This document shows positions 1 to 64,000 of a stretch of DNA of 64,000 nt, in pieces (position 1 is the stretch's first letter; every line of letters begins with the position of its first letter). The DNA comes from Morinoia aosen (lineage: Eukaryota; Arthropoda; Malacostraca; Amphipoda; Talitridae). Location: contig CM059566.1 of NCBI GenBank assembly GCA_030386875.1, forward strand, positions 43,126,068-43,190,067, given 5' to 3'. Both the position numbers and the translations under genes were made by a program. The notes beneath the pieces were generated by a model. That model was not told where the DNA came from. It was given only the letters and a program-made list of their open reading frames with translations, and ran no database searches.

Positions 1-1134
1 AACCTGATCACGTTAGCTTGTGTAGTCTTAACTCCAGTGGCTTGGCCTAGCATATGATTGTGTTCACGATATGAACAAAACTGAGATGGAATGTAGGTGT
101 AACGAGTTTTGAAGAATGTATGACGTACAGTATGTGTCATGGTTGTGTGATACAGCGCTGAAGACGTTTCTTACTGAAATGCAATGATTATTTGGACGTC
201 AATGGGGTTTATCCTCTAAAAAATAGACAGAATGTTTGTGTAAGCTTACCATTTCTTCAGACAGTTATATTGGTAACACTTTTTATGGAAGTCATGTGTG
301 CCCTATTAATTTATTTTTATATTCTTACTCTTTGTTCTGAATAATATGGGGTGCGATGACGATATTGCTGCGTTGTTGTTGTTGGAAAGATCTGAAATTT
401 CATTTCAGAGTATGATTTTTACCATCGCCGGCGTTTTATCTAGTATTCATCATAAGTTGTGTTCACGTCATCCGTTATTTTAGCGTGCAAATTTAAAATA
501 AGTGGAATCTGATGCACGAGTGACTGAGTATTTATGAGAAACTTGAACAATTGGTTGTGGCTTTCTTTGTGCTCGCTTAGCTAATTTCTGTAAAATGCCG
601 TCATTTATGTTTAATTAAGGAAACATAATCCCTATTCTTGTCTTGACCGAATATGATGAAAACTTGCGTTATCTGGAATCCCCTTCCTTCTTCTCACCTT
701 ATGTTGCCTTACCTAATCTCACCATACCATACCTTACTTGTCCAAAATTCTTACCCTCTCATCGAGATGAAAGTTTCTACCTAGTACATGAGTCCATTAG
801 TCCATAAGAGGAACTAGCACTCGGTTGTATGTATTTTGACAATCATTCTTTTTCGTGGCGCTTTCGTTGAACAATAATTTGAATTGATCGCATTTACTTG
901 TTGTAGATCGCGTATTGTGTGGATAGTTTTAGGAGTTTTATTTATTGAAGTCTCATTTCATATTTGGTTTTTCCTGGTGAAATTCGAGGTGCACTTCTTG
1001 TCTGGCTCCTCATTTTCATCCTGATGATGCATGCATGCCTTCCAAAAATTCTCGAGCAAAAAGCTGAATGTAGGAAGCTGCCATGCTCTTGGTTCAGTTT
1101 CCTAGACACTAACTCTCGCTAAACCTGTTTTCAG

Positions 1135-1245
1135 ATCAGCGTTGGCTCTGAATTTGAAAGAAAATGGAGAGACCATTTCACGTCCGACATGAAGGTTGTG
1201 TGGAGAAGATTGTTATCGGGAATTTTGCACCCTGAGAGTAGTTAG
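1135..1245 (+). CDS. candidate terminal exon, product unknown
   Basis: After an acceptor-like TTTTCAG at 1128-1134 a frame runs 36 codons, rich in Trp, Arg, Glu and Phe (FERKWRDHF, KVVWRRLL), to TAG at 1243. Composition differs from the surrounding AT-rich DNA, but there is no homology I can name and no upstream exon in the window. Confidence 0.18.
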   Translation: MSVGSEFERKWRDHFTSDMKVVWRRLLSGILHPESS

Positions 1246-1787
1246 GATTCACAAGCTCCACTCTCAGAAGTATTGCCTGAGTCAGCGCTTCTAGTGAACG
1301 TAGCGTTCATTTAACTGTTTTTGTTAGTCCTCTGTGGTACGATATGCAGCAGCAATGGTTGTGATATTCTGAGGCTAGTTTTTTCTTGCATTAAGGTATA
1401 CTTTATTTTCCAAAATCACACATTTCAGAAAAATTGAGAACCGAGCTCACCTACCCCGTGCATTTCATCAATGCGACGAATGTTTCGGTCTTAAGGGCAT
1501 TCAACAAATGCATTTATTCAGCAATCGGTGGAGTGGTAATTTCAGTAAGTGCATGTAATTTAAAAGCCAAAATTAAAAATTACTGCCTGCCAGTAGTGTA
1601 ATGTTGAGCAGTATTATTGATGTAACTCACATGATTGTGTTTCTCGAGATAAAACCTCATCTTCATTTCAGGTAGTTGCGCCATAGTTTATCATTCAGTT
1701 GTCATGTAAGGCTTGCGTATCGGTGTTCTTTGTCCAGTCAGGCAACCTGCTCGATGCCATTTTGTTCTCGTTTTGCTTCTTTCATGG

Positions 1788-2500
1788 AGATACAACTATT
1801 GTGTCGATAGAAATAAGAGTTCATAGAGGGAAGAGGGAAAGGTCTCTAGTTAAAAGTTAGGTAAACCTTCCTTTACTTGATTTAGAGTAGGTTTTTGCTT
1901 TGTTCCCCTCAGGGTGATACAACTATTGTATCTATGGGAATTAGCGCTCCCAGGGGAAAAATGTGAGGGCCCGAGCTGAGAGTTAGGTAGGCCTTCTTTT
2001 TGTTAAAATAAAATGTTTTTTGTTATGTTAGGGACCAACTTTTTTCGGTTCACTACTGTCCTGTTTTTCAGCACCTCTGACTTTCTTCTTCAACTTTTAT
2101 CTTATTTCATGAACTTCTTCCCATCTTACTGTTTCTATGCCCCTTCTGCATAGATTCCTCATTTTCTAATCTCCATACTAAATGGTGCCTTCCTTCTTCC
2201 TCTCTTTGATACGCTCTATTTTTGCAGCGGTTAGGGAGGCTTAAACTAACTTATAATCTAATCTTTTGCTTTGTTACGAACCATCTTTTCTCGGTCCACT
2301 GCTGCTTTTTTTCAGCATCTATTACTTTTGTCCTTAACATCTACCTGTTACAGAAACTCTTCTCAATCTTGCTGTTTCTGTGCGCAAGATACGTGGAGGC
2401 ATCTTGTGCATAGATTCCCCATTCGATTAATTCCTCGCTAGATGGCGCGTTTTTCTTATGAACGCCTTTATTATGGTTGAATAGGCCTAAACTAACCATT
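1788..2500 (+). repeat. nested copies of a ~330-bp dispersed family
   Basis: One nearly full copy (1911-2265) starts GATACAACTATTGTATC and ends with GTTAGGGAGGCTTAAACTAAC. It is preceded by a partial head (1788-1880) and followed by a partial tail (2262-2500). Members recur in the protease introns. I see no terminal inverted repeats, no polymerase III boxes and no coding part, so the class is open. Confidence 0.7.
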
Positions 2501-2896
2501 TTGCTCATTTATCCTGATAGGTAATGGCTTCAGTATAAGTTAAGCATCGCCAGGGTAAAAGATATTAGATCTTTAATAATGGTTTAGATTTTTCAGTAGT
2601 TACTAGGAAAGATCTGTGTCCACACGAGTGAGAGGAGCATGTTCCTTTTTCCGCAGAGTTCGCGTGTGCCACGCTGCAGTCTAGCGATAGCTAATTATGA
2701 ATGATTTGTGTTAATTGTGTGTTACTTTATTGATGGCAAAATTTTGAGGAAATCGGTTCAGAGTGAAATAAGAAAATGTGAATGTATGCAATACGATAAT
2801 GGTTGATAAAGGAAGGGGTGATGTCGTTTTCGACAGCATATTCTTGCCTACTCGATGGTTGTTAGGTGATCCTTTGACGTTCTACCCTCCGAGAAA

Positions 2897-3051
2897 ATGA
2901 GGCTACGTCAGTTCCTGTTTCTTTCGGCGGACAATTTTCCTGTACTTATCGCTTTAGTGTCGCTATCTCGTGCTTCCTGTTTAGCATCTCTTTTTGACTC
3001 CCGAGTGTCAATGGTTCCAACTTTCCAGCTCGCGAAGATTGATATTCTTAG
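2897..3051 (+). CDS. candidate first exon, secreted or membrane protein
   Basis: ATG at 2897 opens 51 codons with a hydrophobic stretch (FPVLIALVSLS, then SCLASLF) resembling a signal peptide. It stops at a good donor, TTAG|GTAAGT, at 3051/3052. No second exon was found and the product is not recognised. The stretch could be chance in AT-rich DNA. Confidence 0.18.
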
Positions 3052-4409
3052 GTAAGTGGTATCTAGTTGAGAGTCGTTTTGCGTATGGTGTATTCATGCC
3101 ATGTTTGTCGCTAAGCACTTGATGCACACTCGATATTTGAAAAATGAACGTTTAAGAAAGTGACTTTTTGAACGCTGATGCCAATTCGGATTAAAAATGA
3201 CATGCTCACGTGTGTGCCTGCTGAGAATCATCGCACCTTGAACTTTGTTTCATTCCTTACTGCGGTGCTCTTCATTCGATTATTTCGTTTTTCCAGGCAG
3301 GCTTCATGTACATAGCACTCATCACGTGTGACCAACGTATTGAGTGCGTGCATTTATTTATGAGCTTTTCGTCTCCTTGATGTATATTTTCTGGTATTTT
3401 TCACTACTTCACTAACATATTTCAACTCGTAGCGTGTTATATTTAATGATAAAACTGAATTAGTAGGATTTTATTTGGAAAAGAGTATCAGACATCGTAC
3501 GTACAATAAAATCATGCTCAGGGAAGAGTAATGAATCTTATCAGGTGCCAAGCTGAACATTAAACTGAAGTATGAACATATTGTTTTATTTTCTATTTAA
3601 ACACAAGTATTACTAGCAGTTACGTATACATCATAGAGTGGGGTATTTTTAGAGTGAAGTTTGGCACATACGGCTTTGATATTCCGCTGTTTTATCTCTT
3701 CAAGAAGCAAGATTATCGTGATTTAAGTTTCATCTTTCGGTAGGGTAGTATTTAATATTCCCATATTCCTAACGTCGCGGTAGTGGTCCTGCCAGTAGTC
3801 CAAGTTCTTCTGTCCGATTTTTTCAGTAGAATTTTATTTTTTCAGGTTTAAACTTCGGAACTTTCCCCCAGAACAAACAGTTCCTAATGCGGCCGGGTCA
3901 ACTGCAAAAACTACACTGCTTGCTGTAAGACCAAAGTTCTTACTTTTTACTTAGCAATTATTGAAAGCGAATCGCAAACTTCATCCTAGCCCACGTCTAT
4001 GAGTTCTACCGACTTTTCCATAACTGCAACATAAAGCATTATGAATATTACATAACTTGAAAGAAATAGAACGCATGTTAGCAAGTCATGATCAGCCCAC
4101 AACAAATATTCATAAAAACACGGTCGACAACAGAAGCTCGCGTCGGTTTTCATTGCCAGATTAACACTTCGACTGTGCCGTCACTGAGGGTGTTTTCTTT
4201 ATGCTGTAATCACAAACTCATTTAAAACCAGAAATCAAAACTAAATGGAAACATAATCCAGTTGATATTTGGTATTTTCACCATTGAATCCTTCAATTGA
4301 CTTTAAATTTGAACTGAATATTAAAAATATTGAACTTTAGTTTTTCCTGCCGCAGTCGAAGTGTTAAAACATGACCCCGTCATCTCAATCAACCACGTTC
4401 CTCGTTCCA

Positions 4410-4583
4410 TTAAAATGCCACTTCTTTGATCCAAGCGAGATAGTCGGGCTTGGCGACCGGCACATACAGGCCCGGGAACTGCTCCAGCCCGCACCCGTAG
4501 CCTTGAGAGACGACGCCCCCCAGCACCCACACGCCGCCCTTGTGCTGGCTCGAGTGGTACACTAACGGGCCTCCTGAGTCGCC
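4410..4583 (-). CDS. protease coding exon 8 (catalytic Ser, stop)
   Basis: Begins GDSGGPLVY, with catalytic Ser369, continues [13 protein letters not shown] and FPGLYVPVA, and ends in a typical helix, WIKEVAF, then TAA at 4412-4410. I saw no AATAAA on this strand within about 300 bases past the stop; the nearest is near 3590. Confidence 0.92.
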
Positions 4584-7500
4584 CTGTGGAGAGTTCTTAT
4601 TTCTTTATACATTTATTTAGTTTTTGTTAGTTTGTTTATTTATTTATCGTACACAGTGAATCAAAACATGACAGCACAGTATAATTTGTACTTTTTTGGA
4701 CTGATGGAAGTTGGAGTCCGAAATGTCTCTTATTAAATATGATTCTTTTCCCTAAAATTTTCCTCGTTTTTAAATTCTCATTGATTTGCGATTGAAGCAA
4801 ACAACTGACCCGTTTATAAATGGTCGATGAAGTACGGAAATCATACAAGTAACATTTATCAGCTATTTACCCCGATAAAAATTCAGCTGTTGTGTAGGCC
4901 CAATGATTAGGTTTCTCGTCACAAAACCCCTAAATGGAATAATCTGTACTCGTGAGGTACTAAATTCTACATAACAGACTTTCACGAAGCACTTTTTGTT
5001 GTTCCATTCGAAAGATTCGAAGAATAGATTCTTATTGTTCTTCCATCGAATATTGGAAGTTTGATGCGATAGCTACGAACAAATCAACAATTAGCAGTTA
5101 TTCATCTGCAGCTTTCAAACAGCTTTAGCGAGAGCCCCCATTTGATTAACTCCTACCAAATGCAGCCATACATATAACGATAGACAATCTATCCGTATAT
5201 GAAAAGTTCGATTCTGTAGAGCTGGTCCCAATCAGAAAATGTTACTATTCAACGAAATCAAAGTAGACCTGTTCCTATGGAGTTTAGATTCACCGACACG
5301 CCTACCTGGCAGGAGTCGACGCCTCCGCCCCTCTTGCCAGCGCAGAGGAAGGTGTCACTCGTGATGCCCTGAGGCCACTTGGTGGCGTAGCTGGGCAGTA
5401 ACTTGTACGAGGCGTCGCACTCCTCTGAGGGGAACACCGTCACCTCCGCCTCTTGAAGGATGGGGCTGCTGTCTCCCCCTGTACATGGATGGTAACTTCG
5501 GGTTCAAATTTAATTGAAATCCACTACATCATTGGAATGCAGGTGCCCTATAAGAGTACCATACAAGATTGCTCTATACGAGTGCCCATTGGAATGTGAC
5601 ATCACCTCTTATTGACCTTATTCGTACGTAAATGAATTAGTCTTAGTTATTCAACTAATACGATGTTTGATACTAGTTGTGAATAACCAGGACTAATTTT
5701 GATCGCACCAGTTTAAGTTCGCATATGATGATGTCGTATGCCTGTGAAAAGGAAAATAAAACTTTCCAAACAAACTCCATTGGAGCACTCAGGAATTCGG
5801 AATACAATACTCACACAAATGGTGCAGTCAAGTTCTTAAAAATACTTCAACTTTTCGATTCATCAGCCCTATGAGCTATTACATACCAAAAACTTTGAAT
5901 GATATTGACGACGAAAATCTTGATTAATTAGTATCAGCGCAAGCTAATCATTAGAAATAGAAGTAAATAGAAGTAAAAATCAAAAGCAATAAATATCTGA
6001 AGCAGCAGAGCGGGAAAATCAAGCTGAAGTACCAGGAAATATTTGTTAAAATTTTACTTCGACTTTGAAAGTGTTGAATTGAAAGAAATGATTCAATTAT
6101 CTGCTTTAATTCATTTTTTAGTTCAATTTTTATTTCTTAGTAAAAACTGAAATTAGTTTGAAAAAATGGCTCATATTTTCATGGCAGAAATTCTGCCTGG
6201 AACTTAAAAGCATTTTGTTGCAAAATCTGCGGCACATTTTTAATTAGCACATTCTCGTTGTCATAATGTACGACTTTTTGCTGCAGTTATAAATCACTCG
6301 CAGAACCGTTTTAATTCATCACTTCGAGTACTCATCCTTTCCCCTTCCAGTGCTTCTATTTTTGCGTTAGGATAACACATGAATTAATTTCAATCAATAT
6401 AGATAAACAGCGACTGTAAAACGTGAATTTAGTCGTCATGCGTTGTTGGTGTCCCGTTTACGAGGTGGGAGTAGGGACGGATGCACCAAGCAAGGAAGCC
6501 ATAAATTGTTCACTATTACATACAATCTTACTTATTAATACCCGTGGAGTGTTTATTTATTGGTTTACAAAACTAATGTCCAACATTTCATGTTTCGACT
6601 TTATTGGAAATAAACTGCTTTTCTTTTTCTGGCGTCCGCTTCTACCGTCTCTCTGGGACGCTCATAAAAATGCTTAATGACCGTATCTGTGATAAGAGTT
6701 TCACCAGTGCACGAGAACAAGAATAATTTAATCGCGCGTACTATCAGGATGGATATATTTGTTTGTCATCCACGTCTGAAAAATTTATTGAAGGAAAATC
6801 TTGAATCCCGTCATTTTTGGCAGGCCGTGTACACTAGGTAATTATACCACTCACCAAACGCAGTGGCTCCCCAGCCCGTGATCTTGACTGTCTTGTTGAG
6901 GATAACATGCTGAGCTTCGGTTGCCCAAGGCAGACAAATCGGTGCCACTCCCGCCTGAAGGAAAAATAAAAAAGTGGAACTGTTATGCTAAAGTTTGATC
7001 GATATTGATTAGCGTGAAGGATACAACTATGGCTATCTTAGAGAGTGAGATATGTGCTCTAAACGTGTAATGTATGTCTTCATTCGATTTTTGTTGCAGA
7101 TACCAACACAACAAAATGCCCTTATTACGATATATACTTGTAAATCTCTTCCGTTGATGTTGTACGTAGGTAAGATAAGCTGGTTTCAGTCTCCCTAACG
7201 ATACTACGAAGGTGTTCCAAGGGGAGGAAGGAAGAAGGAAGAAGACACGATTTAGTATGGAGTTAAGGAAACAGTGAATCAGTGCACAAGGCGCGTCTCC
7301 ACACTCGGCGCATAAAAACAATACGACTGGAAAAAATACACGAAACAAGATGAGAGTTGACGAGTAATAGCTGCTGAAAAAATAACTGCAGTGAACAAAG
7401 AGAAGCAGTACACGTACGGCAGTCCAAAAAAAATTATTTCAGAAAAGGGAAGCCTTCCTAGCTTCCAGCTGAGAGCTCCCACATTTTCTTCCTGAGAAGG

Positions 7501-10500
7501 AGCACAGATTCCCATAGATGCAGCAGTTTGCTCACCCTGAGAGTTCAGATATTGATTCATTCCGTAATAATGTCATGTTGCACTTACATGCGTCAAGCTT
7601 GGACTTTTTTAGGGAAAGGCAACACATAAAAATCACATGTTGAGAACAAGTTTCTTAGAAAAAAAGAGAAGAAAGAAAAAATGTGTATTTCCAAGTTGTC
7701 ACATGAGATATATACCAACATATTGGCTTTTAAAAGTTTCTTAATATAGGACATCCTAAAACAAATGTTCCATACGAGGAGTACTAATTGATAAACCATC
7801 CGACGTGTGCAAGTAGATAAGCCATACGAGGCATAATAATAAACAAACTATACGAGGTGTACTAATAGACAAACTATCAGAGGTGTACAAGTAGATAGAC
7901 CATACGAGGCATATTAATTGACAAAATAAACGAGGCGAACTAATAGACAAACCATTCGTGGTGTGCTAGTAGTCTAACAAAAGTTCTATACTAGGAGTAC
8001 TAATTGACAAACCATCCGAGGTGTAAAAATAGATAAGCCATACGAGGCATAATAATAGGCAAACTATACGAGGTGTACTAATAGACAAGCTATCAGAGGT
8101 GTACAAATAGATAGACCATACGAGGCAGATTAATAGACAAAATATACGAGGCGTACTAATAGACAAACCATACGTGGCGTGCCAATAGTCTATCTTGTCA
8201 AGGGTAGTTGAATGAGAAATGAAAAATGTGCCCTAAAAATATGCAAAGCCCTATCACCACCAAAAACGTATTTCATATCTTCTCGATATTCACCACATCA
8301 TGCGGACATGGGTACATGGGATAAAATAGAGATACAGTGTAAGCCGGTTACCACTCATGATTGACAAATATCTACAAAATATTGGTAGAAATGGGTAAAC
8401 AAATATATACTCAATATCAAAATTCATAGCTTGTACAACATACGGACAGAAAGATAATTTTACTACGATTCATATGCTCAAATTGCACTTTATTTCATTA
8501 ATTATATTTGACATTAATCCGATTCACAGAAACGCCCTCTGGGGAAGTGATAGATCTTGAATCATTTCGCTAGTGCAATCAAATTTATTAACCGGATAGT
8601 TTTTGCGTAAAGAAATGCAATAGAAACATGTATATCTATATATGTAGATACATATATATACCTACACACGTACACATACATATTAATATATATACTTATT
8701 GAAAATGAAATATTAGAAAAAAAATACATATATAAAATAAAAGATAAAAGCAACCTACCATCTACTCCACAGAAAATGACAGTTGAGCTCACTGTAATCC
8801 TAAGAATTTTTCGCAAAAAAAATAACTAAAAGGAAAAGAAGACCACGAAAAACATAAAAATGAGCTGTTTTTTAATTTCTTCACAGAAATTTTTAAGAAA
8901 AATCAGGTTATAGTCAAGAAGCAACACAACTCTTCAGCATTATACGGACATGTGTACGTGGGATAAAATGGAGTAACATTGTGGCCGGATATCACATCTG
9001 AGTGGAGAATATTCACAAAATTTGGCACATATAGGTAGATTAGGCCTTGATCCAAAGTGATAATTTTAATAACAGAAATTTAGAGTTTTTTCCCATTTGA
9101 AAGTTCAGTGCTAGTGTGCGCTGAACGCACGAAAAAAATAAATAAATAAACAGACTAAATGCAATGCTTAAATTACCCCCTTCCCCCCAGCTCAGCCGAA
9201 AATCGATTGAAAACATCTTCGAGAATGATTTTGAAATAGCGAGACAACGTTAGCCAAAATTTAATTCATTATAAACTTTGAACAACCCTCACATCTATAA
9301 ACCTGTTTATTGGTGTACACACAAAATGTATTTCATGGTATATTTGTCATACGGACGTTAAATATTAATACAGAAAGGAGAAAGAAATAACGAAATAAAG
9401 ATGAGGAAATACTCCTAATTATGGAAAGAACGTTCGTTCTGCTGCATTGAACTGACGGCTGTGGTGCTCATTGTTGTCGACAGAAATAAGTAAGATGAAT
9501 ATATGAATCGCTTAGCAAACGTCAAATGAAATAGTTTCTAAATTTCTAACAGAAATTTCAGGAAAATTACAATTTCTGATAGATGGGAAGTTCATACCGA
9601 AATGCTGCAGGCCCTATGACAGAGATGCAAAATGACGTGACACATTTACTCTAAATTCTTTTCCTAAAATAGAAAGTATAATGTGCTGGTGCTGTCTATC
9701 ACAAACATTATTTTAAGGTTAAAGCTGAATTTTTTTAAAACGAGCAGTTCGAATATATTCAAACCGCTTACTACTCTTCCTTTTTGATATCTCGATTTTT
9801 GAGCTCAGATAAACAATCGAATGAACATCAACTACTCAAAACAAATCTCAATTCAAAACCAAAAATTTGCAGTCACTATCATGCAGTCTTCATAAGTCCA
9901 CTTTACAGAGTGGGATTAAAAAATCAACCAACCAGAGTAGGATTAAAAAATCGACCAGATCAAGCAAACACAACCAGAGTAGGACTAAAAGTTCAACCAA
10001 CCAGAGGAGGATTAAAAAATTGACCAGATCAAGCAAAAAAAAAACAACCAAGAGTCTGATTGAAGAATAACAGATAAACCAATCACCCAAGCAAGCAACG
10101 AACTGTAACAGGGAGAACTCACCCTTGTTCGGATACGGTCGGCGACTTTTATGAGGGCGAGGTCGTGATAGGAGGCAAAGTTACTCTTGGCCATGTAGTC
10201 AGGGTGCACGACGACCGTCTCGACGGAGTGGTCCTCGTGTCTGATGCCCTCGTTGGTGACGCTGTGGTCGTGCTCGCCCAGCCGCACCACGTCGGGGTCT
10301 CTGCGAGCAGTAAACCACCTCATCTACGGTCTTTTTTATGCTGATTTCGTTGATATTTTTCGAAAATATTATTGCTATTCATTGGAATGAATGACTTATT
10401 ATTATATTAGTCAATGAATGACTAATTTTCATTCCCTCCAATGAATTATTATTTCATCATTATTCCCAGCAATAAATGAGCAATATTATTCCTTACAAAC

Positions 10501-13500
10501 AGTAATGCCAATAATGAGCACTAATCGTGTGAGCATAAAGTATTACAATTTCCTTTACCCCGACTTGCATCTAACTCGCTAAGTAAGAGCAAGTTATGAC
10601 CAGAATAAATATTTGGTGCTATCAGAAAGCTAATTTTTAAGTGTATCGAATATATCGGCCGACAACTTTAGAGCTAAAAGTATGTATTCTCTTTTTAATA
10701 GAAATATCTCATACTGCTGAAAATAATTCACAAAAGACCAGTCGCAAGATTTCTGAGTACACTGTCAAAAAAAACGCTAGAAAATTGTTCATTTTGTTTT
10801 GAACCAGGAGAAATGCTGAGCGTGTTATCCTTTGTCGTGTCTTCGAACATTACCAGAAGCATTTAAAGCAGGAATAACATTCATAAAGGAATAGCAACAA
10901 CCCAACATTCTCAGCAAAGGAAGAAAGCTCACCCGAGGACGAGGCAGTGAGCGGCGGTGAGCACCCAGCGCTCGTTGAGCAGCACCCCGTCACAATACCA
11001 GGTGACGGTGCTGCCATCAAGGCGGTGGCCCAGCAGGGCCTGGACCCAGCAAATATTGCTTTGTCAGTGCAAGCCTCCGAAAATATTATAATACCTAGCT
11101 ATTTAAACCTTGTATTATAAAACAAGATGGCTGACACGCATTCTGATAATTTCATTTCAAACTTCTCAACTGGAAATTGAAACATTCCGTAGAATCGACG
11201 AGTTGGAAAAGAACTTGTATTGTTTTTCATATGCAAAAACTATTATGAAAGCATTGTGATGTACTTTACATATTTTTTCTGAATCGTTTGCAGTATTTTT
11301 ATTTTACCTAGAATCTAGAAACTGTATAACACGCGCTGTACAGCCGGCAGCGAAAGTTCTTTGGTCGACTCGATTACACTGCAAGCAATTTTTCTTTCTA
11401 AAATCCACAAGTTTGAGCTTTTTTATTAAAATTTGAGTTCTAAGCATCTATCAGCCCAACAGAGCCACTAAATGGTTCAATTTTTAAAACAACTGAAATT
11501 CAGGTTAGAAAAATACTCTCAGTGCAAACAAATTGGCAGAAGAACTTTTGCTACCGGATGCACCGCAATTTTCCACAGAAACTAACCCTTTACTTCAAGT
11601 TATGCATTGAGACTAAGTTAATTACTAATGATAGCGTCAGTTGATGGTTCTAAAATTTTAACAGGATGTAAAATTATATCATCCTAAAATGTAGATCTGG
11701 CACACCACCATAAGGCAAGAACCGTTCCTTTAGTACTTGATATTTCATGCAGGATAAATACACTATATGCATCTATGGTGGGAAGCAGCGCACTCTGACG
11801 TTTTTGGAATTAGTATAAATTATGGCGTGAATACATAGACGAGAATTCTTGTGAGTTTAAACGAAAAGATTATATTATAAGCTAGTTAAGGCTTCCCTAA
11901 GCGCAACAAATGTGTTGGAAGAGAGGAAAGCACCATTTAGAATGGAATTAAAGAAACGGAGAATTTGTGTACAAGGTAAGTCATGCAACCTGCCTATAGA
12001 AACGGTATGACATAATTTAAAAAAGTTTATGTAAAACGCTAAAAGGTGGAGAAGAAAGTACTAGGTGGTGAAAAAAATAGAGGCCAACCGTAAAAAGGTG
12101 ATCCGTAGCGAAACAAAAATTCCATTCGAAAGCAATAAGGCCTTCCTAGCCTCCAGATCGAGATCTCCCATTAGGGAAATAATTCTCCACAAATAAGCCC
12201 GAGAAAGCCTGATTTATTAGTGATTTTTTTTCCAGCGTTTTATATTGTCATGCTGTTTTTAGTGTATTTTGAAATAATCTGGCCCTTTAATAATAGTAGA
12301 TAAGTCCAAACCGGCGGCTTGTAGCAGAGGAGCAAATTTCTTCGCCCACAATATGAAATTTAATTCGAGATGATTCTTGCACTTCGCATTCGTACATTAT
12401 TGCGAGAAATGAATTTTATCGAGTAACTATATCAACAAACGCGTGAAATAAAGCCTTCTACATAAATAACAGTAACCACGATACAAGCGCTCTCTAGGTC
12501 GTAATTTTTGTAACCTCACGTGCGGGAGCGGAAATTTTATGTACGGGTGACATGTAAAATTCCCACTTCCGATATCGCACGAAAAAATTTCTTGAGCTAT
12601 ATGATCAAGTTCTGTAGCTGCCGACACACTTTTAGTGGTCGAAGGGGACGTATTCGCAGAGCTTTCAGCGTCACTCAAAAACATGCACTCCATTTTATTT
12701 AAAAAAAAACGACCTCATTAGAACCTCTCATCGCAGCTGCCCCGCATGCAATTTCATTCATTGGAAAAATACGTGGGATAATTTCATAAAAGCGAAGCAT
12801 TCCAAATTGCACGTGTAACAATAGCAAATATTTTATGCGCGTGAAATTTGCAACGAAGATTAGGTTAGATGTTAGTTTAAGCCTCCCTAACCACAACAAC
12901 GGCGTTCCAAAGAGAAGGAGGAAGGCACAATTTAGTATGAACATGAGGGAGAGCAGAATCCGTGTACAAGTGCATAGAAACAGTTAATCGAGAAAGAAGT
13001 TCCAGAAACAAGATGAAAATTGAAGGAGAGAGTAGTAGGTGCTGAAGAACAGGACAGCAGTGAACCGAAAAAAGTGGTTAGTAACAAAATAAAAAACCTA
13101 TTTTATTTCAACAAAAGGAAGGCCTACCTAACCTTTAGCTCGGGACTTCACATATTCCCCTTGAAAGTGCTAATTCCCATAGATAAAATAGATGAGTCTC
13201 TCTGAGGGAAAATTAGGAAGCATTCAAAAATTTCCTCGGAATTTTCACGGAGCATCAATTCGAAAGGGAACGACAAGCGCTTTTTGATGAAAAATATTGA
13301 CAAGGGATTTTAAAAAATGGGTCCTAAAAGAATCTTCATTAACTCCAATATATCAGATCAATTAAAAAACATTTATACAATCCTGAGGACTACCAGTTTC
13401 ATTATCATTGCATTTTGAGTATAAAATTCTTCATGCACCGGAGCGTAGATAAGAATCGGCGCGAATACGCATGCTGTTCATTACGCCGCTGGTGAAATCT

Positions 13501-16500
13501 GGTCAAGTATGATGGACTTCTACCTCGACGGATGTCTCAAGTTGGTGTAGATTTGCAGGTTTTCATGGTAAACTCTTCCTTGTCAGTCTCCCTTAAACAA
13601 AAGTTCAAGGGTGATACATGGATGGACTTTACTGACAATTTAACATCGCCAAATGTTGAGATCAATGTTTCCAGAAAATGCTCTCTCGGAAAAACCCATT
13701 AAGAATCAATATTCTTTCAGAATATTGTATTCCAAAAGTGATGAAAATGAAATCAGTATTTCTGAGGATTGCATAAATGCGTTTTTTAAATCCATCCGAT
13801 ATTGTGCGAGTAATTAAAAATTCTTTTAGGGCCCATATTTAAAAATCCGTGTATAAAATGCAGGACAAGTTTGGGACCCACCATCCACGGGTGCGTGTTT
13901 GCAGGGGCATCAATTCCTCCAGCAACAATTCGGCGGAAGTCAAAAGATACTTCCCTCTTGATTCTGAACTGAGGGCCAGACAACTTGATCAGATCGGACA
14001 GCGAGGGTTTAGAACCGCTTCTCTCGTTGTTTAACTTGGAACGAACTGCTGTCAATGTTGGCTGTTCGCGTGGTCGCAGAGGCTTCAGAAAGATAGCCGG
14101 AACGAATTTCGGTCTTGAATTCACGCCGCTGCGAGTTGGAGCGATAATCCGACCGCACTCTGGCAAACATTGAATTTCCTTCGTGAGCTTCAAGCTCGAA
14201 CATAGTATCGCATGATTCAAACTCTGTAGTGAAATTACGGTGTTTTATCTCAAAATGTCATACCGCTCACAAAAAGCGATTTGATACGTCCTCAAACGAA
14301 AAACAAGATATGCGAATTTATTTATTAGACGCGTAAGAAAGCTTAAAACGAAAACATGTAGTGAGATAGTTCCGTATAGGTGTCGCATTTTTTAATAATG
14401 AATAAGACTGCGAGTCATTTCCATACTTACGTAAAAAGTAAGATTGCATTAAAATATATTTCAGTTTAGGCCTCCCTAATCGCTAAAAAAAAAAGCGTTT
14501 CGAAGAAAGGAAGGCCCCATCTAGTATGTTGATGAGGGTACGCGAAATGTATGTATAACGGGCTTAGAAACAGTCAGTTGAAAAAGAAGTTCATGAAACA
14601 AGATAAAAGTTGAAAAAGAAAGTATTAGGTACTGAAAAACATGATAGCAGTGAATCGAAAAGGGCCTACCTAACTCAACTCGGGCCCTCATATTTTCAAC
14701 CTGGGAGTGCCAATTCCCATAGATACAATAGTCGTATCGCCTTGAGGAGGCGTAACAAGTAATAGAGAATGAAGATTACAGCTTTCAGTTCAAAAAATTC
14801 AGCTCTGAAATAAAGACGTACAATATTGTTTTAAATTCCTTTTCCGTTAGAGTAGTCAGTGTCTCAGTGTGAAAGCGTCAAGGGCTAGACCATACTCCCT
14901 CCACGGGCTAGACTGAAGAAGCATTTCTTTTTGCAAGAAACTTTTTGCTTCTGCTGAGGGCTAGAGAAAATGTATTACCTTTCCAGTTTGCTATCTGCTT
15001 AACCGTACACCGGAGACTGCGCGCATGCTGTCGATACATTTTCTAAGACCGAAACCTTACGTCGTTGGGCCAATAATGAAAATTTTTCATTAGTTTGGCA
15101 AAATTAACTGCAGCATCCCTGCTCTCTGTACCAATATCCTTTCTCTCTGGCAAAAGGATTAGTGTGTCGCAAAAGCTGTCATATTTTAGACGATATTCTT
15201 ATCCAATGCTTCTACCAAATTTTCAGCACTTCGTAATGAAGGTGAGGGCATTTAAAAGTTTTTCATGCACATGGAAAATGTAGGCTCGAGTATCTTAGCA
15301 TTTTTCTGATGAAAAGAAGGTTCTTATATTTTTCCATTTGGAAGCTCTTATTTTTTTTAAAAGGAGAGCAAGACATTCAGATTAGATTAGAAGTTAGTTT
15401 TTAGCCTCCCAATCTACAACAGAAAGTTTCCAGGAGAGGGAGACTCCATTTCGCATTAAATTTATGGGAATGGAAATCTACACACAAAATGAGTCCTCAC
15501 ATCCTGCGCACAGAAACAGCAAGGTCGAGACAAGATTAAGATGGAACTTAAAAGTTGACGATGTGAATTATAGGCACTGAAAAATAGACAGCAGTGAACC
15601 GAGAGAAGATGGTTCGGAATAAACCAAGAAACTATTTTATTTCAACAAGCATAGCTGGCGTTCAGCTCAAAACCTCACATTTCGCCCCTAAAATAACCTA
15701 CTTCATTGGAAACTGAAAGGTATGTCTTTAAGTTAGAAAGAAGGCTAATAACCCCGCACTTGCGGGTTCGGTCGCTAGCTCAGCATACGGGCGAGTCGTC
15801 CATTCAGTCACCAGAAAGAGTCCGCATCCGACTTTCAATTGCTTGTATTTCTTTACATCTGACTTTTTCTACAGGAACGTTCTGTTCCATGCATGGCCGG
15901 GCAAGCACACACGGTAGACGTTGTCTGTCAATAAAACTGCATATACGAATTTTATCTACTGGAGTTTTTTTGAATTACAGAACGCTGAACATTGCTACTT
16001 AAAGGCGTAATTTGAACCAATATGTCAAATTGAAGCATTTTAATTCAACTCGACCAATGAATAATTATTGAATGTCCCTTGCATTCATCTACAGCGTTTC
16101 ACATGTATGTTGCTTCAAAAAACATCAGTTCGGTAGACTAAACGCACCATCCAAGACTATCTGCCACAGCTTATTATTATTATACAAGAAAGTTTTAGCC
16201 TCCCTTAACCACGACATAGATGTTCCAAGAGAGGAAAGAGGAAGGCACCATTTAGTATGGAGTTGAGAAAACGCGGAATCTATGCACAAGGTGCACAGAA
16301 ACAGTAAGCTAGGAAAGAAGTTCATGAAACAAGAAAAAGTAGAAGAAGAAAGTAGTAGGTGCTGAAAAACAGGACAGCAGTGAACCGAAAAAAGATGGTC
16401 CGTAACAAAACAAAAACCTATTTTATTACAACAAAAAGGAAGCCTACCTAACCTTTAGCTCGGGCCCACACATGGTTCCCCTGGGAGCGCTAATATCTGC

Positions 16501-19500
16501 CACAGCTAGCTACATCCCGGCCCCCAGAAACTAAAGATAAGAAACCTAAGCCATATTTCCCAATTTCATGTTAGATTCCGAGAGTCATTTTAGGAGAAAC
16601 AATGTTTATTCTTATATTGAATCAAGGCCTTTTGTTTCAATCGGATAATACTCCTATTTTTTTGCCGAAGCTCGTTTTAGCGCGGTCATTGAAATTTTAT
16701 ACATCTCCGAGAGTCAAATTGCATTCTGAATCAGTATCACGCATTAAACGACATAGAACCCGCAATAAACAATACAAGATGGTTGGAAAAGTTGTAGAAA
16801 AAAAGTGAATCCCAAAATTTTCATTAGCCCAAGCTTTTCAAAAGAATACGACACCACGCCAACGCTACGCCGCAGACCAGGCATTAAATAAATGGCATTA
16901 TTATAGTATAGTTAGTCATGCTCAACCGTTGTCCGTGCAGAACAGTTATACGTACATAACATTTTTTCATAGAGAATAGTGGTTATTCTTCAGAACAGGG
17001 ATTCATGAAGGACAATAAAGAAGAATATTATATTCATTGATTTCGGTATTAATTCATCGGAAAACATGCAGCACAAACAACCCGTTTCTCTACACTGTAT
17101 AATTGTCTCGCCATGCCCTCTGTGTTGAATTAGTGTAAATAGATCACACTAGTTATTTGAATCCTTATTACCCATCCACAATAGAATAATTAATAAAGGC
17201 AGTACACCGTGACGCGTAGGATTTAGTATGTTCTTCGCCGTGTGTACATTTATAGGAACGAAGGTAGAATCGTTAGTTGTGTTGTCAACTTGTCATATAA
17301 TATTCAAAGAGAAAAAACGTTTGCCCTTCAAATCTGTTTTGAGTTGTCCGGTATTGATATCGAATTCGGCCAGCCACAACAACTAAATGTCAAATGTATA
17401 TAATATGAAAAAATGTTCCATTCACACACTGTTGACGGAAATGGACGATCAATGTTTGTTACGCACTTCAGAGCTGTTGTTCGATACTTTTCTCGCGCAT
17501 TCCATGCTCGGCTCATGCAACGTCATCCACCTGAGGTCTTTCAGGTACATGCCTTAGTTTGGCTTACACTATCGCCACGTACCATCCAGGGCCAGCTGCT
17601 ACTGACAGCGTCACGGCCGCCAACAACAGAAATTTGATTCCTGATCACTTCCCGCGCTGCACGGGAAAGCGACGGTGACAGCAAGGACCCACCGAAAGTA
17701 GAGGTAGAGGTCCTGGTCCCACAGTCTGTCGTATTTTCAAACCAGTGAATCGGTCAAGTGCGTCAATTTATCACGTAAATGCAAGAATGGTACTTGAATC
17801 TGAGATTGAAGGTGAAATATTGGTGTTATGTATTATGTGTGCTGATATTTTTCACTTTGTAGCAGGATAGGAACAAAATTGTAGGAATCACTTGAAAGCA
17901 AAAAAAAGTTAATTTTCCCACTCCCTCTAACAGTTCTGATGATCAGTCAAAACCCGTACTCTGGACTCATCTTTCTAAAGCTTTAGATGCGTTTCTTAAG
18001 AAGAACCATTTCCCCTATTAAACAGTTTCGCTCTCTTGCTCCATCATCCTCGCTCTCTGCATCCACATGCGATTAGTAACTAGTTAAGAGAAAGTAGACG
18101 GAAAAATATTCCAGACCTCTCCGATTTAACCGATGGACTAGACACTACATGCGGACTTGGGGTGGATGTCTATGAAAGTTACCTCGAACTCAGAGGAATA
18201 CGAGATTAATTTGACGAATAACCAATGAATTTGAAAAGACTTTTATGCTCGTCAATGTCACTTAGACCACACACACAAGAAAGCAAAAAAAGAAGTACAC
18301 TGAAAAAACTTGTATTAGAAGTGCATATTTATTCAGTTTCTGACAAAGACATGAGCCGCAGCTGGTAAAATCTAGGCCCGAACTATGAACCATTATTATT
18401 CTTTGTTCAGTAACATATACCACTTGAATAGAAATGCGAGACAGAGGAACTAGCACCTATCACTGTTCAGTAGAAAACTGAACAAAATTTACTTCCTCTC
18501 TAAATGACGGAAGCGAATGATATCAGACGTGAAGTGAATAGAATAAACGTAAGGGAAAGTGTACGTAAAAATTCAGCAACCTAACTGCAGCAAGAAAATG
18601 TTTGGGCGAGTTCATTGACTGTTATAAAAAATTTCATATGCAAGTTTATTTATAAATGCTCAGTTCAAACTTCCAAGAGATTCAAATGTTTTTACGTAAC
18701 CTAATCAATCAGGCGTAAGTTTGATTTTTTGATTAAAGGGCTGTTACGTATTTATGAATTAAAATTATGAATTCAGTGTTCATGTCAGTGAAAGAATGCT
18801 GCAGTATGAGAAAGGCAGTTCAGCTGATATATTCTCTAACATTTAAATTGATTTAAAAGCAAAAAACTTTGCGCTCAAGATTATTCTCATCACTGCTAGT
18901 GGCTGCATTAGTCATGGTGATAAAAGAGCACAATGTTATTAAAAGAAATCAAATTTATCAGCTCATTTTCTCGTATAGAATATTCTGATGAAAGCTAAAT
19001 TTCTGTCTTATCATAGGTAGAGATGTTCTTGGTTGTACCTAAACAAAATTCATAAATTCCGTCAGGAAATTATGTAGACAAATTCATTTAGACACTATCA
19101 TAAATTGTTCACATATTCAAAATGACTAAGTGTATTGGAGCATCCGTCTAGAAGGTAAATATGCGGTAAAAATTTTTTTTTACCAAAGAAACAGATTTTC
19201 ATGCAATATTTCAAGGCGAATAAACTATTCAAATTCGAAGGAAACTGAGCCGAGTTTTAAAAACGAGAACTCATTTTATGGACCATTTTCGAAAACATTT
19301 TAGAAGTACATTGTATTTTCACGTCCGAAGCACAACCATAAAATAATTTATCCATCTCTGCATTGCACATAAAATGAAATAACTGGATTTGCCATCAATA
19401 TTTGTTTGAGCATATCCAGATCTGCCTCACCTGGTTCGTTGCGGGGAGCGGGGACGAGCCTGTAGACGGAGGATGTTGTGTTTCTGACCAGTCTCTCTGC

Positions 19501-22500
19501 ACGAGTGAATCAAATCGACCTCTTTCTTTAATAGGTTTAAAATGTTAGCATTTTGGTACGAAAAATTTGAAAACTCAATTCATTTGCTCGAAAAATGGGA
19601 AATTTTAATATAGAATGTTTGAAAATCAGACCTTTTCATTTAGAAATCTTTGGATATACGAATATACTTCATCAAAATGTTCAAACGTGGATCTTTTATT
19701 TGAAAATGTTGAAAAATATTTACGTAACTTCTATATTTTTCATTCTGCAACCTTTCTGCCATGAAAGATTGAAAACGCGAACATTCTACTTTAAATTCAC
19801 AGTAAAGAAGAAACTATCATTCCAAAAAGAATCAGAATTCCACGATAGAGCGTGAAGAACAGGGCGAAGAAAATAATCCAACTGTAAATCCTAAAACACA
19901 GCGCGAAAAAATTTCAAAAAGAAAAACTTGGCTTTTATTCAACAAGTAAGTACAAATAGTTGAGTGCTGAGGGTAAAATATTTTGAAATCCTTAATACCT
20001 TAAGCTAGTATACAACACAATCTAATATTCATGTTGGTTTGGAAATTAGCAAAGTATAAGAAAAATCAAGTTCCAGAAAAAATCGATAAAATCAAATATT
20101 AATCCGAGATGAAGCGAGTGCAAAGTAATCAATGAATTATTATTGTTTTCTGACACCCATGGTATCTAACCTAATAATACCCGTTGTGTGTTTATTTATT
20201 TATGTTTGGTGTCCGCTTCTTAAAAACATAGGATGTCTGAGTTTGCGGTATCATGGATACCAAATTCCTCAGTATAACATTAAAAGATGGCCTTTAGCTG
20301 CATTGATACGTTTCAATTGTACCAGGATGTGTTCTTTTAGGATAGGTTTGGTTAGATTAGGATAGGATAGGTTGGCATAGGTTAGATAATATTGACAGAA
20401 TTTTCATAAGAGTCCACTAAGGAATTTCCACGGGTCCTTCTACTACCTAAAAATATCCTTGGTTAATTTGTTTTGAGTCCGCTTCTTCCATTTCTCTGCC
20501 ATGCTCATAAAGATAGCCATAACTAATGGTAATTAAAGGCTATCTGTGATGCGAGTTTCACCAGTGCGCAAGTATAATAATATTTTTTATCACGGGTACT
20601 GTTAGGATAGATATATTTGTTAGTCATCCGAGTGTGGAAAGTTTGTTCAAAAAAGGTGTTGAATCCCGTCATTTTTGGCGGGCCGTGCACACCAGTCATT
20701 TTGATAATTAACGAGTACAATTTTCCTCAAGTGAGACAGTTTTTTGAATTAATTTTATTTGTTGGATAAGGGTACTCTCAGCGAGCCAATACGAGAGCAG
20801 AAGTGGAAGTCTGAACTTTGTTTAGTGGAACAACTAGACATGCTCATATTTTCTAATTTTAAAAATTTTTCTCTGAAGTAAAGTAAAAAAGCAGCCAGAA
20901 TCTCCAAAACGAGGAAAAAAAACGTCCTCGTAACTGAATACTACCATTTACAAAAATTTGTGGGAGCGTCATCTCTTCAACAACTAAGTAGTAAAATGCA
21001 CCAAACATTAAAGTTATGAATGCACCCAACATTTCAGGTTCATATAAATATATTTCGGGAGTTCTTTCCAGAGTACGGCTCAATGTTAAACCCACTGCTA
21101 CTAAGATTAATTTCGACTCATGATGTAAAAAAATAAACTAAAGATCGATTATTCACTAGTTTGGGGCATACAATTTATCATTAACGAGAGAATATTGTGC
21201 TAACTTTCAATGAAGATATTTTGGCATATGTAAGCTGCATAAGTAGGACAAACCGCTCAGTTAGGACAAACCGCTCAGTTAGGACAAACCGCTCAGTTAG
21301 GACAAACCGCTCAGTTAGGACAAACCGCTCAGTTAGGACAAACCGCTCAGTTAGGACAAACCGCTCAGTTAGGACAAACCGCTCAATTAGGACAAACCGC
21401 TCAATTAGGACAAACCGCTCAATTAGGACAAACCGCTCAATTAGGACAAACCGCTCAATTAGGACAAACCGCTCAATTAGGACAAACCGCTCAATTAGGA
21501 CAAACCGCTCAATTAGGACAAACCGCTCAATTAGGACAAACCGCTCAATTAGGACAAACCGCTCAATTAGGACAAACCGCTCAATTAGGACAAACCGCTC
21601 AATTAGGACAAACCGCTCAATTAGGACAAACCGCTCAATTAGGACAAACCGCTCAATTAGGACAAACCGCTCAATTAGGACAAACCGCTCAATTAGGACA
21701 AACCGCTCAATTAGGACAAACCGCTCAATTAGGACAAACCGCTCAATTAGGACAAACCGCTCAATTAGGACAAACCGCTCAATTAGGACAAACCGCTCAA
21801 TTAGGACAAACCGCTCAATTAGGACAAACCGCTCAATTAGGACAAACCGCTCAATTAGGACAAACCGCTCAATTAGGACAAACCGCTCAATTAGGACAAA
21901 CCGCTCAATTAGGACAAACCGCTCAATTAGGACAAACCGCTCAATTAGGACAAACCGCTCAATTAGGACAAACCGCTCAATTAGGACAAACCGCTCAATT
22001 AGGACAAACCGCTCAATTAGGACAAACCGCTCAATTAGGACAAACCGCTCAATTAGGACAAACCGCTCAATTAGGACAAACCGCTCAATTAGGACAAACC
22101 GCTCAATTAGGACAAACCGCTCAATTAGGACAAACCGCTCAATTAGGACAAACCGCTCAATTAGGACAAACCGCTCAATTAGGACAAACCGCTCAATTAG
22201 GACAAACCGCTCAATTAGGACAAACCGCTCAATTAGGACATACCGCTCAATTAGGACATACCGCTCAATTAGGACATACCGCTCAAATAGGACATACCGC
22301 TCAAATAGGACATACCGCTCAAATAGGACATACCGCTCAAATAGGACATACCGCTCAAATAGGACATACCGCTCAAATAGGACATACCGCTCAAATAGGA
22401 CATACCGCTCAAATAGGACAAACCGCTCAAATAGGACAAGCCGCTCAAATAGGACAAACCGCTCAAATAGGACAAACCGCTCAAATAGGACAAACCGCTC

Positions 22501-25063
22501 AAATAGGACAAACCGCTCAAATAGGACAAACCGCTCAATTAGGACATACCGCTCAATTAGGACATACCGCTCAAATAGGACATACCGCTCAAATAGGACA
22601 TACCGCTCAAATAGGACATACCGCTCAAATAGGACATACCGCTCAAATAGGACATACCGCTCAAATAGGACATACCGCTCAAATAGGACATACCGCTCAA
22701 ATAGGACATACCGCTCAAATAGGACAAACCGCTCAAATAGGACAAACCGCTCAAATAGGACAAACCGCTCAAATAGGACAAACCGCTCAAATAGGACAAA
22801 CCGCTCAAATAGGACAAACCGCTCAAATAGGACAAACCGCTCAATTAGGACAAACCGCTCAATTAGGACAAACCGTTCAACTAGGACAAACCGCTCAATT
22901 AGGACAAACCGTTCAATTAAGACAAACCGCTCAATTAGGACAAACCGCTCAAATAGGACAAACCGTTCAATTAGGACAAACCGCTCAATTAGGACAAACC
23001 GTTCAATTAGGACAAACCGCTCAATTAGGACAAACCGTTCAACTAGGACAAACCGCTCAATTAGGACAAACCGCTCAATTAGGACAAACCGCTCAATTAG
23101 GACAAACCGGGCTTTTCTAGCGAAGATAGACTGTAGTTGATACACATTCGATGTTCCTAGCGATCAATCGTCTTCTGTCCTGTTGAAAGTACATTATTTA
23201 TTATCTGTTCACATTGCAACTGTGGAATTTATAATTCATGTCCTGCAATCAAAATTATGCCGAGATTCTACTACAAAAAAATTCAACTGCTAAGTTTCAG
23301 AACAGTCAACGCTTGTTACGACAGGAAAGTAGTTAACTTAGTCCTCATTTGAGGAAAATTAATTTGGCCAAATTATATGGTACCATTTTCTTTGAACACC
23401 AATGTAGTTAGGTGAGATTGGAAAAGATAATAAAACTCGCTTTTTATCTTAGAAACCAGTGTGAAGGACTTTAAAAACGGAAATAACATTTTCAGACGAG
23501 GGTCTCTGCATGGAGTCATAATGACACAAACGATCAATATAGTGAAATTTCAGTGATTCTAGACTATAGTACCAGAGTAACTTACATGCCAACCAGACAT
23601 AACCCAACTTGAGAATTTCTATGCTTAACCGTTCTCCACATGAAATTCGACTAGAGACTTATGCTACACGTATTCTTATAGTCATTATTAAGACTGCTAT
23701 TATCTTTAAACTCTTGCAGCCTCCCTACGGTGTAATAGATGCTCACGTTTTGAAGCATGTCTACCTCTCAAAAATTTTGATGTTGCATCTTGTTGTGAGA
23801 TTATGTCTGCACAGAGAAAACTAAGTTCATAATATTCATTGTGGTGCTGAAACGAACAGGAGCTTACATAACTTTTCAAGAGCTTTCGAGAAGTTATAGC
23901 GCACATGAACAACTGTTTTTGAAAAATAAAAATAAAAACTCCGAAAGAGGTGCATTACATGCATATTTCACTAAGGTATTCGATGCATACCTTCTAGATT
24001 GCAAATATGCATTACAGATATGTTTTACGCGGGTGAAAATGGATTTTTACGCGGATGAAGACGAAAGCTTGTTGTTCAAAATTTCGAGTTTCGAACTCAC
24101 CAGGGGCTAGAGGACAGCACACCATGCGCAGCAAGCCTCTCCTGCCACATATTTGGTCTGAGAAAGTTTCAGGCCCAGAATTCCTCCTCCGTGGAGGGCA
24201 GTCGGAGATGAGGGTACATCTCCCCTTCTGGCCGCTGCGCGATATGGTGCAGTCACGCGAGGGCGAGTCTGTCGAGCCTGGGAATACCAAGCCTGGGCAA
24301 AGAATTTTCTCGATATTAACTTTTATCTTTTTATAACTTTGTCTTTCCAACTCTTAACTGTGATAAATTCCAATTGAACTCCTAAAAACTATATTAGTTA
24401 TTAACTTTCAATTGATTTGTTGTACGTAAATATGCTTTAAAAATGAACTTAGTTTATTTACTCATTTAAAGAACTATATCAATTAATTTTATTGTGTATT
24501 GATATACTAAATAAACTTTAACTGTGCATTTAAAAGCTACATACATGTTAACTTTGCAGCGAAAAACTAGATGCATTTCAATTGTTCATTGACGAACTCG
24601 ATTAATTTAAAAAAAAATCTTGAGAACTTAATACTCTAAGAATGTCAAATTGAGTAAAATTTTTAAAGCTATTTAAACCAGTATGCAACCATTACAAATA
24701 AAATTAATAGCCTTTTAAACTTTCATCTCATGTGAAATAGAACGATCTTGTGGCATTAAAAAATAAGACAAGTAAATTTCAATCACCAATACTTTTATCA
24801 TAAGTAAATTTAACGTAACCCCGTTCTTGTAACGCACGAGGTTCTTCTTAAATATCGGCCAAAATGTATCAAATGACATTCTCATTTCATGAACAAATAT
24901 CATCAATACATAAATGTACAAATGGGTCTTTGGTTTCATTTCATTATTTCATAGACATTCTAAGTAACCTCACACATTCAAATAGCTTCTCACCTTGACT
25001 CGACACATGATGGAAGGATAGCGAGACTCCCACTACAACACTGAGCCACGGCACGGAAACCAT
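4410..25063 (-). CDS. clip-domain trypsin-like serine protease, 8 coding exons
   Basis: Secreted zymogen of the arthropod haemolymph type. Coding exons, in transcript order: 25063-24994, 24292-24101, 14159-13882, 11039-10933, 10300-10123, 6954-6855, 5478-5306, 4583-4410. All junctions are GT-AG and phases agree (1,1,0,2,0,1,0), giving 423 residues. Residues 1-23 form a signal peptide. The clip domain has Cys38, 49, 55, 72, 82 and 83. Cys89-Gly90 is the usual tether to the catalytic chain. A linker ends in Arg164, followed by IVAGG, a tryptic activation site. The catalytic triad is His211 (TAAHC), Asp262 (HDLAL) and Ser369 (GDSGGP). Asp363, six residues before the serine, predicts trypsin-like cleavage after Arg or Lys. 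Position 215 (chymotrypsin numbering) is Gln in VVSQG instead of the common Trp. The clip domain puts it with clotting, prophenoloxidase-activating and Toll-pathway proteases; which of these it is cannot be told here. An alternative exon 3 lies at 17583-17725. Confidence 0.9.
5306..5478 (-). CDS. protease coding exon 7 (S1 pocket)
   Basis: Acceptor ATGTACAG, donor TGCCAG|GTAGGC. It encodes [23 protein letters not shown] and VDSCQ, with Asp363 at the base of the specificity pocket. The intron falls just before GDSGGP. Confidence 0.9.
5646..5755. repeat. ~110-bp dispersed repeat, copy 1
   Basis: TTCAACTAATACGATGTTTG followed by GATGATGTCGT, shared in order with 25897-26010. It lies in protease intron 6. 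The class is unknown. Confidence 0.55.
6526..6837 (+). mobile_element. Helitron-like non-autonomous element, copy 1
   Basis: It begins A|TCTTAC and TTAATACCCGTGG. It ends with a short hairpin (CCCGTC, ATTTTT loop, GGCAGG) followed by GTGTACACTAG, as Helitrons end in a hairpin and CTRR. There is no coding part. The base after CTAG is G, not the expected T, which lowers certainty. Confidence 0.5.
6855..6954 (-). CDS. protease coding exon 6
   Basis: Acceptor TTTTCCTTCAG, donor TTTG|GTGAGT, phase 1. It encodes APICLPW, whose Cys pairs with the pro-region Cys-Gly in clip proteases, and VKITGWGAT, the conserved GWG turn. Confidence 0.9.
7180..7545 (-). repeat. ~330-bp dispersed family copy
   Basis: Matches the 1.9-kb copy in reverse: CTCCCTAACGATAC at one end, then GTGCTGAAAA-like and CAGTGAAC segments, and CCCATAGATGCAGCAG at the other. 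It lies in protease intron 5. Confidence 0.65.
7774..8205. repeat. tandem array: 26-bp unit in two 216-bp blocks
   Basis: Units like ACGAGGTGTACTAATAGACA plus AACTAT repeat about 16 times. Seven units of 26 bp plus one of 34 bp form a 216-bp block that occurs twice (7774 and 7990), with matching variants at matching places. It lies in protease intron 5. Confidence 0.82.
8277..8400. repeat. paired intronic repeat, copy a
   Basis: CGGACATGGGTACATGGGAT and AAAATAGAG, then a CCGG-containing segment and ACAAAATATTGG, matching 8936-9062 in order. Class unknown. Confidence 0.45.
8636..8705. repeat. AT-rich TA/CA microsatellite
   Basis: Degenerate TATATG, TACACA and ATATAT runs in protease intron 5. 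Confidence 0.6.
8936..9062. repeat. paired intronic repeat, copy b
   Basis: CGGACATGTGTACGTGGGAT and AAAATGGAG, then GGCCGG and ACAAAATTTGG, parallel to 8277-8400. Confidence 0.45.
9907..10049. repeat. tandem array, alternating 27- and 42-bp units
   Basis: The unit core AGAGTAGGATTAAAAAATC is followed alternately by AACCAACC or GACCAGATCAAGCAAA; the pair occurs twice. The array ends about 70 bases downstream of the donor of exon 5. Confidence 0.75.
10123..10300 (-). CDS. protease coding exon 5 (catalytic Asp)
   Basis: Acceptor CTGCTCGCAG, donor ACAAGG|GTGAGT. It encodes VRLGEHD, VVVHPDY and HDLALIKV; the Asp of HDLAL is Asp262 of the triad. A short tandem array (9907-10049) starts about 70 bases into the following intron. 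Confidence 0.9.
10933..11039 (-). CDS. protease coding exon 4 (catalytic His)
   Basis: Encodes ALLGHRLDG, a [12 protein letters not shown] segment and VLTAAHC with the catalytic His211. Acceptor GGGTCCAG, donor CTCGG|GTGAGC, phase 2. The Cys before the His and the Cys after it form the conserved loop disulfide of S1 proteases. Confidence 0.9.
11880..12180 (-). repeat. ~330-bp dispersed family copy
   Basis: Reverse copy in protease intron 3, diverged. CTTCCCTAAGCGCAACAA, CACCATTTAGAATGG and GGCCTTCCTAGCCTCCAG mark it. Confidence 0.6.
12858..13207 (-). repeat. ~330-bp dispersed family copy
   Basis: Reverse copy in intron 3. GCCTCCCTAACCACAACAA, CACAATTTAGTATG, CAGTGAACCGAAAAAAG and AATTCCCATAGAT appear in the family order. 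Confidence 0.68.
13882..14159 (-). CDS. protease coding exon 3 (version 3b), linker and activation site
   Basis: Acceptor GTTTGCCAG, phase 1 in, phase 0 out at CCGTGGATG|GTGGGT. It encodes ECGRIIAP, a basic 70-residue linker, then [10 protein letters not shown] and HPWM, which runs into ALLG of exon 4. The linker holds many Arg and Lys residues, so further processing sites are possible. Confidence 0.85.
14462..14747 (-). repeat. ~330-bp dispersed family copy
   Basis: Reverse copy just upstream of exon 3b, in intron 2. It ends with the palindromic ATACAATAGTCGTAT motif that other copies share. Confidence 0.65.
15380..15710 (-). repeat. ~330-bp dispersed family copy
   Basis: Diverged reverse copy in intron 2: TTAGCCTCCCAATCTACAAC, CAGTGAACCGAGAGAAGATG and AAAACCTCACATTTCGCCCC. 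Confidence 0.58.
16190..16500 (-). repeat. ~330-bp dispersed family copy
   Basis: Well preserved reverse copy in intron 2 between exons 3a and 3b, running from TTTTAGCCTCCCTTAACC to CTGGGAGCGCTAAT. Confidence 0.68.
17583..17725 (-). CDS. alternative protease exon 3 (version 3a), activation region
   Basis: This 143-base stretch is open and has an AG acceptor (ACGACAG) and a GT donor (ATG|GTACGT). Entered in phase 1 it reads Asp-Cys-Gly, then a Ser/Thr-rich linker, then [11 protein letters not shown], and ends SSSWPWM in phase 0. The regular exon 3 likewise begins Glu-Cys-Gly and ends HPWM with the same phases, so either can join exon 2 to exon 4; using both would break the frame. The isoform would be 378 residues long, with a linker 45 residues shorter and Ser instead of Arg before VVGG. 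Alternatively it is a decaying duplicate or belongs to another transcript. That it is a homologous exon is strongly supported; that it is used is inference. Confidence 0.72.
20165..20695 (+). mobile_element. Helitron-like non-autonomous element, copy 2
   Basis: Begins A|TCTAACC and TAATACCCGTTG. It ends with hairpin CCCGTC/GGCGGG and GTGCACACCAG|T. It shares the copy 1 body (GTCCGCTTCT, GAGTTTCACCAGTGC, GTTAGTCATCC-like) and carries an extra 250 bases between two GTCCGCTTCT blocks. Confidence 0.52.
20339..20390 (+). repeat. degenerate TTAGG-like patch
   Basis: GGATAGGTTTGGTTAGATTA and further TAGG/GTTAG words in about 50 bases. It resembles the arthropod telomere word but is degenerate, and it sits inside Helitron-like copy 2. 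Confidence 0.4.
21241..23109. repeat. 18-bp minisatellite, ~104 units
   Basis: The unit AATTAGGACAAACCGCTC repeats without spacers for about 1.87 kb in protease intron 2. Variants form blocks: GTTAGG units first (about 8), a long homogeneous AATTAGG block (about 48), ACATACC and AAATAGG blocks occurring twice in the same order about 300 bp apart, then a mixed end with GTTC variants. The period is a multiple of three and the unit lacks stops in several frames, so both strands show reading frames of about 650 codons (TNRSIR-type and ERFVLI-type hexapeptides). I take these as by-products of the repeat, not genes. Confidence 0.93.
24101..24292 (-). CDS. protease coding exon 2 (clip domain)
   Basis: Encodes the whole clip domain with spacing C-x10-C-x5-C-x16-C-x9-CC, ending in CCPLAP. 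The acceptor is TTTGCCCAG and the donor CCTG|GTGAGT, phase 1. That phase accepts either version of exon 3: G|AG gives Glu-Cys-Gly, G|AC gives Asp-Cys-Gly. A second possible acceptor 13 bases further in keeps a compatible reading but has a weaker pyrimidine tract. Confidence 0.85.
24994..25063 (-). CDS. protease coding exon 1 (signal peptide)
   Basis: Starts at ATG 25063-25061 and encodes a 23-residue hydrophobic leader beginning [12 protein letters not shown]. It ends CAAG|GTGAGA in phase 1, which joins G|GC to exon 2. A clean acceptor (TTTCAG) lies 14 bases before the ATG, so an upstream non-coding exon is expected. Confidence 0.82.
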
Positions 25064-25666
25064 TGCTTCACTTGGTTCTGAAATTAGTAAAAACGTCGGA
25101 TTATTACTTGACTCAATCCTGCAGTGTATGCTGAAAGAATCCCTCACTTATTCAATGGCTAAAATGGCATCCAAGAGTCTAAGTTACAATTCCCGACTCT
25201 CAGCCTTAATCTTAAATTAAAATCCGACTTGACTCAGAAAATAATAGTCCAAAACATGACGATGTTGACATTAGCATTTTTCCATGCTAATAAAAGCATA
25301 ATTACAAATCCGAAAAACATAGCAAAACTATGAAACGTAAAAATTTCAAACATTTTCAGAACTAGTAGCGCTAACTCAGAAATATGTTTCTAGCTCTAGC
25401 GTGAACTGAAAAGAACCTGCTAAATAACAATATGCCTCCAGCAGAGCAAGAATCGCACGTAAAACGAAAGTTGATAAAATATGCTTCCAGATCAGTAAAA
25501 TACTTTCTTAATGGTTATCGAAGTAAAATATTGACAGTCTGGAACTGCAATCAATTATTGTGGGCTCCTGTATAAATTATTAAATCAACAGTTGAGACGT
25601 CCAGTACTTGTCAGCCAAGCTTCTTCAATAATCCGGTACGGACGACGCACACACTCCTCAACTTAC

Positions 25667-25748
25667 CGATCCCAACTGCGATAGAAGACTACCGCTTGCA
25701 CCGCTGCCATACCTGCGTTTTCCGGTCATACAAGGTTAAGAGTACTGC
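25667..25748 (-). promoter_or_regulatory. likely non-coding first exon and start site of the protease gene
   Basis: A strong donor, ATCG|GTAAGT, lies at 25667/25666 on the minus strand, and the coding ATG is preceded by an acceptor with exon start at 25077. Together they predict a 5' untranslated exon. An initiator-like GGCAGTAC near 25747 could mark its start. No TATA box is evident. The donor is seen; the 5' edge is a guess. Confidence 0.4.
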
Positions 25749-26330
25749 CCAACATTGCGGTGACGCCAGACGTAAAAATTAAATCAGGAAATTTTTCGAC
25801 AATTTCACCAATAAAGCTGGTACAGCCGATTATCAAGTTTTGCGACTTAATCTTTTGCTAACTACAACTTGTGCGGCTTAGAATTAGAAACGTTTTTCAA
25901 CTAATACGATGTTTGATTCAAATTGTGAACTGGCAAGAACTGGAACCAATTTTTATCCGTACAAGGTAAAGTTCACAAAAGATGATGTCGTGTAGCTCAA
26001 ATGCAAATGATATGCTACCTTATTCCCTAGAGAGAAATAATGACCTTTTCTATTCTATGCTGAAATATTAAATATTTCAGCGAAATATTAAATTTTGCTT
26101 GTAATAAACAAATTCGATTTAGCCTCCTGGGAGTTCAAGCTGCATCAGAAAATCTTCATGATATTAAATTTCTGTCAGAGACTATTTAATATGGAATAAG
26201 CCACCGTGAACAAAATAACATGGTATCCTAATTCGAAAATTTTGTTGAGTGATGCTTCAAAATTCAATCAACTTCTAAGGTCATTTCAAAATACACAGCA
26301 CGTAACCTATCATGAAATATGACAAATATG
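25749..26330. other. intergenic, upstream of the protease gene
   Basis: AT-rich. It contains the second copy of the 110-bp dispersed repeat (25897-26010). Nothing else is seen. Confidence 0.5.
25897..26010. repeat. ~110-bp dispersed repeat, copy 2
   Basis: Same order of blocks as 5646-5755: TTCAACTAATACGATGTTTG, TTGTGAA, AAGTTCACA, GATGATGTCGT. It lies upstream of the protease gene. Confidence 0.55.
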
Positions 26331-26706
26331 TTGTAACACTTCATAGGAAATTAGATGGGTCCTTTATAAAAAATATACAAAAACGGAAACTAAACTAAAT
26401 CATTGGGTGTACAGGGGCACGGCAATTTGATCGGTGTTGAGCTGCGGTCTATGTTTGGTTATATAAAGGGATTCTAAAATTCTAATATCTGACTCCTGAG
26501 CTGATCCTATGATTTCAAAGCTGATCATAGGATCAGCTCAGGAGTCAGATATTAGAATTTTAGAATCCCTTTATATAACCAAACATAGACCGCAGCTCAA
26601 CACCGATCAAATTGCCGTGCCCCTGTACACCCAATGATTTAGTTTAGTTTCCGTTTTCATATATTTTTTATAAAGGGCCCATCTAATTTCCTATGAATTG
26701 TTACAA
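26331..26706. repeat. 376-bp near-perfect palindrome
   Basis: Two arms of 183 bp (26331-26513 and 26524-26706) flank a 10-base centre. The arms differ at only about five positions, all in the outer third. The outer ends read TTGTAACACTTCATAGG against CCTATGAATTGTTACAA. There is no coding part and no clear target-site duplication. It may be a fold-back element or a recent inverted duplication, and it could fold into a long hairpin RNA if transcribed. Confidence 0.92.
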
Positions 26707-27554
26707 GGTTTTTTTTGAATACTTTGTAATTTTGATGACAAAAATGTTAATATAGTTTCCTAATGTGGAACAACAGAGCCTTTTACAATAAAATCTGACC
26801 GCACGCTCTTCTTCGTTATGTTCTACAATACAAACACAATGAAATCTTGTTGCAATTCGCATCAGTCAACAAAATTTCACTTCTCACCTCCAATTGACTA
26901 AAACTTCTGAAGTACTCGTAAAAATATAAAACCTTGGGTAGGAAAAGCGTGCAAGAGAAAGTAGCTTCCAGTGTCCGAGAGTCGGGCCAGCTACAGTGAA
27001 AACAACTGTTGCACACGAATTTTAGAAAAAATTAGCGTCTTCTTGACTGGGAACTATCAGCCGCTTGAAAGATGGTAATAACTTGCCCTCTAAATCCGTT
27101 TCAAAGTCATTTGGAGGGCAGATAAAGTTCCGCTTAGATTTCGATGACATGTTTTATAAGAGATTGACTCATAAAATTTGAATATATTTCCAAAGTTGGA
27201 GTATGTTGTTAAAATTTCATATACGGCTCTTAATGTGTAGAAAAGTTTATCAGAAAATTATTTTATAAGTTTTTACAAGCCTTTCATTCTTTACTAACTG
27301 ATTCTTGCACAACCCGTGACAAATAATGTTTATTTAGTCCAAACTAAATGAAAAATTCATCAAACAGGTTTTAAAAAATGGAAAGGCTTATAAACACTAC
27401 TAACAATATCAATTTGTAGATGGTGAAATTTTTTTAACACAATAGCGAACTAACGGCATTTTTTCTGAGTCCCTCGTAAAAGTTTATTGAAAAAAAAGTG
27501 AGATATTTGTTTAAAAGTCAAGGTTTTAGGTAGCCCACAGTGTGACCATACTTA

Positions 27555-27688
27555 TCACTTGCTCATGTAGTAGTCGCCAAAGGTGGCGCCCGAAGTCAGT
27601 TCCTGGAACCGAATGACGTCGCCGGCTTCAGTTCTCGCTAAATCCCCTAAAGATGATTGCACCACCGATGATTTTCCTGGTCTCAGAA
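27555..27688 (-). pseudogene. orphan cuticle-protein exon (third family member)
   Basis: A frame with acceptor CTTGAG at 27690-27689 reads LRPGKSSVVQ, then EAGDVIRFQELTSGATFGDY, then YMSK and a stop at 27557-27555. The segment matches the start of the chitin-binding region in both cuticle proteins here (VKILQ...GGAFG and RILSF...DGANFGH). The C-terminal half, with the aromatic G-F-x-x-Y block, proline-rich tail and FDYPA motif, is not found downstream. A GT (AA|GTGATA) at the stop could once have been a donor. Most likely a truncated gene or a stranded exon. Confidence 0.45.
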
Positions 27689-28568
27689 CTCAAGTCAGAC
27701 TTCAGTACTAAACGTGGGAAAATCCCACGATAAATTAACGAAAATAAGATAGCGTAGATCAATTTGCTTCATCACTGAGAGGAAGAATATCAATTCTGTT
27801 TCCAGCGCGACTACAGAAATTTCGGAGAAGATAATTATTTCGATTAAGGGTAAAATAATTCGCTCGAAAGATTTTAGCAAAATTGTTTCACTTTATAATT
27901 TCATTTTATTTTTAACGATGCCATCGCAATTGTTCAAAGTAGTTAAACATATTTGCCATAAAACAGTTCATAAAAATTGATTTTTTGAGGGACCGTGAAC
28001 TTCCAAGCGAGAGCTAACAGAAGTCGATGCCTCTGTTACAACATACAATACCCTTATAAAGATGCAATGTGATGGTTCCTAAAATTTCTTACCTGGGTGA
28101 CCAACTCATAATAAAATTCGTCGTTAATAACAAAGAAATGAGATCAAAGTTTGCTTCAACTAGTTTTTGTAACTTCGTGGTTTGTTTTAAAAAGTCATTA
28201 GGAAGTGATTGAATATTTTGAAGAGAAAATTCGCAAGACGATTTAAAAACAGTTTGTTAACACTTACTTAGAAGTGTTCCAGATTGATCAACACATAATG
28301 TTTACCTATCGAAAACCTGAAGATATTTAAGAAAATTTTCAAAATTGAGCAATGAATATTTCTCCCTATGCAAATTTATGAGTAGTCAATTTGGAAGTAA
28401 AATGACTGATTAATTTATTCATTTTAAGATACATCTCGCGAATCAAATCCACTAAATTAAAATATTCTGCTCTTTTGCGGTGGAATTTCACCCTTGCAAA
28501 CTTCAGGCATGAGAGCAAAAATTTCAAACTCAGATCATTTGTTCAAATCTTACAAGGTTAATTCTCAC

Positions 28569-28614
28569 CTGTCACAAAGAATAACTTGAGCAATATGTTT
28601 TTCACTTCGTCCAT
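28569..28614 (-). CDS. possible signal-peptide exon for the orphan cuticle exon
   Basis: ATG at 28614 opens MDEVKNILLKLFFVT, short and hydrophobic, then a good donor, ACAG|GTGAGA, in phase 1. That phase fits the acceptor at 27688 (G|TT, Val) or one at 27646 (G|GG, Gly). It is longer than the four-codon first exons of the other two cuticle genes. An upstream in-frame ATG exists at 28656. Speculative. Confidence 0.25.
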
Positions 28615-30056
28615 CTTCTTCGCGTTCTTAATCTTGCAAGTCATACGTACAGCCATCAAAACAGGTTGTTCGTCGTCATCGTATCAAAAAACTAAGACTG
28701 CTTTCTCAAATATGTTTTAAAGCTTCGAACCTACTGCCTGACAGGGATGTTTCTCCACAAAGCCTCGAAAATTGATAGAATCAATGTCAGGAAACTGGAA
28801 ATGCGGTAAGATTGGCATACCTAATGGAAAAGAGCTCGTATTAATGTAGAATTGCATTATTCAGAGCCCTTTGGTTTATGTACTTTTATAACACAATTTC
28901 TAGATGCTAGATCGCGTGCGCGCGTTTGCAAAACATAAAGGTACTACGGGTGTTTATGATACACAGTCAATTTTTTATTCGCCTTCTTTATTGTGTTTTA
29001 CGGAAGGAACAAAACTTATCCCAAACGGGAATTGCCTGAAATTTTATAAAAATTTCTTCTTCATGGTAGACGTCTGATTGTTTCAATATATTCCACTGAG
29101 TAATTGTACTTCGCAAATGGAACCGATACAAATTGTCTTGGAAAAAACTGTTGATATGGTTGTCAGATAATTTAACACCTCAACTCACTACTAGCATGAT
29201 AGTTGTGAGCACCGTGCAAGATCTGTTTTTAAGCCTTTGGCCTTTTAATCCTAGATCAATGAAAAGCTGTTTCACACTATAATAGAAAAAAGAAACACAG
29301 CTCAATTCTCTAACAAGCAAAATTGTGCCATAGAGTCAACATGGAATCATTTAAGTGAACATCCTTTTCGCCGCGACGAGGTATCTCTCACGAGTAAATA
29401 CAACAAAGTTTTTCTCAAGGGAATTGTCCCTGCATGGTCTCACATGAGCCTGTCGTTCTGTTCGCATGCTCATTTCTTTATCTCCTTAGTCGCCGGAAAG
29501 ACGATAAAATTTGTTATTCTTCTAAACAGTGGGAAAACCGGCGCTTTAAAATGAATGTTCGTACACTATATACAATTTCAACGCAGTATAAATCGATCGT
29601 AAATATTCAATGCTGAGGAATTTATAACAGCTGAGGCAGAAATCCCTTCTTATTTCAGCTGGATATTCAGTTGAACAAAACTGTCTGAGCGAAGGAATCT
29701 TTACAAAAGCCTAATCATAAAAATGGCCGTAGACTTGGAAGTTTACACACAGGATATGGTAGAAGAAACTGAGTTATGGATGATATTTGCTACCTGTGTA
29801 AGTCTGTCATTCCCCATTAAGTCATACATGCTGTATAAAAACAAGTGCAGCTAAGATTGCAACAACAGTGAGAGAGCTCCACCTGTGTTCACGGCCTTGC
29901 TGTCTAAAGGACAAAGTATCGTTTCTTTCTCGAATGTAGAAAATTGCGCATTATCTTGTCATTTCAAACATTTTACTACGGTTGATAAGAATCGCGACAG
30001 TAACAAAATGCGATCTTCATGGGAAGCAGTAAGATGCAAGAGAATATTTATTGTAA

Positions 30057-30190
30057 TCTATACTATATTAAGAGCCGCGTCCGTCCGTTCGTCCGTCCGT
30101 CTGTCTGTCCGAAGCCAGCCTGCAGTGTGAGATGAGCGTATCTGTGATACAAGCTCCAGCCCTATATATTTTGACGGGCCGTGTTCACGC
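30057..30190 (+). mobile_element. Helitron-like fragment
   Basis: Begins A|TCTATACTATATTAAGAGC, a typical Helitron left end, followed by a CGTCCGTCCG/CTGTCTGTCC stutter. It then has GACGGGCCGTGTTCACGCGG, close to the right ends at 6.8 and 20.7 kb. The true right border is not clear. Confidence 0.42.
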
Positions 30191-31679
30191 GGCCTCATCA
30201 ACTCTCGAGAGATTGTATTTTTTTATTTCCTACTGCCTTTCGCTCATTTCGCCTTTTTCTCATTTCAAATACAGGGAGTGGACTAGGGACTATAATACCT
30301 ATCCTAAGCAGAATCAGGAGGTAATGAACTTTCAGAAAAGTTTGTATCCGTTATTATTTTTTATTGAAATATTGAACGAGTGTTTAAAAACAATCGAAAA
30401 ATTTTATGATGTAAATAGTGAAGTAAAATGAAGCAAATAATTTAGAGGGTATCTAATTCCTTCCCTTATTAGATTTCGGCATGCATGAGGTTTATTTACA
30501 GAACAAGTTATTTATCCCTCATGTATTTCAAAACAGAAAGATTGCCATTGTTCATTTTGCATAAAATGCAGCACATTGGTTTTTGAATATTTTTTTAACA
30601 AAGAGATCCTCAATAGGTACGTAAGCCATTGAGCAGGTATTCTTTACGGTAGTTCAATCAAAATTTAAAAAAAACTTACAAATATTGGTTTCAAAAAGAA
30701 GACTGTCTATTAATTGAGAAAACATTTTGTTGCTCAATATGAAGATTATAATTGATGTATCAAGTCCCTTAATAATCAAATTTATTCAATTTACGTGGAA
30801 CCCACTAAATTTCCTTACAAATGAAAAATGACAAACCATTCTGATGAGTGTTTTTAAATGTTTATTTTATATTTCCAATACTATCCAAATCTAATTTAGG
30901 AGGTTGTTTGGCTGTTGAAAATAGAACTTCGCAGATACCCTCCAGTTCTGTTTCTAGCTGTAAAGCTTACTTCTTTGACATTTATATATAAAATGAGCAG
31001 TCAAATACAGAGTTGGAAAACGAACTGAGCGAAGTTCGAATATATAATTTTGACGTCTCATGTGTAACTTTTTACAGCTGGTTTGCTGAAAAATAAACAC
31101 CCAGAATTGATTAAATTTGGAGAAAGGGAAGGTTTTTCTTATTCTGATATTGTTTGAATTAGTTTTTCTTAAGTTCATTCATTAAGCTCATTATAAACAT
31201 TCCTTATAAAATAAAATATGAATTACCAAGGTTGATCACAAATAGAATAGTACCCATGAAAATAGTTTTCTTCCAGTAAAAGATTTTTCAGGAATAACTA
31301 AAGAAAACTATATAGGACTTCTTTACAGGAAATAATTCGTAAAAAATTTAGAATTTACGTACGCTCCTTCACCTAAAATATCAGTAGGTTTATATCATGA
31401 AATTCTCCGCTACTTATATAATAAAGTACCTTATTTGAGATTTATCCAGATCTCACCTGACTTATTTGCGTGAAAATAGGGCGGAGGTGAGTGGGTGTGG
31501 GTGTGGTGGTGGTGCAGGCCATTTTTTGGGGGAGCTGAGAGCGCGGCAATGACCTCTCCGCGCCCACGGACAGCATCTGCAGCAGCGCTTCATAACCTTG
31601 GTGTCAACACTCACCTCTCGGTGTTGTCTACAGAAGCTTCTGATGACCTAGGGTGGAGCCTATTTTGAAAGCAAATGAT

Positions 31680-32600
31680 AAAAGCTGTTTTAAGTTACAA
31701 GATCAGAATCGAGAGAATGCAAAATAGCAGATGGGTAAAGCAAATGTTTGAATGGAATATGAGCGTAAGCCATTGGTAGAAAATATGTCGGGGGCATGCA
31801 TGGAAACTAAGTATGCAAAAAATTATTCAGGTTAGAATTGGGAAACCTGTGGATGAGTGGTTTTTAATGAATGTTGGAGGTGAAGGACCAGATTGGGACT
31901 GCAAGAGGTGGGAAAAAAGACTGAGAGATAAACAAAGGAGTTTGAATTAAATAAGAGGATTCTTAGGATGATACGAAAGCCTACACTAATCTGGTATATG
32001 CGAAAGAAGTGTGAGGTGTTCTATGATGTTAGCTTGGAAGCCAACTCTTGTTTGCTGTGAGGTGTAAAGCATTGAGTGCGAATAGACGTAGATAGAGGTG
32101 GAATGAGAATAATAATAGATAATGTCGGCAATGTGATAGGAGAGTGGAAGAAACAATTGAACATTTTGTGCTGGAATGCAGTAGGTATGAACAAGAGAGA
32201 GAGAGTTTTATGAATGTGGTGTTTGAGCAGTATGGAGAGAATGAGGGGTATGCCAGATGTGCTGAAGATGATTGTAGTCTGAGCTGTCTTGCTGGATTGG
32301 ATCAAGACTGTAGTTGAGTATCATTGATGCTATGAAAATTTTTCTTGTACGTGCCTGGAGTAAGAGACAGTGACGGGAATGAGCCAGTTGTATAGAGAGG
32401 GCTGTAGTGACCCACAATGCTTGGGGGTGGTTTTTTGGCGTACTGATTATCCCAGTGATGTCTTCTAATGGCAGCTTGTGATAAGAATAGGTGGATCTTG
32501 AGTAGTTTATTGGGAACAAATCTGGTTCACAGGCGTTGAACTCTTTTGAGTTTTGTGGAGGGAATTGTAGGCCGTTGCAAAGGCCCCGAAACTGTCGGCC
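31680..32600 (+). mobile_element. non-LTR retrotransposon (LINE) 3' remnant
   Basis: From 32123 a frame reads CRQC, EETIEHFVLEC, SRYEQERESF: a C-x2-C-x9-H-x4-C finger with the ET..H...EC pattern found after the reverse transcriptase of many LINEs. An LAGLD segment follows shortly before a stop. Upstream, RWVKQMFEWNM and DWDCKRWEKRL fit the same region but are broken by many stops. No reverse transcriptase core remains. The downstream 3' part runs into a tandem duplication. Confidence 0.62.
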
Positions 32601-32715
32601 CTCAATTTCAAGTTCAAGTTGTCCTCTTTGTCTGTTGGTTTACCAAGAAAGAGGAATGAAAGAAAAAGTATTTATTTAAAAACTTTTAAGCATGAGATGT
32701 ATTGCAGCAAATTGG

Positions 32716-33217
32716 ATAAAGAAGACTTTAACCATGGGAACTTCATCGTGGTAGACTGCGTAGAGTTAAATTCAACCGAACAGCTTGTACTGGCATTACC
32801 TCGGAAGCCTAGCACATTGTAGCACATGAGTTTTTGTACACGTTTGATGCATTCTTAGATGGTAATGTGGTAATTCATCCCTAGGTTGGCCAGACGTCCT
32901 GCTTGAGGCAGGCTAACTTTGCTTTCGAGCACTAAGGCCTGCGCCACCTAAAGAAGAAAGTATAAAGAAGACTTTAACCATGGGAACTTCATCGTGGTAG
33001 ACTGCGTAGAGTTAAATTCAACCGAACAGCTTGTACTGGCATTACCTCGGAAGCCTAGCACATTGTAGCACATGAGTTTTTGTACACGTTTGATACGTTT
33101 GATGCATTCTTAGATGGTAATGTGGTAATTCATCCCTAGGTTGGCCAGACGTCCTGCTTGAGGCAGGCTAACTTTGCTTTCGAGCACTAAGGCCTGCGCC
33201 ACCTAAAGAAGAAAGTA
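32716..33217. repeat. ~246-bp tandem duplication
   Basis: The segment from AAAGAAGACTTTAACCATGG to CACCTAAAGAAGAAAGTA occurs twice in direct tandem (from 32718 and from 32964). The copies look identical except for a short internal repeat of the ACGTTTGAT word in the second. Confidence 0.88.
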
Positions 33218-36200
33218 ATTTTGTCCTCTTTCGGACCTGTCTGAGAATAATTATGCGAATTAGTTTTTGTACGCTGAAAATGCGGAAGCTAATCGCCACA
33301 ATAACGATTGATGCATTTTTGTTTTAATTTAATATATTTTCTGTTCGCAATACTTATTTAAAAGCACGCTCACATGTACAAAAAAATCCTGGCAGCCAGA
33401 AAATTCTCGGCGATGATGAGCAACTGAGGGAAATACAGGAAAGAAATGACTGTCATTATTGGTATCTCAGGTATGAAAGCCTTTCCTTATTTTGTGAAGT
33501 TCATTGGTGAACAAGCAGTACAATGTTTTTTTTAGGAGTAAAATCGATTTTTACAGAAGTAAAATTCAATATTCATTCTCTTGATTTTTCTCTACAATGT
33601 GAATGCATGTATCATACATCATATGCATGGATGTATTATACACAGCACTTTTATGAAAGATAATTAACAGCTTAGTATAATTAAATCAGAAAAAAGAACA
33701 CTTTTAAATTTATTTTGTATATGTTATACTATTATTTATATGTATAAATTTCTCATTAAATATTTGTAATGTAGGTTAACTGTAAGTTTTGACAGATATT
33801 GAAATTTTATTTTTTAAATTCGAAAACGGCCGCCTTGATCATTCCGAAGTAGATTTGTGAAACGTGTGGCAGATGTGTTGTAATTTTTTCACCAGCGCCA
33901 AAGAATAGGAATCAACATGCTGTATGAAAGCTGTTTTTGCGGACGTCAGGATGTCGAAAAATTGGAATGTTTGGGAAACTAATGATATTAAGCCTTTAAA
34001 AAAGTAAATATTTACCCCACCTAAAAAATCCTGATGTTTTTATATTGTTTTAGATGAATTTTTTATCCAAGCTGATGTGTATCAAGCTACTGAAAACGAA
34101 AGCGAACATCGAGGCACGTGTCGAGAGAGAAGATGAATCGGAAACGACAACAATTCCTGTACCACGTCGTCATCAAAAAATAGTAATATGTATTAGAAGA
34201 AACAAAAACTAATTATTCAGCTGGATATTTTGATTATGGTACAAATATTTACCATGGGCTAACGAATCAACAAACGTCTGCATTCATAAACCAGAACCTC
34301 CGATGCAGTAATATTATCGAGAGGGCGGGAATTACGTCTCTGCCAATTACAATTATGTGCAAAATTCTTAAGATTTGAATAGCTATTCATCATGCAGAAT
34401 GGCTAAGGAATTAATTATGTATTTTATGGTAAACAACGTTGATATCATGAATTGGGTTTTCGAACTAATAACCCTGATTTCAAAACGAAATTACAGATCC
34501 TAACATAAATGCTCCCAGATCGCAAATCACGAAAGGTATGGCAGAAAGTTAGCATGTTAACGCTGTCTTAAAAGAGCATGCATGAAATTGGGCACGGAAT
34601 AATGCATCAATCTTGTTACAAAACACAACGGAGGCAGTGAAGAAATCGAAGTATAGTTGTGCACGTTCGAAGAAGTTCTTGCATAACTTTCCAAATGATG
34701 ACGAAATAAGTTCGGGAGCATGACACATGATGTTTATCAAAGATCATTGCTGTAAAGAATATAGTTCGTACTATGATACTGTAGAATCATAATTCGACCA
34801 AATTGTCAAGATTAGAAAAATCCAAACTTTTACTTGTAATGTAAATGTTTCATTACAAATTACATTTTTAAAAGCCTACTAGGCAGAAAATGAAGAAGAG
34901 CATCAATTTATTTCCATTATAAATGATATTTCCATAACAATTAACTAGTTTCATTAGCTGACAAGGTGAATTCGGGCAATTTATGGAATTAATACACACA
35001 TAATACATATACAACTTAATTTAGTCCCCCACTATAATTCGAAAAAAATTTTATTCCTCTGATAAGAAAAGATGGAGGTTTTACGTAGAATTCTGCTATC
35101 TCATTTTATCTTATTTTGTTGGATCAATAGTTAACTAACATTACTTGAGGAGTTGTGTAAAGTTTTATTCTATAAATCAAGGAGTATGAGAGACTCTAGC
35201 GCTGTTTTTTTCTATTCCTGTGGGTACAGGACTCTAAGAAACACTTAGCTGTAGATAAGAAATTGCCTGCGAATTAAAAAAGGTATTTGCATTCCGTGAG
35301 GCATGCTATCGTCATTCATTGATCAGGTCTAAAATGACCTGTTCAGAGTATAATATTAGTAATACATCGATAGAGAGTAAAATAATATTAAAGAGCTTGA
35401 AGTTCAAAGAAGAAGACCTTTTCTTTAAGAATAATTAATAGTAAAGGATTGCAAACCAGGCTGCTTAGAATATATTTCGTTTATACATGCCATGATTGAC
35501 TAATACAGAAGATGTAATATGCTTTATCCATTCATTCTTCAGCACAGAGCGCTCGTAATTTCTGATCCTGAACAATCGGCAATTCCATTCTCATGTCGGT
35601 GTCCAGATTGCGGCTCAAAAAAGACAGGGAGCAGCGTGTCATGAAGCGCTGTTGGAAGGGGAGGCAGTTGTGGTCTTTGTACGCCGAAATGCTCGAACAT
35701 GGTCGGTTCATGCACCCCCCAGGCCGATGCTTGCGCTGCTCTGGCCCAGCTCGCGTCAGGTGATATCACCGAATCCGCTCACCCCGCCCACCTGGCAGAC
35801 ACCTTCTGTCTTCCCCGGCATTGTCGCCCTTTTTCCTCCACGCGAATTCGATGATTTTCCCCGTCCTTCGGCTTGAGCGTAAATTCAGCTGTAAAAACTC
35901 TTGTTCGAAAAGAAGAATACCGTTGAGGTGAGTCTACGAATAGTCGCATTATCCTGCCTCAAAACACGAGCTGAAGAAATGGGGTGTTTAAAACCCGCTT
36001 GTACACATTACGAGTCTTGGTTGGTCTTGCTTGGTTATGAAGTGCTGCTTACGCTCAACTTGCTAACACTACTAGACGTGTCAGTCAGCGCTTATCGAAC
36101 GGTGAGTAAGAAGAGAGAATGGAGGGGAAGGAGGGTGAAGAAGACAGGCTTCATTCCGAACGAAGAAAAGAGATCTATAATAAAAAATCTCACTTTTTGT

Positions 36201-37516
36201 GGTTTCTATGACTGCTTTATCTCTCTATTCAAGGATTTAAAAAATTATCGTGGGAGGAATGATCGAATAAAAAGAATAACTGGTAAGTTGAGGAAAGAGC
36301 GTTCAAAGTTATATCAAATTATAATTTATTTCATGATTCAGGTTTTATGAAATAAATAAGTTCCCAGTTCATCACATATTTCTTCGAAAATAAAATCTAA
36401 TTCCAAGAAAATAGGTTAGGCTACTCCTTCATGAGAGAAAAATGATCAAAATCCCTCGAAGCACGTTGTGATTCAAGGTGATCAAATCAAACTCTGTGAC
36501 TGATTATTATTTATTGATTATTCTGAAACGACTTTCTGTACTTGAAATGAAGTCGTCTCGTGTCGTACTCTACAGAACTGATAATTGGTACGAGTATCAA
36601 CAAAGATCGTTTGTCTCCCAGTCATTTGAATTCGTAAATATCCATCCGTGTTGATTACAGTGGAATCATGATTTTTTTGCTCCAATATCTTTATTTTCTG
36701 CCAAAATATCTTTAGAATACGAACAACTTTTAGACTGTTCAGCTCACTTCATGTTATTAGTAATTCGATTCACAATGGTTAATCAATAATTGCTCATTTT
36801 AATCGCTGCATACTCTTTGTTTGTTTGTTATCTTTCCATTCATCACACTTGAATATTACCTGATATCTTCTACCTTAGGTGAATAATGGATACAACTGAA
36901 GCCTCGGGGTGAAAAAGTGACTACATTTTAATATGATAGCGTGATGATTAGTCTAACCAAGGACAGAATTTCATTTTTAGGGTCTTTTCTACAGGAATGT
37001 TTTTCTGAGCGAGTCCAACCATATATCCCATCCCTATGCATCTAGTACTTCCCAGCTACAATTACCTTCTAGTACTGCTTCTAGTTATCCTACCTAGAAC
37101 AAGCAAGCAGACCATACAGTTGCTGCGTAAGGTGATGGGAGACGGAGACACTCAGGCAGACGACGACGCAGGTCGAGGAAGCCATGTGGCAGAAAGGCCA
37201 CAAATGTATCCCCGACAGACAGCGTCTCATAAGCTGAGTACGGCCGTTCAAGTGCGGCAATTATATCAGAAGAAAACAACTCCGTTCTCCGTGATCTTCG
37301 CGACATTTGACTCACAAATTCTTATAGAAAAAAATATATAGAAGGAACCTCTACTTACATGAAATTCAACGAACATATTTGGGATTTTTCTTCACTGCAC
37401 TAAAGCAATTTAATTTGTTTTAAGATAGAGCAGCCAACTTAATGTCCCTCTATTCTTTTCTTGTATGTGACCTTTATTTCTTATGATCAAATGTTCCCCA
37501 TAGAAGTGTATTCCAA
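33218..37516. other. intergenic, no secure gene
   Basis: AT-rich, with GC-richer patches at 35590-35880 and 37130-37240. The only open frame of note is the 149-codon one at 35901-36350. Nothing is recognised. Confidence 0.5.
35901..36350 (+). CDS. unrecognised 149-codon open frame
   Basis: The longest frame outside repeats and known genes. It includes a hydrophobic run (WLVLLGYEVLLTLNLLTLL) starting near an internal ATG at residue 27, followed by a strong donor-like site, AACG|GTGAGT, near 36100, so only its first part might be an exon. Its second half is Lys/Arg-rich and AT-rich. A frame this long is only mildly surprising by chance in a 64-kb AT-rich window. Confidence 0.15.
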   Translation: MFEKKNTVEVSLRIVALSCLKTRAEEMGCLKPACTHYESWLVLLGYEVLLTLNLLTLLDVSVSAYRTVSKKREWRGRRVKKTGFIPNEEKRSIIKNLTFCGFYDCFISLFKDLKNYRGRNDRIKRITGKLRKERSKLYQIIIYFMIQVL

Positions 37517-37521
37517 TTGTG

Positions 37522-37781
37522 TAATGGACGTAGGTTAAGAAGACGAGACTCTTGGAGTTTGTATAATCAGTACACACAGCAGGACACACGTTTACATTAC
37601 GAAGGGTAGCGGTGGAGTAGGCTCCAGCCAAGCCCGAGAACCACGAGCAGAGATCCACAAGAACCATGAGCTCAGTTCTCAACGCATAGTGCTGTCTAAA
37701 TACATTCTTACGCAAGAGCACTGTAACATTATCAGTATTATACACATATACATTCAAGGTGCTACATGAAAGGTTTCAACA
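37522..37781 (-). repeat. Copia 3' LTR
   Basis: 260 bp, same termini as the 5' LTR. The preceding purine-rich GAGAAGGAG overlaps the end of the gag-pol frame. Confidence 0.93.
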
Positions 37782-37788
37782 CTCCTTC

Positions 37789-40700
37789 TCACATTGAATG
37801 TGTGTCAGATGAGACCATTCCTAACTTCGTTCTTAGTCTAGAGAACTTTTCTATCGGCAGGTTCTTGGTGAATATGTCGGCGAGCATTTCGTCGGTAGGG
37901 CAATACACTACGTCTATATCTTTGTTACTTACAAGATCCCGTACATAGTGAAACTTAATATCGATGTGCTTGCTCCTCCCATGATATTTGGGATTGTTGG
38001 CAAGACAGATGGCTGACTGGTTGTCTTCGTTTATAACCATTGGTTCCATAGTCCCAAAATTTAGATCACTGAGTAAGTGCTTTAACCAGACAGCCTCTTG
38101 AGCCGCACCGGCAAGAGCAACGTATTCGGCTTCTGCAGTTGAGAGGGCTACACAAGTTTGTTTGTTAGATCTCCACGTAATTACCGAATTACTGAGGGTG
38201 AAACAGTAACCAGAGGTAGACTTTCGGTCATTTTTATCACCAGCCCAGTCAGCATCTGAATAACCAATGCAAGTATCAGAACATTTGCTATACAAGAGAC
38301 CTAGTTTAGAGGTGCCTCTCAGGTACCTGAATATTCTCTTAACACACATCCAATGCTGTTCAAGAGGTTTGGAGCTGTATTTAGCAACATTATTCACTGC
38401 GAATGCAATGTCAGGTCGAGTTCTGGTTGACAAATACAAAAGGCTACCTACAGCACTTTGATAAGTGGCAGGGTCAAATTCGACATCATTTGGGGAGCAT
38501 ATCGGATTTACGTTTACATCGGCGGGAGTTGCAACAGGTTTACAATTATCAAAGCCAAATTTTGACAACAGAGCCTCAGTGTAGGCAGTTTGATTCAAGA
38601 AGACATTGTTTTTAAATTGTACAACACTTACACCTAGGAAGTAACTCAGCACACCAAGGTCCTTCATTTTGTATTGGGTAGAAAGGCTCAACTTTATTTG
38701 ATTTATTTCATCACCAGACTCAGAAGCAATTATTAGATCGTCTACATACACCGCCACAATACACAGTTTCTTATCTTGAACACGAGTGTATATACAAGCA
38801 TCACTCTTAGATTGTACAAAACCCAATTTCTTCAAATAGCTATCTAGTGTAGTATTCCAACACTTAGGAGCTTGTTTTAGTCCGTAGAGCGATTTTTGTA
38901 GTTTACACACCAGATTTTCTTTGCCTTTGACAATAAAACCGTCAGGTTGAACCAGATATAGTTCTTCAATCAGTTCTCCATTAAGGAAGGCTGTTGCAAC
39001 GTCCATGTGATGGACTTGCATGTTGCATTTGGCAGCCAAAGCTAGTACTGTCCTGACAGACTCAAATCGAACCACGGGACTGAAGGTCTCGTCGTAGTCG
39101 ATGCCATATTTTTGTGAGTAGCCCTGAGCCACAAGGCGAGCTTTGTACGAGCAAATGCTTCCGTCGGGTCCGGTTTTTCTTTTAAAGATCCACTTTGATT
39201 TGATAGGTTTTTTGTCATTAGGACACTCTACAAGGGACCATACTCTGTTTTGATTTATAGACTCCATCTCATTCTCCATAGCTGTTTCCCATAGTTTTGC
39301 TTCTGGTCCACTGAGTGCTTCTTGAACACAAGATGGTATATCAAGCTCATTTTTCATTAAATACACCCATTCACCAAACCTATCAGGAGCCCGTCGATAT
39401 CTGGCTGATTGTCTAGGCTGCACTCCCTCCATCCCAGCATCTGACTGTCTATGCTCCACCCCTCCCTCAGAGTCTTCTGGCTCTGGATCCTGAGGAAGAA
39501 GAGAAAAATTACCATCATTTACTTCTGAAGGCTCCTTCTCAATTGGCATCTGCTGAGATTCATTGAACATAACGTCTCTACTCAAAAATATCCTTCTACT
39601 GTTTATGTCATACAGACGATATCCCTTGGATCCACTTCCATATCCTACAAGAACACACGGTTTAGATTTTGGATCAAGTTTTTCCCTCTCATCTTTGGGG
39701 ACATGAGCGTACGCACTGCAGCCAAAGGTTTTGAGGTGCTGTACGTTGGGCTTGTGTCCATTAAGGGCCTGATAAGGGGTCATATCATTCAATGCACTAG
39801 CAGGGCTCCTATTTTTGACATACACGGCAGTTGATATAGCTTCACCCCAGAATGATTTTGGTAACTTTGAACCAGACAGCATAGCTCTGACAGAGTCAAG
39901 AAGAGTTCTATTCATTCTTTCTGCAACTCCATTTTGTTCAGGTGTCTTAGGCACAGTTTTTTCATGGATAATTCCTTCCCCTTTTAGGAATTGTTCAAAG
40001 TCATTAGAGATGTATTCCCCACCGTTATCGGAGCGCAGAATTTTAATTTTGTGATCATAGTGATTTTCTACCAAGGATTTGAACTCCTGAAACACTTTGA
40101 AAACATCACTCTTATGTTTGATAATGTACACCCAAGTATATCTGGAGTGGTCATCTATGAAGGTTACAAAATACCTTCCACTCCCAAGTGATATGGGATT
40201 AAGCTGGCCACACACATCACTGTGGATAAGTTCTAAGGGTTGGCGTTTCCTTTTGTGATTTGTTTTGGGGAACGGAAGCCTATGATTTTTACCATCACAA
40301 CAGTTTTCACAAAAAATGTTATCTCCACTCACAGAACAATCAAAACCTCTAACAAGATTCTTAGTGCCTAATTTCTTAAGATTATTGAATCCTAGATGAC
40401 AAAATCGTTTATGCCACAGAATTTCATCAGAGGAAACGTTCATGCATTTAGCGGCTGAATTAAGGGTGCAATTAAGTTTATACAATTTTCCTACTTTACT
40501 GCCTAAGGCAATTAATTCATCGTCTTTATTTACAATCTTACATGAGCTTTCGTCAAAGTAAACTGAGTTTCCACTTTCTGTAATCTGAGGCACGGAAAGT
40601 AAATTGTAAGCTAAACCAGGTACATACAAGACATTCTTAACAACACAGGTATCTACTCGACCTTTAGGCAACAACACCATAACTTCAACATCACCTACAC

Positions 40701-41631
40701 CAACACCTTGCAAGTTTCTACCATCACCAACTTCAATGTTAATTGGGCTAGATAGCTCATTCATACAAGAAAAATCATTCCTATTATTACACATGTGTGC
40801 TGTTGCACCGGAATCAATTACCCAACAATTATTGATATTTATCACAGACAATGCACCGATATAATTTGTTTTACCTGCTACAAAATTGTTTTGGTTTTCT
40901 GTGTGGTTCCCATCTTCTTTCTTCAATTTTTCTTGATAGATCCAGCACTTGGTACGTAGATGTCCCAATTTTCCGCATTCGAAGCATCGTGAGTTTTTCA
41001 ATTTGGAGGTCACAAGGGATTTTTCACTGAAGTCTGAAGCACTTTGGTTTTTCAGTTTTGCTTCTTCATTCAGAAGACGCTCTGTCACAATATCCCATGA
41101 CGGTAGTTTTTCATGAGCTTCCAGTGCAGTCACCAGTGTGGAGAAATGGTCGGGAAGTGACGACAGCAAGATTATTACACGACTTTCTTCATCAACTGCG
41201 TCATCAATCACACTCAAGGACTCAAATATTTCGACAAATGCTTTGAGATGAGTTTGTAAGTCTTGGTCTTCTTTTAGTTTCATGTTGTAGAGTCTTTTGC
41301 GTAGTCTGAACTTGTTAGACCAAGTTTTCTTCTGGAATGTATCTTCAATCTTATGCCATAGTTGCACAGGGTCAGTATGATCACCCAACAAATAAAGTTG
41401 ACTTGTTTCGACACCAAGCACAATTGTTGCAAGTGCACTGTCACGTCTTTCTTCAAATTTTCTTCGAGCAGTCTCGTCCGTAGTCTGTGGCATGGTTTCC
41501 GTTCCTCGAACCAAGTTCCACAGTTTTTCCTTCATCAGAATCATCTTCATTTGCAGCTTCCACGTAGGATAGTTTTTATCATTAAGAGCCGTGAGGCAGT
41601 TCTTTGCACTTTCACTTACGGAGCCTGCCAT
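37789..41631 (-). CDS. Copia gag-pol polyprotein, 1280 residues
   Basis: Domains in Copia order: an N-terminal gag region, a CCHC knuckle (CFECGKLGHLRTKC), an aspartic protease (VIDSGATAHM), a pre-integrase segment (LWHKRFCHLG), an integrase (DDHSRYTW, RSDNGGEY, EQNGVAER), a reverse transcriptase (YVDDLIIAS) and an RNase H with the usual Copia tail (GRSKHIDIKFHYVRD). Integrase before reverse transcriptase distinguishes Copia from Gypsy. Relatives such as Drosophila copia make a separate gag by splicing; whether this one does is not visible. The antisense frames over it are shadows. Confidence 0.95.
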   Translation of the reverse strand: MAGSVSESAKNCLTALNDKNYPTWKLQMKMILMKEKLWNLVRGTETMPQTTDETARRKFEERRDSALATIVLGVETSQLYLLGDHTDPVQLWHKIEDTFQKKTWSNKFRLRKRLYNMKLKEDQDLQTHLKAFVEIFESLSVIDDAVDEESRVIILLSSLPDHFSTLVTALEAHEKLPSWDIVTERLLNEEAKLKNQSASDFSEKSLVTSKLKNSRCFECGKLGHLRTKCWIYQEKLKKEDGNHTENQNNFVAGKTNYIGALSVININNCWVIDSGATAHMCNNRNDFSCMNELSSPINIEVGDGRNLQGVGVGDVEVMVLLPKGRVDTCVVKNVLYVPGLAYNLLSVPQITESGNSVYFDESSCKIVNKDDELIALGSKVGKLYKLNCTLNSAAKCMNVSSDEILWHKRFCHLGFNNLKKLGTKNLVRGFDCSVSGDNIFCENCCDGKNHRLPFPKTNHKRKRQPLELIHSDVCGQLNPISLGSGRYFVTFIDDHSRYTWVYIIKHKSDVFKVFQEFKSLVENHYDHKIKILRSDNGGEYISNDFEQFLKGEGIIHEKTVPKTPEQNGVAERMNRTLLDSVRAMLSGSKLPKSFWGEAISTAVYVKNRSPASALNDMTPYQALNGHKPNVQHLKTFGCSAYAHVPKDEREKLDPKSKPCVLVGYGSGSKGYRLYDINSRRIFLSRDVMFNESQQMPIEKEPSEVNDGNFSLLPQDPEPEDSEGGVEHRQSDAGMEGVQPRQSARYRRAPDRFGEWVYLMKNELDIPSCVQEALSGPEAKLWETAMENEMESINQNRVWSLVECPNDKKPIKSKWIFKRKTGPDGSICSYKARLVAQGYSQKYGIDYDETFSPVVRFESVRTVLALAAKCNMQVHHMDVATAFLNGELIEELYLVQPDGFIVKGKENLVCKLQKSLYGLKQAPKCWNTTLDSYLKKLGFVQSKSDACIYTRVQDKKLCIVAVYVDDLIIASESGDEINQIKLSLSTQYKMKDLGVLSYFLGVSVVQFKNNVFLNQTAYTEALLSKFGFDNCKPVATPADVNVNPICSPNDVEFDPATYQSAVGSLLYLSTRTRPDIAFAVNNVAKYSSKPLEQHWMCVKRIFRYLRGTSKLGLLYSKCSDTCIGYSDADWAGDKNDRKSTSGYCFTLSNSVITWRSNKQTCVALSTAEAEYVALAGAAQEAVWLKHLLSDLNFGTMEPMVINEDNQSAICLANNPKYHGRSKHIDIKFHYVRDLVSNKDIDVVYCPTDEMLADIFTKNLPIEKFSRLRTKLGMVSSDTHSM

Positions 41632-41779
41632 GTTTCTTTCTCTTTCACCGTTTCTGTCTCACACAGCACTAACAAATCACCAACTTCTGTTCTCGCTGTC
41701 CCGGGCTGTTTTTCGCTTCGGGACTTAAGATAACCTCACTTGATATTGCTTCATCGGAAGGTTTACTGGGCCCATAACC

Positions 41780-42039
41780 TAATGGACGTAGGTTAAGAAG
41801 ACGAGACTCTTGGAGTTTGTATAATCAGTACACACAGCAGGACACACGTTTACATTACGAAGGGTAGCGGTGGAGTAGGCTCCAGCCAAGCCCGAGAACC
41901 ACGAGCAGAGATCCACAAGAACCATGAGCTCAGTTCTCAACGCATAGTGCTGTCTAAATACATTCTTACGCAAGAGCACTGTAACATTATCAGTATTATA
42001 CACATATACATTCAAGGTGCTACATGAAAGGTTTCAACA
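41780..42039 (-). repeat. Copia 5' LTR
   Basis: 260 bp. On the element strand it begins TGTTGAAACC and ends CGTCCATTA. No difference from the 3' LTR was seen. Confidence 0.93.
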
Positions 42040-42457
42040 TTGTGAAGATCTCGGATTTTACTCATTCATACTAGTACTTTTCATCGAGATCTGGGTTAGT
42101 TCAATGCAAAAATGCACTGACTTAAACAAAATAAGATGCAAAATTTCCTGTCTGGTATGTTGTGCCCCAGGTCAAAGTGGTTGATTGTTGATCGACGAGA
42201 GAAGGTGAAAAGGAGAACGTCGTGGCGGCTCGAATCAAATGGCAGCTATTGAACAATTAATTAAAACGGTGAGTCAGTCTTACGTTTAACGTAAGATCAA
42301 AATATACGTCGTCATCAATCAAAGTTGTATCTTGTTCAGTATTATCTGAAATTCCAAACAGAGCATTTGAAAATCTCCTTTCTAACCGAATGAATTAGGA
42401 AACATTGAAATTATATTCAGGAAAAGTGCGGAAACCTCTGAGAACTATTCAGAAATG

Positions 42458-42510
42458 TTGAGTAAAATAAGTTACTAAGTAAAATAAGCTACTGAGTAAA
42501 ATAAGTTTTA
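42458..42510. repeat. three tandem 17-bp units
   Basis: GAGTAAAATAAGTTACT in three slightly different copies. Confidence 0.7.
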
Positions 42511-45500
42511 AAAGATCTGATGACATGAAACTTAATACAAATTAAACAACCAAGCCAGGGAAAAAGGTTTAAAGACACAATATAATATAGAAGATGAAAG
42601 GATTGCATTCTAACAAATTGCAAAATGACTACTTAAATTATGGGGGTAAATGTATATTCCTTTATGTACAGCTAGCAAGCTCCTTAATTATTGATTGAAT
42701 AAATAAAGAAAGCATTGTCTGCCCAGATCTCTCAAGTCACCACTGTCATTATGGTACAGAACAGAGTTTGGAGCGGTAAACCTGGCATTATCATAACAAG
42801 GCCGCTGCTGCTGCTTAATCAGTAGCAGACAAGAAGAAGAAAAAGAAGGGGGAGGAACAAGGTAAGGGGGTCGGTCGGTCACAAGCGTGAAAAAACACAT
42901 TGCCCGAAAGAGGCCGTCATCAGTGCCGTCAGTGCCCACCTCCTCAACAGCGCCTCATACACCTCGTGTGGTCGTTGTTTCGATGTATATTTCTGCGTCT
43001 CTTTTTGTGACGTTGCTTGAAGCGCAGAATTTTGCATGGAAGATCCATTTGCCCAATGTTTGCCCCTCTAGAATTGCACGTTATGACACAAGCTGTACGT
43101 CAATAACGCGATTCTGTCAATATGATACGTTTTTTTTACTCAAGATATCGGTTTCGGAAAGCGGTGGGTGCACCTGTGTTGATTTTAATATCTGTCTATT
43201 GTTCTAATTAATACCTGGGGACTTTCTCCACAAAGGCTGAACATTTTCCGACTTGTCCAACGCAGTCTTATTCTTAGTGAACTTTTTAAACTTGTTTCAA
43301 GTTTATGCTCAATGAATTAAACCAGATAGTCATGACCTTCAACAATGGGGAAACACTTGTATTTCAGTCAAAATCACTCTTCAACGCCTAAATTTCTTTC
43401 AGATAATTTATTGAGTGGTTCAAGGAGTGCAAAACGCATAATCACTATGACTTCTGCAGCTTTGTCAACGTGCATAACATGTACGATAAATGCCGTCAAA
43501 CCACGCAACCAGCTTGACGGAAGGGCAAATTCTGCTGCACCTGCGGCGGCGCTCTTCATGTCGCAAGCAACGCAGCGGAGCCACGACTGAACAGCGTCTC
43601 ATAACATCTAACTCTCAGCTCGCTCAACATACCTCTGCATAGCGGGAAAACAGTCCACGTTTCTACTGTCGGCTCAGTTGTCAGGAAAGTAAGGCCTGCT
43701 CGAACTCGCAAGAACACTGAGTATCGTTGTATTACGAATGTATGCGAAAAAGTTGGAAGATTGAGTTTTCGAAGTGATATAATAGAAGGGTGATTTTGCA
43801 GTTCCTTCCCTGCAACTGATTAATTATTCATTCTTCTCATTTTCCGCGATATAAAATGTTAATATGATTTTTATGTATAAATGAAATTAAATATTATAAA
43901 GTTGGAATAAAATTACTTCCGTTTTTGTAGACCTGCTGACGCTCTAGGAAAAAATAGATCTTGAATGTCTTAATTTACAATATTTACCATGCCAAGCTGA
44001 GAAAAAAATAAAATTATGTAATTTGTACAGTTAGAATATTTTCAATCATACAACTCACGAGTGAGCTGTGATCAATTGTGCTTTAGTAATTCAAAGGAAT
44101 AACAAGCAGGGCGATGTCACAACGTGTTCATTGTTAACGAAGTGCCTCTCATTAAAAGAATTTTCTTTCGTTTTCTCGGAAAAAAATTTTATTTGGCTGC
44201 CTTTCACAAGAGGCGCTGATTTAGGTAAATAAGATGCCATGAAATGCAACTTGGCAGTGCTCATTGTATCTGCTTCTGCTCTCTTATCGACCTACCTCCG
44301 TTGATCAGCGAACATGCAATCTCTGAGACAAAAAATGCAGCCATATGTTAGGTAATAGAATGTGAAATAGTTACGAAAATAATTGGCTACCATTTCGAAA
44401 AACCTGACCTACAAATTGCTGATTTCGTAATGAATAACTTGGCTGATATGTGAGCGGTGCAAGACTTCTCTTTAAGTTTGGTAAAGAGTGGCAACAAAAA
44501 AGATTTTTTTTCAAGCATCTGTTAGCTACCAAATAAAACAGTTGGTTTCCAAGCTCCTCAGGGTAGGGTTTAAGGTCTACTTAGTTTTCGAAATACTGTA
44601 GTTATCGAATGAAATTTCCAACTACGGGCCTCATAACGGGCGCTTGAAAGAAAAAACCACCTCGACAATATTATAAAAGTAGTTTATTTTATCAGAAATA
44701 ATTATCTGACATAAAAACTCATCCCAAAATATGATTACACATCTCTGATGGAAGAACAGGCACCTTTTACGAACCTGATGATTATCTGAGAACCACGAGA
44801 GCAAGCATGATGATGAAAATAGTCGTGTCTGACAGGAGCTACGAGGTTTTGCATTATAGTGCTCGAAAATTTTTCGGCGTATACGGCAGTACAATTAATT
44901 CAGCATTCAGCTTCTGTCGCATTTTAAACTTTTCTGTGAAGCATGAATTACGACGGGGTGGAGCAAAATGAATATCCGCCATTTTATAACTCGTAGACTT
45001 TACCTTCACTACATGTAACTTTTTCTAGTCTTGCACCAGAGTCTCTCTGTAGTTCATTTAATGTATTATTTGAATAGGCTACCCTTATTTATGCTCTGAA
45101 ACTTTTTAAAATAAATGATTTTAGCATTACAAGAAGATTAACATTGAGAATGTATCTAAAAATTCTTTTTGTGCTGAACAATTTTTTTAGTTAAGTTAAC
45201 TTTGTAAAAAAAGAGGGACACTGATAATTGAAGATTAGATTGAGCTCTTTTTATCTCAACAATGGAAGTATCATTCAGCTAAGGCCACAAGCATCGCAGT
45301 GAGTAGCAATTTTCAATTTGCTGTCAATATCAATTATTGTAATGTTTTTATCTGTCTAAGATTGTTACTGTTTAACAATTTCGCTAATTTATTCCACGAA
45401 TTTTACTGATTTGAGCTCATGTATCAAAAACAATCATTTAGGATTATTTTCATCTAAATTATTCACTGATGGCTTGATTATTCATAACTCGATTTCCTTT

Positions 45501-46379
45501 TTTGAAATCTTCAAAGTTCAGAATAGTAATCACTACTGCGAAACTCTGTCGTAACTTCGAGGATCGGACTCAAGAAGTAGAAGTTGAATGCTCAAAGTTG
45601 CAGATTTGATGTCAATTTACATGGAGTTGAAAGTATTGGAAGACGAAATCCTGATATCAAAATCAGTGATTCAAAACACTGATGTTAGAGAGATGAGGTA
45701 TGTACCTGTGTAATCGCCCTTCTGCAACCCAAAAGAGAGAAAGAAAAGAAGAAAGAAAGAAAAACAGTTTATTTCCAATATAGATGGGACAGAAGTACCT
45801 TCATTGGTTTTTAAAATATCTTAAAGCTAATACACTTAGATGATACACACACATGAGTATTGTAATACCCATCGCACTAGTCAAAAAGAAATGATTGAGG
45901 ATAAGGTACTCCTAATCTGGCTTGATCTACATCTGATGATACATGTAATTATAATTATAAGAGACAACACAATTTCATGGACGATGCATTTTCATTGTGG
46001 GGTGGAAACACTTTTGACAGTTTACATGTACATGACATAAAACTTTGAAATTCGTGACGCCAGGAAGTAATATTAGAAATTGCTTGTTTCAGCAGATGTT
46101 GAAAAATGTTATTTCAAGAAAGCATGAAAAAAATCAATATAAGCATGAGGACCACGGAAATTACAAGTTTTTTATTTCTAATTAGAAATTTTTAACATAG
46201 CGGTCACTAGTTGATAAGCATTTTATTGAAATATAAATGGATGATCACACAACGAATTTATAGTTTTTTTTACATTGATGCTTTACAATAATAAAGAGAT
46301 GTCGAGTTAGGTATTGTCACAAGTTGAGAGTGAAACAGAAAAAAAGGACCAGTCCCATTAGTTAAAATCCCAGTTGTCA

Positions 46380-46460
46380 GCGTGTTACACACATATGTGC
46401 ATAGGTACATGTAAATATATACACATATACATGCACATACATACCTACGCATATACATAC
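46380..46460. repeat. ACATATAC-type microsatellite
   Basis: Degenerate CACATATAC/ACATACATAC run. It creates a short Cys/Tyr-rich frame on the minus strand that I do not take as a gene. Confidence 0.65.
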
Positions 46461-48473
46461 GCCCAACACGCAACACGCATGAAAGAGCTAAGATCGACCT
46501 ACAGTAATTGTTTGCTCGAACTGTAAAACATCAGTTTAAGCAGAAAACATCGTTTGTCAAATACTCGAGACTGTCATACATATATCGCGATACAGGTAAA
46601 TAACCTACCATCCTAGCTTTGATAAAAAGACATCCCTCATAGGTTTCACGCTTCAGAGCGCACTTGAAAATTTTGCGGGAAAGATACTGACTGCAAAGGC
46701 GTCAAATATGTACTTCGATTTTATGCCTGCACTCTGATTTTAGTAAACATCTGTGCATGAGTTTTTCCGTCATGAATTTATCACTCAATCTGAGCTTCGA
46801 AGTCGTTGCCTATTGTATAACTTCTGGAATCAATTGTAGAAATCCCGGCACCTCTGCGGTTAGGGTAATCAGGGTAATCAGCCCAAATAGATTTCTGTAC
46901 CCTTAATAAATGTAAATGATTTATCTCTTTTAATATAAAATTGTTGTTCCAATGATTGTAGGGCTTGTGTTATCGCTTTGCAATACCTTTCTACTCCGGA
47001 GGCAAATGCATGCTGTGTTAAAATTAATCGGACGAAACTGAAAAATCGCACGTCAGAAATTGCAGTTACAGATACCCACCTTACAATAAGTACTCTTGTA
47101 CAGGAAGGCAATTAATTAGCTCAAAAATAATGTCCGTACTGATACCTTATTCCAGAACCTCTTCATTGCAATCAAATTCGTGGAATCTATCTACCTCAAG
47201 TTCTTTTCTAAAAATCGTTAACGGTTTACTGAATCGTGATTTCAGAAAATCGTAATTTCAGAAGTATAAAGTTCCACACACTCGTATTTGCTGATAACTT
47301 TTGAGCTTTAACGCAAGATCAAAATAAAATAACTTTTGGAACCAAGACTACACAACATTCAGGAAGCTTACTTGAGAACTGTTAGTAAAAGGGTAGAGCT
47401 CGAAGTGGTCAAAATGTACTAACGCAGCTCCAATAACTGAGAGGAATATTGAGGATGGCATCGTTACCTGTAACACGTGGTACATCAAGCTAACAATATG
47501 TAATGTCAGAGATCACCACGCGATATGAAGAATACATCAAATTAAATGGTAAAGATGTCAGCGATATAGAAATGGTGCGAGTGGCGATAAAAATGATAAT
47601 ATTGATTTGTAGTGTCATTTATGGTTTTAGCAATTCGTCATTCCTGTCGAGAACCTCTTTTCATGCAGTATTCGCTTGAATATAGCACAGGTAATGAGAC
47701 AAATGCTTCACGATTTGCCGGAAATTGGCGAGCTAGAGACGTTGTATTTAGTGCTTATTTATATTTAGCCTTTCAGACTCTATCTGCGTTTTTATAATCC
47801 TATACCACGCTTTTAAAGACACACTAGCTTCTTGGTATGAAAAATACTTGGTGTTTTTTAAAAGGATTACAATCGTTCTGTATTACACATCTAAAGTAAC
47901 TCAAGCAAAACTAACTTTGCTGGTTTTCCTATCACTCTGTTCTTTGTTAATTTTTTTAGAATGTATATTTGATTTTGGATAGAAAAACTGAGATGCGCAG
48001 AGTCTGCGAGCTATGAACCACAAAGTTGTAAAATTACTGTCTACGTGTTTGTGTGTATGAAGATAAGTATTGTACCATCTTTGCGTTCATGCAACAACTT
48101 TATGCATGCATAGTTATTACATTCACCTTATATTACACGTCTGAAAATTTGGCCAGAAAATGACAATCAGCTTCAATCTTTTAAAACTAGAATCGAAGAA
48201 CGGCATCAGCTCTCGAATTAGCAAAGTAAACGGAGTAGCGGGTCGGAAAAAACGCACGGACTTACGCAGTGTGACGTCTTAATGGCCGTGCACCAGGAAA
48301 GACGATGATCAGAAGCAGGCAGCGAGGTCTGCGGGCCAAAAAGTAGGGGCGTTACGATGTTCAAGATGAGTAGGGCGACGCGAGAGGGGCGTACCTGCTA
48401 CAGGATGAGTACATGAGGGTAGACCGTTAGACTCCTGCTCACCTCTACGCTCCAAGGACTGTTTGGCCGATGG

Positions 48474-48640
48474 GCGACCTGCATGCGTCATTAGTTTTTC
48501 TGAGCCCACTCGTGATGCCCAGCCAAAACAAATCATTCTGGTACCTTGAGTTCGTAATAGTGCGACCTGCATGCGTCATTAGTTTTTAATCCACTCGTGA
48601 TGCTAGCCAAAACAAATCATTCTTGTTCCAAAAACAAATC
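48474..48640. repeat. ~90-bp tandem duplication
   Basis: GCGACCTGCATGCGTCATTA to AAAACAAATCATTCT occurs twice (near 48474 and 48563), with small gaps in the second copy. The final AAAACAAATCATTC word is then repeated once more. Confidence 0.75.
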
Positions 48641-48670
48641 ATTCATGTTCCATTCTTGTTCTTGTGCTCG

Positions 48671-48888
48671 TCGTGGCCGTGAGACTAGCGAACTTGCCTC
48701 CGTCCAGGCAGACCCTGGTTCGAGTCCCGGCGCTGGTGGCGATTCTCTCTGTTGGGTATAGGGGAAAAATTCCAAGCACAATATCCCACTCTACCCAGGT
48801 GTCTGAAATGGGTACCGGTCTTGACCGGGGGAAAGCGTAATGACGTCCTGGCGTTAGTTATAAGGCATTTGAAAATCCAAAAAAAATA
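48671..48888 (+). mobile_element. tRNA-derived SINE
   Basis: A tRNA-like head with a B box, GGTTCGAGTCCC (48717-48728), and a weak A box. The body carries TCCCACTCTACCCAGGTGTC and TGAAATGGGTACCGG, and it ends in an A-rich tail. The body motif is shared with the element at 63.1 kb, so this is a family, not a tRNA gene. Confidence 0.72.
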
Positions 48889-49412
48889 GCCTTATCGGAT
48901 AAGTCAGTTTAAAGAACACTTGTATTATCATTGCAGCCCGAAATGTGGTTTAGAATTCAGTAGACGCATATACTTGTGGGTATCTTGAGGTACTCCGAGA
49001 TACTGAAGTGAGAATTATAGCGTCCTTATTAAACGTTAAAACACTAAATGCTTGACTATCGCAAAATTCAATTCATGTAAATATATTTGTAATTCAGGCA
49101 ATTAAATTTTAGTCGTTTATTACATAATGTTTCTTTACATTTATTTCTAAGAAATATTGCTCAATGAGAAGTTTAATACAAAAAATATTCAGTCACATGA
49201 CTATTTACTCCATATGAATGTAATTGAACATTGCTTGGATGAAGGAACTCAATAATAGTAAAGGCTTATTTACAATTTCTGATTACATAGGGTTTGGCAT
49301 TTTCACATACTTTGAGTTTTCTTCTCTGGAAATTACTGGAAAATAAACAGTAGACATGCCTTAGGCAAAGTCGTTCTCTCCGACGTCCAAACTTCGTGAC
49401 GAAGGCCATGTC

Positions 49413-49448
49413 TATAAGTAGGACCGAACAGCGGCATTGAGACTCAGT
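49413..49448 (+). promoter_or_regulatory. core promoter of the plus-strand cuticle gene
   Basis: TATAAGTA at 49413-49420 and the arthropod initiator TCAGT at 49444-49448, with A+1 at 49446, 33 bases after the start of the TATA box. The 5' leader to the ATG is only about 29 bases. Confidence 0.75.
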
Positions 49449-49474
49449 TTAGCGTCGACCTTTGCGTAAGCAGC

Positions 49475-49486
49475 ATGAGATCTCTG
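49475..49486 (+). CDS. plus-strand cuticle gene, coding exon 1 (MRSL)
   Basis: Four codons, then donor CTG|GTAGGT, phase 0. Arthropod cuticle genes commonly break the signal peptide after a few codons. Confidence 0.85.
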
Positions 49487-51528
49487 GTAGGTACCGCTAT
49501 GTTTTCTGTTTTTCTGCTTCTTTTTGTTGAGAGTAACCACACGAAAACCGTCATGCGTGGAAAATAGTTGGTTTGAAGTCTGTACGCAAATGAAGCGTTC
49601 TAGGAGATCATAATGTGTAATGTAAATACTTTACTGCTGTCACGTACAAAACATTCCATTGGAACAGCATAAATAATGCTTGGTTTTCGTATATTATTTA
49701 TTTTACTTTTAACTCCTCGAGTAAATTGAGTAGCTATATGTTTTACAAATATTAAAGTAATTTTAACTAAAATTAAAGCTATTTATCATTTGGACAATTA
49801 ATTTTTTTTAATTAAATCTAACATATAAAGAGTTAAAGTGGAGTTTGATCACGAATAATTTTAATTCCTCCACAAGTATTACCTAAGCTTTATGCTGATT
49901 TTTTTAGAAAATTCAATTTTCATAGTCCTTTTTTAATTTTATTTTCAATGATTTGATTATACGATAACGTTGGTAAAATTGGCCAATGGTGCGCGATCAC
50001 AAGAATATTATTTCACAGGTATGATGGTTACCTGAAGACCAATCATCTATGAATGATACTTTCGATAAAAATCAAATAAGCAAATGTTATTCGTAAATAA
50101 TGCCCCAAGCAACTGGCAAATTGAATGATTGTTTTCAATAAAATTTTACTCTGTACCATATTTTGCACGCAATTTCTTTGAAAAAATCATTTTCGTAAAA
50201 TATTAATGAGTGTATTAAAACTGTATTGAGCTTATTGTTTCTCAAGTAAATAACATTAAAAGTAGTTAGCGGATGAGCACAAGTTAAGTCACCAGATACA
50301 ATTCGAGTGAACAGGGTGGGCCAAAAACTTATGAAAAACTTAGTACCGGGTGGGCCAAACTGTAGGAGACACAAATTTGCACGAAATTGGAGGAAAACTG
50401 TGAGTTTTTAATTTTTAGTTGTGATGCGCATGTTTTTTCCACGGTCATGAGCCATGAAAGTGATGACATTGCTGAGAGCTGTCACAGATTAACTAACTTT
50501 CCTTATGGTAGCTTTCCGTGGCTTTCTCGACCGCCGGATTTGACTCTCCCAGTTCTTTTGTTTCAGGAAATTGAAAGGGTAAATCCTTTGAAAATATTCT
50601 AAAAACTAAATCAGAACGTAATTGACATCAGCAACATTTCATCGGATATTTTGAGAAGTGTGATCAAAAAAGTTGTGATGAGTTCGCTTATGACTTGCAT
50701 GATAATAATACTGTAGATGACATTTGAAGAAAATAGCTTCCAATCAGGAACTTCTCGATATCCTTTAATTTGCAGTTTACTAAATCTTTGTACCTCCTGT
50801 AGTTTTTGTGAAAAAAAGGTTAAGTGACTTTTGGCCCACTCTTCATATCTTACTCTTCAAAAAAAGAACATATTTTCAGACTAAACCCTAAGCTGAAATA
50901 CAACGCTTTTCAACTTTCTCCTTCGTGTTTGCAGGCGGTTATCCTGGCGATAGTTGGCATGGCGAGTGCCCAGTACGAGGCAGGCCATGTCAAGATCCTT
51001 CAGGACCAGCGCTACCAGGAGGGTGGGGCCTTCGGGAACTACCGAGACCAGGAAGATGGTATCAAGTACCAGGAGGAGACTGACCAGCAGGGTATCAGAC
51101 GAGGCTTCTGGGAGTACCCTGACGAAACCGGACGGATCCTCCGAATTGAGTTCGAGGCAGGCAGTGGAATTGGCTTCAGAATAACTAACTCGAACTACCT
51201 TTCATCGTCTCTAACTGACAACAGCATTGCACCACCGCGTCCTGCTGCCCCTGTCCAGCAAGTACCTCAACCTCAACCGCCTGCTGTCCAGAGGGCACCA
51301 CTGTCCCTTCCTCCTCCTGTCCATAGGACACCACAGCCCCTTCCTCCTCCCGTCCAAAGGGCGCCACAACCCATTCCACCTCCCATCCAACACGCTCCAC
51401 TTCCTGTGGTTCGTAGCTTCCCTACCACGACCACACCTAGAGGACCCATCAACATTTTCGACTATCCTGCCAACTTGGACTTTTCGCGACATGCCAATGG
51501 ACATAGCTTCAAATTTTCGGCTGCGTAA
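49475..51528 (+). CDS. cuticle protein, divergent R&R type, 2 coding exons
   Basis: Structural protein of the exoskeleton, secreted by epidermis. Exon 1 is four codons (49475-49486, ATGAGATCTCTG|GTAGGT). Exon 2 runs 50935-51528 after TTTGCAG. The protein has 201 residues. Signal peptide MRSLAVILAIVGMASA ends before Gln17. Residues about 35-85 form a divergent chitin-binding region: GGAFGNY, EDGIKYQEET, then GFWEYPDETG and EFEAGSGIGF, in place of the consensus aromatic triad and ADENGF. A proline-rich part follows with three 11-residue repeats (VHRTPQPLPPP type). The tail IFDYPANLDFSRHANGHSF is shared with the minus-strand gene at 58.6 kb. Starting at the 50824 ATG would read through the intron and lose the signal peptide, so I rejected that start. 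Binding to chitin is inferred from the family. Confidence 0.9.
50314..50841 (+). mobile_element. mariner/Tc1-type DNA transposon remnant in the cuticle intron
   Basis: About 530 bp with imperfect terminal inverted repeats: GGTGGGCCAAAA at the left and TTTTGGCCCAC at the right, and an inner inverted pair CAAACTGTAGGAG/CTCCTGTAGTTTT. Within it the frame FPWLSRPPDLTLPVLLFQ, a stop, then ISNISSDILRSVIKKVV resembles the C-terminal end of such transposases (W-P-x-R-S-P-D-L-x-P pattern and the later I-S-x-D-I-L-x-x-V helix). The DDE core is otherwise missing; it is a deletion derivative and dead. Confidence 0.65.
50935..51528 (+). CDS. plus-strand cuticle gene, coding exon 2
   Basis: Acceptor CTTCGTGTTTGCAG|GCG, continuing the signal peptide AVILAIVGMASA. 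It carries the rest of the protein to TAA at 51526-51528. Confidence 0.92.
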   Translation, partial: AVILAIVGMASAQYEAGHVKILQDQRYQEGGAFGNYRDQEDGIKYQEETDQQGIRRGFWEYPDETGRILRIEFEAGSGIGFRITNSNYLSSSLTDNSIAPPRPAAPVQQVPQPQPPAVQRAPLSLPPPVHRTPQPLPPPVQRAPQPIPPPIQHAPLPVVRSFPTTTTPRGPINIFDYPANLDFSRHANGHSFKFSAA

Positions 51529-51971
51529 AAAATACGTATAATGAGGTTCTTCTGAGTTTCTAGTCCTTTCAAAAATTTCTTTTACCTCCGTGTAGAATTG
51601 TGTTGCTCTAAAGTATTCTATTATTCGACTTGACCTCCACCTTGCTTCGCTCATGGATCTGGGACTAAAAAACAGCTGTAAAATGTTCGCTCGTCATGAG
51701 ATCATTTGTTTCAAGAATGTGTTTTTTGTTCGTTCGAAGAGCGAGCTTCTAACGCAAGTCTGGTGACTTCCTACAATTCATCGCCGTTACGCTCAACCTT
51801 GGAGCTTCAACTTCCTATGCCTTCGTCTACCTTTGACAGCCACTCCTCTAGACGGAGGTTTGTACTCCTCTCTTCCATCTAAAGAATCTTTAAATCATTA
51901 ATATATTTCTCTTTAAATTGCGATTCTTCCCCAGCCCCACCTTGTATATATCTGGCCACGTAAAAGTTAGA

Positions 51972-51977
51972 AATAAA
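51972..51977 (+). terminator. poly(A) signal of the plus-strand cuticle gene
   Basis: AATAAA 444 bases after the stop; no earlier one was seen. Confidence 0.6.
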
Positions 51978-54900
51978 GATTGTATACTACACGTGCCTGA
52001 GGACGCTGTTAATTTTGCATTCGTGTAAATTTTCTTATCATTTACGCTGCTTGAAAAGCTTCTGCGATTTTTCTATCAGAAGAGTTTTCCTGTTACGGCG
52101 CTGTACCCAAAAGTCAATTCGCTCACGAAACTTTTGCCTGAACAGTTTCTTGCCAGCATGCCAGCAGAACGATGTTAAACTTGCCTTTGTGAAAATGGGA
52201 TTTGCCTGCGCATTTGTAGAATTTTCAAATAATTGATGTCGTATATGCAATACATTCAGAATAGATGTATTAAAAATTCATTGCAGAAGTAATTTTAAAG
52301 TGCTTTATGTATTTGTTTGCGTAACTCGACCACTCATATTTTGATATCAATCGAACGAAGTCTAAAAATTATGAAAATTCAAAAATCAGGCTTAAAGATA
52401 TTGGGTTCTTGCCACGCACAATTCCCACTGCACTACCCTGGACAGAAATAGTGTGAGTTTTTCCGAGACGTGAAAATAGCGCATTGTTTCTTTCTTTTTA
52501 AATATAAAAATAGTGTTAAAATATATCATAAAAACTTGATTTTCTGTATTATTTCACCTTAAAACTTATCTTAAGATGATACATTTCATGTTCAGAGGCC
52601 CTGAGCTCCTATGGCATTATTTGAACGAGGAAATTTATAGTTACAAAATTGTATGATACGATAAAATACCCTTATATTTAGGTTCTTATATGAGCAGGGT
52701 AAACTCACTAGAGGAACCTGATATATAATTAAAGGCTTCGAAGTTCTCGCGCTCTCAAGGCCATGCTGATTATGCACGTCCGTTACCCGCCGCTTGTGAC
52801 CTTGGCACATAATTTTAGGGAAGTTTCTCGGCAAGTAAACGGTCTCAAGAACATGCACTATTGATGCGCTTGTCCGTTAGTACATCACATCCAAAAGATC
52901 AATTGAGCTGAATTCTTACGCAAGAAACGGCACGCTAAGTATATCAGTCATTTCAATTGACTAGGAGCGTGTAGCATCTAAAAGTAAAAGAACGATTTCG
53001 CTTTCATATTTGTTTTTAGATTAAAAGTGTAGAAAATGGTAAGTTAAGGTAGTATGTTAAACACTGATAGCTACGACATATTTTGCACAATCTTGAGCTT
53101 GCGCTGGTAATGCAAACAACAGCTTTGAGAAACCTTCTCCAGTTATGGCAAACAATCGCAGTTTCCGCTTCATATTCTCTCCTCATTGTAAACGAAAAAG
53201 ACTTCTTATTCTAAATGTACATTATAAAATGTGCTTCAGCTCAACTAACGCAAAGAAACAGGACTTCATATATTTCTGTAATGCACGTCTATTACCCATT
53301 TTATTTCAAATGAATCTATCGTGAGAGCCATTTTGGCTCTCTTGAATTTGAAAGTTGCAGACGATTTATTTGGACTTGGAGCGTCCCAAGGTGTTGGGGC
53401 TTCCGCAAGTCATGCGCTCACGAGTGGGCAAACAGGCAGAAGGCGGAGACTTTGTCCATGGCAAAATGTAATCTTTTTTCCATTACAACGTGACAGCTGT
53501 GATTTAATTGCTACAGGCTTGTCCTCTTTTCACCGTAGAGCTCGTTATGTTTGAACATCTTAAGTAAATATCGTTCAAGTGAATTTACATGATCTTTATT
53601 CGTCTTATATAGAAGTCAGTGCTGACTTTCTCGAAAATTGGGAGAATTGTATTATTTTATGACGTCTGGGATTTTCATACTTCTCACTTCGCAAAATGAT
53701 CGACTGAGCCTAAAAGAAGTTCAATTAAGATGAAGAGTGCGAAAAATTGGAGCTGTAAAATGCTAAAAAGGTAACTACCAGTCCACTGCATCGAAATACC
53801 AATATGCTATTCGGGACATGTTCTCAATGAAACATTTCGATGCTATGGGCAAATAGGTAAACTGCTCTCTGATGGTTTTAGAGGTCTCAATATGAGTATT
53901 GCCACCAGCAAAAACTCAATATTTATCCTTATTCGGCTGCAAAGTATGCAAGTAATGTGCACTATTCAGCACTAAAATACCTACCCAATGTTGCAATATT
54001 GATCTGCCCTTGCTATAAAACTCACGAGCTTACAAGTGGACGATGGCATTGAAGCAACCCGGCCGGCATTTGCCTGCTTGGTTGAATGTTATCTGAACTT
54101 TTTTGTCTCTTGAATTCATTATAAAATTGTCTCACAAAAGCACAAGTTTGCCTTGAGACGCGCCTTCAGTCCCTGGGCATGATCTATGTGTTATAAACAC
54201 CAGAGCTCCAAAGAGCATCGCTGTCTTTTTCTGTCTGAACTGGCGCCGATGCGTTCGTAATCCCGCACTCTACAGCACGAAACCAACTGCTTGATTTAAA
54301 TGAAGCTCCTGAGAATTTTATCTCATTCGATATGTGGATGAAGTCTGAAGTTTTAGCGGCATTATTTTATGGACTTTAGAACTAATATCTTAAATTTCGT
54401 GGATAGTACGTCGTTTTATTGTAAAATATTAAAATATGTTTTTTCTGTGCTTTTGGTTGAATTGTTTGTTTAGTTTCAGCATCGAGGATATGTAAAAATA
54501 TGAATCACAAAATTTGTTTGTCAGAATAAAAGTCGGAAAACTGATACATTATTATAACCATTTTCGTCAATGACAAGCGCAAAGTCACGAATGTTTGTCA
54601 TCGAAATTACTAGGATACGAAGGCATACTTTTATGTAATTAAAAATATCGATTTCAGGAAACCGTATCTAGAGCTTTCCCATAGTTGTGTTGTTGGGAAC
54701 ATTTCGTCCTTTTGTACTGAAGTAATTTTATTTGATTGCTCAAACACTTCCTGCTTACAAAGAACAGATGGCGGTCAAGCTGCAGAACTGAGAAAATCCT
54801 CGTTTGAAAAAATTTACCCCTCTAGTATTATATCTACTCTCGTAATTATAAGTTGAAAAATCCTCTGACGTGTATAGATTCAGTTGAAAAATTATCGTAA

Positions 54901-57900
54901 AAACACGCGCAAAAAACGTTCTTGAAAAGTTCACTGGGAATTGCGTCGCGAGATATGAAGCTATTTTATAGATGTGGTTCCCTAGCTGAGTCGCTAGAGA
55001 CGTTGAAGGAAAGATAGTTTGAAGTTCTCAGTTTTTCAGGGAATTTTCCATCTGAAGAATGTAGACCCTTTGAGGAGGCGGCAGTATATCTACCTCCCAT
55101 GGTAGAATGCCAACTGGTCGAATCAGCTTTCGGCCTTGGCATTTACACACACACTGGTCACAAAACTTATCTGCGGCTGTTGCATGCGGCTGGAATGCAA
55201 CACTCACTGGTTGGATCAGTTATTTATCTGAATACCGAGCTGAATGCTCAATTATCGTAGACATGGAGAGCCGAGCGTCCTTCGCGGAGAAAGGTCAAAA
55301 TGTAAGAATCCAAGCCGGATATTGCGTAAGACTTTTTTAACTTTACGCTATTGATCTTGGTACATGTTTGAATGACACGTGTATACCGAGCAAAGTTGAA
55401 ATGTCTTCCGCGATGATCAATAGGACGAAGTTCAAACATTTCTTCCAAAGAAGTGTTAGCAGAACAAAGTTCACACTTGTCCTATACACAGGTCAATAGA
55501 TCAAAGTTGAAACGTCTTTGAAAGACAGACACCTGTTTTGAAAAATTTCAAATAAACTTTCATAGCTCAGATAATATGCTTGCAATGTTTAGTAGCAAAT
55601 AAATAGCAAGTAGAATAATTATTAGAGTAACAGTATTTATTTCTTTTTCAGTAAACAAAGAAGGTAGGCTTAAATACGTAAAATAAAAAAATACGCTTCG
55701 ACCTTAAAGGTCATTTTCAGCATCTACACCAACACAAAGAATTGAAACTACTGAAAATGTGTGATAATTTCATAAAAGAGAGAGAAAATCTATTATATTT
55801 AACATACTTTTATACCGAACTAGAAAGTATTACTTTTCTCTGCATAACAACGTATATAGCTTACGTAAAAATTATGGTAGGGGAAAATTTGTACTGAAAC
55901 TCCTTTTAGACTTCTTTCCCACACAAATGCGAAGTACCCTTTTCGAGTACTCAATGTACTCAGACGCACTACGTGTGCAACAATATTTGTGCACATTTGA
56001 TAACTGCGTTGCTTTAGGGAACCTGTCTTTGTGATAGAACAGAGAATGAATTTTGCAGTTACTTTGCAGTTGCACTAGCTAAAATGCACGCACTTGAAAT
56101 TTTTATTCTCCGTTCAGTAGTTGACGATTGCGAAATTTAAGGTTCAGCAATTTATGGGCAGAGGAATCTGCAAACAATTATTGCAAGCCATTATTGTATT
56201 GACCCGCCAAAATTCAATTTCTTCGTAAAAAACATGTAAAGTAGAGCATGTTTCTAGAATCTACTTAACAAAGTTTTTATACTATTGATCTTAAACCGAA
56301 AGCTACAAAAATTATTGTGTAAAAACTCATACCCAACCCAGTGAATGTTGGTTTCTGAAAAAAGGTCTCTGGAATTCGCCATTTTTGACTGGCCTAACCA
56401 ATTTTTTTTTGGAGCTTAATGTTTTGAATACTCGGAGTTCAAATAATTCAAGGAAAGACTACAGTGAAAGCTAGTAGCTATTGCAAAAATTAAACATTGG
56501 TAATAAAAATATAAATAATTAAGAACACTTATTTCCAAAAAAATATATTTTACTTTAAAATGGTAAATTTACTTATGCGCCACCCTGTGTAAGTTGATAT
56601 ACTCGTATTTTCAACTTTATCGATACCCTAAAATGCTTGCTTTTCAGCGTTGTCCATGAAAATTAAATCATCAGTAGAATAAATAATTTAGTTCTTCATA
56701 TCCAATGGTGTCCGGGACGAATTTATCCCTGGCTATTGAACAAATAGTTGAAAAACGGTGAAATTCAATCCCTCGACATGACATACTTGCAACAAATATT
56801 TGATATTTCTAAATAAGTACACCTGATGGCATAATAACCAGAAAACAGTGTTTAAATATCCTGGAGCTTCTGTGTGCGCATCTACAACGTTGGTTGACGA
56901 TCAATCTAGGGAAGTCATGAACTTTTATCTTATGCGTACATTCCTGGGGAGAAAATCCCTTTATACAAAATCCGGGAATAAACCCTTGTTGCGACCAAGA
57001 TAATGAGTCAATGATAGCTTGCTCGACGCTAACAGGTTTGAAAATCCAACAAAAACTTTCGTCAAACTACAATCGAGCAGCTGTAAACGGATCGTGTACA
57101 CTTTTTTTCTGGAAAAATAGAGTTACTCGCTGGTAATATTAGTGTGTACTAATTTTCTGGGCTGATCAGAAATCGTGTTCTTAATTTTGTACCCTTTATT
57201 GATGTACAAAGATTATTCTCGCCCTCTATGGCCAGTATGCGCACGAACTTCTTTTAAAACATTTTCATCATTTGATTACAGAATGTCACTTGCCAGCCTG
57301 TGGTGCTCTGTTATCCGACAAGTTTTGGTGCACATGTTACTTTATGTGTCTGCCTTGGTACCAAAACACCAATTCACCATAATCGGTAATTATCTTTGTT
57401 TTGTGGTTTCAGTTTGTAGCTGGTAGTTTATTACATTGTGTTGATGAAGTTTAATACTGATGCAATCATAATTGCGGAAAAAGTACCCGTTGTAGACTGA
57501 AAATATATTGTGTGGCTCTCGCATCGTGGTATTGTATACTATTGATACTATTGAATTTAATTGCACATAAAATTTTTCTGTGGCGAACTATTCCTAGAAT
57601 CTGGTATAAATAACAAGTACATTGTCCAAGATAACTGGTGTTTTATCCCCGCTTAAGAGAGCTTTAATCAAACTTTTAGAGGCTGTCCTTGGCTCATAGT
57701 ATTTTACACAACGCTCGCTCAAGGCAGCTTTTTGGATGAACTTTTCTGTGCCATTTGTTTTTCATTAAAATTCCTGCAGGCATTCTTTCCTCGGAGAAAG
57801 TTGTAAAACGTGCGCCTACGTCCCGAGTTGGGCTGTAAGCGTTGTTGTTCTCGGAATGGAAATAAGATGAGGGCCTTTGTTCACATCGACAGCGCTAAGA

Positions 57901-58397
57901 CAGCTATATACTGAGGGCCTGAGCAGCACAATTGACATTCTATTGTACTTGTCACGCAGATAACGCCGCTCGTATACTGAATACATGGTTTTAAAGGCCG
58001 TGCCAATTAAGCTTCATAGTGCAGGTGACAACGTGTGTATTTCTCTCTGGATACATGAGATTTATTGTATGTAATCTTTATATTATGTGATTCTTGATTA
58101 AAGGAATTATCATATTTTTTATCTAGAATGGCACGATGACTGTTTGTTCTTTTCTTTTAGAATAAGCTTGAAAACCTTTCATTTAAGTATGAGTTGGCTT
58201 TTCATGTGTGTTGGAACTCGGGTGTTAGCATATTGGAAGTCGTTTGAGCATACTAATATAATATTATTACTGTTCATGGTATTTAATCAGCATTGTTAAT
58301 TCGCATTCCTCATTCATATAACCAGTATTTTATCCCATAAGCTTTTCTCCAAATTCTACACGATGTGAAGAAAGAACCACGCGTATAAAAATAATGG
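51978..58397. other. intergenic between the convergent cuticle genes
   Basis: AT-rich. A weak internal repeat (CAAAGTTGAAATGTCTT-type words about 60 bases apart) lies at 55360-55530. No gene is recognised. Confidence 0.5.
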
Positions 58398-58403
58398 TTT
58401 ATT
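58398..58403 (-). terminator. poly(A) signal of the minus-strand cuticle gene
   Basis: AATAAA on the minus strand, about 170 bases after the stop at 58571. Confidence 0.6.
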
Positions 58404-58570
58404 GATGCATATTTACAATATACATTAACAGTGACGGGGTTTGCCAGGGAAACGATGTCAACCACACACAGGTTGACAGGACTGCCTGGCAAACAGCTTG
58501 GCGAGAGCAGGAGACACGTTTATGTAGTCATGGATAATTTAAAATAACGAAGGGGATGAGGGCTTGCCAT

Positions 58571-59221
58571 TTATCTGGTGGCAGTGAGGGAAGAGAAGAA
58601 ACCGTTAGCGGTCCTCTCGAGGTTGAGGGTTGCGGGGTAATCGAATCGGGAGACCAGGGGCTCTGGGGTTACGGGAACCACGGGAATGGGGCTGTTGGGG
58701 AAAAGGGTGGCTGCGGGCCTAGGGGGAGGAGGGGGAGGAACCCTGTGGGGAGGAGCGGGGGTGGGGGCTGCGGGGATGAAAGTGTTTTGCTGGACTGGGG
58801 CCCTTGTGGGGGCAGGGCGGGGGGGAGGGGGAGGAGAGTGGGGAGCAGAGTGGGGAGGAGGGGTTGTGGCGGAGACAGTTGCCTTAAGGTTTCCAAGGTT
58901 TTCTTTAACAAGACCCTCGACTCCAAGCACTTCATATCCGATGCCCTGTCCTGCTCTCCAGTACACCTTCACGCGAGAGCCGTCAGGCTGCACGTACGAA
59001 TAAAACCCGTAGAGCAGACCATCGGGTCCCTGCTTTTGGCCTGAAGTGGTGCCGTCTTCTTGGAAGAGCTGATGTCCGAAGTTTGCGCCGTCTTGGTAGG
59101 ATTCGAAGGACAGAATTCGGGTGAACGGATTTCCAGCAACGTTTTGAGCTGCGGCATCCGGGCCCTGAGCCCTCTGTTGAGGCATAGCGGAGCTGATGCC
59201 CAGCAGAGCTGCTACGAGAAT
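58571..59221 (-). CDS. minus-strand cuticle gene, coding exon 2
   Basis: Begins ATTCTCGTAGCAGC after acceptor GCCTCACAG and ends in stop at 58571. It encodes the signal peptide core, chitin-binding region, proline-rich part and FDYPA tail. Confidence 0.93.
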   Translation of the reverse strand: MLVAALLGISSAMPQQRAQGPDAAAQNVAGNPFTRILSFESYQDGANFGHQLFQEDGTTSGQKQGPDGLLYGFYSYVQPDGSRVKVYWRAGQGIGYEVLGVEGLVKENLGNLKATVSATTPPPHSAPHSPPPPPRPAPTRAPVQQNTFIPAAPTPAPPHRVPPPPPPRPAATLFPNSPIPVVPVTPEPLVSRFDYPATLNLERTANGFFSSLTATR

Positions 59222-60306
59222 CTGTGAGGCCAAAATTAGGGAATCAGAGAGGGACTTTCGTGGTGTGATTACGAGAATCTGGGGTGCGCCAAATTCAGGA
59301 ATCAGGAAGTGACTTTCGTCGTGTGAGACAAATGACTCAGTGGACGATAAGCTTGATGTTTGAAATGAATCGTCAAAGTTTCATAACCGGAAAGTGTGAG
59401 GATGAAGTTAAAGCTGATGTTTAAAAAACCTCCTCAAAGTTTGGCAATTCAAGTAATGTGAGAGTACATCTATTACAGCAATTATGGAATAAATTTGAAA
59501 CGTATAAGCATTCAGTACAACGTCACTTTTGGAAATATAATGATTTATAAACAGAATTTTCCCTAAGTTATTCCATAATATGCAGAGATGGGAAAAAACT
59601 GTGCTTTTGTTTGAAGGTGTATTCATACATTGCAAGGTTTGTAATCAATTTAGTTTAAAATGTTGTTGAACAGCTGACATATAAAAATTGAAGTTAATCA
59701 AGTAAACAAAGTGAATCGTCACAGAATTCGATGCGATGTATAAAAGCGGGTGCAGAAATATTAGTCTTCGAATAGAAACGCGCACCCTATATATGTTTGA
59801 GTGCAGTGGGAAGTTGAGTAGATTTTGGAAGGTTCGCGAATTAAATTGTAATTATAGAATTAGACACAATTTTATACACCTAGAATGACTTAAGTAAAAT
59901 TTATTGACTGGGTAAAATATTAATGATTGATAATTGAATATTCAGTAATCAAATTATCGTGAATAAAAATCAACTTCAATAAACTATACTAATAGAAATA
60001 TCTCGATTTTAGAAATGAATATAATAAGTATCAGCAAATTATTTCGCACTCCATGTGCACTCCAGTGATCCCAGACACGAGCATTGCTTCTAAATTGAGT
60101 ACAATTATACATTCCTAGCGTACATCAATCAGAAATAATGAATTAAAACTTATGCCTGCTTGTTACAGCAATTGCATATGATACACTCTGAAAATTAATA
60201 TGAAAGCTTAATCACTTCATAAAAGTGCCGCGCACACCATCAAGCTTCACTTATATACTAATCACAGAGTCTTAATCCTAAAAGGTTCACTCACAAACTG
60301 TCTCAT
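58571..60306 (-). CDS. cuticle protein, divergent R&R type, 2 coding exons
   Basis: Paralogue of the gene at 49.5 kb, in convergent orientation. Exon 1 is four codons (60306-60295, MRQF, donor TTT|GTGAGT). Exon 2 runs 59221-58571 after GCCTCACAG. The protein has 220 residues. Signal peptide MRQFILVAALLGISSA. The chitin-binding region reads RILSFESYQDGANFGH, EDGTTSGQKQ, GFYSYVQPDG and VYWRAGQGIGY, closer to the R&R consensus (G-x-Y-x-Y-x-x-P-D-G) than its partner. A long proline-rich part of PPPP blocks follows, then RFDYPATLNLERTANGFF near the end. GC content over the proline-rich part is far above the flanks and makes long spurious frames on the other strand. The ATG at 59233 lies in the intron, so I rejected it. 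Confidence 0.92.
60295..60306 (-). CDS. minus-strand cuticle gene, coding exon 1 (MRQF)
   Basis: ATGAGACAGTTT|GTGAGT, phase 0, about 30 bases after the predicted start site. Same length and phase as exon 1 of the paralogue. Confidence 0.86.
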
Positions 60307-60333
60307 GATGACGTGTGTTTTCAGCCAAGCCTT

Positions 60334-60374
60334 GCAATGAAGTAAGAAGCGAGGGCTGCGACCGCCCTTATATA
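60334..60374 (-). promoter_or_regulatory. core promoter of the minus-strand cuticle gene
   Basis: TATATAAG at 60374-60367 on the minus strand and an initiator-like TTCATTG at 60341-60335, about 33 bases apart. The leader to the ATG is about 30 bases. Confidence 0.65.
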
Positions 60375-63300
60375 GGCGGCAGCGGCGGCGGGTGGCCAAC
60401 GCGTCTCAAGGCTGCCAGGAAGGCAAGCAGCTGAGGAAGCCCTGGACTAATCTGTAGCAGTCTCTCTTTTGAAGCCTCGTGTAACCTGGTGCTATGTCTG
60501 ACCGCAGCCTCGCATCACGGTATATAAACGTGACAACCTCAGGGCTGCCGTAACTAATAGCTTTCAAAAATTGCGAAGTTTGAGTAAATGCCTGCAAATA
60601 CCACGTACCACGAAGGAATTAACATTCAGCACTGAGACTGAGAATCTCAGCGGGGTTGCGAAACATGAAGCGCTAAAAAACTTAATGGTTGTAGTCACAG
60701 AGACGAACGGCGCATGCCAGTGCGGGATGCTCTGCCTAAAGGGGAGCAGCTTGAACTTCGAGCGTTCTGAGCAAATGTCGGCCGCAAAAATGTAGTGTTC
60801 AATCATGAGTGTCAGTTCGCTTTTGCTTTTAAACAAAGACAGAGTTTTCGTTCAATAAATGAAACTGAATCCTGTCTATATTTCGTGGGCTCACTTATCA
60901 AATGCGCTCCTTCAAAAATAATTTTTGGTAGATATGTTTTTAGAATATTTCAACACAAAATGAATCAAAGTCGTTTCCAGCAAAATAAACCCCGCTTTTG
61001 TTACAACATATCATCGAGCAAATTTGTTCGACAATAAATGCACTTGATCGACCAGAATGAGGTATCTCACAAAATAGAAAATTGAATAATGAATGGGAAG
61101 CTCAGCTTCAAATACTCAGTTGTTTCCCTTTCTTCCGACCACTCTTTAATATTGAACATGCAAATAAGCTCTGGTTGGTTGAAGCAAACTGATTTTAGGA
61201 CGATACTGCGCACTGGACCTCGCTATTGGCATAAGTCCACAATTCTAAGAAAGAGTGACTAAAATGTCGTTTAAATTTAATAAAATTAAAATACAGGCTA
61301 AAATGTCGATTGAATTGAACAAAAATTAAAGTACAAGTGGATACAATTGGAAAAAATAGGATGAGCTATTTCTTAAAAGAGATGGAGTTCCCGTAGTTGC
61401 ACTTTCATTTTCCTAATCAAGTTCAATATCAACAATTACCAACAAGTGTTACAATATCTCCGGTATTTGACATACTGAGAAATTTGCGGAAGCCTCCAAT
61501 ATGAACGAATGCAGCGTATTCAGTTTCATATATGTATCTCAGTCATTAAGGCACGACATTTTAAGTAAATCCTTGTTAAGCATTATTGTTATACTGTACA
61601 TGCTTAATCATTGTCATCACAGACATTCATTTCATCTTTATCGAAAAGTTTCGAATGCTACTACTTCTTATGTATAAAATTAAAAAATGCACATTAGAGA
61701 GCTTCTGCTTATATACGGGAAAATTTGTCAGGCATATATCGCTAATATTCGAAATGTTATTTTCTGGGAATATAATTTAACCTCCCTTAGCAATTCCGAA
61801 ATTTTTTTGACGATTTCATGCATGTTCAGTTTATCAATTCACATTAAATTGTTACACTCGTTACTTTGTAAAAGAATAAAGCTTTTTTCCATAATTAATT
61901 TACGTTGATGTTACTTATCTCAAGTTTATTTGTTTTACTCCTAAATTTGTAAAAGATTCAATCTTTTTCCTAATTTATTACACTTTCAAATTAGGAGTTC
62001 GAGCCTTTGACTTACTGAATAACACTCTGTTTGCCCACATTAAACGTTTAAAACTTAATCCATTTACTAATATAAAGATGCAAATCAACTGTACTTAACT
62101 ACAATGGACTCGTAGGTCTCATTGTATCAAGGTTTTTTCTGGTTTTGTTCGCCCTTACATCTGAGAATCGTTTTCAAATTCTACACTATTGGCCAGTCTA
62201 TTTATAGGGGTTAAAGAAGGTAACCTTTAAAATAATTATCCATTTATCGTGAAAAATGTTCCCCTTGGCAATACGACGAAGGATGAACTTCATCTACCAA
62301 ACTAGAGAAGTCGTTGCTGATGAATTCCTCATCTTAACTTGAGAAGTCTCTGCGCATCCGTGCGTTGCTAAACTCAAGCTGTCATTAATTGATAAAATAA
62401 AAATGAATAAAGCTGAACATTGACAAATCTAAACTTGATAACGACAAATAAAATTGAATTTTACTGTTTTTTACCCTACACTGAACTACACTGCCACCAA
62501 GCAACACTGCTGTGTGAAATAGAATTTAAAAAAATTACGTTGTCTTAGCGGCAACGGTAGGATGCATCGACTCGGTGACCCTACGTGCCATAAAACGTAG
62601 CGTAGTTAATTCGACTTCGATGAGTTTACGCCACCAGCTGCATCGCTGCCATGTCGTAAATAATTAGAAAATCCGTGGACCCTAAACTCGACTGCTCTCT
62701 GTCGGAGACTTCAACGCAGAGAAGGAAGCGATCTCACTGGGGAATTGATCCGAACATGAAATTGCAAGTCTCTTGCCTATTAAAGTTGACGAATATGGTA
62801 TTGACCTCATGGGCCCTCAGTAACAGTGCAATCATTTATACGAAGCAATAAGGAATTCAAGTTCGCAAATCAGCTTCCAAATGTTTTGCCTCGCTGCTTT
62901 CAACACATGTGATGCTATGTTTATAAAGTAAAAAAGGATGTTTTATTCTATCAAGCCTGACACGTATCATACTGTACGTTCGTCTTTCAAATGCGTTAAA
63001 ACTAAAATCTGGACGCAATGACAGTCACACATGTTTGAGCTGGTACCCATTTCGAACACTTTGGTAAAGTGGGGAATCATGGTACAGTTCTCCCTTTTCC
63101 CTAGGGGCAGATTCACCACGCTTGGATTACTGGGAATCGATCCGGTGACCCTTCTTGTGGAAGGTACGCACTCTCAACCACTATGCCAAGGTGACCTGTA
63201 ACTAGAAGATATTTTTTAAATTTCCTGTCCATTGTCTCAATAACCCTTAAATGGCCCAAATTTTTTTACTCAAAGCCTATTCCCAATATCACAACCACTG

Positions 63301-64000
63301 TCATTAGACTGACGCTGGCATCAAGTTACGTCCAACATCAAAGTGGGGACGGAACTGCCATCCGGCAGAAAGCTAAAAAATTACATTAGGGTGAAAATTC
63401 GACATGATATAAGTTGTGTTAACATTTTTAATGAGTGTGGCAAGTGTGGTACGCGGGGCCGTTGAAGGTATGAAGGAACGCAATCTTTTACGATGCGTGT
63501 ACCCTGTATATAGCCTATGAAATTTGTTTAAAAAGTTTAACAAACGTTAGATAATTCTGTTATTTAGATCAGGTTTGAACAGAATAGTTGAAGTGACTTG
63601 TTTTAAGATAAAAAGATTTCTAAAATCTTAAAGTTAAATTAATCTTACATAGATGGAGCGTTCATAAGGTCCCTGAATTGATAATGGAAAAAACAACATT
63701 AACTCTTATTAATAAACCCATGCGCTTTTATTTAATGCTATGAGAATAATATATCCCCAATAAAGAATTTGTATTAAAATTACTACCTTAGAGCTCTTGA
63801 CCTCATCATTTGTATTTTCAAACACATCACCAACAGCGTATTCGTAGAAAATTATGGTTTCAAGTCGTATTTTTTAAAGCTAATAAATTATCTAATATTT
63901 GCTACAAAATAGGTTGCTTCTTTATATTTTTATTATTACCTTGACGCTCAATAGACATTATTTTCCTAATAATGGTAGTTAGTTTCACCTTTTCCATTTT
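60375..64000. other. upstream and right flank, no gene seen
   Basis: A GC-richer stretch (60375-60560) lies upstream of the cuticle promoter and contains another TATATAAA (60521). The rest is AT-rich with one SINE (63000-63199). Confidence 0.5.
63000..63199 (-). mobile_element. tRNA-derived SINE
   Basis: Minus strand: A box TGGCATAGTGGTTGAG (63189-63174), B box GGATCGATTCCC (63143-63132), then a body with CCCCACTTTACC and CGAAATGGGTACCAG matching the SINE at 48.7 kb. The head is better preserved here; no A-rich tail is evident. Confidence 0.72.

What the first reader, a model, noticed from the sequence alone, without database searches (positions are those of the whole stretch)
13882..17725. 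Duplicated, apparently mutually exclusive activation exon in a clip-domain protease
Two exon-3 versions sit in series on the minus strand: 17583-17725 and 13882-14159. Both have AG/GT borders, enter in phase 1, leave in phase 0, begin (Asp/Glu)-Cys-Gly and end Pro-Trp-Met. Either joins clip exon 2 to catalytic exon 4 in frame; both together do not. One gene could thus place the same clip and catalytic domains behind two different activation sequences, so two upstream proteases could switch on the same enzyme. I know of no standard clip protease described this way.
Basis: partly seen in the sequence, partly recalled or inferred. Interest (0 to 1): 0.85.

Follow-up and report, generated by a model that had tools for sequence, protein, structure and literature searches.

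The report
Two alternative activation exons, one protease
A protease gene, probably of a crustacean, carries two interchangeable versions of the exon that holds the enzyme's on-switch, so splicing may decide how the same enzyme is turned on, but no RNA evidence was available to show that both are used.

Summary
One minus-strand gene (25063-4410) has two alternative exon 3s: 3a (17725-17583) and 3b (14159-13882). Each joins the clip exon to the catalytic exons in frame (378 or 423 residues); both together or neither gives an early stop. They are the only exons of this pattern in the window, and 0 of 2000 random introns has one. No second set of clip or catalytic exons was found nearby.

In 38 of 38 other catalytic-domain start exons read, the residue before the mature end is Arg or Lys. 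Exon 3a has Ser there, as has paralogue C; paralogue B has Glu. Exon 3b has Arg-Arg before Ile-Val, but one extra residue before Gly-Gly. The likeliest reading: splicing swaps a form that trypsin-like enzymes can activate (3b) for one not cut at the usual bond (3a). Use of either exon in RNA is inferred. Nearest precedents: Drosophila Hayan (spliced linker between constant domains) and insect serpin-1 (alternative specificity exons).

The parts
24994..25063 (-). candidate exon 1: start codon and signal peptide ([24 protein letters not shown]), leaves in phase 1
   Evidence: one of 3 candidates in 27 kb upstream (the other two are overlapping starts of one frame near 46.45 kb); donor AAG|GTGAGA; joins exon 2 in frame. 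Inferred.
24101..24292 (-). exon 2: clip domain with six cysteines
   Evidence: Pfam CLIP aligns over its whole length but at 11.6 bits (11.0 in the 3b form), under the cut-off of 20
21244..23109 (.). 18-bp tandem array (about 104 copies) inside the intron between exon 2 and exon 3a
   Evidence: not known to bear on splicing
17583..17725 (-). exon 3a, 143 nt: linker Cys, short linker, VVGG start of the catalytic domain; no basic residue just before VVGG
   Evidence: poorest acceptor tract of the 12 compared (4 of 12 pyrimidines)
13882..14159 (-). exon 3b, 278 nt: linker Cys, long basic linker, RR|IVAGG start of the catalytic domain
   Evidence: acceptor 8 of 12 pyrimidines
10933..11039 (-). 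exon 4: catalytic domain with active-site His (TAAHC)
10123..10300 (-). exon 5: active-site Asp (YHDLALIKV)
6855..6954 (-). exon 6: APICLPW, whose Cys is the expected partner of the linker Cys in exon 3
   Evidence: pairing predicted for the family (PMC1761132, passage)
5306..5478 (-). exon 7: specificity-pocket Asp (VDSCQ, trypsin-type; numbering recalled)
4410..4583 (-). exon 8: active-site Ser (GDSGGP) and stop codon

Best explanation
One clip-domain serine protease gene has two alternative activation exons. A transcript uses either 3a or 3b; a transcript with both or neither is frameshifted and would be degraded or useless, so reading frame alone enforces the choice. Both products share the signal peptide, clip domain and catalytic domain and keep the linker cysteine that should tie clip to catalytic domain. 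They differ in the activation segment: 3b gives a long, basic linker ending Arg-Arg before Ile-Val, which a trypsin-like upstream protease could cut; 3a gives a short linker with Ser before Val-Val-Gly-Gly, non-basic as in the single-exon relatives, so it is not cut at the usual bond by trypsin-like enzymes and needs another activator, another bond, or stays a zymogen. Shown: exon anatomy, frames, no second set of exons found, P1 residues. Inferred: that both are spliced in, the exclusion, and the cleavage chemistry.
For: Exact frames and open isoforms. Only two such exons in the window; 0 of 2000 null introns. One set of exons: the clip search has one strong hit, itself (E 4.5e-37; the other 6 hits have E 0.569 or more), and on this chromosome the catalytic search lists no other match nearer than about 1.8 Mb; the trypsin search's nearest listed others on it are at 38.2 and 44.96 Mb (best candidates only). 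Constraint: if the two exons share an origin, they have diverged until the linkers no longer align, yet both keep frame, splice dinucleotides, Cys, Gly-Gly and Pro-Trp; simulated neutral drift of 0.3 substitutions per site (no indels, 4000 runs) leaves 0.6% (3a) and 0.3% (3b) intact in all of these. Exon G+C is 58% and 51%, against 57-68% for exons 2 and 4-8 and 38% for the introns. 3a matches the single exon 3 of paralogues C and B over the exon (0 and 2 of 2000 shuffles), 3b does less (109 and 284 of 2000). P1 contrast: 38 of 38 others basic.
Against: No transcript evidence at all. Exon 3a has the poorest acceptor tract of the 12 compared (4 of 12 pyrimidines; others 6 to 11), so it could be a fading exon. 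3b's extra residue before Gly-Gly makes its fit to the standard activation pocket uncertain. The constraint argument assumes that the exons arose from one another; if 3b came recently from another gene, its intactness says nothing about its use here. The P1 yardstick was picked by a profile match starting at position 1 or 2 and so favours ordinary starts; a clip homologue without IVGG (L015) falls outside it. Linker-only similarity of 3a to C and B is weak (59 and 157 of 2000 shuffles). No complementary intron pair longer than 12 nt (no shuffled control). The exons lie 3.4 kb apart, so steric hindrance is not available. Neither paralogue shows a second exon 3 in the scanned introns, so the pair is not seen to be conserved.
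Confidence: 0.55

Rival explanations
1. Exon replacement in progress: 3b has taken over and 3a is a recently retired relic that still looks intact.
For: 3a has the poorest acceptor tract. 3b brings in a basic P1, the rule among the 38 other exons read. Neutral drift of 0.05-0.1 substitutions per site would leave 3a intact in 42-16% of simulations.
Against: 3a keeps the family pattern shared with B and C and all coding features; drift of 0.2 leaves it intact in about 3%, of 0.3 in 0.6%.
Confidence: 0.22
2. 3a is the only exon 3 normally used; 3b is a minor or captured exon, or serves mainly to make frameshifted, degraded transcripts.
For: B and C show only a 3a-sized exon 3. 3b has no other match in the genome at E up to 10 (1 match, itself, of 6 candidates scored). 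3b carries an extra residue before Gly-Gly.
Against: 3b has a catalytic-domain start that Pfam extends (isoform Trypsin score 166.3 bits), a linker Cys, a better acceptor tract, and an intact 93-residue frame that neutral drift would soon break.
Confidence: 0.13
3. Fusion relic: two tandem paralogous genes were joined by a deletion that kept exons 1-3 of one and 3-8 of the other. This is an account of origin, and the product may or may not be alternatively spliced today.
For: The linkers of 3a and 3b show no significant similarity and almost no DNA similarity remains. Tandem groups of related genes exist on C15 and C2 in this genome.
Against: No remnant of the missing exons was listed nearby, but a complete deletion would leave none.
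Confidence: 0.1

Closest known systems
Drosophila Hayan (isoforms PA, PB, PD)
   Same: A clip-domain protease gene whose splice forms have identical clip and catalytic domains and differ between them (PMC10732536, passages).
   Different: There a 259-residue insert is added, both forms release the common catalytic domain, and no difference was seen in activation by microbial proteases or in downstream targets. Here one exon replaces another, and the activation bond and the first residues of the catalytic domain change.
Insect serpin-1 genes (Pteromalus PpSerpin-1; Manduca serpin-1)
   Same: Duplicated, alternatively used exons carry the short stretch that fixes specificity on a constant scaffold, in the same kind of cascade (PMC10513286, passages and reference titles).
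   Different: Serpins are the inhibitors; the variable region is C-terminal, with 21 alternative exons in PpSerpin-1. Here it is an internal exon of the protease, two versions.
Paralogues B and C on chromosome C15 of the same genome
   Same: Same exon layout, phase-1 start and phase-0 end of exon 3, same linker Cys, non-basic P1.
   Different: Only one exon 3 found in each; B's clip exon has an in-frame TAG; C has Ser where this gene has the trypsin-type pocket Asp.
Horseshoe-crab proclotting enzyme and insect easter/PAP-type clip proteases (recalled)
   Same: Clip domain, linker Cys facing the PICLP Cys, trypsin-like catalytic domain.
   Different: One activation site, after Arg/Lys (or, recalled, Leu or His in snake-type proteases).

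Membership tests
Clip-domain serine protease | N-terminal clip domain of six cysteines ending in adjacent Cys-Cys | tested here: inconclusive
   Six Cys in C..C..C..C..CC order in exon 2; Pfam CLIP covers it end to end but at 11.6 bits, under the cut-off of 20; no solved-structure match at E up to 10
Clip-domain serine protease | C-terminal trypsin-family catalytic domain with intact triad | tested here: met
   PF00089 170.8 bits (3a form) and 166.3 (3b form), cut-off 20.6; TAAHC, HDLAL, GDSGGP
Clip-domain serine protease | Linker Cys facing the PICLP Cys of the catalytic domain | tested here: met
   Cys-Gly at the start of both 3a and 3b; APICLPW in exon 6. The bond itself was not tested.
Clip-domain serine protease | Activation after a basic residue directly before I/V-V-G-G (usual, recalled not universal) | tested here: not met
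   3a: Ser before VVGG. 3b: Arg-Arg before IV, but AGG instead of GG follows. 38 of 38 other exons read are basic
Mutually exclusive exon pair | Two adjacent related exons with equal phases, neither both nor none in frame | tested here: met
   similarity supported only for the last 15 codons, besides the shared Cys-Gly start
Mutually exclusive exon pair | Transcripts contain one or the other and not both | not testable with these tools
   No RNA data held
Mutually exclusive exon pair | A known exclusion device: too-short intron, mixed spliceosomes, or complementary intron elements | tested here: inconclusive
   3.4 kb between the exons and ordinary GT-AG sites speak against the first two; longest perfect intron complement 11-12 nt, but imperfect pairing and shuffles were not examined. 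Frame incompatibility remains as a device.

The most novel reading that the evidence does not exclude
Splicing of one internal exon changes the activation chemistry of a cascade protease, from an Arg-cleaved zymogen (3b) to one that trypsin-like cascade enzymes cannot cut at the usual bond and that answers to a different signal, such as an elastase-like or microbial protease, or stays silent (3a). It would be the protease-side counterpart of serpin-1, in a small subfamily that has abandoned the usual activation residue.
Probability: 0.3. Interest if true: 0.75.

Novelty: new variant of a known kind. Interest (0 to 1): 0.5.

Why it matters
Protease cascades of clotting, melanisation and Toll signalling are generally drawn with one activation site per zymogen gene (general knowledge, not a call). 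Here one gene could place the same enzyme at two places in a cascade by splicing. It would also be a handle on how a protease subfamily lives without the usual basic activation residue: the a-type exons of this gene, B and C lack it while the catalytic triads stay.

Tried and rejected
Chance decoy exons: rejected (0 of 2000 null introns). Two tandem genes: thought unlikely, as only one set of exons 2 and 4-8 was listed; the genome search scores best candidates only and the flanks were not read, so a diverged remnant could be missed. Assembly artefact (two haplotypes in series): rejected, as the exons share almost no DNA. Exon 3b as a repeated element: no second match at E up to 10. Exclusion by paired intron elements: no perfect complement over 12 nt, about the length a rough calculation expects; no shuffled control was run. 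Clip exon against solved structures: no hit at E up to 10. NCBIfam: no family for the 3b form. Similarity of the linkers of 3a and 3b: not supported; a shared 'REV' seen by eye is not significant. Exon 1 by similarity to paralogue C: no convincing match; it was chosen as a signal-peptide candidate instead. In one search the donor row 'C4' was cut one base out of register and is not used. Literature: of ten full-text searches, three returned nothing, one search listed 20 of 1,774, and the rest listed 3 to 6 papers; no listed title or abstract start was about mutually exclusive activation exons in a clip protease. I looked at passages of six papers. The library lacks most subscription journals, so this does not show that none exists. 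No related species was available, so conservation was judged only from paralogues.
Full report
What is there. The window lies at C11:43126068-43190067 of an unnamed 1.99-Gb genome. A digestive-type trypsin of that genome is closest among solved structures to 'hepatopancreas trypsin' 2f91 (E 6.1e-64; next 3.5e-46), which I recall to be from a crayfish, so the organism is most probably a crustacean; no name was available.

The gene. On the minus strand I find eight exons per isoform: candidate exon 1 (25063-24994), clip exon 2 (24292-24101), exon 3a (17725-17583) or 3b (14159-13882), and exons 4-8 (11039-10933, 10300-10123, 6954-6855, 5478-5306, 4583-4410). Every intron has GT...AG borders. Isoforms are 378 aa (3a) and 423 aa (3b). 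Both exons together stop at codon 148, neither at codon 95. The catalytic domain has His, Asp and Ser of the triad, a trypsin-type pocket Asp, and the PICLP cysteine expected to hold the linker cysteine (family pairing in PMC1761132, passage). Pfam Trypsin scores 170.8 and 166.3 bits; Pfam CLIP only 11.6 and 11.0, under its cut-off of 20, so the clip domain rests on its six-cysteine pattern and position.

More than chance. A pattern search over both strands of the window returns only these two exons; 0 of 2000 Markov copies of the 13-kb intron contain one. The exons' G+C (58% for 3a, 51% for 3b) stands above the introns (38%); 3b is below the other coding exons (57-68%). Their 15-codon ends match each other (0 of 2000 shuffles), their linkers do not (1099 of 2000 reach the score), and almost no DNA similarity remains. 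Under simulated neutral drift of 0.3 substitutions per site 0.6% of 3a copies and 0.3% of 3b copies keep frame, splice dinucleotides, Cys, Gly-Gly and Pro-Trp; at 0.1 it is 16% and 10% (substitutions only). If the pair arose from one another, both were constrained for most of their history. A recent release of one of them, or a recent arrival of 3b from another gene, is not excluded.

One gene, not two. Clip exon 2 has one strong genome hit, itself (E 4.5e-37; the other six hits have E 0.569 or more). The closest catalytic relatives are a small cluster on C15 (57-61% identity in the best exons); on C11 the nearest other listed match is about 1.8 Mb away.

The paralogues. In 100 kb of C15 two relatives have the same exon layout. 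C appears intact in the exons read, with a candidate signal exon, triad residues, and one exon 3 (GCGTRPIWATGRDSHPIYGLRGEKFKVGSAVGGKTTDVNGWPWA). B has one exon 3 (VCGARPPSAYGRGNRPIYDLDGFPHIVGEAVGGFPTFINGWPWT) and an in-frame TAG in its clip exon. The same pattern search finds no second exon 3 in either. Over the whole exon, 3a resembles C and B (0 and 2 of 2000 shuffles reach the score) more than 3b does (109 and 284 of 2000). So a 3a-like exon 3 is probably the family form, and the pair is so far seen only in the window's gene.

The activation residue. In exon 3a the residue before VVGG is Ser; in C Ser (AVGG), in B Glu (AVGG). Exon 3b reads FRR|IVAGG: basic residues precede Ile-Val, but one extra residue precedes Gly-Gly. 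As a yardstick I read every hit in the listed trypsin search that begins at profile position 1 or 2 and does not run through the whole domain (37: 36 fetched and read, one), plus one of the two full-length hits (L001; L002 was not read). The profile does not include the residue scored. All 38 of 38 have Arg or Lys (37 Arg, 1 Lys). Caveats: several are near-identical tandem copies; picking by profile start favours ordinary starts, and a clip homologue with no IVGG (L015) falls outside; these exons run on to the active-site His, unlike exon 3 here; the listing was cut off, so more exist unread. One of the 38 (L068) has ITFG in place of IVGG.

How it most likely works. The reading frame forces one exon or the other. 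The 3b product has a site that a trypsin-like cascade enzyme could cut, giving a mature end one residue longer than usual. The 3a product has none at the usual bond, so it needs a different cleavage or stays a zymogen. Exon 3a's acceptor is the poorest in pyrimidines (4 of 12; the other 11 have 6 to 11), so 3b may be the default and 3a the regulated form, or 3a may be on the way out. I found no perfect complementary intron elements longer than 12 nt.

Against what is known. Hayan-PA and -PB of Drosophila share clip and catalytic domains and differ by a 259-residue insert, with no difference seen in activation by microbial proteases or in targets (PMC10732536, passages). Serpin-1 genes use duplicated alternative exons for the C-terminal region (PMC10513286, passages; [quoted passage not shown] A lacewing venom paper treats clip proteases and splicing, but the passages seen describe alternative serpin isoforms (PMC12758981). 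A swimming-crab paper lists one mutually exclusive event in its transcriptome, and the passages seen do not say in which gene (PMC9021376). A paper on Drosophila MP2 gives a single activation site after Lys (PMC3829845, passages). Ten searches of open full texts listed nothing, by title or abstract start, on alternative activation exons of a clip protease.

Verdict. A real and well-formed pair of alternative activation exons; use in RNA and the cleavage chemistry remain to be shown. The strongest new point is not two upstream proteases, but that 3a and its relatives lack the usual activation residue and 3b brings one in.

Noticed in passing
L039-L048 (C15:35650001-35750000), gene B and gene C: The nearest paralogues have non-basic residues before AVGG although triad motifs are present; C also has Ser in the specificity pocket where the window gene has Asp, and B's clip exon holds an in-frame TAG.
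   Followed up: partly
window 21244-23109: An 18-bp tandem array of about 104 copies, 98% alike, lies in the intron between clip exon 2 and exon 3a and reads open in several frames.
   Followed up: partly
window 37522-42039: A copia-type LTR element with one open 1289-aa frame and terminal repeats that are 100% identical over 260 nt, which suggests a young insertion, upstream of the protease gene.
   Followed up: partly
window 50824-51528 (+) and 58571-59380 (-): Two cuticle-protein-like genes with proline-rich tails; Pfam Chitin_bind_4 matches just under its cut-off (23.7 and 21.6 bits against 25).
   Followed up: partly
window 16560-16150, 15648-15508, 14661-14508, 13174-12874, 12119-11917, 7294-7183, 1940-2255: Seven copies of one short interspersed repeat (the six others 68-84% alike to the query copy); five lie in the introns around exons 3a and 3b, all in one direction, so they do not form inverted pairs there.
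   Followed up: partly
L068 (C5:35608000-35608450): A trypsin-domain start exon reading SR|ITFGSPAGRREYPWQV in place of the usual IVGG.
   Followed up: no
C15:35667251-35667418: An isolated exon-7-like piece of the same subfamily with no other clear exon beside it in the fetched 100 kb; probably a gene fragment.
   Followed up: no
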